Under the pieces are notes generated by a model, which ran no database searches, was not told the origin of the DNA, and worked only from the letters and a program-made list of their open reading frames with translations. A stretch of 64,000 nucleotides of DNA from Isoetes taiwanensis (taxonomy: Eukaryota; Streptophyta; Lycopodiopsida; Isoetales; Isoetaceae): positions 1,301,927 to 1,365,926 of the forward strand of contig JAJEKV010000001.1 of NCBI GenBank assembly GCA_021234155.1. Direction: 5' to 3'. Positions 1-64,000 of this stretch are shown here, piece after piece; the first letter of the stretch is position 1, and every line of letters begins with the position of its first letter. A program made the translations under genes and the position numbers.

Positions 1-34
1 ACTAGTACTTACCAGGTAGGTTCCGTTTAGCACA

Positions 35-58
35 AATAGAATAGAATAGAATAGAATA
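35..58 (-). repeat. (AGAAT)n LINE tail
   Basis: About five copies of AGAAT on the plus strand (ATTCT on the LINE's coding strand) sit at the very 3' end of the LINE. Such short tandem tails replace poly(A) in some LINE lineages. Similar runs occur at about 10299-10315 (plus AGAAT) and about 60516-60540 (plus ATTCT), and a degenerate one at about 5634-5655. Confidence 0.75.
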
Positions 59-298
59 CATTAATGTCCCTTGTGCCGTAAGGCCCCTGGACTTGTGTAG
101 CATGGGCGAGCTCCCAAAAGAGGGTGCTACTAGCACATCACGCTGTTATAATGTAGCCTTTTCTGAAGGCTGACTTTTTTTCTTTTAATACCAGCATCCT
201 GCTTTATCTCGGCTTCTTGGCCGTGCAGTGATGCGTCGTTATCAATCAGCTTTTAGCTGAGCAATTTGTGTGAGGCTATATGATCCGCCTTGTACAGA

Positions 299-3200
299 TC
301 ATATTACAAGCCCTCTCTCACTGTGTACTTCTATGTGTCTGGTCGTCATCCTTTGGATCGCGTCTGCCAGATCCCGTAATGATTCTGTCATCGTCATCAG
401 CCTGTGGACTGGTTCCCCCCACCTTATATTTCTGTATCTATCCCTGATGTCTCCGTAGACCGGACAGTCATTAAGCATATGATTCTCATCCTCTATTCTT
501 CCCCCGTCACATATTCTGCATATCCTGTCCTCCTTGTCTACCCCTCTCCATCTGTCTTTTTCAATTCTTAGGTCATGACTCCCCATCCTGAATCTGACGA
601 GGATGTCCCTTCTGATTTTCCCCAATGTGTTATCTCGGTATATCTGATGTCCCATTTGTTGTCCTGGGTTAAAAACTTGTACGAGCCAGTCTGTCTTGGG
701 TCCCGTGTGTCTCTGCAGCCATGCCCTTGTCGCTATGTCTGTCCACTCCTCATTCCACTGCCCCTCTTCAGGTTTAATCCCATCTGTCTGGTCCATGTTG
801 CCACATCTTTAAACCATCCAGTGTTTTCGAGGATGTGTGATTTTGCTGATTCGGTGATTGCGATGCTGGACAGTTTCCCTTGTTTGTCCCCTGCATTGTC
901 TGCGGCGTGTTTGTTCTTACCCTGAATTCCTGTCTGTGCCATTGTCTAAGAATCCCCTCTTGCTTGTCCCAATTTCTTTCTGTTAAACTTGGTCCCCATG
1001 CTTCTGCTCCGTACAACTGAGTAGTGGCTACCGCTGCACTAAATAGGTAACATTTGATGTCCCAATCAGTTATTCTGCTTCTGTTACGGAAATTTTTCAT
1101 GTTAAAGTAGCTTCCTATAGCTGATTGGAATCTGGCGTTAGCTCCCTTGGCCCATTTCCCTGTGCCATGCGCATCATAACCTAGATACATGTATTCTGTT
1201 GCCTCCTCTATCTCTTTTTCTTTATATCTGAAAGGTTTATGCTTGTTCTTGTGTCCAAAGATGACTATCTTAGTTTTTGCTAGATTCACTGTCATCCCTG
1301 TCTCCTCACAAAACTATTCTAGAATTTTGAGCAGTCTGTGCATCCCCTTGTTTTTTGTTGCCATCATACTAAGGTCATCCGCATATAGCATTATTGGTAC
1401 CTTCGTGTCTCCTAGTGTGGGGGCATATTCATCCCCCTGCTGTTCTGCTATGTATCCCTGTAGCGCATCTATGTATATACCAAACAGAGTTGGGGATAAC
1501 GGACATCCCTGCTTTACACCAGTGTCACAGACTATCGGCTGTCCCTCCTTTTCCATCTTAGCGTATACCTTGTGGTATAGCCTTGCGATCGATCCTACCA
1601 TATTTATCGGGGCTGCATGTCCATCGACCTTTTAATGACTTCTCCCTTGGGATTTGTATCAAATGCTTTTCTCGAAGTCTACAAAGCGTGATTATTTTCT
1701 CCCCTGCACTTTGTTATGCTCTATTAATATTCGAAGAGTCACTAGATGGTCTGTGGTTGAGTGTTCCGGTCTCTTCTGCCCATTTCTTTAGTTTGTTATC
1801 CAGAACCTTTCCAAACCATTTTGCGAAAATCGAGCTTACCATTATCGTCCTATAGTTTCCTGGGTCTCTTCTATTTCCTGTCTTATGTAACGGTATGACT
1901 CTGTTGTATGTCCACCTGTCTGGAAGTCCTGTATGTATGATGCCATTGAAAATGTCTGTAACCTGTCTACCAATTTCTGTTTCTACACACTTCAGCAGTT
2001 CCACGGTCAGACCGTATAGATCTGGAGCTTTATGATTAGCCATCCTGTTTAGGGCTAACATTACTTCTAGCATGTTGAAGCATGGTTTATCCGGGTCATG
2101 CTGCATTGGTATTGGCACCGGAGGTGCCCCCGTCTTGTATAATTTGTCTAGGTAACTCTCCCATCCCTCGGTTCCAATGTCTTCTTGTTCATCCCTTGCT
2201 TTCATATTGCTGCCCCCTCCTTTGCTTTTGAGTCCCCTCCAGAATCTTCTAGGCTGTTTTTTCAACAATTTTCCCAGATACCATTGATGCTGTATCAAGT
2301 TATTGTATCTCTTCTTCTTCAGTAATCTTATGTATACTGCTTTCTCTTCCCGGTATGTCTCCTTTCCCCTGTGCCTTCTTGTTCTCCTCTTATGTTCTCT
2401 ACACTCGTCATCATACCATACTGCGGCTCTGAATGCCCTGTTTTTCCTAATTTTGATCTTTTTCCCAAACACGTCTGTTGCTACCCTTACCACAATGTCG
2501 TTGAGGGTGTTTCCATTATCACTCGCATTGTGTCTTTCCCAATCCCATGTTCCCATTTCCTCCCTGATCGTTTGGATGAAGGTTTCCGCGTATTTCTCCT
2601 GGAATTGTATCCTCACCCTTTCTTCCTTATCACCCTTTTTCCCTGTGCGATCTTTTTGTGGCTTTCCATCCAGTCTGACTGTTAATTTAATCGGTCTATG
2701 GCTTTCCCTTTTCCCCGTCGGCCATTCTTGTAGCATCACCTCTTCTATCTTATCCGCTGCTTGGTCGTTCAGAATTATATAATCCACTATGCTCTTACCG
2801 TGTGTGTTTTGGCTCGTAAAACCTCCTGATCCCTTCCATTTTTTCACGCCATTAGCTATAATCATCCCTGTTGCCGTGCAGATTTCCAACAGTAATTCAC
2901 CCCTAGCGTTGACCTCTGCCTTATCTTCTGTATCCCTCTGCCATTCCTGTGTTCTTGCCGTATATACTATCTGGCCATCCTTCTCGTCCGTTTGTGTGCT
3001 TTGTGCCTGTTCCTGTCTGGTTCTGGCATTCAGATCTCCTACTATAATTATTGGTCCATGTTCCTTCCATTTTGTTATGTTCTCTCCCAGATCCAGCAAT
3101 TCTAGCTTATCACTTTTTGGTGGGTAGTATGTAATTATCAGAACTATCTCTTGTTTGTTTTTCAATTGGATATTCAAGACCATATATCTCTTATTGATAT

Positions 3201-4017
3201 CTGAATGTAACATACATGCGTTGTTGGCTACACTATTCTTTATATAACAAGCCAAACCTGCACTCCCCCTGCCTATCTTAAAATCCCTGTCTTTCCAGCA
3301 TGTGAATAATTGGTATCCTTCCTCCTCTGGCAGCCTTTTAACGTTATGCTCCCATGTCTCTGTCAGGCATATTATATCGCAACCGTGGGCACCTTCTAGT
3401 CTTTCTCCATCATCCCATGGGTACCCGGTACAGTTCCAGTACCATAATGTCAGCGTCTCTTCCCCCGAGGTTGCTCCTTTGGGGTCTCCATGTTTTCTGT
3501 GCCATTGCCTGTTCTCCTTGGCCTCCCCCTGGTTTTCATTGTCGGAGTTGGCCCTCCGAACCCTGCCTGTGTTACCCGCTCTTCGTTTACCCCGCTTCCG
3601 CTTCTTCCTATTACTATGTTCTGGTTCCCTTCTACCATGATAATTCTCAGTGCTTCCCCCGTCAGTCTGTTCTCTGGCCCCTGTTGTATAGTCTTCAAGG
3701 GGTATATGTTTTCCTTTTCTGCTTCCGTTGTTTTTGCTACCCCCTACCCCCCAGATATCAGTTCTTGTGGTTGAGTCATTTGCTCTCTTACCCTCTTGTG
3801 TATGTAGACCTTGCCATTCTTGACCCCGGCCTGTATCCCTGCTTGGTTCAGTTCCCTGGCCTTGGCCAATTCCCTGTGTAGCCCTTGTCTCTGCATCACC
3901 GTTAAGGACTCTTGTACTTTGATCCAATTTCTCAATCTGGATCCCATCCGCAGGATCCTCTCCTTGGTTGCCATGTCTCTCAGTGTCAAGTTTATGTGCC
4001 TCGATCTTCCCCTCCAT
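299..4017 (-). pseudogene. LINE ORF2: APE endonuclease, reverse transcriptase, zinc knuckle
   Basis: The endonuclease reads in order WNCTG, LTETW, VGDLNAR, SIVDYIILN and SHRPI, which supply the Asn, Glu, Asp/Asn, Asp and His of an APE-type nuclease (about 3450-2690). The reverse transcriptase follows, with VDFEK/AFD, GVKQGCPLSPTLFGIYIDAL and LYADDL (about 2050-1340). The C-terminus has CRICDGG then HMLNDC, a CCHC knuckle (about 510-460). The protein would nick target DNA and prime cDNA synthesis. Breaks seen: one extra A in the VDFEKAFD stretch near 1665, a second shift near 1600, an in-frame TAG just upstream of MTVNLAKTK near 1320, and shifts near 940 and 790. The open frame overlaps ORF1 by 274 bases. 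No convincing AUG precedes the endonuclease, so its start is unresolved. Confidence 0.88.
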
Positions 4018-4529
4018 TGACCTGATCGGATGGCTTTGACGATGATACCCCTGTGTTCCTTGAACACCGTCTCTATCACTTCTGCAGTAACTCGGTATAT
4101 ATCCTCGTTAGGCCTTTCTGCTATCCCAATTAGCCTAACATCATGCTTAATTTTATTTTGCTCCTCATATTCCATTAAATGTGGCTTTATCCTATCAAAA
4201 GATTCCCATGCATCCAGCTCAACATTTGATTTCTCTAATTCAACCAACCTTTGCAAGATCTTTGCTTTCTCTTCTTCGATCTCGTCCATTCTGCGCTGCA
4301 TTTCCTCGTTCAGCTTCTCCATCCCTCCTACTCTCGTGTCCAAGCCATTGATGGCTATCTTGTTGCCGTTGCGCTTTCACCCGGTCGCGTTTAGAGCATC
4401 CAGGTTTGGGATCTTTGATTCCAGCCGCTTATCCATCTGTGCCAGGAAGTCCCTAAGATCCTGTTGGCTCGCTGGTACTCTTGCCACCTCCGATCTCCTC
4501 TGCTGGCTGCTGTTGATACTGTCGGCCAT
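3744..4529 (-). pseudogene. LINE ORF1, coiled-coil RNA-binding protein
   Basis: I start ORF1 at the ATG at 4529 (MADSINSSQQRR), because the frame runs 262 codons from there with a single in-frame TGA at 4379-4377. After the stop, residues around MEKLNEEMQRRMDEIEEEK form a heptad-rich coiled coil. Next comes an RRM-like core with VRLIGIAERPNED and INLTLRDMATKERILR, and then a basic tail domain. This is the order of L1 ORF1 proteins, which trimerise and coat the element RNA. One changed base accounts for the stop, so decay is slight. The assignment to the transposase-22/L1-ORF1 family is from memory of its motifs. Confidence 0.8.
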
Positions 4530-5049
4530 AGCTCTCGTTTGCAAGGAAACTCGTGCGGGCTTTGTGGCTATAGGCGGTCGATCGTGCTAGACTCTCACTT
4601 GTAGGATAGCCGTATTCTCTTGCCCAGACTATATATTTCCTGCTTCTAAACGGTATTTTTATTCCTAATTACCGTTCTAATTTTAAACTTCAAAATTTCA
4701 AAGTTCAAACGGTCGTAATTAAGTCCGCCCCTCTCTTTTATTATCATTCAACTCCCTTCGTCTGTTGCCCCAAGGTTGATCCTTTTGGGTCTTTTCGAGG
4801 CTGATTAGTTGGGTGTATACCTGACTGTATTGATTATGTTGTCATTTCGTCCGCTCAGAACTTCTGTACTGCTGTACTACTGTATTTCTGCACCTTTGTA
4901 GTTCTGTATTTCTGTATTTCTTCTCATGCGTCATTTTCGGTGGGCTGGAGTCCTGTAACCATTGGGAGGCTGTGCCTATGCTCCCCTGGGGTAGAAACTC
5001 CCCCCTGTCCATAATCCCCCATTTTCCATAGTGTCGGTAGATTCGTCAT

Positions 5050-5392
5050 CTGAGGTATTCTTCATACCTCGCTAGAAGTCATATGTTGTTCACAGATATT
5101 ATGGTGAGTTTTTAGTGGTCCGGGTTACCAGTTGGTGGGTCCAGCCCTCGCTATCGGTGTATGCGAGGCTTGGCCTCATTGTCGAGTATCTTGCCCCGTC
5201 CACCTTTTACTCAATGTTGATAAGAATCCAGATGGGGGTATTCTTCATACCCATTTGGATAAGTCATATCTTTGTCCTTACATTATTGCTAGTATTTAGT
5301 GGTCGGGTTACCAGTTGGTGGGTCTAGCCCTCGCTATCACGGTGTCTGCATGAGGCATAGCCTCTCTCGTCCGTAAGCTTGCCCCGTCCAGG
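5050..5392 (-). repeat. Tandem duplication, period about 183 bp, in LINE 5' region
   Basis: Two direct copies begin with a GGTATTCTTCATACC-type word near 5054 and 5237. Both continue through GTTACCAGTTGGTGGGT and CCCTCGCTAT to TTGCCCCGTCCA. The copies differ by scattered substitutions. Tandem 5' repeats often act as internal promoter modules in LINEs; that role is inferred. A T-run follows at 5394-5424. Confidence 0.7.
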
Positions 5393-5424
5393 TTTTTTTT
5401 TTACTTTTTTTTTTTTTTTTTTTT

Positions 5425-6241
5425 CCCTTGTGTACTTCCAATGGTCCCGCCTTAATTGTACCCTAAGAAGCTCGTTCTGCAATTCATATTATTGTTGTCT
5501 CTACCTATTTGTCACTTATGTGTCGCCCCCTCGGCTTGTGTTCCCTTGGTTTTGATGTGTTCGCCACCCGTTTCGTTCTGAGTCAGTATCTCTCGCAATA
5601 TGGTCCATTTCTCCAAGTTATCTGTTTCTGCTCTATTCTGTTCTATTCTGTTCTGTTATATTGCTCAATGTCATCCGATGTCACTTGAGATGTTTTTCCT
5701 ATCCTGTTTATAAATCCGCTTGGTGTATCTTATCAGCATTCTACCCCTCGATAATCCTTCGATAGTCTTTGTTAATATCCATGATTTCCTATAGTTTCCG
5801 TAATTCCCATATATATATTCGTGCTTTGTCTCCGTGTAATGTACTACTAAAGATCATAATCAAATCATCACTAAGGTAATTTTTAAGAATACATGATACA
5901 GCCATTTTTTTATCAGGGCATATATTACTTCAGATCTTCTTCATTCAAAAATTCTCTTAACAGAGATCATACATATGTATCTATACCCCGGTGGAAACCT
6001 TTTCGAACATCCAGCCATGTCTAACGTTTATTACATGTTTATCAAGAGCTGGAGGTAACTGATTTAAAGCAGTAGATGATCATATATCTCTATGAGGAGA
6101 AACAAAAAAGATTTTTAAAAGAAAACAAAAACCAAAAGCAAAAGGATGTTAAGACTACGCCTGAGCTTGTCCCCTCGGGCATCTTCCATCTCCCTTTCTT
6201 TTCTTTCCCGCCTCCTCCTTGCTGTATCATTCCTTATCCTT
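5425..6241. other. Non-coding interval
   Basis: No gene is recognisable. It contains imperfect TATTC/TGTTC runs near 5634-5655 and AT-rich sequence. It may include the distal LINE 5' end. Confidence 0.4.
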
Positions 6242-6652
6242 TTACTTCTTCTGTTTCTTTTCCGTTGATGTCTCCCCGACCTTGGTCACCTTCTCCAGGT
6301 TCCTGTGCATGTACGCTTGGCAAAGAAAATCTACAGGGTTTTTCTCGGCGCAAAAGATGCATATCTTACCATAGTCAGTAATCATAAGGCTATGCTGGTA
6401 CCTCTTCTCTTTTTGTATGGTTCCATACATTTGCAGTCTATTGAAGCACTGCAGCATGCAGTTGGATAAAATAAATATCTGAAGCAAAACCATGCAAATA
6501 CACAACGGAGAAAACAACAAAGAAATCGAGTAATTCATCTTGCATGAAACCAAGCTCTTTGAAAGTGAAGACCACCGATTGCCATTACTCCTGCAGAGGG
6601 CACGGTAAGTGCGAGTTGTGAGATGAAGAGCTTGAGCGCAGGCAAAGTCCAT
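6242..6652 (-). CDS. Unrecognised exon-like reading frame
   Basis: A 136-codon minus-strand frame. Its downstream half (about 6460-6242) looks protein-like, with ICIFCAEKNPVDFLCQAYM and a lysine-rich end. A CTGCAG acceptor-like site near 6455 lies just upstream of it. The upstream half contains a hydrophobic stretch that could be a retained intron. I recognise no family. It may be a remnant of a spliced gene or chance. Confidence 0.25.
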   Translation of the reverse strand: MDFACAQALHLTTRTYRALCRSNGNRWSSLSKSLVSCKMNYSISLLFSPLCICMVLLQIFILSNCMLQCFNRLQMYGTIQKEKRYQHSLMITDYGKICIFCAEKNPVDFLCQAYMHRNLEKVTKVGETSTEKKQKK

Positions 6653-6676
6653 TTCGCGATGGTGCAGTGCTGGTTT

Positions 6677-6815
6677 TACCAGGTGACCGAGAGTTTACAG
6701 GAAATAGGAGGTTTGGAGCAGTCACCAGCATATCCTAGGGATATTCTAGCATATGCCTAGGATATGCCAAAAGCCCACATAAACAAGGGTTTGCCCCCCT
6801 AGGGGCAACTAAAAA
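6677..6815 (+). repeat. SINE-like retroposon piece with palindromic 3' end and A-tail
   Basis: It starts near CAGGTGACCG and ends with a TTGCCCCCC-TAGGGGCAA palindrome followed by an A-run. A clearly related segment with the same ending and tail lies at 49862-49992. A third copy of only the ending is at 53507-53529 in inverse orientation, next to a T-run. A shared 3' hairpin plus a homopolymer tail suggests a retroposon; no internal pol III promoter was identified. Confidence 0.5.
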
Positions 6816-6959
6816 AAAACTGCAACCTAAATTAGCAAGATTTACCTATTTTACACAAAGAAGGGCATCATTAACTTCTCAAATTGACAAACTTAAGCAC
6901 ATCAAGAAAATTTGTTTATGAAGCAGCACATGCATGTTGATTTGTGTAAAAAAAAAAAA

Positions 6960-7205
6960 TTACGAAATTTGTTGCTGAATTGAATCACGGCCATTAGTAG
7001 GATCATGTTTTTCTTTGACAACATTCATAAGAAGGTCAAATCCTACCCCACTAAATGCCTCTTCGTCAAAGTTGTAAGCTGCATTTTGAATCTCAACGTA
7101 ACTGAAATCTTCAGTGGTACTAAGCTGGACGAAGCCGGCTCCACGTTGCTGCCATGCTATGGCAAAATCGAAGAGCAAGATACATATTGTCAAAAGTTCA
7201 AATGA
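6960..7205 (-). CDS. Terminal-exon-like frame, family not recognised
   Basis: On the minus strand a TTTTGCCATAG acceptor-like site near 7160 is followed by an open stretch. It reads with FVQLSTTEDFSYVEIQNAAY and then FDEEAFSGVGFDLLMNVV, to a stop near 6960. Composition and the acceptor resemble a real last exon. Upstream sequence in the same frame (LCWFHAS near 7240) belongs to a repeated non-coding motif also present near 7920, so the frame should not be extended that far. No family recognised. Confidence 0.3.
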   Translation of the reverse strand, partial: SFELLTICILLFDFAIAWQQRGAGFVQLSTTEDFSYVEIQNAAYNFDEEAFSGVGFDLLMNVVKEKHDPTNGRDSIQQQIS

Positions 7206-7420
7206 TTTCCTAAAGTCTTCTATTCTTGCACTGCGACTCGCATGAAACCAACAAAGCGTAGGCTTCTCATTCATCTCAGCAGATTTTCTACAATGGTGGA
7301 CAGTGGATAGCCGCACACATGCGAACTACCCACGAAAAATAAAGGGAAAATCCAATTATATCATTTGGACCCCAAAACAAATACAATGCTAATAGATGAG
7401 TGGCTGATGTACTGCCAAAA

Positions 7421-7482
7421 GCTTATCACCGGGATTAAAAACCCGCCCTTCGGGTTTTCGAGGAAAAACCCTAGTGATAAGC
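7421..7482. repeat. Nested perfect stem-loop
   Basis: Outer arms GCTTATCAC (7421-7429) and GTGATAAGC (7474-7482) enclose an inner hairpin of AAAACCCG (7438-7445) with CGGGTTTT (7451-7458) around a 5-base loop. It could be the core of a small foldback element or a structured transcript. Flanking sequence holds no gene. Confidence 0.6.
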
Positions 7483-7714
7483 CTTCGGCAAGGGCTTAGA
7501 CAAGCGTAAGGCATAGAATCGCTCCCAAAACCAGCGCATGGAGAAGTCAAAAGCGGATGGCTTCGCCAACCTGTGCACGCACATCACCAACAACAAACGA
7601 AACATACCAAAGAATAGCATCACCCGGTGGGTGGAAAAGCATCACCCACCGGGTGGAAAAACATGATAAGCGGAACTTGTACAAAATATAATAAACAAAA
7701 AGGGGGAGGTGGGT

Positions 7715-8270
7715 TCAAAGAGAATAAAGATCTTCTTTGAGAGAAAAGGAAGATGAAACGTCGATGAAGAACTCGCAATAAGTAGCAAAGCCCAACGATG
7801 AAACGGCCCAAAAGCGCGTAACGATGCATGCATCGACGACGTATCAATGCATGCATGCTTGTCAGAAACAAGAATGCCGATTCGCTACGCCAAATCGGCG
7901 ACATTCTTACGCTGCATTTCGCATGAAACCAACAAAGCGCCCGAATACCAAAGGACTTCCTTAACAAACTAGGATCGGGGGCCGAAGGTCCGCGGGATGA
8001 AGGCTAAAAGGCGGGAAAAGGATGCTTGAGAAAGCTAGCGCCAAATTGGCCAAACCGGGGGGAAGAAGCCCCCCCTGCACGGAAACAAATCAAAGAGAAT
8101 AAAATGCTGAGAGAAGAGGAAGCGTAGATGAAGAACTCTGCAATAAGTAGCAAGCGCCCAACCGATGAACGGCCCAAAAATCGCGATGCATGCATCGCGA
8201 CGCGATGCAATGCATGCATGCTCGTCTTTGACAAGAATCTTGATTCAAGATGCGAATCGACGACATTGCA
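7715..8270. repeat. Imperfect direct duplication rich in GCATGCATGC
   Basis: About 7720-7900 and 8092-8270 align. Both have the order GAGAGAAnAGGAAG, GATGAAGAACTC, GCAATAAGTAGCAA, CGGCCCAAAA, then GATGCATGCATCG and AATGCATGCATGC. The copies differ mainly in CG-containing words. The palindromic GCATGC core occurs twice per copy. No protein is supported, and the short frames here are by-products of the repeat. Confidence 0.65.
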
Positions 8271-8770
8271 CTAGTATCAAGTTGACCCATCTCACCACTC
8301 AAAAATTGCCAAGTCATCATACACATCATCACCATTGCCATGTCACACCACACATATGTCACCCTCATTCAAAAGTCCATCTTCTTCAAATTTCTTCAAA
8401 ATAAGTTGTTTAGATTATCAAGGGGATATGTTATCTTGCCACATCATCACCAACACCTCCATATCATCACACACGTGTCACATTCCTCACTTCCACCTCA
8501 TCAAAAGTTTTGACTAGAAAAAAGTTACCTTGCCAACCATCTCTCATTGCCATGCCATCATCATCTTGCCAACTCACCTTGCCTATTTGCCACCTCACCA
8601 TCTCCACACCCTTTTTTGAGCCAAAAGTTAAAAAGCTAATTTTGCAAAAAAGATTCCTCCATGGCATAAAGCATCAAAAAAGATTCTTTTTGCAAAAAAG
8701 AATTCTCGCAAAAAGGGCTCATTTAGACCTTCATTTTGGGTTTCTTGGGAAATGTGCCTAACTCCATGAA
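8271..8770. other. CAT/CCA-biased non-coding stretch
   Basis: Strand-biased C, A and T sequence with many ATCATC, TTGCCA and CACATCATC words and few guanines. It looks like drifted simple sequence. No credible gene. Confidence 0.45.
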
Positions 8771-11460
8771 TAAAAAACTTTTCCTATACACCCCCAAAAG
8801 CGTAGTCAATCACCGGGCCACGTGGTACACGGGCGTGTGGAAGTGATAACAGACAGAATCCCACGCATGAGGGCGCCGCCACTTTTATAATGCTAATTGT
8901 GCCAGTCATAAACCCAGGCTGACTTTCCTGTGAGTGCCTGTGGGATATTTCGAGCATTTTTTCAAGAACCCTAAATCCCCTGTTATGCCAAGATCCGTCA
9001 AATTAACCAGATTTAACAACTCAATCATGATGAAATACCTTCGGATCCACCTATATTACATCAAGAACTCAATAATCAAGCAAAAAGAACAAGATTCTGG
9101 CCCGGATTTGCCAAGAATAGGCCAGAATAGGGCGTTTTAAAAAGGGGGGAAATTGCACAGAAGATTTTCGAGGGCTTTGGGCGAAACGCTTGATCGAGAT
9201 TCTTTGAAGAAAGATCGGTTATGGAGATTTGAGCTTGAACTTGCCTTCCAAGCATTAAAGTACCATGGATTTCCTGATATTTTCACTTGATTACTTGGTT
9301 TGAAATTCTACTTGATCCTGTACCCAAGACACAGAGCTTGGGATTCTGATTAATTGTTGTCTGATTCTTGAATGAATAAAAATTTGACCCTTGGAGATAT
9401 ACTCAAAAGTGATTTTCCTTTGGCATTATAGAAAATATGGCAGTAAGCTCTTGCACATAGGCAGGTGTTGATTACAGTGAAAATTGCACATAGGTCAGTA
9501 TAAGATAGGCGAAGAATGGCTTAAATGCATGCTCATTCCTTTGAGAGAAATTCCAGCTTGCACAATTAAGCAAAAATTTGCATATTCCTAGCCTAAGATA
9601 GCATCTTTCACTAGTTGAATGGCATCCCCACACTTGCTAAACATAGATAGCTTTCGAATTGATTCAAAAAGACAAGAAAGATCCCATAAAAGATCAATTT
9701 ATCAGAGCTTAGCTGACTGTTCACAGTCTGTGACAGTCTTTCAGATCTAATACCAAGATTTCAGCATATTCTACACCTATTCGTGAAAAAGGAGTACTTG
9801 ACCGTTGTGTGCAGGCACATTAAGAAGAGATCCAAGCATCAAATCACAAAAAAGACCTACCCTTTTGGAGTTGTAGAAAATAACTCTTCACCAGGAATAT
9901 TGACCAAATCTTGACTTGGCCAGAGATGCATATTTGAGTGATTTGCTCTGATCACAAACCATCTTTTTGCCCAGCATTGCTCATGATCTTGAGTAGCTTA
10001 GGCATAAAAAAATCATGAGCAGATCCTTGTTTATTTGCATGTAGCATTATCCTTTATGAGGCAGTCTTTTTTCTGTTTTGGAAAAGTGATTGAAAATTGT
10101 TATTTGAGCTTCTTGCTTGGGATTTTCTCACATAAAGTGGTTGCCTTAAGAACCTAGAGGTACTACAAAAAGGTAACAAAGCAACACTGAAATGCTACCA
10201 AGAGTATCCAATATTTTAAGAGATTCTGAATTTTGTAGGAGTCTAATAAGATTTTCGAAAATAATCTGGTATTCCTTAAGATTATACAAACATCGATTAT
10301 AAATAGAATAGAATAGAACATCTAAAGAACATCTAATATGAAAGGTATATCAAGATTAAATTCCCCAATGGCGAGATGTCGCGGGGAGTACGAAATTCTG
10401 AAGGAGCAATGTCCCTTGTTTTCAAATTCCGAACGTTAACTCGTTTAAGAACTATTATATTTTCAACCATGTCAATTGAAATCCCAATTTCGTGAATTAG
10501 AAGATGAGGATCCCCGACAAGTGCACGATGTGCAGAGTAATTTGAGAACTTGATTAGTGTTGAGCCAAATAATGTCTTTAACCATGCGCTTCTTCACTGT
10601 TGATACTCAAAAGCAGAGAGTCCTTAACTAGCTTCTGCAGTGCTCGATGTACAAAAGAACATGTTTAGCAAGATATATAAGTCTACCCAAGATTGCTCTA
10701 GGTTCCACAAAGATTCAGCTAGATTCTCAAGGATACCTTGTGTAGTCTCAATAATGGGCAATGAGAAATGGAGCTCGCTTATTTTATGGACAGAGAAGGA
10801 AAAGCAATGACATGGATGGATTGTTGGAATATCATACAACATTTTTATATAATTCTTTGATCCTAGAATTGTTACAACAGTATGAGTTTCTGTACATAAT
10901 AGGCCATGCGGTTAGCAGACCATTTTGCTGCTTGATGGAAGCACATAAAGTGCTAGGCGAAATAGCTTGATAGAGTGGATTTATCCCATTGTAGAGCCAA
11001 GGAATATGCACATGCACTCAAAACACTAAGATATGTGAATTCGCTTGATTTCAACCCATAATGCTTTGTCTGCGTATGGTAGCTATAATCCTAGACTCGA
11101 TGCTCAGGGTTCATTTGCACATGACGTTAACTTAATAAAAATTAACTACTTGGGGTCCATTTGTACCTCTAATATTAATCTTTAAGCCAGAAACCATTAT
11201 AACCATGAATTGTCTAAAACAAATTGGAAGCAATAATACTCATAAGCGCCAGTAGCAATTTGTCTTGTGATCTGCAAAGCACGTGAAAGAGGTGTGATCC
11301 CACTCTAGCAAACTATCACCGCTCGGGTACCATGTTGCTTGTTGCGCTAGCCAGGAGAATATTCCTAAAGGAATTTCTAAGTGGAGTTTGCTAGAAAAAT
11401 TTTCTAGTTACGTGAGCGGGTAGCATGGCCAATGGGTGCAAATTAAAAAAGAGGGGGGAG
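8771..11460. other. No recognisable gene
   Basis: I see no conserved protein, RNA or complete element in this 2.7 kb. It includes a short AGAAT run near 10299-10315. Relative to B3 copy B, the whole block from about 6816 to 11462 looks inserted, because the A-tail at 6806-6815 and the A-run at 11467 are adjacent in the other copy. Confidence 0.5.
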
Positions 11461-11596
11461 GGGGTAAAAAAAAAAAAAGAGGGTATGGAAAACAAATGTA
11501 TCAATATATTCCCGATTTGGGATAATTAACATTGATTTGACAGTGGGATGTTGGATTTTTATCTTGTCTCCATCCCTCTGTTTCTTATGCTCACAC

Positions 11597-12258
11597 CAAT
11601 GTTGTTAAATACTTTGCATACCATACGGGTAGCATACGTTTTTTAAGTTTTTTTTAAGTTTTTATTTTTTGGTTTTAAAATCTTAGAATACGTTAACTTA
11701 ATAATATAACAACTAACATAAAGATTTAGCTTATTATCATACTAGAGGTAGATAGAAGAGAAATGAATATAGGTAAAAAAGAATTATTTGAAGCAGCTAT
11801 ACCTTTGGAACGGTTTTGGTTCACTTCCTGCTTCTATTTATCACTTATGGCAGTCGGATCTTGTGGCAATATAGAAAAAAAAAAATGAATCGAAATAAAA
11901 TTAGTTGTAAAAGAAGAAGAATGGAAAAGTTACCTTGGTTGGTGGTTTTGGATTGGCGCAAGAAGCATTTCTGGTTTGCATGGTGCAAGATAAAAACCTT
12001 TCTTTCATTGAGCAAAAAACCAGAACCCTGGTTCTACATGCATTCCGCATGTTTCTACATGCATGCGCGGCGCTCATAGTTCAAAATCTTGTTTGCTAGA
12101 CTAGAAAATCTAAATGAAAGTCATTCGAGGCATTGATAATGGTTTTTTTTTTTTTTTTTACATTTTTGATAACCCCGATGGTTGCAAACGTTTAGAAAAA
12201 CGTAGGGGTTTTTAAGAAGTACTCTATGGTTAAAAAGCGAGGTTTTTAACAACACCTG
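11597..12258. mobile_element. Small non-autonomous DNA element (hAT-like ends)
   Basis: This 660-bp block interrupts sequence that is continuous in B3 copy B (near 50150-50170). Its ends are inverted: CAATGTTGTTAAA on the left, and the reverse complement of the right end reads CAGGTGTTGTTAAAA. That terminal style recalls hAT elements. A clean 8-bp target duplication is not visible. It has no transposase and includes a T-run near 12140-12160. Confidence 0.5.
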
Positions 12259-12275
12259 CTTGTTTTAAACTGGGC

Positions 12276-13155
12276 TTAAGGGATCCTTCTCTCCTTGGTG
12301 GATGCAAGATTGTAGCTCTTGACAGTCCAGACAATGACGACTGCATTTTTAGTTGACGTGAAATTTGGAGAATTGCTGGTAACCACAGTTCTTATTTTTT
12401 TATTTTATTTTTTCTGTTTTCGCTCGTTCATATCTCAGACATGGTGTAGGAGGTCGAGGGAGTTGCCGTGGCAGTGGACGAACAAATTGTTGCTATTGGG
12501 CCCAACCGGAAAGATTATCCTGTTTTTGTGGCATCAGTGGGAGGCAGAGCTTTCTTTGCTCAAGGATGGGAGTCTTTTTTCGGGCAGTGCTCTCCTGTGT
12601 ATTATGTCAAACAATGGGACTCATTTGACAGCAAGAGTTTGTGATGGCACCTATCATGTAAAGCCTGTTGGTAACTGGGAAGTTGGAGGTCCTAGCAATA
12701 ATCCGCCTGCCAATATAGAAAAAAATGGCCATGATGATGTTAACACTAGTGTGCTTGCACATGCTGATGCTGAGAATCATGTTTTTCTCACCGATGATGA
12801 GTTGTCTGATGATGATGAACCGATATCAAAGAGGCCATTTTGTGTTGCTCTTCTTAAAGCGAATTTCAATAGGGGCTTGGTATACTTCTATTACCTCTTT
12901 ATTTTAGTTAACATAAATCTTCTCAATGTTATTCTTTCTTTTTTTTTTTTAGATACTAGATCAAGAAGACAAATGGCGAAATCCTCCCAAAGGTCTAGTG
13001 TACTAATTACTGGTCCCGGCGATCAGAAAATGGCCCTAGTAGGAAAAAGAAGCAGGAATTGCCTCAGTGATGGTTGGACTGGTTTCAAGAAACTGTTTGG
13101 GTTACGCCTTGGTGATGTGTTGGAATTCAAATTACATGAAGACGAGCTTCAATAG
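12276..13155 (+). pseudogene. B3-domain (REM-like) gene, copy A, frameshifted
   Basis: Homologous to copy B at 50172-51062. The family would bind DNA through two B3 domains. Here the first domain is cut by replacement of 22 bases (as in copy B) with 2 bases near 12576; downstream the frame recovers as CIMSNNGTHLTARV. An acidic linker with LTDDELSDDDE follows. The second domain is split by an intron at 12880-12952 with normal GT and AG ends. In the last exon one A is missing relative to copy B near 12996, before the GKRSRNCLSDGWTGF and LRLGDVLEFKL core. The 278-codon open frame from 12319 is therefore a mosaic of correct and wrong frames. The true 5' exon is not resolved; an upstream frame containing DPSLLGG is shared by both copies but ends in a stop. 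Confidence 0.8.
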
Positions 13156-13580
13156 AATATGAAGATACTGGAGGGTGCAGCTTTGCATAGGCTGAAAACT
13201 CCATGAGCATATCCGACTCCGTCTACTTCATGTTCTGAAACTTTTCTATGTTTAGATAGAATTGGGCTCCTCTTTTGGTGAATGCCTTTTGTGTATAATG
13301 GGTTCTTATATTCCTGACTGTTTTACGTAATGTATAAGGAATCAACTAATATATAGAGTTTTTTGTTTTCCAAAATTCTGTTTGTAGAGAAGAGTTCATT
13401 TGCTTCCAAATTGATATGTTTACATGTTCATAACCACTTTCAGTTTCTCAAAATTAATAGTCAGATGTTCCATATCTGGTATATATTCCCATCAATGGGA
13501 CATCTAAGGCTGAAATTGTGTGTGCACACTCAATAGTTTTATGGATATGAACAAATGATATGTAGTCACAGCTTAATTAC
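13156..13580 (+). repeat. 3' flank of B3 copy A, duplicated at 51063-51463
   Basis: Nearly collinear with the flank of copy B: the TTTCTATGTTTAGATAGAATT, GTTTTACGTAATGTATAAGG and CCACTTTCAGTTTCT words occur in the same order. Probably old 3' UTR and intergenic DNA. Alignment to the left part of copy B stops at about 13578. Confidence 0.85.
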
Positions 13581-13589
13581 CCAAATAAT

Positions 13590-14226
13590 ATGTATGATCA
13601 AATGGTGGATATGTATAATATGTATAATCAAATGGTACAATTCACATATGCAAGTTAATCTATAGTCTGCCTCTATGTTTACTGCCTTAATTTTTTTCCT
13701 GACATCTGATGGCTCTGCCATAACTTGGCCATATGACTTCTCAGCTGGCATACTATTCAGAAAGGATGATCTTGTTTGCTTTACCTGACCAAATTCCATG
13801 GAACTATAAGTTGCACTTCGCAAAAACACATTATCATTGAGCAAGGGCATACGTCCTGATCTCATGGTTCTACTATCCAGTCTTTTGAATCGTATAACTT
13901 CTCTAGTTCATGACTAATCTAGTAATATCCGCATTTTCTTTAACCAGTTTCCTTGAGCAATTTAAACATTATTACAATCTAATAAGTGTTTAAGAACAAC
14001 TGTGTGGTATATTTGCATTTTGTCTTTAAATGTTGCAAAATAATACAGGAGGGTTGTATGCCTAAATTCGTACAAAGGGGGTTGTATTAAATTGATCAAA
14101 TATGCAGGGCTATGCTATTAAAAGGATCTGTTGCTAGACTCATATTTGGCTTATATTTGAGACTTTAATTGGTGTCTTATCATCTGAGCCTAACTGTTTT
14201 TTTGAACAGTAGCATGATCTTGAAGG
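13590..14226 (-). repeat. Duplicated block with exon-like minus-strand frame
   Basis: Collinear with 62606-63262. On the minus strand both copies read KSYGQVMAEPSDVRKKIKAV and NIEADYRL, and MEFGQV then KQTRSSFLNSMP. Copy B has six extra bases (two codons, YR) in between, which keeps the frame. In copy A the same spot reads CAG|GTAAAG, a strong donor-like site. Further upstream on the minus strand another frame reads ELEKLYDSKDWIVEP. I recognise no family; a decayed spliced gene is possible. Confidence 0.45.
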
Positions 14227-14229
14227 CTT

Positions 14230-15350
14230 GCTTTAATTCTTGGAAATCAACTTTGTATTTAACTGATACATAGCAATATTATACTGATTAAAATTTGTCT
14301 GCAAAGCTTATTACCTTGAGATAACATTAGAAAAGATAGTAGAAAACAGTAGAATAACAGTAGAAAAGATATGGGAATCACACGCAATGTACAACAGACA
14401 TCAAGATAGGATTATATATTAGAACAGATATATTTATAACAGAAAATGTTATAGATTATACTACTATTGTGTGGTGACTACTATCAGCATATTTACAGCA
14501 GCAAAATTATGTTCATGCTTTGTGGATTAATTCTAAGGATATATATAGCCTTCAGATATTACGCATAGATGATGTCTGTCTGTCCAAAATTCATAGCTTT
14601 TCCTCTGCAACAGAACATTAAAAGAGGATTAGATTTCCATGCAAAGTTATAATATTGGTTGTTGTTCTTATTTCTAGAATACCTTGTCCATGATCACGCA
14701 ATTGTTGCAGGAATTCCCTTGACTGAGCCTGCTCTTCTGCCAAATATGACGATGTCGAAGGCACATCATTTTCGGTTGGTGTCGTCACCCCCTATGCCAC
14801 GTACTGAAAATCTAGCCCAACATCAGTTAAATTCGAAACAGGAAATGTGGAGATATGTTCTTACCGAGATTACATTTCTTGGTTTGAAGAGGAACACTCT
14901 GATTCGTCCTTCAGTCCATGCTGCAACTAGTCTGAAGATGGCAGTTGGTCCAAACAATCCATAAGGAAGATATCTATGCAGAGCGAATGGATTATACTAG
15001 CAGGCTGGTTTGTTTCCATATCTTCCAATAGAGTGAAGAGCTCATCTGAAAAAAATTCGATCAATCGTAAGTGCAGTGAAAATTGCCTCAGGTGTACCTT
15101 CGATCCATCCAGATCGTATGTAAGTTGTTCCCTGGTTTGGAGGATCTCCTATTGCAATGCAAAAAACCTTGTCATGTTGGTTGTTAATGCCACTACATCA
15201 ACTAGAAGTGATGACATCTTATATTATAATGTTATAGCGTAAGTATGTCATGAATGAAACCCTAATTTGGATGGTTGAGATCATCCGATTGCATTCGGAG
15301 GTCGAGATTTATCGCACGACTTCCCTCCACCATGATTGGCCATACTCTAA
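14230..15350. other. AT-rich flank; one unrecognised 101-codon frame
   Basis: Beyond the duplicated block I see no family. A plus-strand frame at 14659-14964 (with EYLVHDHAIVAGIPLTEPAL) has ordinary composition but no motif I know and no clear splice or promoter context. Confidence 0.25.
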
Positions 15351-15355
15351 TGTCT

Positions 15356-17425
15356 GAAGAGGAAAGGGAAAAGGAAAAGGGAGGAGAAAATGGCAAAAGT
15401 GAAAGGCAAAAGGCAAACGGTAAAAGGGAAAGAAAGAAAGGAAAAAAAAAAAGGAAAGCCGTAAAAGAGCACCTAAAAAAAAGGGAAAAGGAAAATAAAG
15501 AAAAAAAGGACACTATAAAAAGGAGAGATGGAAAGGATGAGGATAGGAGTAAAAGGGAAAAGGGGATACGGAAAAGGGTAGAGAAAAGGGAAGGGAAAAG
15601 GAAAAGGGAAAAGGAAAGAAAAGGGAAAGGGAAAGGAAAAGGTAAAAAGAAAGGGGAGGAGGAGGGAGTGAAAAGGAACACGGGAAAGGGAAGAGTAAAA
15701 AGATGGGGAAAGGAGGAAAAAAATGGAGGAGATAAAGGCAAAGTGAAAGGCAAAAAAGCACGGATAAAAAGGGAAAAGGAAATAGAAAATAGCACAAAAA
15801 AAAAAGAGAAAGGAAAAGTAAGAGAGAAAAATAAAGGAAAAAAATGACACTATGAAAAGGAGAAGAGGGAAAGGGTGAGGACAGGAGTAAAAGGGAAGGG
15901 AAAAAGGGGATTAGGAAAAGGGTAGAGAAAAGGGAAGGGAAAAGGAAAAGGAAAAAGGAAAGGAAAATGGAAAGGGAAAAAGGGGAGAGGAGGAGAGAGC
16001 GAAAAGGACAAGTGGGAAAAGGGGAGAAAAAAAAGGTGGGAAAAGGAGAAAAAGGAAGGGGAAAAAGGACACTAAAAAAAAAAAAAAAAGGAAAGAGAAA
16101 AGGGAGGAGAGAAGGGATGAAAGGGTAAAAAGGAAAAGCGAGGGGAAGGGCAAAAGGAAAAAAGGGCATGGGGAAAAGAGGAAGAGAAAAAGAAGGAGAG
16201 AAGCGAAAAAAAAAGGAAGAGAAAGGAGGGAGGAAAGGGGAAAGGGAAAAAGAAAAAGAACAAATGAGGGAGGAAAAGGGAAAGAAAAGACTACGAGAAA
16301 AGGGAAGAGGGAAAGGGTGGGCAAAGGGAAGGAATAAATGGCACTATAAAAAGGGGAAGAGAAATAAAGGGAAGGGAAAAAAAGACATGAGAAAAAAAAA
16401 AAAAAAGGAAAAAAAAGAAAAAAAAGGAGGCTAAGAGAGAAAATGGAAGGGAAAAAAGGGCAACAGAAAAAAGCGGAATAGAGAAAGGGTCGGGAGGAGG
16501 AGGAAAAGGAAGGAAAAAAGGCCATTGGTAAAGGGGAAGGGGGAAAGCGAAGCAAAGGGGATGGAATGGGGGAGAAAAGGAAAATAAAATAAGGTAAAAT
16601 AAAAAAAGGGAATGTGAAAAAGGGAGGGATAGAAAAAATGGAAAAGCAAGGAGGTTGGAAATGGAAAAGGCAAACGTGAAAAAGTGGAAGCAAATAGAAA
16701 AGGCAAAAAGGGAAAACGGGAGGTAAAATGGAAAATAGAAAGGGGAGGTGAATAAAAGGAAGAGCAAAATAGAAAAAAGAAAAGGAGAAGGAAAAAAGGA
16801 AAAAAAGGAGAGGGAGGAGGAAAAAGGTGAAGAAAGGGGAAAAGAGGAGGAGAAAAAAAAAGAGCATGAAAAAAATAAAAGAGAAAAGGGACATGGCAAA
16901 AAAGGGAAGAGGGAAAGGGGTGAGGGAAAGAAAACAAGGAAAATGGACATGGAAAAGGGAAAGGGGAAAGAGGGAAAGAAAAAAAAGGGGGGAAAAAGGA
17001 AGGGAAAAGGGACACTAGAAAAAGGGAAGAAAGGGGCAAAAGAGGAAAAGGGAAGGGAAAAAGGGGAAAAAAGAAAAGGTGGGGAGAAGGAAAGGGAAAA
17101 GGGAAAGGAAAGGGGAAAGCAAAAAGGAAAAACATAGAAAGAAGGGCACGAGGAAAAGGGGAAGAGGGAAATGGAAAAAGAGAGGGGGGAAAGGGCACAA
17201 GGAAAGGGAAAAAAGGCAACCACAAATTGGAGAAAAGGGAAGGGAAAAATAGAAAAGGAAAAATGGGGAAGACAAAAAAGAGAAAAAGAGGAAATGGAAT
17301 AATGGAAAAAGAAAAAAGTAAATTGAAAAAATGTAAAAAGGGAAAAGGGGCAAGGGGAAAATAGGAAAAAAAAAATAGTAGACAAAGGCAAAATGAACAA
17401 GGAAAACGGAAAAGATAAGGGAAAG
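15356..17425 (+). repeat. 2-kb polypurine tract (degenerate minisatellite)
   Basis: For about 2,070 bases the plus strand is almost only A and G, built from GGGAAAAGG-like words. Sparse C/T punctuation recurs as GGCAC or GACACTATAAAAAGG (near 15508, 15846, 16068, 16338 and 17009), which suggests an old tandem unit with variable length. One block of about 338 bases is repeated with the order GACACTATAAAAAGG, GAGGAnAGGAGTAAAAGGG, GGGTAGAGAAAAGGG. Long open frames here (Lys/Glu/Arg/Gly or Phe/Leu/Ser/Pro) are consequences of composition and not genes. Such tracts can form intramolecular triplexes. Confidence 0.9.
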
Positions 17426-18136
17426 TGCGAAATGTGGTCAAATGCTCTTGATTATCCAATTTTAAAAACAAGAATCCATTTAACAATTGCTCCAGTATGT
17501 CATTCACAGTTTCTAGCTATGCCCAGCAATGCTGGGCACCTTAACTAGTATTCAATAAAACTTAGACTTATTCAGATTCAATAGATAGCACTTCAAGGAT
17601 ACCATTATAAGAATATATGTATTGTTATAATATTTATAAGTTTTAATTATGTAAGTTTATCTTTAAATTAAAAATATAATGGTTATCAAAGAATAAAATT
17701 GCTTCCAAACTAATTTCCATTGAATCTATTTAGAATTAGATATTTCAGGAACATAAAATCTCAATTCTTAGTGATTTAACAACTTTAAAATTTAGCATTC
17801 ATGATAATTTCTAAATGAAATCTGCTGGCTTGATAAGCGATTGACACAAACTATTATGAGAATTTCACAATCTTCAAGCGTTTACACTTTTAAAAATACT
17901 TTAAAAATAGTTTTAGGTTGAGTTTATTATTGATCAATTTTCATTATGTTTTATTTCATCAATAATAAATTATTCAATAGTTATTATTAAAATATAAATA
18001 TAGTGAATTTCAATCTAAAATTATCTTCTTTAAATATTTTTAGCAAATAACATTTTATTCATACAGAGTTTATCTTAGATGAGAATTTAAAATAGAGTAA
18101 AGTGAATATGAGTTTAGAAAGTAATTTTATACTTTA
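17426..18136. other. AT-rich intergenic sequence
   Basis: No gene. A short palindrome GCCCAGC-AAT-GCTGGGC lies at about 17521-17537. The remainder is A/T-rich up to the Ty3/gypsy target duplication. Confidence 0.5.
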
Positions 18137-18141
18137 TTAAC

Positions 18142-18740
18142 TGTTTGGGGTCTGGGTTCGGGAACTCCTGCAAGACAACCCTCTGTGAGGACCCTTGGAT
18201 CAAACAGGAGAATCCGGGAGCTATGTCACGCGGGATTTGCAAAAAGAACAAAGGAAAAAGAGAAAAGAGAGAACAAAAGAGAACAAAAGAGAACAATAAG
18301 ATCACAATAATGAGAACAACTCCTTGATGTCAATGAAGGTACATGAGCTCTCGCAATCGAGAGAAAACAGAAGTGAGACAAGACTCAAAACTCATCTAAC
18401 CCATGAAGGCTAGCTCTACTCATATATATAGTACAATGGCCTTTGGCCCAATATAGACACTCTGACTGATTTCGGTGCCGACTCCTGGAAGGAGGCCCCG
18501 ACGGCGGTGGAATCTTTGGCGGTGCCTCTTTAGGTGCCTAAAGTCACCGACGACGACGGGCGGTGACGGCCCGTCAGTTGTCTGAGCGCCTCCTCTTGGT
18601 CCCGGCCACGGCTTTGATTGGCGTGGTGCGTGGCGGCTTGGTCTTCAAGGGGCCTTGGACGCCCGAAAGGCGGGGTCCTTGGCCTTGACTTGGTCCGTCA
18701 GATGTATGAATAGTCATGTACGGACGCATTGGACTAAACA
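18142..18740 (-). repeat. 3' LTR of Ty3/gypsy element
   Basis: A 599-bp terminal repeat with TGTTT...AAACA ends, aligned over its length to 40135-40734. Shared landmarks include GAGAATCCGGGAGCTATGTC and CTCATATATATAGTACAATG. Differences between the LTRs are concentrated in CG-rich words. Confidence 0.93.
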
Positions 18741-20578
18741 CCCCACCAAATGACACCGAGTGAAGAAAAGGAGGAAGTGTTTACGATGGCATGGGAACGG
18801 CAGTTTGAAAGTGATCCTCACGGGGAATGAGGGCGGGCACCATTGTGGTAATTTGCCTATGAGATCCCCTGGCGTGTTTGAAGAGCTTCCTGAGTGTTGA
18901 GCCCAAGGGCGTGGATCTCGGCATCAATGAGGAACTCGAGCGGACCATGTCTTCGGCAGCATGGGCCTCGGAACGAAACTTGCATTCCATGAGAAAGGGT
19001 CTGAAGGCACCGACGCTGTATTCGATTGCAATAAAAGATAGGCCGATTTAACGAGCTTATGAGGAGGGGGCACTTGAGAGCAGTAAAAGCCCCGCTGATT
19101 GAGCGGAATCAAGGGATCGTGAGGTGGCGGCATTCTCCAAAAAGCATCAAGGCCATGGACGGATGAGCGGCGTTTGCCAACCTCGCTCATTGGCAATATA
19201 TATCCAATTTTCGTGTGATCCAAGGTGGCACCATTTTCCCAATTGCAGCGTCGAACAAAACGTGATTCCATGAGGAGATCCGTCGAGATCTGAGGAGGAA
19301 TCCGCAACGCGGGCTTCCGGGACCTTTGTCCAAAGCGGAAGATGCCACGAGGTGAGAAGGTGGGGGTGGAGGGACACCTAATGAAGCATATGGAGAGGGA
19401 GTCGTGGTGCGGGCGGGTCTTGAAAGCCAACTCTCCAGTCTCGAACAAGGTCTTGATCAAGAGCACGCGACCACCGGTCCCAACTGGGCGAGAGCGGAGT
19501 AGAGGACCGGAGGATTATTTACAACCCGCGGGTATCGTCTTTCTTGTGGCGTGCACGCAGTTGATTGTAGCCTCAGTCTTTGCCGCATATAAACTTATCC
19601 TGGCCGAAGATCCTCGGGATCGTAAACACGTCCGCACTTATTCAAGTGTTTACGCTTGCCACAAGGGTAAGTGATGAGCAAGCTTCGGGCATGTACTCGG
19701 CCAAAGTGTGAAAGCGATCATGATCCTTTAAATAAGGGTTGTTATCCATTAACAACCAGTGAGCGTCAGGGTTGCCAGGAAAATTTCGATGTGGCTCACC
19801 TCTGAATTTGTGCTGTGTATGAGCCAGATAGAAGTCATGAAAGATATACACCATCAATTTGAACAACTTCGGAAGATGAACAAATCGGGGATCTTCACGG
19901 TGGATTAGGTCGAAGACTAAGAGGGCCTGAGTAAGCCTTTGTCTTCGACCCGGAAAGGTCCGACCAAATCTCGAAAATCCTCAGCGCATACCGGGCATTA
20001 AACGGCGTCATTTGCGTACCACTTCAGAAGAAAGAGATGGCGTCGAGAAACCACATAATCCAGGTGACTGGAAGGAGGAGCAAAATCCATAGGAATGAGG
20101 AGAGCTATATTAATGTAACCCTCGTTTATGTTGTGCATCTTCATTGATTGCACCGTACTGGAGTTGATGGTCGAGGTTACGGATCTGATTTTCCCTTTTC
20201 AAAGGGAGGCGGGGAGTGATCCACAGAACCTTTATGAGAGAGCGTGCCATGTGAAAGGATTGCCCAGAGTATGGATCCAGCGTGGCAATCAAGCGTCATC
20301 AATGATTGTGCATACGCACTACATGGTTGGGATGAAGAGAAGTGACCGATTGGTCGGGCCGTGGTCGATTGACCTTGGAAAGTGGGAGCTTTCGTTGCGC
20401 TCCTTGAGTTCTTGGGCGTGGTATGGTAATTGCGAAGGCACCGTTAATGCGGCGTGTTAAGATACGCAAAGGGCTTTATCCTTGTAAACCAAGCACTTGA
20501 TCCTTGGCTTTGTTACGCTCCAGCGGTTCTTGAATTGTGGATTATGGCGAGCACATTGATGATAAGTAGGCTGATCGA

Positions 20579-21157
20579 TTATGTAATGCGGGCTTGAGAT
20601 CTTCGGACCCGTAAAAGAGCCTCGTGCTTTTTGAAGTTTGTCTTGAGAGATTGAACTTGCATGGTGGCAGCTTGAAGATCCCTGTGAACAGCTTCCGATG
20701 CCTCCAAGTACGCTTGAACTCCATTCATGAAAGTGTCTTGGGAGTCTTGTAACTTGAGGACAATGGCGTGAACATCCTGTTGATATTGATAGAGGGCCTG
20801 CCTGGGAGGAAGAGGTGCAGGGCCCTGTTGTTGCCGTGTCTGTGACGTCTGAGAGACATGATGAGAAGTGGAGGGCATGGATTCTGTGGAGGAAGAAGAG
20901 ACAGTAACATGCGTGGTGTTGTGTGGAATATTACCAGGAGAAGGTGGGCATGAAGTTTTAGCCTGTTGGTTGTGAGGAAGGGAATGAAAGGATTGATGAG
21001 TGGATGCATGAAAAGTGGAAGGTGACCCAGGTAGAGGAAGGTAATGACGGATGAGGGCTTGAAGATGGGCACCCACTGAGGCTTCAAAGCCAGAAGAAGG
21101 GGCGGCCCTAATACTGTCAACTTCATGAAGAAGTCTAAGAACATCATTTGTGGCCAA
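20579..21157 (-). other. Additional ORF of the Ty3/gypsy element
   Basis: A 192-codon frame lies between integrase and 3' LTR in the same orientation as pol. It has a Ser/Thr/His/Pro-rich middle and a C-terminal part rich in leucine and glutamine heptads (LKLQDSQDTFMNGVQAYLEA). No enzyme motif is present. Extra ORFs at this place are known in Tat-group elements; function unknown. Confidence 0.5.
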
Positions 21158-22139
21158 TCAATATGGTGAGGAGAGTGGATGGCCATGATGACAACATTAT
21201 AGAACTGTTTATTGATATGGGTGTTCTTGATGGAATACCCAAGCAATTTTCGGGCCACGTAAACTTTACAAAAGTGTCGTGGGACTTGGCAATATTTGTG
21301 AGGCGCATGCATGTTGTTTTGATAAGGAGGCGGCGTTTACATCGTTAGTGACATCCGGGTCTGTAAGAGCCCAAGATAAAAAGGTCTTTTAAGAGGAATG
21401 TGAAATACCTCGTAAATCGGTGCTGAGTAAAGCAAAATGGTGGTGCCATCGGTAGGGTGGCGTATCCTTAGGGCTGTTGATTATGTGGCGACAAAGCGGA
21501 TTCAATTGCTTTCGGATTGGGTGTGGAGGTCTGTTGAGAAATTCATAAAAAGCCCATGGCGTTCAGCGACTTCCGCACTTCGGACCATGGCGGCGCCAGC
21601 GAAAAGGTGGGTGTTGAGAAGGTCGCGGACTCAAAAGTGTCGGATCCCTTGGAGCGAAGCTTGAAGTTGAGAAATTTGGGTGAAGAAGCCATGGCTTAAG
21701 CGTCGGAAAAGGAACATGAAGATCTATCTGGAGAAGTCTGGTTGGAGAGCGAAGATGAAAGCGAAGAGAGGCGAAAAGGTTTTAGGGCACACAAGTGATG
21801 GCAAAGAGGCGTGATGAGGGAAGCAAAGCAACCCTTGATGATGGTGGCGATAGATGCAAAGGAGGCGATTGAGAGGCAAAATGTTGGCTAAGTCCCCAAG
21901 CGGTTAAGGGAGAAGCAATGAATGGTGGAGATGAGACGTAAAAGGAACGATCGGATGTGGCTAAGGCGAAGGTACACATATTAATGTCGCGACGCGCGAA
22001 AAAAGAAGGAATGTCATTTAATCTTTGGCAACTCGAAGTGGGATATCATAAAAACGAAAGTGTCAGAAGGTACCATGGCTAGATATGCGGCGGGAGAAAT
22101 GATTCCCCATTTAGAAACGGCCTTGCATTGCAACTACGT

Positions 22140-22496
22140 CGTCGACTTTTCTGATTGGTCCACGTCGACAGGAGTCCCGTCGGTTGGGCTATATAAGACG
22201 AGCAGTGGGCAAAGCTGAGACACCCTTTGGCGACCATGAGTATGGCAGCAGCTGGTTTGAACGAGAACTGCATGATGCCTTCAAATTGCCAGGAATGGAT
22301 CACCTGTAAGATGAACTGTCTGGATCTCTGGAAATGCCACAAGCGTAGCATCCCTATGGATGGCTGGTGCAGTGGGATGGCTGAGCATCCCGACCCTCTG
22401 ACCAACCCTATGGAGGTGGTGGTGCATCTGCGCTGGGATCAGGAGCAGAACTACTACCATATCCTCCGCATAACCTCTGCTCCAAACCCGGAGTAG
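22140..22496 (+). other. Antisense promoter-like site and small Cys-rich ORF in the Ty3/gypsy 3' part
   Basis: On the strand opposite to pol, GGGCTATATAAGACG (about 22186-22200) looks like a TATA box. About 30 bases later begins a short leader, followed by an 89-codon frame (MSMAAAGLNENCMMPS..., stop at 22496) with six cysteines. Antisense ORFs in the 3' region are known in some Tat-lineage elements such as Grande. Assigning this ORF to that class is inference. Confidence 0.4.
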
Positions 22497-25146
22497 AGGA
22501 ATTTTTAATGTAGGATTTTGTATAGAGGGCTCTGCCCATTTTGTAAATAGAGCTCTGCTCATAGCGGAAGTAAGTGAGCAAGGCTCATATTTTGTAATTT
22601 GCCTCTACTAATATAAATATGCCGCTTTTAGTCACTATCTGTGGTGTCGGAACTTTGTGGAGCATCATGTGTAGAACTGTCTGTAGCTTCTGTATGAAAT
22701 TGTTTTAGGCGAAAGCCATTAACGAGTAGGTAATGGAGTGCCATCTAACTTTCGACCCAGCTTGAAAACTTGGGTTGAACAACTTGAATAATTTGATAAG
22801 GACCAAGCCACGAACTTTAACTTGCAGGAAACTTTTGTAACGAGAATCATAAAGAAAACCAAATCACCTTCTTTGAATTTTTTGTCTTAAGGCGTTTGTC
22901 ATGCAAGGATTTACGCAAGCTGTTGACCATGAAGAACACGAATGTAAGCATCTCTCAGAAGTTCATCTAACTTGTTCCAATTGATAAACCCGTTCCTTGA
23001 GTGCAACTTGGTGGATTATGTCTTTGTAGCAAGTTGGAAAGCGAGAGAGTCGGAAGAATATATTCAAAGGGCATGAGAGCTTCTTGACCATAAACCAATT
23101 TGAAAGGAGTGTGGCCGGTAGCAATTTTGAAACTGGTGTTGTAAGCCCAAAGAACAGTAGGCAACTTGTCTTGCCAATCTGTTCGAGAAGCATCACAAAT
23201 TTTCTTGAGAACAGTGAGGAGTGTTTTGTTGGTACTTTCAGCCAAACCATTCCCCTGAGGATAGTAAGGTGTACTCTTCCTGTGTCGTATTTGAAGATAA
23301 TCCGTCGGCTCCTTGATGGTATGATTGACAAAATGCACGCCACGATCACTAACAAGTTCAGGTGGGGACATCCAAAACGCGTGATGATGTGCGTGGTAGA
23401 GAACCTTTGGCGGTCTTGGCGGCGGTGTTGTGCGGAAGTGCACAAGCTTCCGCCCATTTTGTAGCATGTCGGTGATGACCAGAATGTAGTGAACACGGTG
23501 TGCGTAGCCGGTCGGGTCCATGGGCCCCACAAAGTCCATTCCCCATTTCTTTGAAGGGAAGTGGCGTGGCGGCCACCGCATCAAGGGAAGAGCGTCACGG
23601 GCCGTGGGCTTTCCCACACGCTGACAGACGTCACACGTGCGAGCATAAGCATGGGCATCTTTGAAGAGCGTGGGCCAAAAATATCCTGCCAAAAGAATTT
23701 TGCATGCCGTGGCGTCACCACTAAAATGACCACCACCAAGCCCGTCATGGGCTTGTCGAACAATGTCAGGCACCTCATGAGGGAGGACACAACGACGGAG
23801 GACCATGTCTTTGCCGCATTTGTATAAGTAGCCTGCAACCATGGTATAGTCACGGACCTCTCCCGGAAACCCGATGGTGGGCGGAGCGGTTTGTCCACGA
23901 GAGAGTGTCGGATCTTCTGGAGGAAGAGCACCAGTGAGAAGATATTGTTGAAAGTTGTGAAACCAATGGGGCGTGGCCGTGACCAGGAACAATTGAGCAT
24001 CTGGAAAGGCATTAGAAACACCCGTGGAGGAATCATCTGTGTGGATGCGTGAAAGATAATCAGGTACCACATGAGACTTGCCTGCCTTATGAACAATTTC
24101 GAAGGGCGCGAATTCTTGCAGAAGAAGGACCCAATGAGCAATTCTACCCGTGGGCGTGGCTTTGTTGATTAAATAAAGAAGAGCTTGATGATCAACAAAG
24201 AACTTGATCTGGCTGCCCAACAAATAATGACGGAAACGTTGGACACACCCGTTCCGTGGCAGAGTAGTTGCGCTCAGCAGGATTGAGTTTCCGGCTGGCA
24301 TAACGGATTGGTTTGTCCGTGTGCTCATCATATGCCTGAGAAAGAACAGCACCAATGGCAAAAGCAGAGACATCAACATGAACGTGAAAAGGCTTCTCCC
24401 ATTGAGGAGGAAGAAGTACCGGGGCCTGAGTAAGCAACAGCTTCAACCACGGCGGCTTCCCGCTTGGGGATTCCAAGCCCAAGTGGATTCATCACCCGCG
24501 AGTTTATGAATGGGATCAGCTATAGCTGCAAGTCCAGGAATGAAGGTGGAATAGTAATTAACCTTACCCAGGAAGCAACGTGTCTCTTTGATATTCGATG
24601 GTGCTTGAGCCTTCAGTACACAACTGATTTTAGCAGGATCCGTGGTGATTCCATCTTTACTGACCACATGACCCAAAAGAATGCCTGAGGTGACGCAGAA
24701 AGTGCATTTCTCAGGATTGAGACTAATGCCGATTCATCACATTTTTTGAAAGACTAGCTCTAACTTCTCCAAGTGATCATCCATGGAGTCGTAGGCGAAA
24801 AAGTCATCTTGAAAGATCCGGAGAAAAGGTTGATCCTTCATATAGTCTTGAAAAGACGAGAGAGCATGATCTTCTTGAAAGGTTGAAGGAGAGTTTGATA
24901 ACCCAAAAGGGACCACCTTGTAGGCAAAAAGTGCTTTACCCGGTGGTGAAGGTAGTTTTGAGTTGATCTTCTTTCTTGATAGAAATTTGATTGTACCGGA
25001 GAAACCATCCATGAAAGAGTATCATCTCATGACCAAAGAACTTCTTCAAGAACCTGGTTAGGTGAAGGGAAGTGGAAAGTGATCATTTCCGTAGCTTGAT
25101 TGAGTTTTCGTAGTCCACGCAAAGCGCCGGATCTTACCATTGTGTT

Positions 25147-25557
25147 CGGTGTAGGTTAAGCACGTTAATGCGTTACGTTTTCATACTTAACGCACGTACC
25201 CATACATTCTATCGTAATTCATTTTGTGCATCAAATAAAAAAAAAAAAATTTGGTTTGTTGTTTACGCATTACGCGTGCCATGCGTGCTATATGAAAATG
25301 CGATGCAATTATAAATGCGTACTTTATAGGTACGCGGTACAAAGTACTTTTCAAAAAATAAAAAAATAATTTTTTTTAGGTTAACGCGTCGTCTGCGACG
25401 ATATTTTATGGCATTGTATGCGTGCCGTCTGGCGTACTTTAAACAACTACTTTTTGACGACGTTTATGCATCGCGAACCGTAAATCGTTACCCGTCGCGT
25501 GCGTTGCATACGTCGGCATTAACCGCGGTGCGGTATGGAAGATCTGATTACTAAGCG
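25147..25557. mobile_element. 411-bp insertion with 8-bp target duplication (hAT-like MITE)
   Basis: It interrupts the RT region of the Ty3/gypsy element. ATTGTGTT occurs immediately before (25139-25146) and after (25558-25565), an 8-bp target duplication as made by hAT transposases. The insert is unlike its surroundings: rich in GCGTAC, TTACGC and other CG words in an A/T background, with A- and T-runs. Terminal inverted repeats are weak (GGTTAA near both ends in opposite orientation). It has no ORF. Confidence 0.7.
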
Positions 25558-26261
25558 ATTGTGTTTGAGAACAATGACAATGGGGCTCACCCATTGAGTG
25601 TTTGACCTCATAAATGGGGCCGGCTGAGCCCCAAGAGTTTGTCAATTTAGGCCTTGACACGGTCCGCGGTAATTTGGGTTGAGCCTATAGTGTCGTTCTA
25701 GATTGGCGGCATCGAGGTTTGGTAGGAATGGTGAGTTCCCCAACTCTTTTTTTGATACCTCGAAAGGTCTTTGTAGCTCCAAGCAAAATATGTTTGAACT
25801 TCTTGAGCAGGCGTCCACGGGCGCGTGCTTTATAAGTGGATGGAAGATTAGCGACTAAAAGCCGATTTGGTTGATTGTTACCAATGTCCACGATGTCCAC
25901 TTCGGAGTTTGAATATGAGGAACAACCTCCGGTGTCCCGAACACGATGAGCGGGGAGGTTGAAGCATGACAGAGGAGCAAAAACATTTTGAGTGGTGAAG
26001 AAAAGAGGCTGGCGAGTGTCATCAAGCAAGGGTTGCTTCATGGCGACATGAACATCGGCAGTCTCAAAGAAGAGGTTGTGTCTGAAAAATGATCAAGACA
26101 TTGCGATTCTGAGGAAGCGGTGTAAGGGTCCGTGGAGAGAGCCCACCTGTACACGTCCGATCCCAATCGTCATGTCACCCCAAGGATCGCATGACACTGG
26201 GTAGGATGAGAGGGCGGGACCAGCAGGTGGAGCTTGAACATGATAAATATTTTGTGCTTAC

Positions 26262-26288
26262 GGGTGTAAATTTGATATTGGTACCCAA
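26262..26288. repeat. Left terminal inverted repeat
   Basis: 27 bases, exact reverse complement of 37480-37506. An internal GGTACC lies near its inner end. Confidence 0.92.
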
Positions 26289-26665
26289 TTTTGGCGAAAG
26301 CACCAAGCACTTGAAGCACCTAAAAATTCGAGTAGCCATCTAAAATTCGAGTAGCCATAATACATAGAATCTCGCGGTGCCCTCGGTTCCCGCGCCTTTT
26401 GCTTTTGGCTTTCCCCTTTTTCGATCCCAAATTTTGAATCCCCTGTTTCGAAAGCTCCTCCATCGAAAAATCAATTTTCCTTTTCATCCGCCGATCCAAT
26501 CGTCTCAAAGATGGCCGAGGTTGATTCTGAGCGGTGAATTCATAGACATTCACGGTTTCCATAGAGAGCTGAATTCAGCCATCTTTGAGACGAAATGGCT
26601 TGAACAAAATGTAACAGATCTCGCGCCAATGGTTTTCGGTTTGGCAAGAAGCACCAAACAATAAG

Positions 26666-27560
26666 ATGAAACTTCTTATGGTCCAGCCTCGGCTCAAGGA
26701 AAAATTGAATACATTGTTGAAGAAGCTATATCAAACAGAAAACATTCCCAACAATGAAGTAAGAAAGCAGGTAGCTTATGCTTTTGCTTGGGAGAATTGT
26801 GACTCGGCTGCTGCAAATCCTGAAAATCATAAGATCAATTGGGCGTCTTTTGGAGCTCAAATTATGAAGTCTGAAGTGTTGAGTCAAAGGGGAGGAAGTT
26901 GCAAGTTCAAGCAAAGGTACTCCTACCCAAAACTCTAAATTAGACCAGTCTGCTTTGATAGAGAATTTTGAGTTGATCAAATTAAATGCAAACAAACTTG
27001 AGAATGAGAGGGCAGAAATGTTTGAAGAGGTGCAGGCAATTGATGTCAATTTAGCTGCTGAAGCTAAATCCAATTCAAAATTTACTGCTGAGTTAGAAGA
27101 GAGCAGGACAAAGGTTGAGAATTTGAAGATTTCAATTTCTGAATTGGATGATGAAAATGCAAGTTTCAGAAAAGATCTTGAGATGTCTCTCACTATGGAG
27201 ATATATTATCAGCAGAGACTCGAGAAGCTTATCACATCTGCGGATCGGGGAAACAAGTATTTTGAGGAAGCAAAAGTTAGAAGATGAGATAAAAGACAAG
27301 GATGAAAGAATTTCAGGAATTGAGAGGGTACCTTAACCATTTGATGTAACTGAAGCATGTGACTTCCACACTTTTCGCATCAACACTATAAGGAGAACAC
27401 TACCCGGGGCTTTGCAATTTTGGTACTTGCCGCTTGTGTGGCCTAACTTTCCATGACAGGTACAAATTGTCATTGACCTTATTTTGTGATCATGAATACC
27501 ATCTAGCATGTGCAGCTTTTATTGAAGGAAGGTAAGTGCAAGGTATGTGATGTGTCCATT
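26666..27560 (+). pseudogene. Coiled-coil protein with a RING-H2-like zinc finger, cargo of the DNA transposon
   Basis: Starting at MKLLMVQPRLKEKL, the frames read an alpha-helical part (VRKQVAYAFAWENCDSAAA). A long coiled coil follows, with KLENERAEMFEEVQAI and LEESRTKVENLKISISELDD (about 26955-27285). Then at 27428 come CRLC, 15 residues, CDHEYHLAC and, one frame over, CKVC (27537-27548). The spacing C-x2-C-x15-C-x-H-x2-H-x2-C-x(about 10)-C-x2-C fits the RING-H2 consensus, the class found in many E3 ubiquitin ligases. Frame changes are needed near 26935, near 27275 and between the sixth and seventh ligands. The last change falls at AAG|GTAAGTG, which could instead be a splice donor. A host origin is inferred. 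Confidence 0.45.
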
Positions 27561-27736
27561 CATCCATTTATATATTGAATGGGCATGACGTGAGAATTGC
27601 CTAAAGTAATAGATGTGCCGGTGACAAAGCTATTGTAGAAGATCTGACATGTAGATGAGAGTGCTCTAAATCAACATGGTAATAACTGCTAAGACTGTTA
27701 GTGAAGCGGAATCTGTGAAATGCACAACAATTTTTA

Positions 27737-28289
27737 ATGGACCAATTAATGATGAGTCCTAGGAAGATCTTGAGTCCTAGGAAGATCTTGAGGAGAAAAG
27801 CCAGTCGAAAAGATAATTATCAAGAAGCTTCCATTGCAAGTCCCGAGGATAAGGAACCTGTCGACAAGGATCACGGTGACAATGAGGAGGTAGAGAGTAC
27901 ACTGTTAGAGAGAAGAGGGCAGCAACCAAGAGGAAAAGTGCAAAATGGGAAATGGGAAACAAGAAGAAAGCAAAGAACACGTAATCGCTAAGAAAGCAAG
28001 TAAGAAAGGAAAGAATATGAATCGGGTTTGTGAAGAGGAAATACAATTTCAGGAGGAGGGCACTTGATAAGGGCTTGGAAAAGGCTGATCTGAGCGTGTA
28101 AACTTGAATCAAGAAGCCTGCGAGTGCAAGCAAACTCGCCACAGGCCACCAAGAACTAAAGAATTGGTAGATGCACTAATTGAAGAGGATGAAGAAATAT
28201 TTGAAGATGCTCAAAATGACATGACATCTCGTGGCTTCGACAAGACTACAGTAACAAAAGCTGAGAGATTGAAAGCAATGATAGAGTAA
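27737..28289 (+). pseudogene. Charged low-complexity frames downstream of the RING-like finger
   Basis: Lys/Arg/Glu-rich frames with a perfect 18-bp tandem duplication (GAGTCCTAGGAAGATCTT twice, about 27764-27799), giving a repeated SPRKIL. A later frame (28104-28289) reads KELVDALIEEDEEIFEDAQ. These may link the finger and the phosphatase in one cargo gene. No family recognised. Confidence 0.3.
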
Positions 28290-28429
28290 TACGAGAAGGG
28301 CAATGATAATGTGTCTCTTAAGACTTTCTATTAGCTAATGTTTTAATGCTCGAGGTACACTTGTATTGGAAGAAGAAATTGAACATGTTGAGAAATTGAA
28401 CACTCAATTGAATCTTGTACCATACAAGG

Positions 28430-29101
28430 TTAATATAATGGAATTTTGAAGTTGTGTTTTATTTAATAAGTGTCCTTTATGTTTACTTTATGTTTTTTGT
28501 GATAGGGTGTACGGGGGACAGTCCTCTATGAAGAGGAAACCTGCTCATATTAGATGTTAATGGTGTTCTAGTTAAGACTTATCATAGGGACTGATCCGGT
28601 GCATGTGGACACTAGCTTTGTACATCACAAAACAAGCGAGAAAACTAGTTGTGGTAAGGCCTAATGCAGGAGAATTCTGAAAAAAGCAATGACTCATTTT
28701 GATATAGCCATTTGGTCTTCCATGAACCAAAGCACAATGTGAATGAAGTTCTAGATGTGATAGCACCAATCATTAGGACGAGACTTTGTATTCATATGGG
28801 ATCAGTCTAAGTGCTTGGAGATGCCATTTAGATGGCCAATTCAGTCTTCAAAACCATTGTACATGAAGCCTCTGTCAAGAGTTGTGATCGACTACCCACA
28901 ATATGATGGCTGCTGCATATTGTTGGATGATAGCATTCACAAAACTTTTGCTTCTCCACCATTCACATCTCTCTTGATACCATCCTTCACACTTGATCCA
29001 GATGATACTATGTTGGACAAATACATGCGGTGCTTGAAAAATTCGGAACCACGAGGTGCTTTTATGTCTTTGAAGTCTTTCAAACACTTGACTGAATTCT
29101 G
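28430..29101 (+). pseudogene. FCP1/NIF-type (HAD) phosphatase, cargo of the DNA transposon
   Basis: After a possible intron (AAG|GTTAAT near 28428 to TGTGATAG near 28505) the frames give, in order, LILDVNGVLVKTYH (HAD motif I, in the DxN form common in plant FCP1-like proteins), RKLVVVRPNAGEF then LKKAMTHFDIAIWSS (the RPxxxEFL...IWSS segment), FIWDQSKC, KPLYMKPLSRV, CCILLDDSIHK (the DD motif) and the SPPFTSLLIPSFTLDPDD tail. That full order identifies an FCP1-homology domain, which dephosphorylates proteins such as the RNA polymerase II tail. One C is missing between EF and LKK, and other shifts are needed, so this copy is dead. It lies on the strand opposite to the transposase. Confidence 0.7.
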
Positions 29102-31157
29102 AGAAAAACATAAGCAAATTTTACCTTGATAAGTCATTATCAGAAGGATTGTTGCTGAAGTGCCACCTAAGAAATGCAACCACCTCCTTTGCACATTGCA
29201 ATTTCCTTCCATTATATTTCATCTGTTCCTTTGTTAAAATCCTCTTGATGACAGCTCCAGCACCATCATGCTCACCTTTTCCATGTGAGCTAGCAAAAAA
29301 TTTCGGATAATATCCTTTTCAAGTCGATTGTGAAACCTGCCAAGGAAGTAAAATGGTCTTGAAGACTTAAACTGTCTTGAGAACAACCATCACTCCAAAA
29401 ACATGTTTTTTATAGTTAACTCAATAGATTGTAGCCAATGCATGATTTTGGAGACAATCTTTGAACAAACTCGGTATCATGAGTTTTGTCATCATGATGT
29501 AGAAATGAGTCTCCTTCACAATTCCTTTCAAGGAGTCTTGCCTTTTCTCTTTTGCAACATTTTTTTTTTTTTGGACTCTTTATTATCTTCTTCCTTCTTT
29601 TGTCTTTCTTACGCCTCGATCTTCTCATTCTCCGTAAGTGATGTGCACGAGGAATAGAAACTTGGTCAGTATGCCAATGGCATGATTGAGCTTCTTGCTG
29701 AATTTTGAATCCATAATTCTCTGCAAAATCTATTACATGAGACACAATAGTGTCTTCTTGAATTGATGCCAAACATTGCTTGAATTGTTTGGCTTACCAA
29801 TGTCTTTCGGTAGTTATGTGGAACAAAAGGTCTTCAAAGTTTTAGTGGCATGTTCATGGAACTCAAAAGGAGAACCTGATTTGTATGCCAATCGGTAACC
29901 TTTGCGAGGTTTCTTGCCGGACACGGTTTTTGTTACGAACTTCTTGCGCAAAAGTGAACGACTTTAAAGCAGGACCTCTTTGCTTCACTAACATGAAATT
30001 GAGCGAGAATGTAAACTACATTTACCTTTTCAAACACTTTCCAATTAACATCTTGCCTATTATTCTTAACCTTCTCTCACAGGACATGTAGGAAGCCGCC
30101 GACAAACAAATAAATTAGATTAAAGACAATCAAAGCGAGGAAATAGAAAAGGAGCCATTACCTTTTCAAACCACACTTATTACCTGCGTCGCATTAGACA
30201 TGCATGCTTGTACCATTCTTCATTCTCATCCTTTGAAACACAACTGTCTCCAATATTCACTAGTGGATTTGATAGTGTGTTCTTTAGCTAAACATGTTGG
30301 ACTGCGAACCACAAATTACTTACACTTGCAATCTTTTACACCATATGGATCGGTCCTCATTTTATTTATTGCTTGCATGGCAAATTCAAGATGCGAGATG
30401 GTATTGGCGGCCTTGAGGTTTCTCTTTTCTTGAAGCTTCACGATATAGCTTGGTTTCAACCTCTCAAAAGTCTATTTGGGATATCTTCAAATCGGCATGT
30501 TCCTTTTGAAAGCAAGGTAAAAGCAAGCGTGAACAAAAAAGAAAAGAGAATTCAGATCGATAATAATGTCAAAATTACGAAACTAGACAAGCATGTTAAA
30601 AACAAAAAGATTGACTCAAATGCTATCTTTTTGTCAATAAAGTATGATCGAGTAATTCGGACTAAACATTGATTGTGGCAAGCTTGAGCCAGTCTCGTTT
30701 TTCTAGAATTGGGAAACTAGTTCTAGCGAATAGGCATATTAGTAACAAAAAAAAAGAATCAAAAACATACACGGTAACTTCTAGCAAGTGTATTGGATGA
30801 TCAATTCTTTCACCACTTCGGTAACATGTTTTCTAACATGTTTCTTATAGGGTGAAACAGAATATTTTCATCCCAAAACTTTCTTACAGCAGCTATCTCT
30901 TCAGGGGAAAGAGCATCAGATCTCTTCTTCCTTCCATGCATTGACCATGGACCAGCATCAAACTTCGGCACATATTCTTCTTCTAAATGCTTGGGTTCTG
31001 GTTTTCCAGGAATGGAAAGAAGCCTTGAAAATGCACTCCCGATTAATCCCTTTAGCTTGTTGAAAGCGCCATTTGGAGTGTGGACTTCCTAGCTATGAGT
31101 ACATCAGTATTTCTTTGAAATTTTTTGAGCCTGCATAGTTTCCCTAACATTGGAAAT

Positions 31158-31816
31158 TGATGAAATTTAAGTGTTCAACAAAGGTAATTCAACTTCAATT
31201 TATATATTCAGCTAGCAAATGGTATTGTTGAATCTATGACTAGGAAAGTAATAATTACAATCTATCAAAGGAGCCAAGAGATGGTCACTTATCCTTTGAT
31301 ATTAAGTACTTCCTATACCATTGAGTAAATCATAGTCATTAAACAACACTCATCGTGCGAGGGAGATTCTGCGATATTGTTTGTAGCGACTTAGCGAAGA
31401 TATAGCTTGTTCTAAGCAACGCACGGTGTATCACAAATGATCGATTCACATTTTATTTATTCACACTCCTCCGAGCCGGTTATGGCGGTGGATAAGGATC
31501 TCGGATAGAAAGTCATGTAGCCAAGGATCTCCAGATAGAAAGTCGTGTAGCCAAGATTATCCCACAGACGTAAACTTGCAATTCGGCCTTTCCTTCATTT
31601 CATTTATCCCACATGCACATAAGCACGAATCGGCTTATTCTCTAACCATTGAGTTTTAGCAAAACCACTATAGTATTATCAAGCAATTAAACCTAGATTA
31701 CTTGAGATTCCCCCTTAGTCATTTGATCATTATTCACCTTAGGTTAACATCCTCTTGTATCCATTACTCATGATCATGACTGCCATCTATATCATCTGAC
31801 AACTCAATCTCCAACA
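31158..31816 (-). repeat. 3' LTR of the copia element
   Basis: Matches 36166-36823 almost throughout, except for a stretch of about 110 bases (31365-31475). The adjacent CCCCCTTCAG (31819-31828, plus strand) is the polypurine tract on the element strand. Confidence 0.95.
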
Positions 31817-34800
31817 TTCCCCCTTCAGATGATAAATATCTGCTATTGTATTGTACTGCATTTCTCAAGTCTTCAAACCTACTAACTGATAAGGCTTTGG
31901 TGAGAATATCAGCATATTGATCCTTAGTTTTAACATAAGTCAACTGCACTATTTTTTTCTGTACCATATCTCTGACAAAGTGTACTTGCATTTCAATATG
32001 CTTAGACCTTTCATGTAGAATTGGATTTTTCGTCATAGCTATGCAGCTAGTGTTGTCACAGAAAATACGAGTTGGACCTATTTGCTCACATTTTAATTCT
32101 GCTAAGAGTCTTCTTTCCCATACTACCTCCTTTGTTAGCAGAGAAGCTGCATTATATTCTGCCTCAGCACTGGAAAGAGCTATGCTATTTTGTTTCTTGC
32201 ATTTCCATGCCACTGGAGCTCCACCAAGCAATATAACATAGCCAGAAGTAGACTTTCTTTGGTCCAGATCCCCAGCCCAATCAGAATCACAATAAGCTTC
32301 TAATGTGAGATTATTTGTACAATACATAATCCCAACTTTCAATGTTCCTTTTAAATACCTGAGTATTCTCTTGGCTGCTATCCAATGTTCCTTGCCAGGA
32401 TTGTTATTGTACCTGCTTAACAGATTAACTCCAAATGCTATATCAGGTCTGGTGGAATTGGCCACATATGATAAACATCCTATCAGAGACCTGTATGGCA
32501 TTTTTTCCATTTGTTTCTTTTCTTCAAGAGAATTTGGACACATCTGAACTGATATTTTGAGACCTGGTACTATTGGTGTGCTTGCAATATTGCATTCACT
32601 CATAGAAAATTTCTTGAGCATATTAGCAATCTGAGTTTCTTGACTTAAGATCAGCAACTTATTGGTTCTGTCTCTGTACACATCGATACCTAAGAATCTT
32701 TTTAATTCTCCAAGATCTGTCATTTGGAATCTTTTCTTCAAGAGCCATTTGCAATGCTGCAATATTGATGTATTATTTGCAACCATAATATTGTCATCTA
32801 CATACAATCCAATGATACACCAATTTTTATTATCACCAAATCTGTACAAATTTCCATCACATTGTAATTTTTGAAAACCTTGTTCCAGGAGATAACCATC
32901 CATACATCTATACCATTCTCTTGGTGCTTGTTTTAGTCCATACACAGCTTTATTTAACCTCCAAACTTTGCCATTTTCCTCTTCAAAACCAGGTGCAGGC
33001 TTAAGGTAGATTTCCTCTTCTAACTCTGCATTCAAAAATGCTGTACTCACATCCATGTGATGAATTTCAAATCCATAAGCATTTGCAATTGCCAGCAGTA
33101 TTCTCAAGCTGTTAATTTTTACCAAAGGAGAAAAAGTTTCATCAAAATCCATACCTTTTTTCTGTGTAAAGCCTTGTGCTACTAGTCTTGCCTTGAATTT
33201 TTTTAATTTTCCATCTACTCCTTGTTTAATCCTGAAAATCCACTTATTTCCAACCACATTCTTGTTTTCAGGTTTATCTACCACAGTGTAAGTTTTTGTT
33301 CTTTGAAATGCTAGCATTTCTTCTTCCATTGCTTGAGTCCAATTACCTGAATCTTTCCCTTTTACAGCTTCTTCAAAGGTGTGTGGCAGATCATCTGTTT
33401 CTAGCACAAGAATATCAAACAAAGAATTAACTTCAAAGGTGTCATACCTTTTGCTTTTTCCAGTCTCAGTTCTTCCATACATTTCTGTATTCACCTTTGC
33501 TTCATCAGCTAAAATTTGAGCTTCAGTTCTTCTTTTCATTCTTTGTCTCTTTTCTGGAACAATTATTGGCATAGGCTCTACTAATTCTTTATGCTCAGCT
33601 TCAACCTGTTCTTTTTCAATCTCGATTTCTTGTTGACTCTCTGACTCTGTTACAGTATCCTGTGTTTGTTCATGCTCATCATCACTATCACTGTTTTCAA
33701 TTAATTTTCCTTCTTGTGCTGCTTGAGAGGTTTGCTCTCTATTTTCTGCAACAACCGAATCATTAGTGTTAAGATCTATGTCTTTAACTTTTTCATTAAC
33801 ATTTGGAATGGCTCTATAATATCTTTCTTCATCAAATACTACATCTTTGCTGATCAATATTTTTCTGCTCATAGGATCATACAATCTATAGCCTTTTGAG
33901 TTAGGATCATAACCTACTAAATAGGCAATGCAAGCTCGGTCATCAAGTTTTTTTCTCACTTCTTCGGGTACATGAACAAAGGACAAACAACCATAAGATC
34001 TTAAATTTTCATAGCTGGGTATTTTTCCTGACCACAGCATATTTGGTATTGTACCTCTTGTGCTGACTGAAGGTAGCATATTTTGTATATATACTGCAGT
34101 TCTTACAGCCTCATCCCAGAGAAAGTTTGGTAACCCTGAATACTTTAACATTGATCTGACAGCATTCAAAATTGTTCTGTTTTTCCTTTCTGCCACACCA
34201 TTCTGTTGTGGTGAATATCTGCAAGTCAACTGTCTTTTTATACCTCATATTGCACAGAATATTTTAAACTCATCTGACAAATATTCCCCTCCTCTATCAG
34301 ATCTTATGCATTTAATTTTTCTCCCTGTTTCTAACTCAACTTCTGCTGCAAACAATTTTAGTGCATCAAAGGCCTGATCCTTAGTTTTGAGCAGATAACA
34401 TTTTGTTTTTCTACTAAAATCATCTATGAAGGTCATGAAGTACCTATTTTTCTTCAAGCTTGTAACATTAATAGGCCCACACAGATCTGTATGGATTAGA
34501 TCCAATATTCCTTTAGCTCTTTTTGTAGATCTTTTAAAGGACAATCTTGCTTGTTTGCCAAGTTGGCAGCCAGCACATATTTTTTTCTTATCTCCTTCCT
34601 TTGCATTTATATATTTGTGCTTTTCTAGCAATTCTACATTGGCCATATTTGTATGACACAATCTATTGTGCCATATGTCCTTTGTTGGCAGTTCAACAAT
34701 ATTAATGCTTGGATTCTGTTCCTTTTGAAAACCAAACAAATTTCCAACCCTCCTTCCAATAAATCTCAAAATATTATCTTTATATATTTTGCATTGAAGC

Positions 34801-36152
34801 TTTTCAAAAATAACTTTGAAACCAAGGTCAACAAGCTGACATATTGATATTAGATTTCTTACTAGATTTGGAACACACAAAACTTCCTTAAGCAATACAC
34901 TTTTTCCTTGCAGATCAAATATTTCCAAAATTCCAGAATCCTGAATTTCTTGCACTCCACCATCACCAAGTTGAACATGACCCCGGCTTCTTTTGCACTC
35001 ATTTAACAGTTTTAGATCATGTACTACACTCTTTTCTGCTCCTGAATCTAACACAAGGAACTTGTTGTTAAATTTATTCACTCCTTGAGTAACATTAAGT
35101 AATTTTGTTACCTCAACTGTATCATCCAAGTTTTCTTCTTCAACCATGGCATCTTCAACCAAATTTATACTGGATGCTCCCTTGGATCTCCCTCGACCTC
35201 TTGAGCTTCCAAGACCTTTGCCACGACCTCTTCCTCTACCACTGATGCCCTTAGGGCTTGGACAGTCAACTGCAAAATGCCCTTTTCCATCACAGTTAAA
35301 ACATAATTTAAAACCTTTACCTGCATTTGGGCATTCAGATTTTAAATGACCATATTGATTGCAAGTGAAGCAAGGACCTATTTTGTCTCCCCTTCCAAAA
35401 CTCGAGCTTGCTCCCTTTCTTTGTTTTCCTGTATACAACACCTCAGCAGATTTATCATCATCATCTTGCACACCTTTTGTTTGTTCAAACTCAGTCCGAA
35501 TCATTCTTAAGGCGTGTTCCTTTGAAGTTGCAATATTCCTTATCAGTGTTGCTAGTCAGTGTGTTGTGACACCGCCCTAGACAAAGCTAAGATTTGATCT
35601 TGATCACTCTCGTAATATTGCCTGCACCTTCCAAATCTGCTACAATTGAGTCAAACTTTTCCAGAAAATCTGTCAAATTATCCTTCTCAAACAATTTTAA
35701 CTTCCTCAATTGTTTCTCTAACAAGTCAATTTGTGAAGAGCTTTTTACCTCATATTGACTTACCAAGTAACGCCACATTTCATCCGGTTTTCATTCCCTC
35801 GGGTCTTAACTTAAGAGCGTTACCTACTTTGCTCAAGATGATTGCTTGTGCCTCCTTAACCTTTCTTTGCATCAGCCATCACTAAGCATTCGGTCTTTGA
35901 AGAGCTCTTAGCAATCGTGGATCCTGCAAGGCCTCGGATGCACTTGTACTAACCGGGGACTAGAACCTCAGAACTTGTTGCGGTTACAGCCCGCCCTCCT
36001 CCTTCGATCGAGGTGCCACAAGTTTTCAAACTCAAAATGAGACTTAATACCATCCTTCCATCCACGAAACCCTCAGATCTCCTTTTAAAGACCTCAATCT
36101 GATTCAACAAATTAGCTGCAAATCTAGTAGACATTTTCAACAACAACCTGAT

Positions 36153-36164
36153 GCTCTGATACCA
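36153..36164 (-). promoter_or_regulatory. tRNA-iMet primer-binding site of the copia element
   Basis: TGGTATCAGAGC on the minus strand, one base from the 5' LTR. It is the standard complement to the initiator methionine tRNA 3' end used by most plant copia elements. Confidence 0.93.
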
Positions 36165-36165
36165 A

Positions 36166-36823
36166 TGATGAAATTTAAGTGTTCAACAAAGGTAATTCAA
36201 CTTCAATTTATATATTCAGCTAGCAAATGGTATTGTTGAATCTATGACTAGGAAAGTAATAATTACAATCTATCAAAGGAGCCAAGAGATGGTCACTTAT
36301 CCTTTGATATTAAGTACTTCCTATACCATTGAGTAAATCATAGTCATTAAACAACACCATGTGGAAAGGTGGAGATTGCGATATTGTCAGTAGAGGCTTC
36401 GCAAAGATATAGCTTGTTCTAAGCACTGCACTGTATCACACAATGATACGATTCACATTTTATTTATTCACACTCCTCCGACGGTTATGGCAGTGGATAA
36501 GGATCTCCAGATAGAAAGTCATGTAGCCAAGGATCTCCAGATAGAAAGTCGTGTAGCCAAGATTATCCCACAGACGTAAACTTGCAATTCGGCCTTTCCT
36601 TCATTTCATTTATCCCACATGCACATAAGCACGAATCGGCTTATTCTCTAACCATTGAGTTTTAGCAAAACCACTATAGTATTATCAAGCAATTAAACCT
36701 AGATTACTTGAGATTCCCCCTTAGTCATTTGATCATTATTCACCTTAGGTTAACATCCTCTTGTATCCATTACTCATGATCATGACTGCCATCTATATCA
36801 TCTGACAACTCAATCTCCAACGA
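36166..36823 (-). repeat. 5' LTR of the copia element
   Basis: Partner of 31158-31816. Its end lies two bases short of the GAAAT target duplication by strict homology. Confidence 0.95.
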
Positions 36824-37479
36824 GAAATCCGTCTTTCATCACATTTAACTCCTTTGGATCCGCTAGAGTCACATGTGGTAAGTGTTTGATTCTTTTTTAT
36901 AAAACTTCGAGCTACTAATCCTTTAGAATTATCATGGCACAATTCCTTACAATATGGAAAAAGGAATTCTCCAACTCTTCGAAGAAAGTTCTGTTGTCTT
37001 CTATGACTCAAAAGAACGGCTCTTTTTTTTTTATGAGCCAATATTCTCCTTCTCCAATTCTCGAATTCTCTTCACGGCTTCTCTTTTCTCATGGCATCTA
37101 GCTCAAGTAAATTCTCCGTTTTAGCGGCTTCAACTGTTTCAGGAGAACTTGCCATCGAATTGATATGAAAAGGAATTGCAATTGCAATTTGTCGAAATTG
37201 CAATTGACAAGATTAGTGTAAGCTTGTTCTTCATAGAAATGAAGAATTCTTGCAAGAATCAATCAATTTCCGCCAAACAAGAAATCTCGGAAGAAATTTC
37301 CCAAACATTTGGTATGATCACGAATTCCAAATTGGCCCAAGAAATCAATCCATGTCATCGATCCCGGCTTCCTCGGAGGATGATTGCTATTTCAGGAATA
37401 ACTACCTCAAAATCATTATACTAACGAAGATCGAATAAAAGCACTTTCGCACTTAAAGCAAGTGTAAGGACGGTGCTTT

Positions 37480-37506
37480 TTGGGTACCAATATCAAATTT
37501 ACACCC
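37480..37506. repeat. Right terminal inverted repeat
   Basis: 27 bases, exact reverse complement of 26262-26288. It is preceded by short GCACTT-type subterminal repeats (37436-37475). Confidence 0.92.
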
Positions 37507-40134
37507 TTCTTCGTGAGGTGCTATTAGGAGATTGAAGGTTCAAGCATTCTCAACAGAGATCAATTTGCGGTTCTAAATCCATGGTTGCATTGAGATGTCC
37601 ATCCGTAATGAGAAGTTGATCAGGGGCCCGGTAATGAATACTACTTGGGCGGAGAAAAGGTCTACCAACCAGCATTTCATAATGCGGGGATCTTCTCAGC
37701 TTTTCAAACTCCAAATTCCAAGGGAATTTGAGATCACCAATCTTGATATGGAGAAGAGGAGTGACACCTGGGGCGATGATATGGCCATTTGCCAACTTGA
37801 TGTCATAGGGAGCTTCGGTATAATTGTTTGATGCCCAACTGCTTTTGAGACTTATCGGTAATAAGATTGACGGCACTATCACCATCTATTTGAACATGAT
37901 TGATGTGCCTGATTGCCCACCGTGGCATGCACCGTGGGTGTGGAGGTGCTTAGCGGCTCAATCGAGAACCGTGGGAAGAATGGCCCGATCTTTGAGAGCG
38001 GCCCGTGAGTTTCAAAATGGTGGCCGTGCTCAAAAAGGAATCTTGATCTTGGCAAGTTCTCCTTGAAGTTCAAAGGAACATGAGAAAAGGAGTCTGGAGG
38101 ATCTAGTGGGAGCGGAGTCGTGGTAAAAAGCGAAACTTCTTTGAGAAGCTCTACCTCAATGACAATATTTGGATCTGGTGAGAGCGGGTCTTTGGTAGAT
38201 GACGGCATTTCGCCCGATGTTCTTGAGCTCAGTGGTGGCATGAACATTTGCCAAATTGTCGCGACCTTCCGCACCGCATGAGTTTAAGAATGCTTTGTGC
38301 GACTTTAGGCATGACGTGAGGCATGAGTTTGTCAAGATCAGTATGAAATGAACTTTTTATCATCTTCATGAGGGATCTGTCTCTCCAATAAAGGGTGGAT
38401 GCGTGTCGTGAGGATGATTGTCAAAGAGGCGTGAAACCCGTGTCGGCGATGAGACTAGACCAAGCAATTTGGATTGCTGACTGGAGGGTTCTTGAGCACG
38501 ATAAATCTCCTCTTGAGCTTGTTGATCCATAGGATTGGAGATAGATGCAACTTCTTCGAGGTCATTGTTGTTGAGGGCGGTCGTGGAGGCTTCCTCAAAA
38601 GCGGGGCCGGGGGCCTTGTTTACCATTGGCCACCCACCCAGTTGATAAGCCCGTGAGGCGTCTTGGCAGGCTGATTGGAGCCCGGAAGTTGGACTTGAAC
38701 TTGAGGAAGTTGAGGACCGCCCGTGGTGGTGGTGTGACCCCATTCATGACAATGATAACATTGAGCCTTGGAAGGACCAAAGGGAGGGCGGGAGCCTTGT
38801 CCCCTTGATGGCGAGATTGCTGTGGGTTGATACTGCTGAGGTGGTTGAGTTTGATATTGCTGAGGCGAATATGACTGTTGTTGTTGAGGCGTGGTCTGAA
38901 CTTGAAAAACCATTTTATTCCTGAAGGGTGTAGGATGAGAACGAGTGCATTCTTCCATTGCGTGATTGCACATATTGCACCTTTTACAATGAGGAGGTCC
39001 ATTGGAGGAGTTGCATTCATTTGCCAAATAATACGATATTTGCAAATATGACACCGAATCTGTGGCGTTGAGGATTTGTTTCTTGGCCGGATCGCGATTC
39101 GAGGAACCATGCGGGGGAATGAAAGGAAGTTCGAGAGCAACACCTCGAGAGGAAACATTGACCGAGTGGTTGACCAATTCAATCGCTGCCTCGAGAGACT
39201 TTGGACAGCGGTGATACGTCATCGAGGCGAATAGCGGGGAGGAACCTTCGCGAGAAACGGGCGAGCGGATCACGGCTTTGCGTGGGGTACCTGGAGGTTT
39301 TCGATGAGAATGTGAAGGCGGTCGGCAAAATCACGCCGGAGACTGCGGGATTATTTTTCACATCATTTAGTTGCTTGAGTAGTAATTGATCATCGTCCGT
39401 GGTGCCATAATGAGACAGGAATGAGACAGGTTTGCCTTTAGTGTTGCCAAAAGTTGGATAAGTCAGCTTCAAATTATGAGTGGGAGATGAAGCCGGGGAA
39501 CTAGCATATTTTAGAGGTGGATTAGGTGGAGGATATGTAGAAGCATAGAGAGGTGGAACAACCGAGAGCATGGGGGGTAGGGACCGAAAAACCCGGTGGT
39601 TCGGAGGAAAGTCGCGCTCAGGGTGGGGGAGGACCATGAGAACCCTTCATTAGGCTTGAGATCAGTAAGTTGGTAAACAGGAAGTGCATGCTGAAAGGAT
39701 GGAGAATGCGAAAATTCATGAACGTGGGAAGGGCCAAAGGACGCTTATGTAGCCCATCCAATGAGGAGGTGAAGAAGGTTGTGACGGTTACCGAGGAGTG
39801 TGGGCGAAGGGATATGGTTTAGGTGCACGTGAGTCCGGGAAATAGTGAGGTGGGCTGAAGGGGGTATGTTGTGGAGATTGAGGTTGAGAACAATGCCGAC
39901 ACACAAGGGGAGACCCTGGTCGAGAATGAGCACGAGGGGTAGGAGGTGCCGACTGAGCTCTGGAGCGGAGACGACCACCCTCAATGTCATAAGCGGTATC
40001 ATACATATTCCGAAGCCTCCGGCGTTGATGGCGCTCGGTCGAGGCGCCCTTTGGCAAAGAAGTTCGTCGGGGAGTGAAACCCGAGCCGACATGATGGAAA
40101 AAAGGAAAGATCGGACAAACAAGCCCGGTGGCGG

Positions 40135-40734
40135 TGTTTGGGTCACGGGTTCGAGAACTCAAGGCGACCCTCTTTGAGAACCCTTGGATCAAACGGGGAG
40201 AATCCGGGAGCTATGTCACGGGATTTGCAAAAGAAAAAAGAACAAAAAGAAAAAAGAGAGAACAAAAGAGAACAATAAGATCACAATAATGAGAACAACT
40301 CCTTGATGTCAATGAAGGTACATGAGCTCTCATAATCGAGAGAAAATGAAGTGAGACAAGACTTAAAACTCATCTAACCCATGAAGGCTAGCTCTACTCA
40401 TATATATAGTACAATGGCCTTTGGCCCAATATAGACACTCGACTGGTTTAGGTTGCCGACTCACGGAAGGAGGCGATTCTTGAGGAATCTTGGCGAAGCC
40501 TCTTTAGGTGCCTAAAGTCACGCCTTGGCGACTTGACCCGGTGTCGGGCGGTGGCGGCCCATCACTTGTCCGCCCCTCCTCTTGGTCCTTGGTCCGCGGG
40601 CTTTGCCTGCGCGTGGTGGTGGCGGCTTGTTGGTCTTCTGCGGGGCCTTGGACGACTGAGCAACTGGGTCCTTGGCCTTGACTTGGTCCGTCGTATGTAT
40701 GAATAGTCCTGTACCTGGACGTACAGGACTAACA
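40135..40734 (-). repeat. 5' LTR of Ty3/gypsy element
   Basis: A 600-bp partner of 18142-18740. The first bases of the internal region next to it did not match a primer-binding site I recognise. Confidence 0.93.
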
Positions 40735-40739
40735 TTAAC

Positions 40740-41559
40740 CATCATACTTTTGATCTAAAAATAAAAATAAATTACTAGAATCAATAAAGTTAAAAGTACA
40801 TATTTTTTTTTATCATGCCACCCTTGAAACATATCTATTAGATTTTATTAAGTCCAAATTTTGTTAAATATATCATAGTGGGATTCCCGTGACAGTGGTC
40901 TCTGCTGTAATCGACTGCAAGCTTGTCTACACTGAAACAAGTATAGACTGAGGTACAAATATCTCAGTGATAAATATCAACCAGTATAGATGTGTTAATC
41001 TTGTCTTGTGTTGCAAGAGCAAAAGATAAATAACTAACAGATAAACTGGCTGGATGGACGCCTTCACTGATCTCGCCTCAATTTATAAGACAAGCCAATT
41101 GCAGCAGTCACATATCATAAATAATGGTAACTGTCAACTTTCACAAGATTTTAATTTTGAATTACTAATCTCTGCATGTCACGATCTACTGCAAGATTTT
41201 ATTTAATTTTAGCAGTAGATGCATGGCAAATTACATGCAAGCCACGTTACAGCAGCATATGTTTCTCTGAGTTGGCATATTTTTTCTTAGCACAATGAAT
41301 TTAAATCTGGGAGAAGAATGATGTGTTTTTCAATTGGTGCTATATATTCTAAACGAGGTGCACCCTGGACTACCACAGTCGTCGGATCTGTCAATCCTAC
41401 GGCCCAGACTGTATGTTGGAGCCTCTGGACACCTCTCGTTTCGATTATGCTCAATTATGATTGGGGACGCCTATGATTTTAAGATGTCGAATACGAGTTT
41501 GCCTAAGGTTTTGATGGTATATCGTGCCTCTATACGGTTTCATTTAAGCTTTTAGAATA
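40740..41559. other. Intergenic DNA; no gene recognised
   Basis: AT-rich sequence after the Ty3/gypsy element. The part from about 41325 to 41559 may be the body of the SINE-like unit whose head is at 41560-41645. Confidence 0.4.
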
Positions 41560-41645
41560 TGAAATACGGGGATTCGAACCTCTACTAAAATAACTCAATG
41601 TCCTAATAAGACTACTTTAACCAATCTAACTAGTGAGCTAATGTG
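41560..41645 (-). repeat. tRNA-derived SINE head with pol III boxes
   Basis: On the minus strand TAGCTCACTAGTTAGATTGG (41640-41621) resembles box A, and GAGGTTCGAATCC (41582-41570) is a near-perfect box B. Their spacing of about 40 bases suits an internal pol III promoter. The surrounding fold is too degenerate for a working tRNA, so a tRNA-derived SINE is likelier. Confidence 0.6.
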
Positions 41646-41649
41646 ACTA

Positions 41650-42655
41650 TTTTTTATCTTAAATCTATGTTTTTTTTTTATAATAACCCATTGAATTGTT
41701 TTAGGGATATGGTCTATGGTTTCAAGAATTATATCTATATCAAATCCCCCTGGAACCCCCTGTTATTTTGCTACATATTTGGTATAAGCATTTAGGATCA
41801 AATTCCTTGTCAACCATTTCTTTTGGCACCAGACCCTTCCTGACAACAATTGTGATTTTCATTTAGAATTCAGGTGTCATAATCTGTTAATCTATCGGCA
41901 TCACATGGTGAAGTATTAGTCTGCTTGAGATTTTACATTCTTAATTGCTGGGTAAAATATATAATTTTTTTTGTTCAATTCGAATTCAAGTGTCATGATT
42001 TGTTAATTTATTGGCGTTACATCAACATTGGAAAATGTAGTGAAAGTATTGCAACCTTTGAAAGCGCTTGAAATTTGGTCTGGAAGTGCAAAGAAACTGC
42101 GAGAAGAAATGCATAATGAATGCATCGCATGGAGATTTATATGAAGACCAGAATGCTCTCTGTATATGGGTGCATGTGATGTCTTATAAATGTGAAATGA
42201 AGTTGCACATATAATATAGTGCCTTAGGAAAAAAAATTATTGTTAAAGCTTCGAAGATATGAGAGGATTAGTAAACTAAATAATAGCTTTGTTAAAAGAC
42301 AAGTAGTAAATAGATAACTGTACAGCTCTAAAAGGTTGATGGTGTATGGCCTAGGGTACATATACTTAAGGAGCTACTGATAAACATCCTTGGAAAAGGT
42401 CCTATGCACAAAATATTAACATCCAAAGTGGTGGTGTTCTATTGATGAGACTGGATGAATGAATACAATGATCCATCTCTCCTATAATAGTATCTGATAT
42501 GGCACTATATGCCCATGCTAACAAAGCTTTCTGCACCTGCTCCAAGCACTAATTGTGATCGATGGTCGGCTTATGGCATGGTCATCGACTTGGACCATCG
42601 TCATTGGTGGTCCGCTTATAAATACCATAGCAGAGTCATTGAATAAATGAAGTCA
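41650..42655. other. Intergenic DNA; no gene recognised
   Basis: AT-rich, many stops in all frames, no repeats strong enough to call. GCTTATAAATACC near 42614 resembles a TATA box 45 bases before the next element. Confidence 0.35.
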
Positions 42656-44941
42656 TAACAATGCCACGGTTCTATTGCGATAGCAACAGAACCGACATTC
42701 CTTGGATGGGGACGCCTCATCTCACATCTTCTATTTATTCTGCCTCTTCTCCTATTTTCATTCATCGGTTCTCTTGAGCTAGTTTCTCCTTCTTCTACGC
42801 TTTACCGGTTTCTAGGGTTCTTTTGTGGGTGTTGCTGTCAAAACCAGTTTCCATGCTCCACCTCTAGCCACAAGAGATTCAGTATTTTCTACAAGCAGCC
42901 GCCAGTCGCTCCATCTCGGCCACCAAAGCGGTCGGATGGTTCTCTGAGGCAAACATGACCTGCTTCAAAGCACCAAGCTCTACAAACTCGGATTTCCACA
43001 AGCTGCCCGATTTGCATCAAGCACCCCATGCTCCCCGAACCCTTTCCTTACAAGGTGTGATTCTCGTTATTTACAGTATTTTCTCTTATTAGTCTCATTT
43101 TGGAGACCGTTGCATCGATGGTAGGCTGTTTACGCTCCGGCGTCTGACAGAACGAGTTTTGCCATGACTTGTCTTAAGGTTTTTCTTTCTTTGCTTTTTG
43201 TTTATGTTTGGCCGCATTTTGAGTTCGGGTTCACGCATCCGACGGTTTCATGGTTTTTCAGTCTTTTCTATTCCTTCCTTTTCCTTGTAAGCGTCTTCTG
43301 CTCTCTCTGATCTCCTCTTATCCGGCCCTCTGCAACAGTTTCAATATCATGCTCTGGGTTGGTTTTCCGAAATTGCTTCCCTCCTTCCTCAGATCGCATC
43401 TTGTTTATGTCTGGTTTGTGGATCAAGGGGACTCGGTTTTCCTATACATAGAGATCTATTCCGACCTTCCCTTGCCAGATTTCGAGGGTTAAACCTGTTA
43501 TTGCTTTGCTTTTTCTTATTCGTTTCTAACCATGGATTCTCGCTGTGTTCGCCTCTGCTTTTTCAATGGCAGATCCGATGTGGTTGTGGGGCGTATTCAG
43601 CAGCACCAGACCTACATCTGCTTCGCAAATCTGCAATCTTCCCCTGCAATCACTCTCTCGAGTCTTTCCCTCTCTGCAATCGGCCACCGCTTCCGCCTCT
43701 ATCGCAAACAGCAAGATACCAGGCTTGTCCTCTTTTTTGCTGGGGATACCGGGGTCTGCTCCCCCTTTTGTTTTTCTATGGCATTGCACCTCCTTTTTTG
43801 CTTATATAGTTCCCATTCAATCCTCCATTTTACTTTGGGTCCGACCCTTTGCTCTCTGCTCACCTGCGAGTTTTCTAGTGAACGTTTATCTATAGCTTTT
43901 ATCTATCTTATCTTTTTCTTTCTTTTCATCTTTATCTTTTCTCATTTTTTATCTTTAATATGGATGGCGTTATCCTTCATATCTTTGCTTTTTAATATTT
44001 TTCAATATATATTACCTATAAGCTTTATTATTTCTCGTTCTTTCGTTTCATGTACTTGCTAGAGCCTATTTCCCTTGTTCCCGTGTTCTTCATTTCTTTC
44101 TCGAGCTTGTGCATCCCTGCTCATTTTTGTCAGTTCTACATTTGTTTTTTTGCTTGCTTCGTCTCCGTTAAAGTTGCTTTGGTCGTTGTTCTTAAGTTGC
44201 CCCTTTTCTCCCCTCTTTCTTGGTTCCCTGGTTTCTCCTTCTTTTTTGTATATTGGTACATAACATTATGAGGGTCTTTTCTTCTTGATTGCGCATTAAT
44301 GGGGTAATAAGGGTGCCTCTCTCTTGTTGGTTGATGTTGTGGATATGACTAACCTTTGGATTGGTTCGTTTTCTCTCTGAGTCTAGCTTTGCAGTATGGG
44401 TTAGGGGTTTAATGCCCCATCATCCTGGTTGTTTGGTTCCTGACAAGTTTCTCTTGAGCGAGAAGTTTGACATCGTTTTAGTTTTAGGGGTTCAAGGTTT
44501 AGCATGGTTGCAGACTTCTTGTGACGTTCTTCCCTACTTGTTCCCTTAATCATAGTAAAGTGAGGATGTTTCGGTGCCCCAACTGTTTTCTATAATTTCC
44601 TTAATTTTATATTCCAGTATCCTTGATGTCTTTGGTCAGTTTGTTGGAGGTTTTCTAGTTTTTTATTGCTCGTATTTTAGGGCACATGCTTCTCTCAACG
44701 GGGGATCCAGGTACGCTTTCTCTAGAATTTCGCTCGTTCTATTTTCAACATATGTGTGTACATGGTTTTTATAGTTGTTTTCCATATGCTGGTTTCGTTT
44801 AGCGTTAACCATTGTTCTTGTTGGTGTTTCGAGAACACGATCACACATGCATGTTTTCCTTATTTGCACTACTATTTGTTGTCTATTAGTGTTGTGGCCC
44901 TTTGGTTGCATTTCACAACACTCACATTATACGGTACCGAG

Positions 44942-45075
44942 GTCTAACGTAATTGATCTTGATTTTTCTTTCAGCTAATGCCCCATATTGGCCACGGCCT
45001 AGGAGTTCGTCTAACATAATTGATCTTGATTTTTCTTTCAGCTAATGCCCCATATTGGCCACGGCCTAGGAGTTC
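44942..45075 (+). repeat. 67-bp tandem duplication
   Basis: Units 44942-45008 and 45009-45075 differ at one base. Each contains TTTTTCTTTCAG, a good splice-acceptor-like word, followed by CTAATGCCCC. The near identity points to a recent event. Confidence 0.95.
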
Positions 45076-47589
45076 TTTATGGGTGATTTATGTCTTTTAT
45101 ATGAAGGTTTGTGGTTATGTTGGAGCCCAACATCAATATTGCCTTTCTTTTATGGTCAGTAGGACTTCATTTATTCTTTCTATTATCTTTAAAGTGAGTT
45201 CCCTTTCCTCTTTGCATCGTCTTTGAGATATTTTTAGCTCGACGATCTTTTATGGGGGTTGTGAGTTTTCTTGACCATACAATTACTTTGCTTCTTCTAC
45301 GGTCTTTGGTTATCATTGATCTGCTCATGTTTTCACATGCAAATTCAGCCGAGTTATTCTAAGCTTCTACAATTTATGTTCGGGTAAATCTTGTCTTTCT
45401 ATGTCCTTGCCATTCTCACGTGGTCGGTCTCGGTTTAGCATTATTTTTTCTTAATTGATCCTCCACCTATTCTAGTCTTCATTTCTAGTCATAGATGCTT
45501 ATTCAGTTGTTTTTCGTTCCAATTACATGTTTCTTATGATGTACCAGCATTCATTTTGGCATGTAGTGTTTTCATGGTTGGATGTCTGGTTGATCACTTT
45601 GTTATTTCGTCGAATTCTATCTTTGCATTCTCTTGAGGTTGTATTTTTTAGTTTGACGAGTGCTTATCGTCTGGTGTGAATATGACGTTTGACTGGAGCT
45701 CTAGTCGTCTTATTCTACATGTTTCAGGATATACTATTTGTGCTCTGCATTTATATCGTTCTTGGGTTTCATGGAATTTCATGATGGATGGTCCATTCTC
45801 TTCATTTTCTCAATGCTTGTATTTTTTTTTCATTTAGGATTTCCTATGCTTGCACGATTTTGTTTGCCTCGTAACTTCCTTTTCTTTCCTTTATCCCTAT
45901 TATTGGTCCTTATTTTCTTATTCTTGATATGCCATAACTTGATGGCAGTTCGTGTTGCCCACTTAACCCATTTATTATCTTTGGTCATGGTGTCCATTTT
46001 TTATTGCTCTCTGATTGTGGTGTTGTGGTAGGTTCTTAGTTTTGTCACTGAAAGGGTGTCACATATGGCTGGTTATGATCCATTCTTAGTGTTTCCGTGT
46101 GTTCCTTGAATTTTGCTGGGTTAATAGTACTTTTGACTACGCCATTGATCTCATTGAAATGATTTATCCCGATTTTTCATTTTCTTCTTTGCTCCTTTTG
46201 CTTTAGTCTTGCCATTTTCTCTTGCATCGTACCTTTGCCCGTTATTTTCCATTTGTTTCCCTCTTGCTACTTCTTTCTCTTAGTCTGAGGGCACCATAGT
46301 TCCGGGCCATATCAGCTCCTTGGTCGTCATTGCTTCGTCTATGCTGGTCCAGTTCAAGTTTTTCCTTTGGTCTCTTCATTTTCATTACCATTACCTCATC
46401 TTTTCTTCTAGCCACTTGCTTATGTGCTCCCCTACTCCATGTTGTTCCACCTTAGGCGCCCCTCAGTTGTATCCTTGTGCTTCTTATTTGGTTCATTTGT
46501 ATCTTTAGTTCCTATATCCTATTGGTCTAGTTGCTCCGTTGGTCTGCTAATTTGTGCTTGTTCCTTCTGTCTTGGTTAACCCATCCTTCTCATGTTCCTT
46601 CTTTGTTCGTTCTTTCCTCTGCTTTGCTTCCATTAGATCAAATTTTGTCCCATAATAGTTAGTTTGCTTGTTTTCTATTTTGCATTTCTGTGATGTAGTT
46701 CCTTCTTGATACAATTGGCAGATCTTTATGCTAACATTGGCTTGGTCTTGTCCCTTATGCAACTGTTTTCCTCGTTGTTCCCCATATCTACTATGGTGAT
46801 TGAATTCGTTTCTTTTTGGTTGGGACGTTGATGGGCATTTTGTACTTCACTATGATATGATGTTACCTATCTTCATAGTAGGTATATTGGTTTAGCGATA
46901 TGGTTGTTTGATATCCTCATGCGTTTTTCTGATCTAGTCTATGCTTCTTCTAGCATTTTCTCTATCCTGTTTCTTCATGCGTTCCAGTGGTGCTTACCTG
47001 TGGTTCTCTTTCGGCATGATATCGATGCGCGGTTGTTTGGCCATTTTCTCGATCAACTTCTGCCATGTTCATTTTTTCCATTGGCTCTTGTCTCCCCTTT
47101 CTCCTTCTATCATGGTGACCTCAGTTGTCCCTTCAGTATCAATTCATCATTTTTTAGTTTTGATGTTGATAGACCCAGTTCTCCACTTCACTTCTTTGCT
47201 CTGACTATTCTATTATTTCCAACTTACTCCTTTGTGGGTTTGTTGCGCTCTAGTTGCTTTACGCTTCTTCTTAGCTCAATAATGCCATTTAATATCATTT
47301 CTCCTTTTGACCATGTTTACTTTCTTTCCTTCATAAAGTTCCTTTGGCTTGTTGTCCTGTTTAACTTTGTTGACCTTTTTACTCCTTTTATTGCATGGTT
47401 CCTTCTTTGGTTTCTTTGTCTTCTTTCTCTCTTCTATTTGCTAGGAAGGCTAATTTGGCTTTATAATATATGTGTTCGTGTGGTATTTACTAGTATATTA
47501 GTCATTTGAGATCTTTATATGTTGATATTACCATGTTTGTGGCTTGGTCTGCTGTTGTCCGTAAGTTCCTTTCCCCATCCCTTACTACA

Positions 47590-47716
47590 TTGTTCCATTG
47601 TGTCCTTTGTTGATGTCCCTTTCTATCTCTCATTGCATTGTTCTATTGTGTTCTTTGTTGATGCCCCTTTTTATCTCTCACTGCGTTGTTCCATTGTGTC
47701 CTTTTTGCTCATCCCA
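47590..47716 (+). repeat. 48-bp tandem repeat, about 2.6 units
   Basis: Units start at 47590, 47638 and 47686 with TTGTTCCATTGTGTCC-type words; the third is partial. The 48-base period keeps the frame open (16-residue repeat with CSIVSF), but the composition argues against coding. Confidence 0.85.
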
Positions 47717-48145
47717 TTATCTGGATTCCGGCATTACTTGCTCATTCTACTTCATTGCTCCATCGTCTCTATCATCTCTTTATTCCCGTTTTCTCTATTT
47801 TCTTGGTTTCTTCTTCTCCTTCCATTTACTCCGGTTGCCTTGGTTGCTCCTTGCTCTCAACAAGTCATTTTCTTTGATACTCCAGTACTTCTTACTTGCT
47901 CCTTCTGTCCATTTGTCTCGTTGCTCTGTGATCTTGTTTCCTTTTTGCCCCTTTGATCTCTGTTATATCATTTGTTCCGCAATTTACCACTCTGATCTTG
48001 TTTTCTAGCCATCCTATTTTCCATTTCTCCACTTCATTTGTTTTAGATCTTTTTTTCCTCTGTCGTCGCCTAGTTTGCATTATGCTCTTAGGGTAGATTC
48101 CTCTTCTATCGGCCACTTGGTTGTGTCATAGGACCCATCCTAGGA

Positions 48146-49109
48146 ATGCCACGGTTCTATTGCGATAGCAACAGAACCGACATTCCTTGGAGCCTCATCT
48201 CACATCTTCTATTTATTCTGCCTCTTCTCCTATTTTCATTCATCGGCGTTCTCTTGAGCTAGTTTCTCCTTCTTCTCTGCCCTACCAGTTTCCCTCACCC
48301 TCCCTCCCTCGATTCTCTGGCAAGAGGATTCCGTTCCATTGTTGAAGTTGCTCCAGTTCTTGTTGGTCCGTTTGCCATCTTTACTTCTCGGGTCACCCTG
48401 CAGCTTTTGACATCTTCCATATATTCTTTTCGATGTTTTTTGCGAGTATGTATGTGCTGATAGTTTTATTTTCCTCGGTGTGGCATAGTAGCCTCCGAGA
48501 CATACTTATCATGTTTTCTCTCGGCGTGGTGTTGTTGCCTCCGAGATCATATTTATTGTTTTTTTCTGATTGTGGCGCCAGTAGCCTCCGGAGGCAAACA
48601 CTAATCGGTTGTTTTTCCCGCGATGCTCATTCATTGAGCGGGCCCCGATTGGTCGGCCGTTTGTTTCTTTCGGCGTGGCCTGGAGCCTCAGGAGTCTTCT
48701 TGCCTATGGCATCTAACTCATTGACGGATTATTTTTTCTTTTAGCCTTGATTCTGCAGGATTGTTTAAGGCTTTGTGGTTGCCATAGTGCGTGGGGTCGT
48801 GCTTCAACTATTTGCTTGGGTTTCCTCAAAAACCTAAGAAGGCGTGGTTCTTCTTCCCGATGAGGAGTAGTCACCGGGTCTTCTCACCTTTGCATCGATC
48901 AAGTGGCAGATTATACCATTTTTTATGTTGTATTCTTCAGTTTCATCATGCTCTCGATGATTGTCTAGTTTCGGAGCATTTAAAGTTCATATTTTCAAAT
49001 TTATCTATCCCTAGTGAGGGATCCATTTGTACTCAATGTTTTACAAAGCTCAATGAGAACACCACTTCACTTCGCCACTTGGTTGTGTCATAGGACCCAT
49101 CCTAGGAAG
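48146..49109. mobile_element. Second, shorter member of the stem-loop element, head-to-tail with the first
   Basis: It shares about the first 145 bases (stem-loop arms 48152-48163 and 48168-48179) and the last 34 bases with the element at 42661-48145, but has a different middle. The junction is exact: the CCTAGGA end of one abuts the ATGCC start of the next. End-to-end insertion of related elements is common for Helitrons. Confidence 0.55.
48465..48700 (+). repeat. Degenerate repeat with CTCGG...CCGAG pairs
   Basis: Four or so loosely repeated units of roughly 55-65 bases. Each has a CTCGGNGTGG-like word, a short gap, then GCCTCCGAG or GCCTCAGGAG, so every unit could fold into a small hairpin. 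Confidence 0.55.
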
Positions 49110-49307
49110 GTATATTAGGAATCTTGGGACTCAATTGTTTCTTTAGGACGCCAAATATACCTTTTTCATTCTCATTTCTAAACGTTTTCCCCTACACCCT
49201 AGCAGCTTAATTACAATTTTGTCTACGCCTCACAAAGCGAGCATCCAATAAATATAAACAGCAAAGCTGGTACATGGAAGACTTTTGTCCTCAATTGCAT
49301 ATGCCTA

Positions 49308-49697
49308 TTGATACGAGGAAATCAAAGCATAGTACTCCCATATGGCACAACAGCACTCGCGGATCTCCAATACCCAGGAAGAACCGCAAACTCGCTTATC
49401 CAAATTCCCATTGTGAAAAACAATGTAGGTCTATATTCGTTATTAGAACGAGATTTGGGAGCGGCTCAACTACTTACTGTAGTAAGGCCCGTAATATGGG
49501 ACGGATTTCCAATGGCTAATAAAGCAGTAATAGAAAGTGTGAATAACCTATTGCAACAACTGTGTAGAAACGACTTACCCCATTGTTCCACCATCGCTGC
49601 CGGAATCCACCAGAGCTGGAAGCTCAAAATGCCCCGACCATATTTTTCCCGACAAAGAGGAGGTAGGTTACTCCACACAAACAATACCCTAAACTAA
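49308..49697 (+). CDS. Unrecognised protein-like frame (129 codons)
   Basis: The frame reads IVLPYGTTALADLQYPGRTA, then IPIVKNNVGLYSLLERDLG, then VVRPVIWDGFPMANKAVIES. Balanced composition and predicted helices look like a real protein or a decayed exon. Upstream sequence in the same frame (KAGTWKTFVLN) is open back to about 49262. I recognise no family. Confidence 0.35.
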   Translation: MIRGNQSIVLPYGTTALADLQYPGRTANSLIQIPIVKNNVGLYSLLERDLGAAQLLTVVRPVIWDGFPMANKAVIESVNNLLQQLCRNDLPHCSTIAAGIHQSWKLKMPRPYFSRQRGGRLLHTNNTLN

Positions 49698-49861
49698 GAA
49701 AACCATCTCGAGTTCTAGCCTAATAGCGGCTCCAAGCAGAGGATTTAGCGCAGAGGATGGCCATGGCAGCTGTTCGACAGGGAGAAGGCAACCACACCAT
49801 AATACGAAGGGCGAGATGATGCCCACGGTTACCCAGTTGAAACATCCGCCATCGAGAACGC

Positions 49862-49992
49862 AGGTGACCGCCAGTTTACAGGTCACAAGAGGTTTGGAGC
49901 AGTCAGCATATTCTAGGTATGTTCTAGCATATACCTAGGATATGCTAGAAACCCATATAAATGAGGGTTTGCCCCCTAGGGGCAACCCAAAA
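49862..49992 (+). repeat. SINE-like piece with palindromic 3' end and A-tail, copy 2
   Basis: Related to 6677-6815. It ends TTGCCCCCTAGGGGCAACCC followed by an A-rich tail of about 30 bases that runs directly into the B3 copy B upstream flank. Confidence 0.55.
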
Positions 49993-50171
49993 AAGAAAAA
50001 AGAAAAAAAAAAAAGAGGGTATTGAAAACATATATATCAATATATTCCCGATTTGGGATAATTAACATTGATGTGACATGCCTAAATATCTAGTAATTAC
50101 AGTGGGATGTTGGATTTTTATCTTGTCTCTGTCCCTCTGTTTCTTATGCTTGCTCTGTTTTCGCTTAACCG

Positions 50172-51062
50172 GGATCCTTCTCTCCTTGGCGGATGCGAGA
50201 CTGTAGCTCTTGACAGTCCAGGCGATGGCGACTGCATTTTTAGTTGACGTGAAAATTGCTGGTAACCGCAGTTCTTATATTTTTATTTTATTTTTTCTGT
50301 TTTCGCTCGTTCATATATCAGACATGGTGTAGGAGATTGAGGGAGTTGTCGTGGCAGTGGACGAACAAATTGTTGTTGTTGGGCCCAACCGGAAAGATTA
50401 TCCTGTTTTTGTGGCATCAGTGGGAGGCAGAACTTTCTTTGCTCAAGGATGGGAGTCTTTTTTGCAGGAAAACAATATAGTTGATGGCAGTGCTCTCCTG
50501 TGTATTATGTCAAACAATGGGACTCATTTGACAGCAAGAGTTTATGATGGCACCTACCGTGTAAAGCCTGTTGGTAACTGGGAAGTTGGAGGTCCTAGCA
50601 ATGATCCGCCTACCAATATAGACAAAAATGGCCATGATGATATTAACACTAGTGTGCTTGCGCATGCTGATGTTGCAAATCATGTTTTTCTCACCGATGA
50701 TGAGTTGTCTGATGATGATGGACCGATATCAAAGAGGCCATTTCGTGTTGCTCTTCTTACAGCGAATTTCAACAGGGGCTTGGCATACTTCTATTACCTC
50801 TTTATTTTAATTAGCATAAATCTTCTCAATGTTATTCTTTCTTTTTCTTTTTTTCCGGATACTAGATCAGGAAGACAAATGGCGAAATCCTCCCAAAGGA
50901 TCTAATGTACTAATTACTGGTCCCGACGATCAGAAAATGGCCCTCGCAGGAAAAAGAAGCAGGAATTGCCTCAGTGATGGTTGGACTGGTTTCAAGAAAA
51001 TGTTTGGATTACGCCTTGGTGATGTGTTGGAATTCAAATTAGACGAAGACGAGCTTCAATAG
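50172..51062 (+). pseudogene. B3-domain (REM-like) gene, copy B, splice sites lost
   Basis: Reads EIEGVVVAVDEQIVVVGPN from an acceptor-like GTGTAG at 50332, then VFVASVGGRTFFAQGWESFL and DGSALLCIMSNNGTHLTARV. These form the second half of a B3 domain. An acidic linker follows, then the start of a second B3 domain, RPFRVALLTANFNRGL, to 50782. The last exon (50859-51062) gives ILDQEDKWRNPPKGSNVLI and GKRSRNCLSDGWTGFKKMFG to the stop. B3 domains are plant-specific DNA-binding folds. The intron at 50783-50858 starts GC and ends GG where copy A has GT and AG, so splicing should fail, and reading through shifts the frame (76 bases). A 5' exon is not resolved; an 8-base deletion relative to copy A lies near 50252. 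Confidence 0.82.
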
Positions 51063-51463
51063 AATATGAAGATACTGGAGGGTGCAGTTTTGCATATCCG
51101 ACTCCTCTACTTTATGTTCTGAAACTTTTCTATGTTTAGATAGAATTGGGCTCCTCTTTTGGTGAATGCCTTTTGTGTATAATGGGTTCTTATATTCCTG
51201 ACTGTTTTACGTAATGTATAAGGAATCAACTAATATATAGAGTTTTTTATTTTCCAAAATTCTATTTGTAGAGAAGAGTTCATTTGCTTCCAAATTGATA
51301 TGTTTACATGTTCATAACCACTTTCAGTTTCTTTAAATTAATAGTCAGATGTTCCATATCTGGTCCATATTCCTATCAGTGGGACATCTAAGCCTGAAAT
51401 CGCATGTGCACACTCAATAGTTTTATGGATATGAACAAAGGATTTGTACTCACAACCTAAATA
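51063..51463 (+). repeat. 3' flank of B3 copy B
   Basis: Collinear with 13156-13578. It lacks a short GGCTGAAAACTCCATGAGCA-type segment that copy A has just after the stop. Similarity ends at CTCACAACCTAAAT and resumes at 62606. Confidence 0.85.
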
Positions 51464-51545
51464 TCTAGCATAATAACAGGGAGTTTCTTTTGTGTTTTTG
51501 TACGATATTTACTAAGGTTTTTCTATGATTTTGTTGTCGTATTCA

Positions 51546-52101
51546 CATTAGGGTTTTTTTGAGATTAAAAAAGGGCCTTTAAAACATGCCAACTAAGCCA
51601 AATGAAGATAAATGAACTACCAATCAGAAATCGAGAGCTTCGGCCGGGTCGGGGCAAAGAAAATCGTTATAACTAACTTACTGGATCACATTTTCTAGTA
51701 TAACTGTTGATAGAAAAGTCCAAATGAGCTCTCGTTTAGTGCAATAGATAGATCTCGTTGAGATCTTTCCAACCTTAGGTGCTTTGCACATATTTTAACT
51801 ACTTATGATTGTCAAAACTCCAAAAAATATAGTTTTTATCATTTTTTACTATTCTATAGGGCTAAAAGATATGCAAACCACCCAAGGTTGGAAAGATCTC
51901 AACGAGATCTATCTATTGCACCAAACAAAGCTCATTTGGACTTTTCTATCAACACTTAAAAAAAAAATGTGATCCGATTGAGTTAGTTATAACTGACTTT
52001 TCTTTGACCGGATACCGATACTGTTTTCTCGATTGGTAGTTCATAAAGCTTAGTTAGCAGTTCTTAGAAGGCCCTTTTATGATCTCAAAAAGTCCCTAAT
52101 G
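51546..52101. mobile_element. Foldback element with about 225-bp inverted arms
   Basis: Left arm 51546-51780 and right arm 51880-52101 are inverted copies. Best kept are ATTAGGG at the outer ends, GATAGAAAAGTCCAAATGAG and CAATAGATAGATCTCGTTGA. A 99-base spacer separates them. Such long-armed elements without ORFs are typical of Mutator-like or foldback MITEs. No target duplication was clear. A transcript would form a long hairpin suited to small-RNA production. Confidence 0.85.
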
Positions 52102-52248
52102 ACTAGGTGTACTAAATAGTATTTATAGAGTGCTCCGTTTCTTGGCCGTTGATTTTTGATGAGGGGTAGAATTGGATGGCCGTGATTAAATTTATGTATA
52201 TATCACAGGCTGGACCACAATGATTTTTTTATATCTACCATTCAGGGT

Positions 52249-53497
52249 GATTTTCCACTAGAGTGGTTGTCTCATATTTTAGCCATTTCTATTAGGCCAC
52301 ATAAGCAAATAAGAAAGAAATGATTTTCTACTTTTAAAAATAAGACATGTCCCATTTAGGTTTGGATAGGTTCGGTTCCTCCTTTTAAGGGGAATGGAGT
52401 CTTATTTTATACCGGGGGATTTCCCCTGGTATAAAATAAGACAGTGTCACATATGTTAATAAGGCCCTTTTTCCACGACCATAGTGTCTTATTTTTTATT
52501 TGATTTGGTTGGTCCAAGTCAGCATTTAAGACATTACAGTTTTTCCACCGCAATTTTTACGACATGTCCTAAAGCTCTTCCGTACAATGTTGATGTCTCA
52601 TTTTCTTCCGGGGGATTTCCCCGGCCACAAAATAAGATAGCATTCTTGAACCAATCACCGTTCAAGTTCGCCGCAGAACCAGGGTGTCACAAAAAAGGGA
52701 TTTTTCATCAATCGGGTTCTTGGATAGCAGACCGAAATCTGAAAGAAAAAGGTGATCATCTTTTATTCCCGTGACTGTTGATGCATGTTTCCGGAAGAAC
52801 TCCAAAATCCGACTGCAGAAGCCTGGCAATGGCGGATGGTTGTTGCGGCAGAGAATAGAAGTGCTCTTTGTTGGTAGGGAGCTTTTGGTTGAGTCTTAGG
52901 ATCTTCGGGCATATGGAGCTTCTGGATGCCTGTTCAGAGTTCCGCTGGCCGGAGTTTATGCCCACAATCATACCTATCACACAATGGTTTATTTTAGGTT
53001 TATTTTAGGAGAGAAGGGCACCGGAAATTTAAGCTTCAGAATGCAAATTTTTCTGTAATGCAGCAAAAAACCCCTTGCCCGATTCTCTTCACCTACACCA
53101 AAGAATCAGGATCGATCCATTAAGCCCATAAATTGTTTCAAGTTAACCCTATTCCAGTAGAATGATAAACCCACTGAATCCGGAGTAAAATTTCACATAG
53201 AGGTTAGAGATGGCGCCTTGCAAACACACGGCAATCGATTGGAAATGAAAACAGAACCTCACAAACATGTCGGATTCAAGCCCAAAACAGGTCGGATTCA
53301 AGCCCAAAAGCAGGTCGAAAATCAGAAGGTCGAAAATCAGATGCTTCAAAAGGATTTTGGTTCGTTCTTGAAGCCAACAGGATTTTAGTGTGAATATCTT
53401 GCTCTGTCCAGTGTATATTTTGCATAGTGGAAAACCGTCATTATAAGACATGTCTTATGTGAATAAGACATGTCTTATATTAAAGTAGTGGAAAACC
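52249..53497. mobile_element. MITE-like element with TTTTCCACTA ends and GTCTTATTTTA palindromes
   Basis: TTTTCCACTA at 52251-52260 and TAGTGGAAAACC at 53486-53497 are inverted (a second TAGTGGAAAACC is at 53425-53436). Inside are a near-perfect 44-base hairpin at 52399-52442 (arms starting GTCTTATTTTATACC), a weaker version at 52588-52635, and two exact 16-base palindromes ATAAGACATGTCTTAT at 53443-53458 and 53463-53478. A tiny relative is at 60362-60419. The frames inside show no family. Confidence 0.55.
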
Positions 53498-53506
53498 ATT
53501 TTTTTT

Positions 53507-53529
53507 GGGTTGCCCGTAGGGGGCAACCC
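53507..53529. repeat. GGGTTGCCC...GGGCAACCC palindrome
   Basis: Matches the palindromic 3' ends at 6785-6810 and 49963-49988, in opposite orientation with the T-run at 53499-53506 as its tail. It probably marks another SINE-like insertion reading on the minus strand. Confidence 0.5.
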
Positions 53530-53696
53530 TCTTGTTGGAGGGTGGAGTGACGGTTCGAAGGCTTGGATCCGTCTTCAGAAAAATATGCCTCGAAATATGC
53601 TATGTAAGCGGATGCGATGGGATGGTTTTTTCTAGGGTTTTGGTAAGGCCCAGTGACAGTTAGACGGTGAGGATTCACCTGCGATGTACCTGATCG

Positions 53697-54606
53697 ATGG
53701 TAGAGATTGTTTGGGCGGATGCTAGTGCGATGAATGAGTTCCTTCCTTTTCTTCCAGCTGATCCATGGCAGCGTTCCTTTTCTTTCGTTTCGGCCGATCC
53801 ATGGCAGCGGAATCAAAATTGCAGGTACATTTGCAACTGTTTAGCATGTTGGTTCCTCAACTCTTGTTATGCTTCGGATTATGAAGGCTTGTATGCCCCT
53901 GCCCATTGCCGGTGCCAACTACTCCGAATTGCATTCTGGCATTACCCCTTCAATCCGGCTTTTGGAGGATCGTCCATGGGCATGGTTGCAGGATTTGGTT
54001 CACCGCCATAGAGTGGTCGTGTTATCCAAAACAAATTGCGTGTGAGTTGCCAGACCCTCTTTTTTCTTAGAATATACAATTATGTGAACGTTCAATAGCA
54101 TCTCTGCTAAATGCACCTATAGATCTTTGGCTATTTTATTCTTTCATGATTTTGTCTCTCAATTCATGATTTAGATGCTTTCTTACCAGAATAGTAGGAA
54201 CTTGAAATGCCCCATTATAAAATCACAAACATGATTACGTTATTAGTTCATGGGAAACTTCCAAGTACGTCAATTTTTAGTATTGATATTTGATGTTATG
54301 CTTTCTCCTTTGGATACAGGTTTAGCAAACGTGTGAAGGCAGTATTTCATATGCTTAAAGAGGATGCTCATATAGCAGATCTTGATAAGAGAGGTTGGCT
54401 TTTCTTTATGCATCCCTCGCACGAGCAAAGCAAAGAAATAATCTTACGTCTATGATACTTGATAAGAAAAATGAAGAATATGTAGCAATCGTTTCTTAAA
54501 CTTTTCTCACTTTTATGTGCAGTTGATGGGGATGTGATCATAAGAGCAGTGGAAAGATATGTGGGATATTGGATCACACCCCAAGTAGTTGTAAATGGAA
54601 TGCATT
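53697..54606 (+). pseudogene. Exon-like pieces of an unrecognised gene
   Basis: Three pieces look spliced. One near 53697-53824 contains ADPWQR twice and ends GCAG|GTACAT. A second near 54320-54391 (between GGATACAG and GAGAG|GTTGGC) reads RFSKRVKAVFHMLKEDAHIA. A third near 54523-54606 after ATGTGCAG reads DGDVIIRAVERYVGYWITPQ and stops. The last two join in a consistent phase and look like the C-terminus of a helical protein. Family not recognised. Confidence 0.35.
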
Positions 54607-54908
54607 AAGGTGCTGTAGAATGTAAGTCTAACCTTCAATTAGTTGCATAATCTCCTTTCTTTTAGGTTGGTTGATTTGTTCCAAAGAGTGGGAAATTTCT
54701 TCTTGCTACCAATCATATTGTTTTTGCAGAATAACATGTTGAACATTCTCAGCATATCATTTGAGGAGAGGAAGGGGGGAAATTTAGGAAGCAGAGCTCC
54801 AGATTGGCAACTTTCAAGGAATACACTGTGTGGTAAAAGGACTGGTGAAGAAAACTGTTAATACATTGAATGTTTTCTATATTTGTTCGTTGAAGTTGTG
54901 GCAAATTA

Positions 54909-55900
54909 GTGATGCAAAGTTCTTTGGGCAAGCATGCTCATGCTTGCATCATCCAAAATGACTGTAAGGACATGTGTAATGGTGTCTTTGCTCCAAATAA
55001 CGTTTTGACAGTGTTCAACAGATTACATGGACCAAAAATTTTCTCATGGACTCTTCTAATCATGGCCTATGCGAGAGGTAGAGCAGAAGATGCGCGTCTT
55101 ATTTTGACAAATGCCATGGCGAGATGGGGTTTGGAATGCCATGATTGCAGTTTACTCTCGGCATGCATGTCTGAAAGAAGGATTAGAGTTGTTCCGGGCA
55201 GTGCAAACCGAAGGCATAGAGCCAAGAAAAGTAACCTTGATGAACATTCTTATGTGGCAAGAAAATTTGTGCTTACCTTCTACGAAATAACTTATGTTCA
55301 GATTTGCTATTGGAAGCTTCTTTGATAAGCATGTATAGCATTTGTAGATGCTTGATGATTCTCAATTGGTGTTTGCTCAAACGCCTAAGAAAGATGTGAT
55401 CACATGGACTAGAATGATCGCAGTTTCTTGCAGCGTGATTGCCATAGGAAAGGCCTTGTACTTTTCCTTTAAATGGAGCTGGAAGGACTAATGGTGGACA
55501 AGGTCACGTTTGTAACCATTCTTTCTGAGAGATTAAAATCTTGCCCGCCAAGTATTTGATAAAATGCACGAAAAGATTTTTATCATGGACTGCCATGATT
55601 ACAGCATGTGTACAGAATAGTAGAGATAAGAGAAGCCACATATATCAGCATGTGGTGATATATGTTGTCACATATATCAATGCATGTAAATTTCTTTGGA
55701 GGCAAATGATTCCCTGATTTCCTTTTAAATGGGGCAGTTGATTTTTCGGAGGTAGACTCCGTCCTTGTATAGTATGCCAGATTTTGGACTCTGAAGGATG
55801 TGCAGCTGGTCTTCAACAAAATGCCTGAGAGAGGAAAACTTGCATGGCATATCATGATTTTGCTCTTGTTTGAGATGGGATTTGCACTTATTACTGTTGC
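54909..55900 (+). pseudogene. PPR protein remnant
   Basis: Scattered over three frames are typical PPR pieces: GKHAHACIIQNDCK, NNVLTVFNRLHGPKIFSW followed by TLLIMAYARG, LKEGLELFRAVQTEGIEP, TPKKDVITWTRMIA, ARQVFDKMHEK and VQLVFNKMPERGKLAWHIMI. These are PLS-type motifs of organellar RNA-editing factors of land plants. Many frameshifts separate them, so this is a long-dead gene. No DYW end is visible. Confidence 0.75.
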
Positions 55901-55929
55901 TACTCAGCTTATGTGAACTAGAAACTATC

Positions 55930-56960
55930 ATTACATTAAGAAAATTTGATTCCGAGTTTCATGAGGCTCATGTGGTTAGGTATTTATGAGCTTATTGTTG
56001 CTTCCAACTGTACTGTGACCATAGGATGCAACAAAATATAATGAGTTGTGAAGTTTTCAAGTCACATTATTGCCATGGCAGGAAGAGGATTGCGTTAAAG
56101 GGCTATGAAAATTAAATTCTACATGCATGCAAAACTACATTTTAGGGTCATTTGCACTTGAATACTACGATAACATTTTTGTTTTTGCTTCATGTATGTC
56201 CTTTTAACCATTCATTTGGTATTATTATCAAACCATATATAAGGGATGTTCCCCGCTTATTTTCTTTGATGAGAAAAAAACCTGGGTTCGACACGTATCC
56301 TTGAGAAAGCTGAGTTCGACACGTGCCCTTGAAAAAGAAGGAAAAAAAAACTTCGGACGTTCCCCGCTGTGGAAAAGAGCTGATGTACGCCTCGTTTCTT
56401 CCTCTTCAAGAAATCTTATTGATCTTCCTATTTCTTGCCCTACAATCGGGAGTGAGGCGCGCCCTGCAAGGATGGCTCATAGTGGCCCTTGACCTTTTTG
56501 GCGTTGGTCTAGGCTAGTGCAAAATTTCAAAAAATTTGAGCAAACGCTTGCTTTGGTCGCCAGAACTAGGAAGAATGGCAATGGCAGCCATTCATTCATA
56601 GCCCTCTCTGTGTTATTTCCAGAAAACACAAAGGTCTGTTTCATTAACCCATTCGCTGGTTAAATTTGAAGTTATGGCAAACGTATTGCTCGTTTTCGGT
56701 AGCTCTGTTAGAATTTACAGCTTTACATGATGGGTCTCCTCCTTGTGGGTTCGAAATGTCATTTTTTAACTTAATTGTTTTAATCCTCCATCATTTCCTT
56801 TTCTGAGGAACAGAGCAAATACTCCAGCACAAATCTTCTGCGCGAATAGCCTTATTCTTTCTTTTCTGCCATTTTATTCTATCTTTCTTGAATAGGGCAG
56901 CAGAGTAAGTGCCACTACTAGCCTTTACCTCAAATTCCTTTGCTAAACGGTCTGGTTTGA
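55930..56960. other. No recognisable gene
   Basis: AT-rich. A short direct repeat TTCGACACGT occurs at 56287 and 56312. Frames near 56301-56517 lack any motif. Confidence 0.4.
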
Positions 56961-57199
56961 CTAGTTGTTGCAGTTCTACGGTCGCCCTAATATCTCTGGA
57001 TTAGTTTTGGCTCGTCTAGATCTCAACCTAAATGCGGGTTGTGCTCTGCAGAACTGCTTGGGGGGAAGCTCAAATTTACTCGATTTTTTATTTATGCGAG
57101 AGAAGGCAGTGAGGCCCCGCGTAAAATCCGTGGTAAGTTTTTACCTTTGTTTCTCTTGGATATAGAACTTACCTTGCAGGCTGTATTTTGGGCAAATAA

Positions 57200-57421
57200 T
57201 TGGCCAATTTGGGGAGCCCAGAGGCACTTCGTTTGTTTGCCCTAAATAGTTACAAAAACAGAGTCGAAATCCCTAAATCCAGAGTTCCGGCCTGCACCAA
57301 GGCTTCTCAGCCCAAATCGGAAGCGTTTGTAAGACATTTTCAGGACAATGGTCCTGCTGCTGCGATTGCCATGCTTGGTGGGTTATCTCTGGGAGTTGGG
57401 AACATAGCCATGCAATGCTAA
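57200..57421 (+). pseudogene. Possible ureide permease (UPS) fragment
   Basis: The frame contains FVRHFQDNGPAAAIAMLGG followed by LSLGVGNIAMQC and a stop. The spacing D-N-x-P-(x4)-A-M-x-G-G-(x2)-L-(x2)-G-N-(x3)-Q matches what I remember of a membrane segment of plant ureide permeases (DNWPSVLFAMAGG...GNL). Upstream residues do not match clearly. If right, it is an isolated exon-size fragment. Confidence 0.35.
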
Positions 57422-57707
57422 GATCCTTCCTTCATGATTCAAACAGAACTGACATTCAGGCTCAGTTGTGCACCAATCCTTATAGCCAGTAAGAATCTAT
57501 TGCATGAAATTAGTGATATTAATTGGGTGTTCCTTTTGCATGCCTGTCAAATTATTCTTGGATTTTGTTTTCAAGTACAACTCAGTCTTTTCTTTGTAGC
57601 TATTTAGGCAATTGAATTTTCCTTATGATAATGATGAATTTACTTACGGAAAAAAATGAAGCCAGAAAGATGCGAGGAAGATGTGCTTTGTTCATCACCA
57701 TTAATCA

Positions 57708-58140
57708 TAATTTCCTTCTTTCTGTTTCTCTATATGGCATCAATTATTTTTGGGTTGTTGCCTAAGGAAGGTTCCAAGCGTCATTGCAGTATAAGCTGGA
57801 GAGCAGTCATCAAGGGTCGAAATTAGGGGGGTTCCTCCCCAGAATATCCGATTAAAGTTGGAAATTTCCGATTTGCTAAAGTAGATGCAGGCAAATTTCC
57901 GGTCAAAATTTCAAAAAAATAGTGTTAAATCCGGCAAGTTAGAGGTATTTTTCTAAAAAATCCGGTAAGCATAAATGAAAGGCGGCATTTTTGCTGGTTA
58001 GTGCAAAATCTAAATTCGAGGCTTGGCGATCCATGGTTCCAAGCGTCATTGCGAATAATTGGAGAGCGTCCATTGCTACATGATCAATATTGTAAGCATC
58101 TTATGACTATGTGATAAGTAAATGATTGAACATTCATTTC
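57708..58140 (+). repeat. Direct repeat, copy 1 (interrupted)
   Basis: Shares TTATTTTTGGGTTGTTGC, GGTTCCAAGCGTCATTGC and GATCAATATTGTAAGCATCT, in this order, with 58838-59012. About 210 bases (57815-58026) are inserted, and the GGTTCCAAGCGTCATTGC...GGAGAGC segment is present on both sides of the insert. Confidence 0.75.
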
Positions 58141-58837
58141 TAAGCTAAAGATGCACATACAGCTCAAAATCATTCTTTTTTTCCTCATGACATTACATGA
58201 GGCATAGCTAGGACCTTAAATTATTGCAGGGTTGTCACACATTAGCAAGGTATAGATTCAAAAGTTTACAATGACGCAGGCATTTTAGAGGCACGAAAGT
58301 ACCGCAAGGTATGTAAACTATGCAGTTGTGATTAGGGCCACATTAATGGCGAGAGATTAGGGCCAAGAAGCACCCATTGCTGCGGATATTCCATCGATTT
58401 ATACATAACGATAGTCACATTAGTGTGAGCATAGGTTATTTAGTTGGTCTCTTGCAGCGCTATCTGACTCTTTATGTCCGTGCATATCACCACTCTATAA
58501 ATGTGTCAACAGATTGCGTATACATGTAATGTGCCAAAGCAACCAATTAGCTGTTCAAATTTGGCATTATTTTTATTGTTCTGGTATGTTCTACATGCAG
58601 CCGTGCCCAATTAATTATATTGTGATTGAATATGTGGAAACCTCGTGCACACACACAAAGAACTATACCCATGCCGATTTACTAAATGCATGAATACGAA
58701 AAATTTATCACGGGGCATTTTCCTTGGCTGAATCACTTATGTCCCTGGATATGGCTTGATAGAGGTCAACAAATAGCCTACATTTTTTATGTTGCATTTG
58801 TTTTATGTCTATGCATAGATTGTGTTATGAAGAAGGA

Positions 58838-59012
58838 AATTCCTTCTTTTTGTTTCTCTATATGTCATTAATTATTTTTGGGTTGTTGCATAAGTAAGGT
58901 TCCAAACGTCATTGCAGTATAAGCTGGAGAGCAGTTCATTGCTACATGATCAATATTGTAAGCATCTTATGACTATGTGATAAGTAAATGATTGAACATT
59001 CATTTCGTATGT
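58838..59012 (+). repeat. Direct repeat, copy 2 (continuous)
   Basis: Uninterrupted version of the 57708-58140 repeat. It shows what the locus looked like before the 210-base insertion. Confidence 0.75.
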
Positions 59013-59364
59013 GACAAAAGATGGAGATAACTGTTAACTACGAATTGCAACCGTAGGTGCCAAATATATATAAGTTTTAATTTGTAAATGCTTGATGCTG
59101 TTTTCACACACCAATTATAATATTTGCTCCGTTGGAAATGGCATTTGTTGGGATGGGAACGAATAGTTATTCTAGTTCCTTTTTTCTTCCTTCTTCGTAG
59201 GGTATTTTATCATGGTTGCATTGTTTTGGGCTTACCATTTTTATGCCTGTTGATTGTGTGACTATACTTTGTCTGTGGCCTTATGGAGAGCTGAAATTTT
59301 AAAGATCTAAACGAGTTTCAATGACTAAATCCAAAGTTCAATTGCGAGGAAGCACTAATCTTGA

Positions 59365-59545
59365 CGTGCGGGCACTGAACACAAGGCAGGCAACGGTGCA
59401 GGTTCAAATTCTGCATGTTCTAGCATGTATAGACAAGTCGTGCAGGCGCTGAACACAAGGGCAAAAAAAAAGTGAGGTTCAAACACAAGGGCAAAAAAAA
59501 AGAGTGAGGTTCAAACCTTGCATGTTCTACCACATATAGATGAGT
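59365..59545 (+). repeat. Tandem SINE-like segment with box-B-like words
   Basis: Two degenerate copies of CACTGAACACAAGG...AGGTTCAAA...TGCATGTTCTA...CATATAGA, the second with an extra internal duplication of a nine-A run and AGGTTCAAAC. GGTTCAAATTC resembles a pol III box B. No box A is convincing. Confidence 0.4.
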
Positions 59546-59562
59546 TGGTGAAGAGAAACGTT

Positions 59563-59586
59563 CGCGGCGGCCGCTAGGCCGCCGCG
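59563..59586. repeat. GC-only perfect hairpin
   Basis: CGCGGCGGCC (59563-59572), loop GCTA, GGCCGCCGCG (59577-59586). Outside it GAAAC and GTTTC pair as well. It stands out in AT-rich surroundings. Confidence 0.8.
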
Positions 59587-59956
59587 ATAAGTTTCTTGTA
59601 CATCTAATTTTTGAATTAGGTCATGCATTTAAGACTACATTTTGAAATAGAGGAGGAAAAGGAAAAAGGAAATGATCTATAGTTTGTCTAACTAGCTTTG
59701 TCTAATTTGTCTAATGAAATGTTTGCACGAAAAACATGTCTAAGAATCAAAACGCAATGGTATATCTGGAAAGGGTGGAATCTAAAGATATGAAGGCTCA
59801 TCACCCATACGTGGGGCATGAGAGCTGTACCTCAATCATCTTTAATCTACCTTACCTACTTGTCGTAATTCTGTACAACTGAATATAGCATCCAAATAGT
59901 TACATAAGCTTGACTGTTGTCAGCATGCAAATGCCCTCTCTGATTCCTTATTTTGC

Positions 59957-60130
59957 AGGTGGTATTGTGTGAACAACACCCCACGACCTCTAGTACCAGA
60001 TTGGTGTGATCCAGCATGGAGAACTCTGATGGAGAAATGTCGGGCCACCGATCCCGGTGTTCGGCCATCTTTAAGTGAGATTGCTAATGAACCTACCTTT
60101 GTTTTAAAACCGTCTCAACACAACTCTCTC
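59957..60130 (+). pseudogene. Raf-like protein kinase, last-exon fragment
   Basis: After a TTATTTTGCAG acceptor the sequence reads GGIV, then (after two extra bases, TG) [32 protein letters not shown] and SLSEIANE. This is subdomain X-XI of plant Raf-like MAPKKKs, with the conserved Arg of the D-P-x-x-R-P motif. Only this exon is present; no ATP-binding or catalytic-loop part is nearby, so it is a fragment of a serine/threonine kinase gene. Confidence 0.7.
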
Positions 60131-60229
60131 AGCATATTATTTATTCACTTTCTTCAAACATGGTCTATTCCACCTGTGCATGCATCAATGCCTCCTCCAA
60201 AGGGCAACCCATTGATGCGCTAGCATCTT

Positions 60230-60540
60230 GTTTAAGACATGTCGTGTAGGTGACGTGGAACCCAAAAGGATGTCTTATAAGAATAAGACAGCCATAAAAT
60301 AAGACTGATGTGGAAAAAGGGTCTAATATCATTAAAATAAGACACGTCTTATTTTTTTTTGGGTTTTCCACTAGCATTTTGATGGTGTCTTATTTTATGA
60401 CACCTTATAGTGGAAAACCAACTTCAATTCTATGCTCGTATTTTTTGATTTGGAGTCATAAACAGTGTCATATCTCAACGTGACAGTCTTATTTGGTCTC
60501 CGTGGACGATAAAACCATATTCTATTCTATTCTATTCTAT
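60230..60540. mobile_element. Small palindromic MITE cluster and (ATTCT)n run
   Basis: GGTTTTCCACTA (60362-60373) and TAGTGGAAAACC (60408-60419) are perfect 12-base inverted repeats around GGTGTC...GACACC. Upstream are further AAGACATGTC-type and GTCTTATTTTA words related to the 52249-53497 element. An ATTCT pentamer run at about 60516-60540 resembles the LINE tail in the other orientation. Confidence 0.5.
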
Positions 60541-60829
60541 TTATGACTATAGTAGAAAATCACCCTCAACCATCGAACCCTTTTATTTAGGGTTTCTGTT
60601 GGCCTTGATTTTTGATGTTGTGCAGGGCAACAAGCGAAGGCCCCTGTTCCGAAACTGGTGGCTATGGCAGATAGCAAAGGCAAAGAAGACTGATTGCTAT
60701 GGAAGATTACTAAATTCTGAAACTGCAATGGCAGATTGCTCTGATTGCTTATCATCTTGCTAGACTTTCCTTCTGCTTCTAGCGCTTTTCTCAGATCTGG
60801 TTTTTTCAGTTTTATCTCATCATTTGCAA

Positions 60830-61435
60830 AAACTAGGGTTTATGAAACAGCAAAAAGCTAGCCGATTTTTGCAGTCTGGTTCTCCAAGGCTTGGGAAAGT
60901 GACAGATAAATATTGGGGCAAGCAAAGCGATGAAGTTATGGTAGTAGCCTGGGATAATCAAATGCGTGCTGGTGTCATTAACGAGGTACAGTTTGGAAAT
61001 CTTGGTCTTGTGCACTCATTCTACAAGCTATACAGAGCTAAAGATGTTGGTAGTATTCTCTCAATCCTCAGTAAGCTGGTCACATTTCATCTGCAGGCTA
61101 GCTCCTTTTGCATGTTTGTTACTCATGTTTTTCTTTTCATCTCTGTAAGCCTTGCTATGAACCTGCAGATGTATGGATTCACATGTGGTATGGATGATCA
61201 TTCCCTGTTTTCCAATGCACAATGTAAGCATGATACCATACTACAAGATTCAAATAATCAAATCCATGCTCGTTTTGTGGGCTATGATATCGAATCTTCC
61301 AGTATTTCTTTAAACTATGCAGTGCATTTGGTTCCTTATCAGGGATTGTTCAGCATATCTAGGATTAAGTGTTTTATAAGAATAAGAATGGATGAAAGTT
61401 GCATCTATGGGAGATTGCTGTCAGCATCATCATAA
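60830..61435 (+). pseudogene. RNA polymerase I largest subunit (RPA1-like) fragment
   Basis: The frame reads MRAGVINEVQFGNLGLVHSF, YKLYRAKDVGSILSILSKLV then TFHLQ, and, after 78 bases, LQMYGFTCGMDD. This order corresponds to the GVIDKxxFGxxGLVHxxxELYG...LLSxLSRLFTxxLQxHGFTCGVDDL segment of Pol I largest subunits. The 78 bases between the two parts end in a CTGCAG acceptor-like site and may be a retained intron; they keep the frame. The downstream part drifts away. An isolated piece of a gene of about 1,700 codons is certainly not functional. Confidence 0.65.
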
Positions 61436-62605
61436 TATCAGTGGTACGAACATTTTTATTTCCTTATATATTGTTCCTCTATTGTGTTCATCTGTAGTTT
61501 ACATTCTAATGATCACATTACATTTCTTGTATTTCCATCTCCTGATTGGATAAACAGGGCGACAAAGCCAGACATATGAATCTTGCTTTTCATTCTCAAA
61601 TGACGACTTCAATTTACTTTTGCCCCTTATATGATATCATGTTTTGCTTCAGAACTTTTGTTATATGAAATTCTCTGATTACTGATTGTGAGGGGGTAAA
61701 AAAAACCCTTTAAGGCAATGCCAAATCCAAATATTGTCTCCTTTACTACCATTATTTTTTATCATGAGGCTTTGCATGTTTCATCTAGCAATGAACTTAG
61801 TGCTTCAAGAGAGATGAATGACCTGATTGTTTGTAGTTCAGCAGAAGTTTATGATCTTACAGGAAGAAATGGCCATTAAGGTTATGAAGAAATGTGATGT
61901 TAACAGTAGAACCAAGTTATAATTCTCTTATTTCTTAACATTTCAATCTAAGTGACTTACATTTCGGTGGTTGCCCGAAAGACCTCCATTTCTTTTCCTT
62001 GTAGGTTCCTAACATTCCATCTAAATATTTTGCACCATACCTATGTTTACAATGAGATTCTTTGGATGATCTAAATAACTCTTCAATACCTATGTTTTTA
62101 TCAAATGTTACATTGAAGCATATTAATTGCTGCTATATTTATTCCTTACACATGTCATATTGCCAATGATATTATTTGATTAATTAAAACCTAAAGCCTT
62201 CTGGTGTGCTTTTTGCTAGTTTTGTTTACCTCAGAGTTTATCTATGTTTGTTTCTTTTGGGGCCCGAAGGGCCGAAAATTTTTCCTAATATAACAACCAA
62301 CATAACTACTATTAACATTAATTAACACAAACCATTACATTAAACATGTTTAAAATTAAATTCCCCCTTAAACCCCCTTTTGTTTGGGTGCATATTCACA
62401 CGGGGGTTGACGTAGGGCAGCGAGAGCCCCTGTAATAATGTTTTGCACGTATACAATCAACACCATATAGTATATTGCTTGAAATCTTATAGTATTTTAC
62501 AAATCTTGTTATACAGTATAACAAATTCTGTACATCCATACCCCACAAACGAGGAACTTTGTGTACGAATAAGGGCTGAATATGCCGATCCAACAGCTCT
62601 CGTTG
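61436..62605. other. No recognisable gene
   Basis: AT-rich. GGGGCCCGAAGGGCC near 62260 is a short GC palindrome. Sequence from about 62220 to 62600 lacks similarity to anything else in the window. Confidence 0.4.
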
Positions 62606-63262
62606 CCCGGAGTCAAATATGTATGATCAAATAGTGGATATGTATAATATGTATAATCAAATGGTATAATTCACATATGCAACTTAATCTATAGTCTGCC
62701 TCTATGTTTACTGCCTTAATCTTTTTCCTGACATCTGATGGCTCTGCCATAACTTGGCCATATGACTTCTCAGTTGGCATACTATTCAGAAAGGATGATC
62801 TTGTTTGCTTTCTATAGACCTGACCAAATTCCATGGAACTATAAGTTGCACTTCACAAAAACACATTACCATTGAGCAAGGGCATACGTCCTGATCTCAT
62901 GGTTCTACTATCCAATCTTTTGAATCGTATAACTTCTCTAGTTCATGACTAATCTAGTAATATCCGCATTTTCTTTAACCAGTTTCCTTGAGCAATTTAA
63001 ACATTATTACAATCTAATAAGTGTTTAAGAACAATTGTGTGGTGTATTTGCATTTTGTCTTTAACTGTTGCAAAATAATACAGGAGGGTGCTATGCCTAA
63101 ATTCGTGCAAAGGGGGTTGTATTAAATTGATCAAATATGCAAGGCTATGCTATTAAAAGGATCTGCTGCGAGGCTCATATTTGGCTTATATTTGAGACTT
63201 TAATTGGTGACTTATCATCTGAGCCTAACTGTTTTTTTGAACAATAGCATGATCTTGAAGGT
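62606..63262 (-). repeat. Downstream part of duplicated B3 block (copy B)
   Basis: Collinear with 13580-14226, including the minus-strand frame at 62613-62834. It lies 11.1 kb from the rest of copy B. Similarity stops at GATCTTGAAGG on both sides. Confidence 0.85.
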
Positions 63263-64000
63263 TTAAAACTGTGCTTGAGAGTTTGTTCTTTGCTGGGAAC
63301 TATGCTCATGGACTATAGCTTTCTATTTGCAGTTCAATAAGCAAATTCAGCTCCAGCATATTCAAGTTCAAAGTTCTTCAGAAGTTTACAAATATTGTTA
63401 CAGTGTGCAGTAAGTAACGACTTATAAATATTGTTACAGTGTGCAAGAAGTTCATAATTAAGAATGTTAAAGTCAATAACGAAATTCAAAAACATAGGAT
63501 GGTGCTTTATCTAACTTTTTGCCCCATGTCTGAAGTGGTCTGTGGATCATGTGAATGCATGAAGTTAGCGCTCAAACATGATTTATGTTAGAAGTTAGTA
63601 GTTTCTAATTTGTCTTGGTTGAAGTACAAACAATGCGGTCTGGTTTCTGCTATCATGTCAAGCACAATCAATGTGTCTGTTTTGGTATTGAACTTCAGTG
63701 GGGGAGCCAGTTTCGAAGTTTTCAGTCCATATAATTACCTTGCCAACAATAAGGTTTTATTTACGATGTGTAAGATCAAAAGCTAACAAATATCGGATCT
63801 ATTCAAATTTTGTAATCTGGCTGGGTATTTAGGGGGATATACAGACGATATGCTTTGTAGTATTGGAGTCAAGTAGCATGGCAATAATTGGTTGTATGTA
63901 ACTTCAAATCTATATCAGAATGTCTAAACAGATGAATAAATCGACGCACATTTTTTTGATCAACTTTTGTTTGTTATACAGAAAACTTCATGACTGGTTA
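63263..64000. other. No recognisable gene
   Basis: AT-rich single-copy-looking sequence. A short direct repeat TATTGTTACAGTGTGCA occurs at about 63391 and 63428. Confidence 0.4.

Follow-up and report, generated by a model that had tools for sequence, protein, structure and literature searches.

What kind of unit lies between two exact 27-bp inverted ends inside a Ty3/gypsy retrotransposon of Isoetes taiwanensis, and do the enzyme-like genes within it belong to the element or to the host? A preliminary description read the whole interval from 26262 to 37506 as a single DNA transposon of 11.2 kb that carries two host-like genes. Here, working in the 64,000-nt stretch of DNA that holds this interval (the window), we show that the ends are exact and do sit within Ty3/gypsy, but that half of the 11.2 kb between them is a nested Ty1/copia retrotransposon, leaving a DNA element of ~5.57 kb when one GAAAT is counted as the duplication made by copia (Table 1). 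With modest confidence, we consider this element to be the relic of a plant terminal-inverted-repeat (TIR) transposon in which a transposase-like gene converges on an accessory gene with RING-H2-like and FCP1-like parts.

Table 1 Features of the DNA element and of the retrotransposons around and within it (positions in the window)
Feature	Position	Strand	Remarks
Outer Ty3/gypsy element	18142–40732	−	LTRs 18142–18737 and 40135–40732
Left 27-bp terminal inverted repeat	26262–26288	+	100% complementary to right end
Second gene of the element	26662–29102	+	Putative extent, from open frames; frames broken
Coiled-coil-like open frame, 134 aa	26883–27284	+	Assigned by appearance, without a coiled-coil predictor
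RING-H2-like finger	27428–27511	+	C-x2-C-x15-C-x-H-x2-H-x2-C; 6 of 8 ligands in one frame
FCP1/NIF-like (HAD) domain	28535–29099 (about)	+	PF03031 matches
Transposase-like gene, C-terminal part	29121–31157	−	FAENY, WSDG, HGKGEHDGAG; motif style presumed
Nested Ty1/copia retrotransposon	31158–36823	−	LTRs, RVT_2, integrase, primer-binding site, GAAAT duplication
Transposase-like gene, likely N-terminal part	36824–37212	−	1 internal stop; second frame open too
Right 27-bp terminal inverted repeat	37480–37506	−	100% complementary to left end

With up to three mismatches allowed, the 27-bp sequence matches the window at these two ends and nowhere else, no match being expected, and terminal inverted repeats, here 27 bp at 100%, are a feature of TIR DNA transposons. 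The right border coincides with a clean rise in GC content (0.374 to 0.462). At the left border, the element at 0.36–0.41 meets 25500–26499 at 0.47–0.48, a step that is not clean: 24500–25499, beyond the element, is also at 0.39–0.42. A search for a target-site duplication at lengths of 2–12 and offsets of 0–3 gave no convincing match, the only full matches being TT and CTT, each offset from an end, and no 9-bp duplication of the MULE kind was found at the 27-bp ends; decay or sequence error could mask a duplication. Because the search gave no duplication and no library recognised the transposase, we assign the element to no superfamily; the names weighed were Sola, Dada, Academ, Kolobok and MULE (superfamily names are listed in the Repbase paper, PMC4455052). 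Self-comparison at matches of at least 50 bp returned the copia LTR pair alone within the element, and among shorter repeats is a 19-nt inverted pair at 26500–26593. The string AAGCAC occurs three times in the left 200 bp, twice in the right 200 bp and 52 times in the window.

The surrounding gypsy element, with LTRs that are 83% identical, is broken by the DNA element upstream of its RVT_1 region. Left of the insert lie RVT_1 (E = 5.9e-10 in a mechanical frame of 24380–26261) and the integrase zinc-binding and RNase H domains (22967–24379); to the right lies a protease-like stretch that was recognised by eye alone and went unreported by Pfam, which found no family on that flank. Three more gypsy frames gave no domain match. 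A B3 domain was matched weakly (E = 0.018), below cut-off.

Within the DNA element, the copia insertion contains RVT_2 (E = 3.9e-77) together with a zinc knuckle and the gag-pre-integrase and integrase core domains, its LTRs (31158–31815 and 36166–36821) are 96% identical, and ATTGGTATCAGAGC, which we take to be the primer-binding site, adjoins an LTR. GAAAT flanks it on both sides (31153–31157 and 36824–36828), with one or two surplus bases between the right LTR end and the second copy. LTRs, primer-binding site, integrase before reverse transcriptase and a 5-bp duplication are together those of Ty1/copia. The insertion is younger than the DNA element and is not part of it; from the nesting and the LTR identities, the order of arrival was gypsy, DNA element, copia. 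Joining the flanks of copia leaves two minus-strand frames out of three open. The transposase-like pieces to either side share one of these frames, which meets one stop upstream and two downstream. An open frame of this kind is compatible with, and does not prove, our reading that copia inserted within the transposase-like gene. The copia LTR alignment has 653 columns, and its 26 differences are all confined to 160 of them, a span as short as this arising in 0 of 10,000 random placements. Errors in the local sequence, or conversion, are likely, and the DNA element may therefore owe some of its frame breaks to error rather than decay.

The minus-strand gene has an apparent span from ~37212 to 29121 and is split over several frames. 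The strings that had been put forward as transposase motifs are present, namely FAENY (29727–29713), SDG (29394–29386) and HGKGEHDGAG (29285–29256), but they find no match in any library and do not share a frame: FAENY and SDG lie in one and HGKG in another, so that the gene is frame-broken besides being interrupted. In their order and style, we take DFAENY, WSDG and HGKGEHDGAG to resemble the motifs of a DDE transposase, and similar strings presumably occur in unnamed plant and animal transposase-like proteins. All 11 single pieces stayed below the Pfam cut-offs (best E = 0.023), as did a 494-aa composite (best E = 0.19), which covers the 31157–29124 part, that at 36824–37212 being scanned as single pieces. 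The composite also matched no NCBIfam or PHROGs family, and its best PDB match (E = 0.66, ribosomal protein L4) is not convincing; the same holds for the HGKG piece alone against solved structures (E = 0.5, a tyrosine phosphatase). No mudrA-type Pfam domain was found in the composite or in the 11 pieces, which are short and broken so that a weak match could escape. Among viral contigs, four protein queries, the exact 27-bp end and a degenerate HGKG..DGAGA pattern returned no relative; in bacterial and archaeal genomes this pattern matched seven stretches, all with bacterial titles, which we take as chance. No paper linking HGKG with a transposase was found in the open-licence literature. From its motifs, the gene is a putative transposase gene.

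The plus strand presents, in order, a coiled-coil-like frame, a RING-H2-like frame, charged frames and the FCP1-like domain. Profile matches of the coiled-coil-like frame are sub-threshold throughout (best a Rab11-FIP3-like domain, E = 0.008). RING-H2 fingers have C3H2C3 ligands at characteristic spacings, and the pattern C-x2-C-x(9-39)-C-x(1-3)-H-x(2-3)-H-x2-C, scanned over the six-frame translation of the window, has a single match there; it has none in 100 random windows or 300 random elements drawn at the same neighbour-base frequencies. Six ligands are in place. The final two are uncertain, as the downstream CKVC lies in another frame, past a donor-like GTAAGT, and Pfam RING models stay below cut-off (best E = 0.021; zf-RING_2, E = 0.047). 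The coiled-coil-like and RING-H2-like sequences of the preliminary description are present on the plus strand. Further on, charged open frames at 28089–28286 and 28339–28446 are separated by a frame break. The frame that ends in KLNTQLNLVPYK (to 28428) joins GVRGTVLYEE in phase 0 across a GT..AG stretch at 28429–28505, after which one further frame break precedes the start of the FCP1 domain. This link, like the other introns and the overall structure, was read by eye in frame-broken coding regions; on it, we prefer to read the plus strand as probably a single intron-containing gene. The earlier reading of RING-H2-like and FCP1-like segments opposite a transposase-like gene is supported, but what were reported as two host-like genes may be one.

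Against the PF03031 gathering cut-off of 21.8 bits, a single open piece of the FCP1-like domain scores 18.1 bits (E = 0.0022), below it, and an unjoined mechanical frame 24.8 bits (E = 2e-5), above it; this is one of six mechanical frames of 28500–29120, with stops as X, the other five giving no match. Joining the pieces by hand with X at the breaks raises the match to 55.7 bits (E = 6.2e-15; profile positions 2–153 of 160), a procedure that favours the match, so that the mechanical frame gives the fairer figure. Homology to the FCP1/NIF family (PF03031 membership), as first proposed for the plus strand, is firm. The signature reads LDVNGVLV, in which DVNG (28553–28564, with GAT at 28553) keeps the first Asp of DxDG and has Asn at the second. 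DxD is the catalytic motif of FCP1/NIF phosphatases, and a change of this kind in human SCP1 abolishes activity; DVNG, seen here in one copy, could be either the state of the family or a mutation. The single piece matches no PDB chain at E ≤ 1, and the hand-joined composite finds UBLCP1 (3shq) at E = 0.0026, followed by a weak second match at 0.49. PHROGs gave no match, and an AlphaFold2 model of the FCP1 piece is uninformative (pLDDT 33). The domain therefore resembles UBLCP1 and other FCP1/SCP-type phosphatases in matching PF03031, and differs from them in having DVNG for DxDG and in its setting, within a transposon and next to a RING-like finger. Scanning the window for Rfam families and tRNAs yielded nothing.

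Whether the plus-strand gene is resident or cargo bears on what the element is. The last plus frame ends at 29102 and the last minus frame at 29121, ~18 bp apart and tail to tail, and the space left toward the two element ends is ~0.4 kb and ~0.3 kb; genes that fill an element in this manner would be more in keeping with a resident second gene than with stray cargo. A one-off capture of a host FCP1-like gene, or of fragments of one or two host genes, that decayed without function is possible but rather unlikely in our judgement. Plant class II elements, including MULEs and CACTA, commonly transduplicate pieces of host genes (PMC2528002 and PMC13317346), and here the plus gene is broken and known from a single copy. 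Against such a capture, this gene occupies one arm of the element in resident-like fashion, and the transposase-like gene opposite is broken too, so that decay does not single out the cargo.

It is improbable that the 27-bp ends bound no single unit and instead derive from separate insertions or another repeat, the genes having been brought together by nesting or rearrangement. The missing target-site duplication would agree with this, as would the nature of the region, a nest of elements in which one large insert had earlier gone unnoticed. The ends, however, are identical over 27 bp and face each other, the right one coincides with the composition step, and the interior holds no repeat of at least 50 bp besides the copia LTR pair. 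A bolder version of the two-gene relic, which we regard as doubtful, would make it a member of an undescribed plant TIR lineage with a profile-unrecognised transposase and a regular RING-H2/FCP1-like anti-silencing fusion, a counterpart of VANC/KIU in Vandal MULEs that arose independently. It would target the transcription or silencing machinery of the host, perhaps the tail of polymerase II, and DVNG would make the protein a binder and not a phosphatase.

For the two-gene relic that we prefer, we propose that binding of the 27-bp ends by the transposase would lead to excision and reinsertion of the element, and that the plus gene would serve the element. FCP1-type domains bind to phosphorylated tails, the RNA polymerase II tail being one, and for this reason the accessory protein would most likely target host transcription or silencing proteins; with DVNG, its FCP1-like domain may be a binder and not a cleaving enzyme. 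On this reading, the element entered the gypsy retrotransposon and copia interrupted it afterwards.

Among known systems, MuDR (mudrA/mudrB) is a convergent gene pair with TIRs of ~200 bp and 9-bp duplications. The present element likewise appears to have a pair of genes that converge between its terminal inverted repeats; it differs in its 27-bp ends, in that no duplication was found and in the lack of a MULE domain match. The nearest described case appears to be the ULP1 domain of the KAONASHI (KI) MULEs, high-copy elements in which this protease domain and the transposase gene run in opposite directions (PMC2528002). Both would be plant DNA transposons with a host-type enzyme domain opposite the transposase gene, but the domains are FCP1-like and RING-H2-like here and ULP1 there, and KI-MULEs are non-TIR, whereas this element has perfect 27-bp TIRs and no MULE transposase match. 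KolobokP (His-Me finger nuclease), some Dada elements (DnaQ-like exonuclease) and AcademH/AcademX (helicase/nuclease) also combine their transposase with another enzyme or enzyme domain (PMC9587614, PMC3706591 and PMC10045372). Those enzymes act on DNA, whereas FCP1-type domains act on phosphoproteins.

To our knowledge, few plant transposons are known to encode anti-silencing proteins. They are VANC and its ULP1-bearing relatives, the KIU/VANC genes countering silencing according to a 2026 review of plant gene capture (PMC13317346); the main text of that review contains neither 'FCP1' nor 'phosphatase', and no description of an FCP1-like domain in a transposon was found in the open-licence literature. 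The FCP1-like second gene is an unusual companion for a transposase-like gene, and the layout of the two, known from one broken copy, is suggestive. If it proves to be a one-off capture, it would be another case of a known process; if the FCP1-like domain is regularly encoded, this would point to the transcription machinery as directly targeted by a transposon.

All 26 differences between the LTRs (31158-31815 and 36166-36821) of the Ty1/copia retrotransposon nested in the DNA element, a putative TIR transposon, lie within one patch of about 160 columns in the LTR alignment, the remainder being identical. Because every difference shares this patch, the clustering suggests a local sequence error or gene conversion. 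The DNA element also has, in its left arm, a 19-nt inverted pair at 26500-26593, the two copies being 56 nt apart and 95% complementary.

The LINE-like element (see table) carries a PF03372 endonuclease domain (2.5e-08, Pfam) in its open frame at 1717-4107; a further minus-strand frame at 777-1313, which yielded no Pfam family matches, looks related.

LINE-like element and long direct repeats in the window
Feature	Position	Strand	Character
LINE-like element	777-4107	minus	endonuclease domain in its 797-aa open frame
Direct repeat pair 1	12274-13570 and 50163-51454		91% identity
Direct repeat pair 2	13587-14226 and 62616-63261		96% identity

Elsewhere, the plus strand is very purine-rich over about 2 kb (15364-17406), with numerous irregular repeats; an inverted repeat at 51734-51926 has 94-nt arms, 5 nt apart and 81% complementary; and a 223-aa open frame (60764-61432) matches RNA polymerase Rpb1 domain 3 weakly, below the threshold (E 0.0061). 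Direct repeat pair 1 contains a B3 domain match that is likewise weak and sub-threshold, and the two direct repeat pairs may be gene fragments that were duplicated, or else an outer element.
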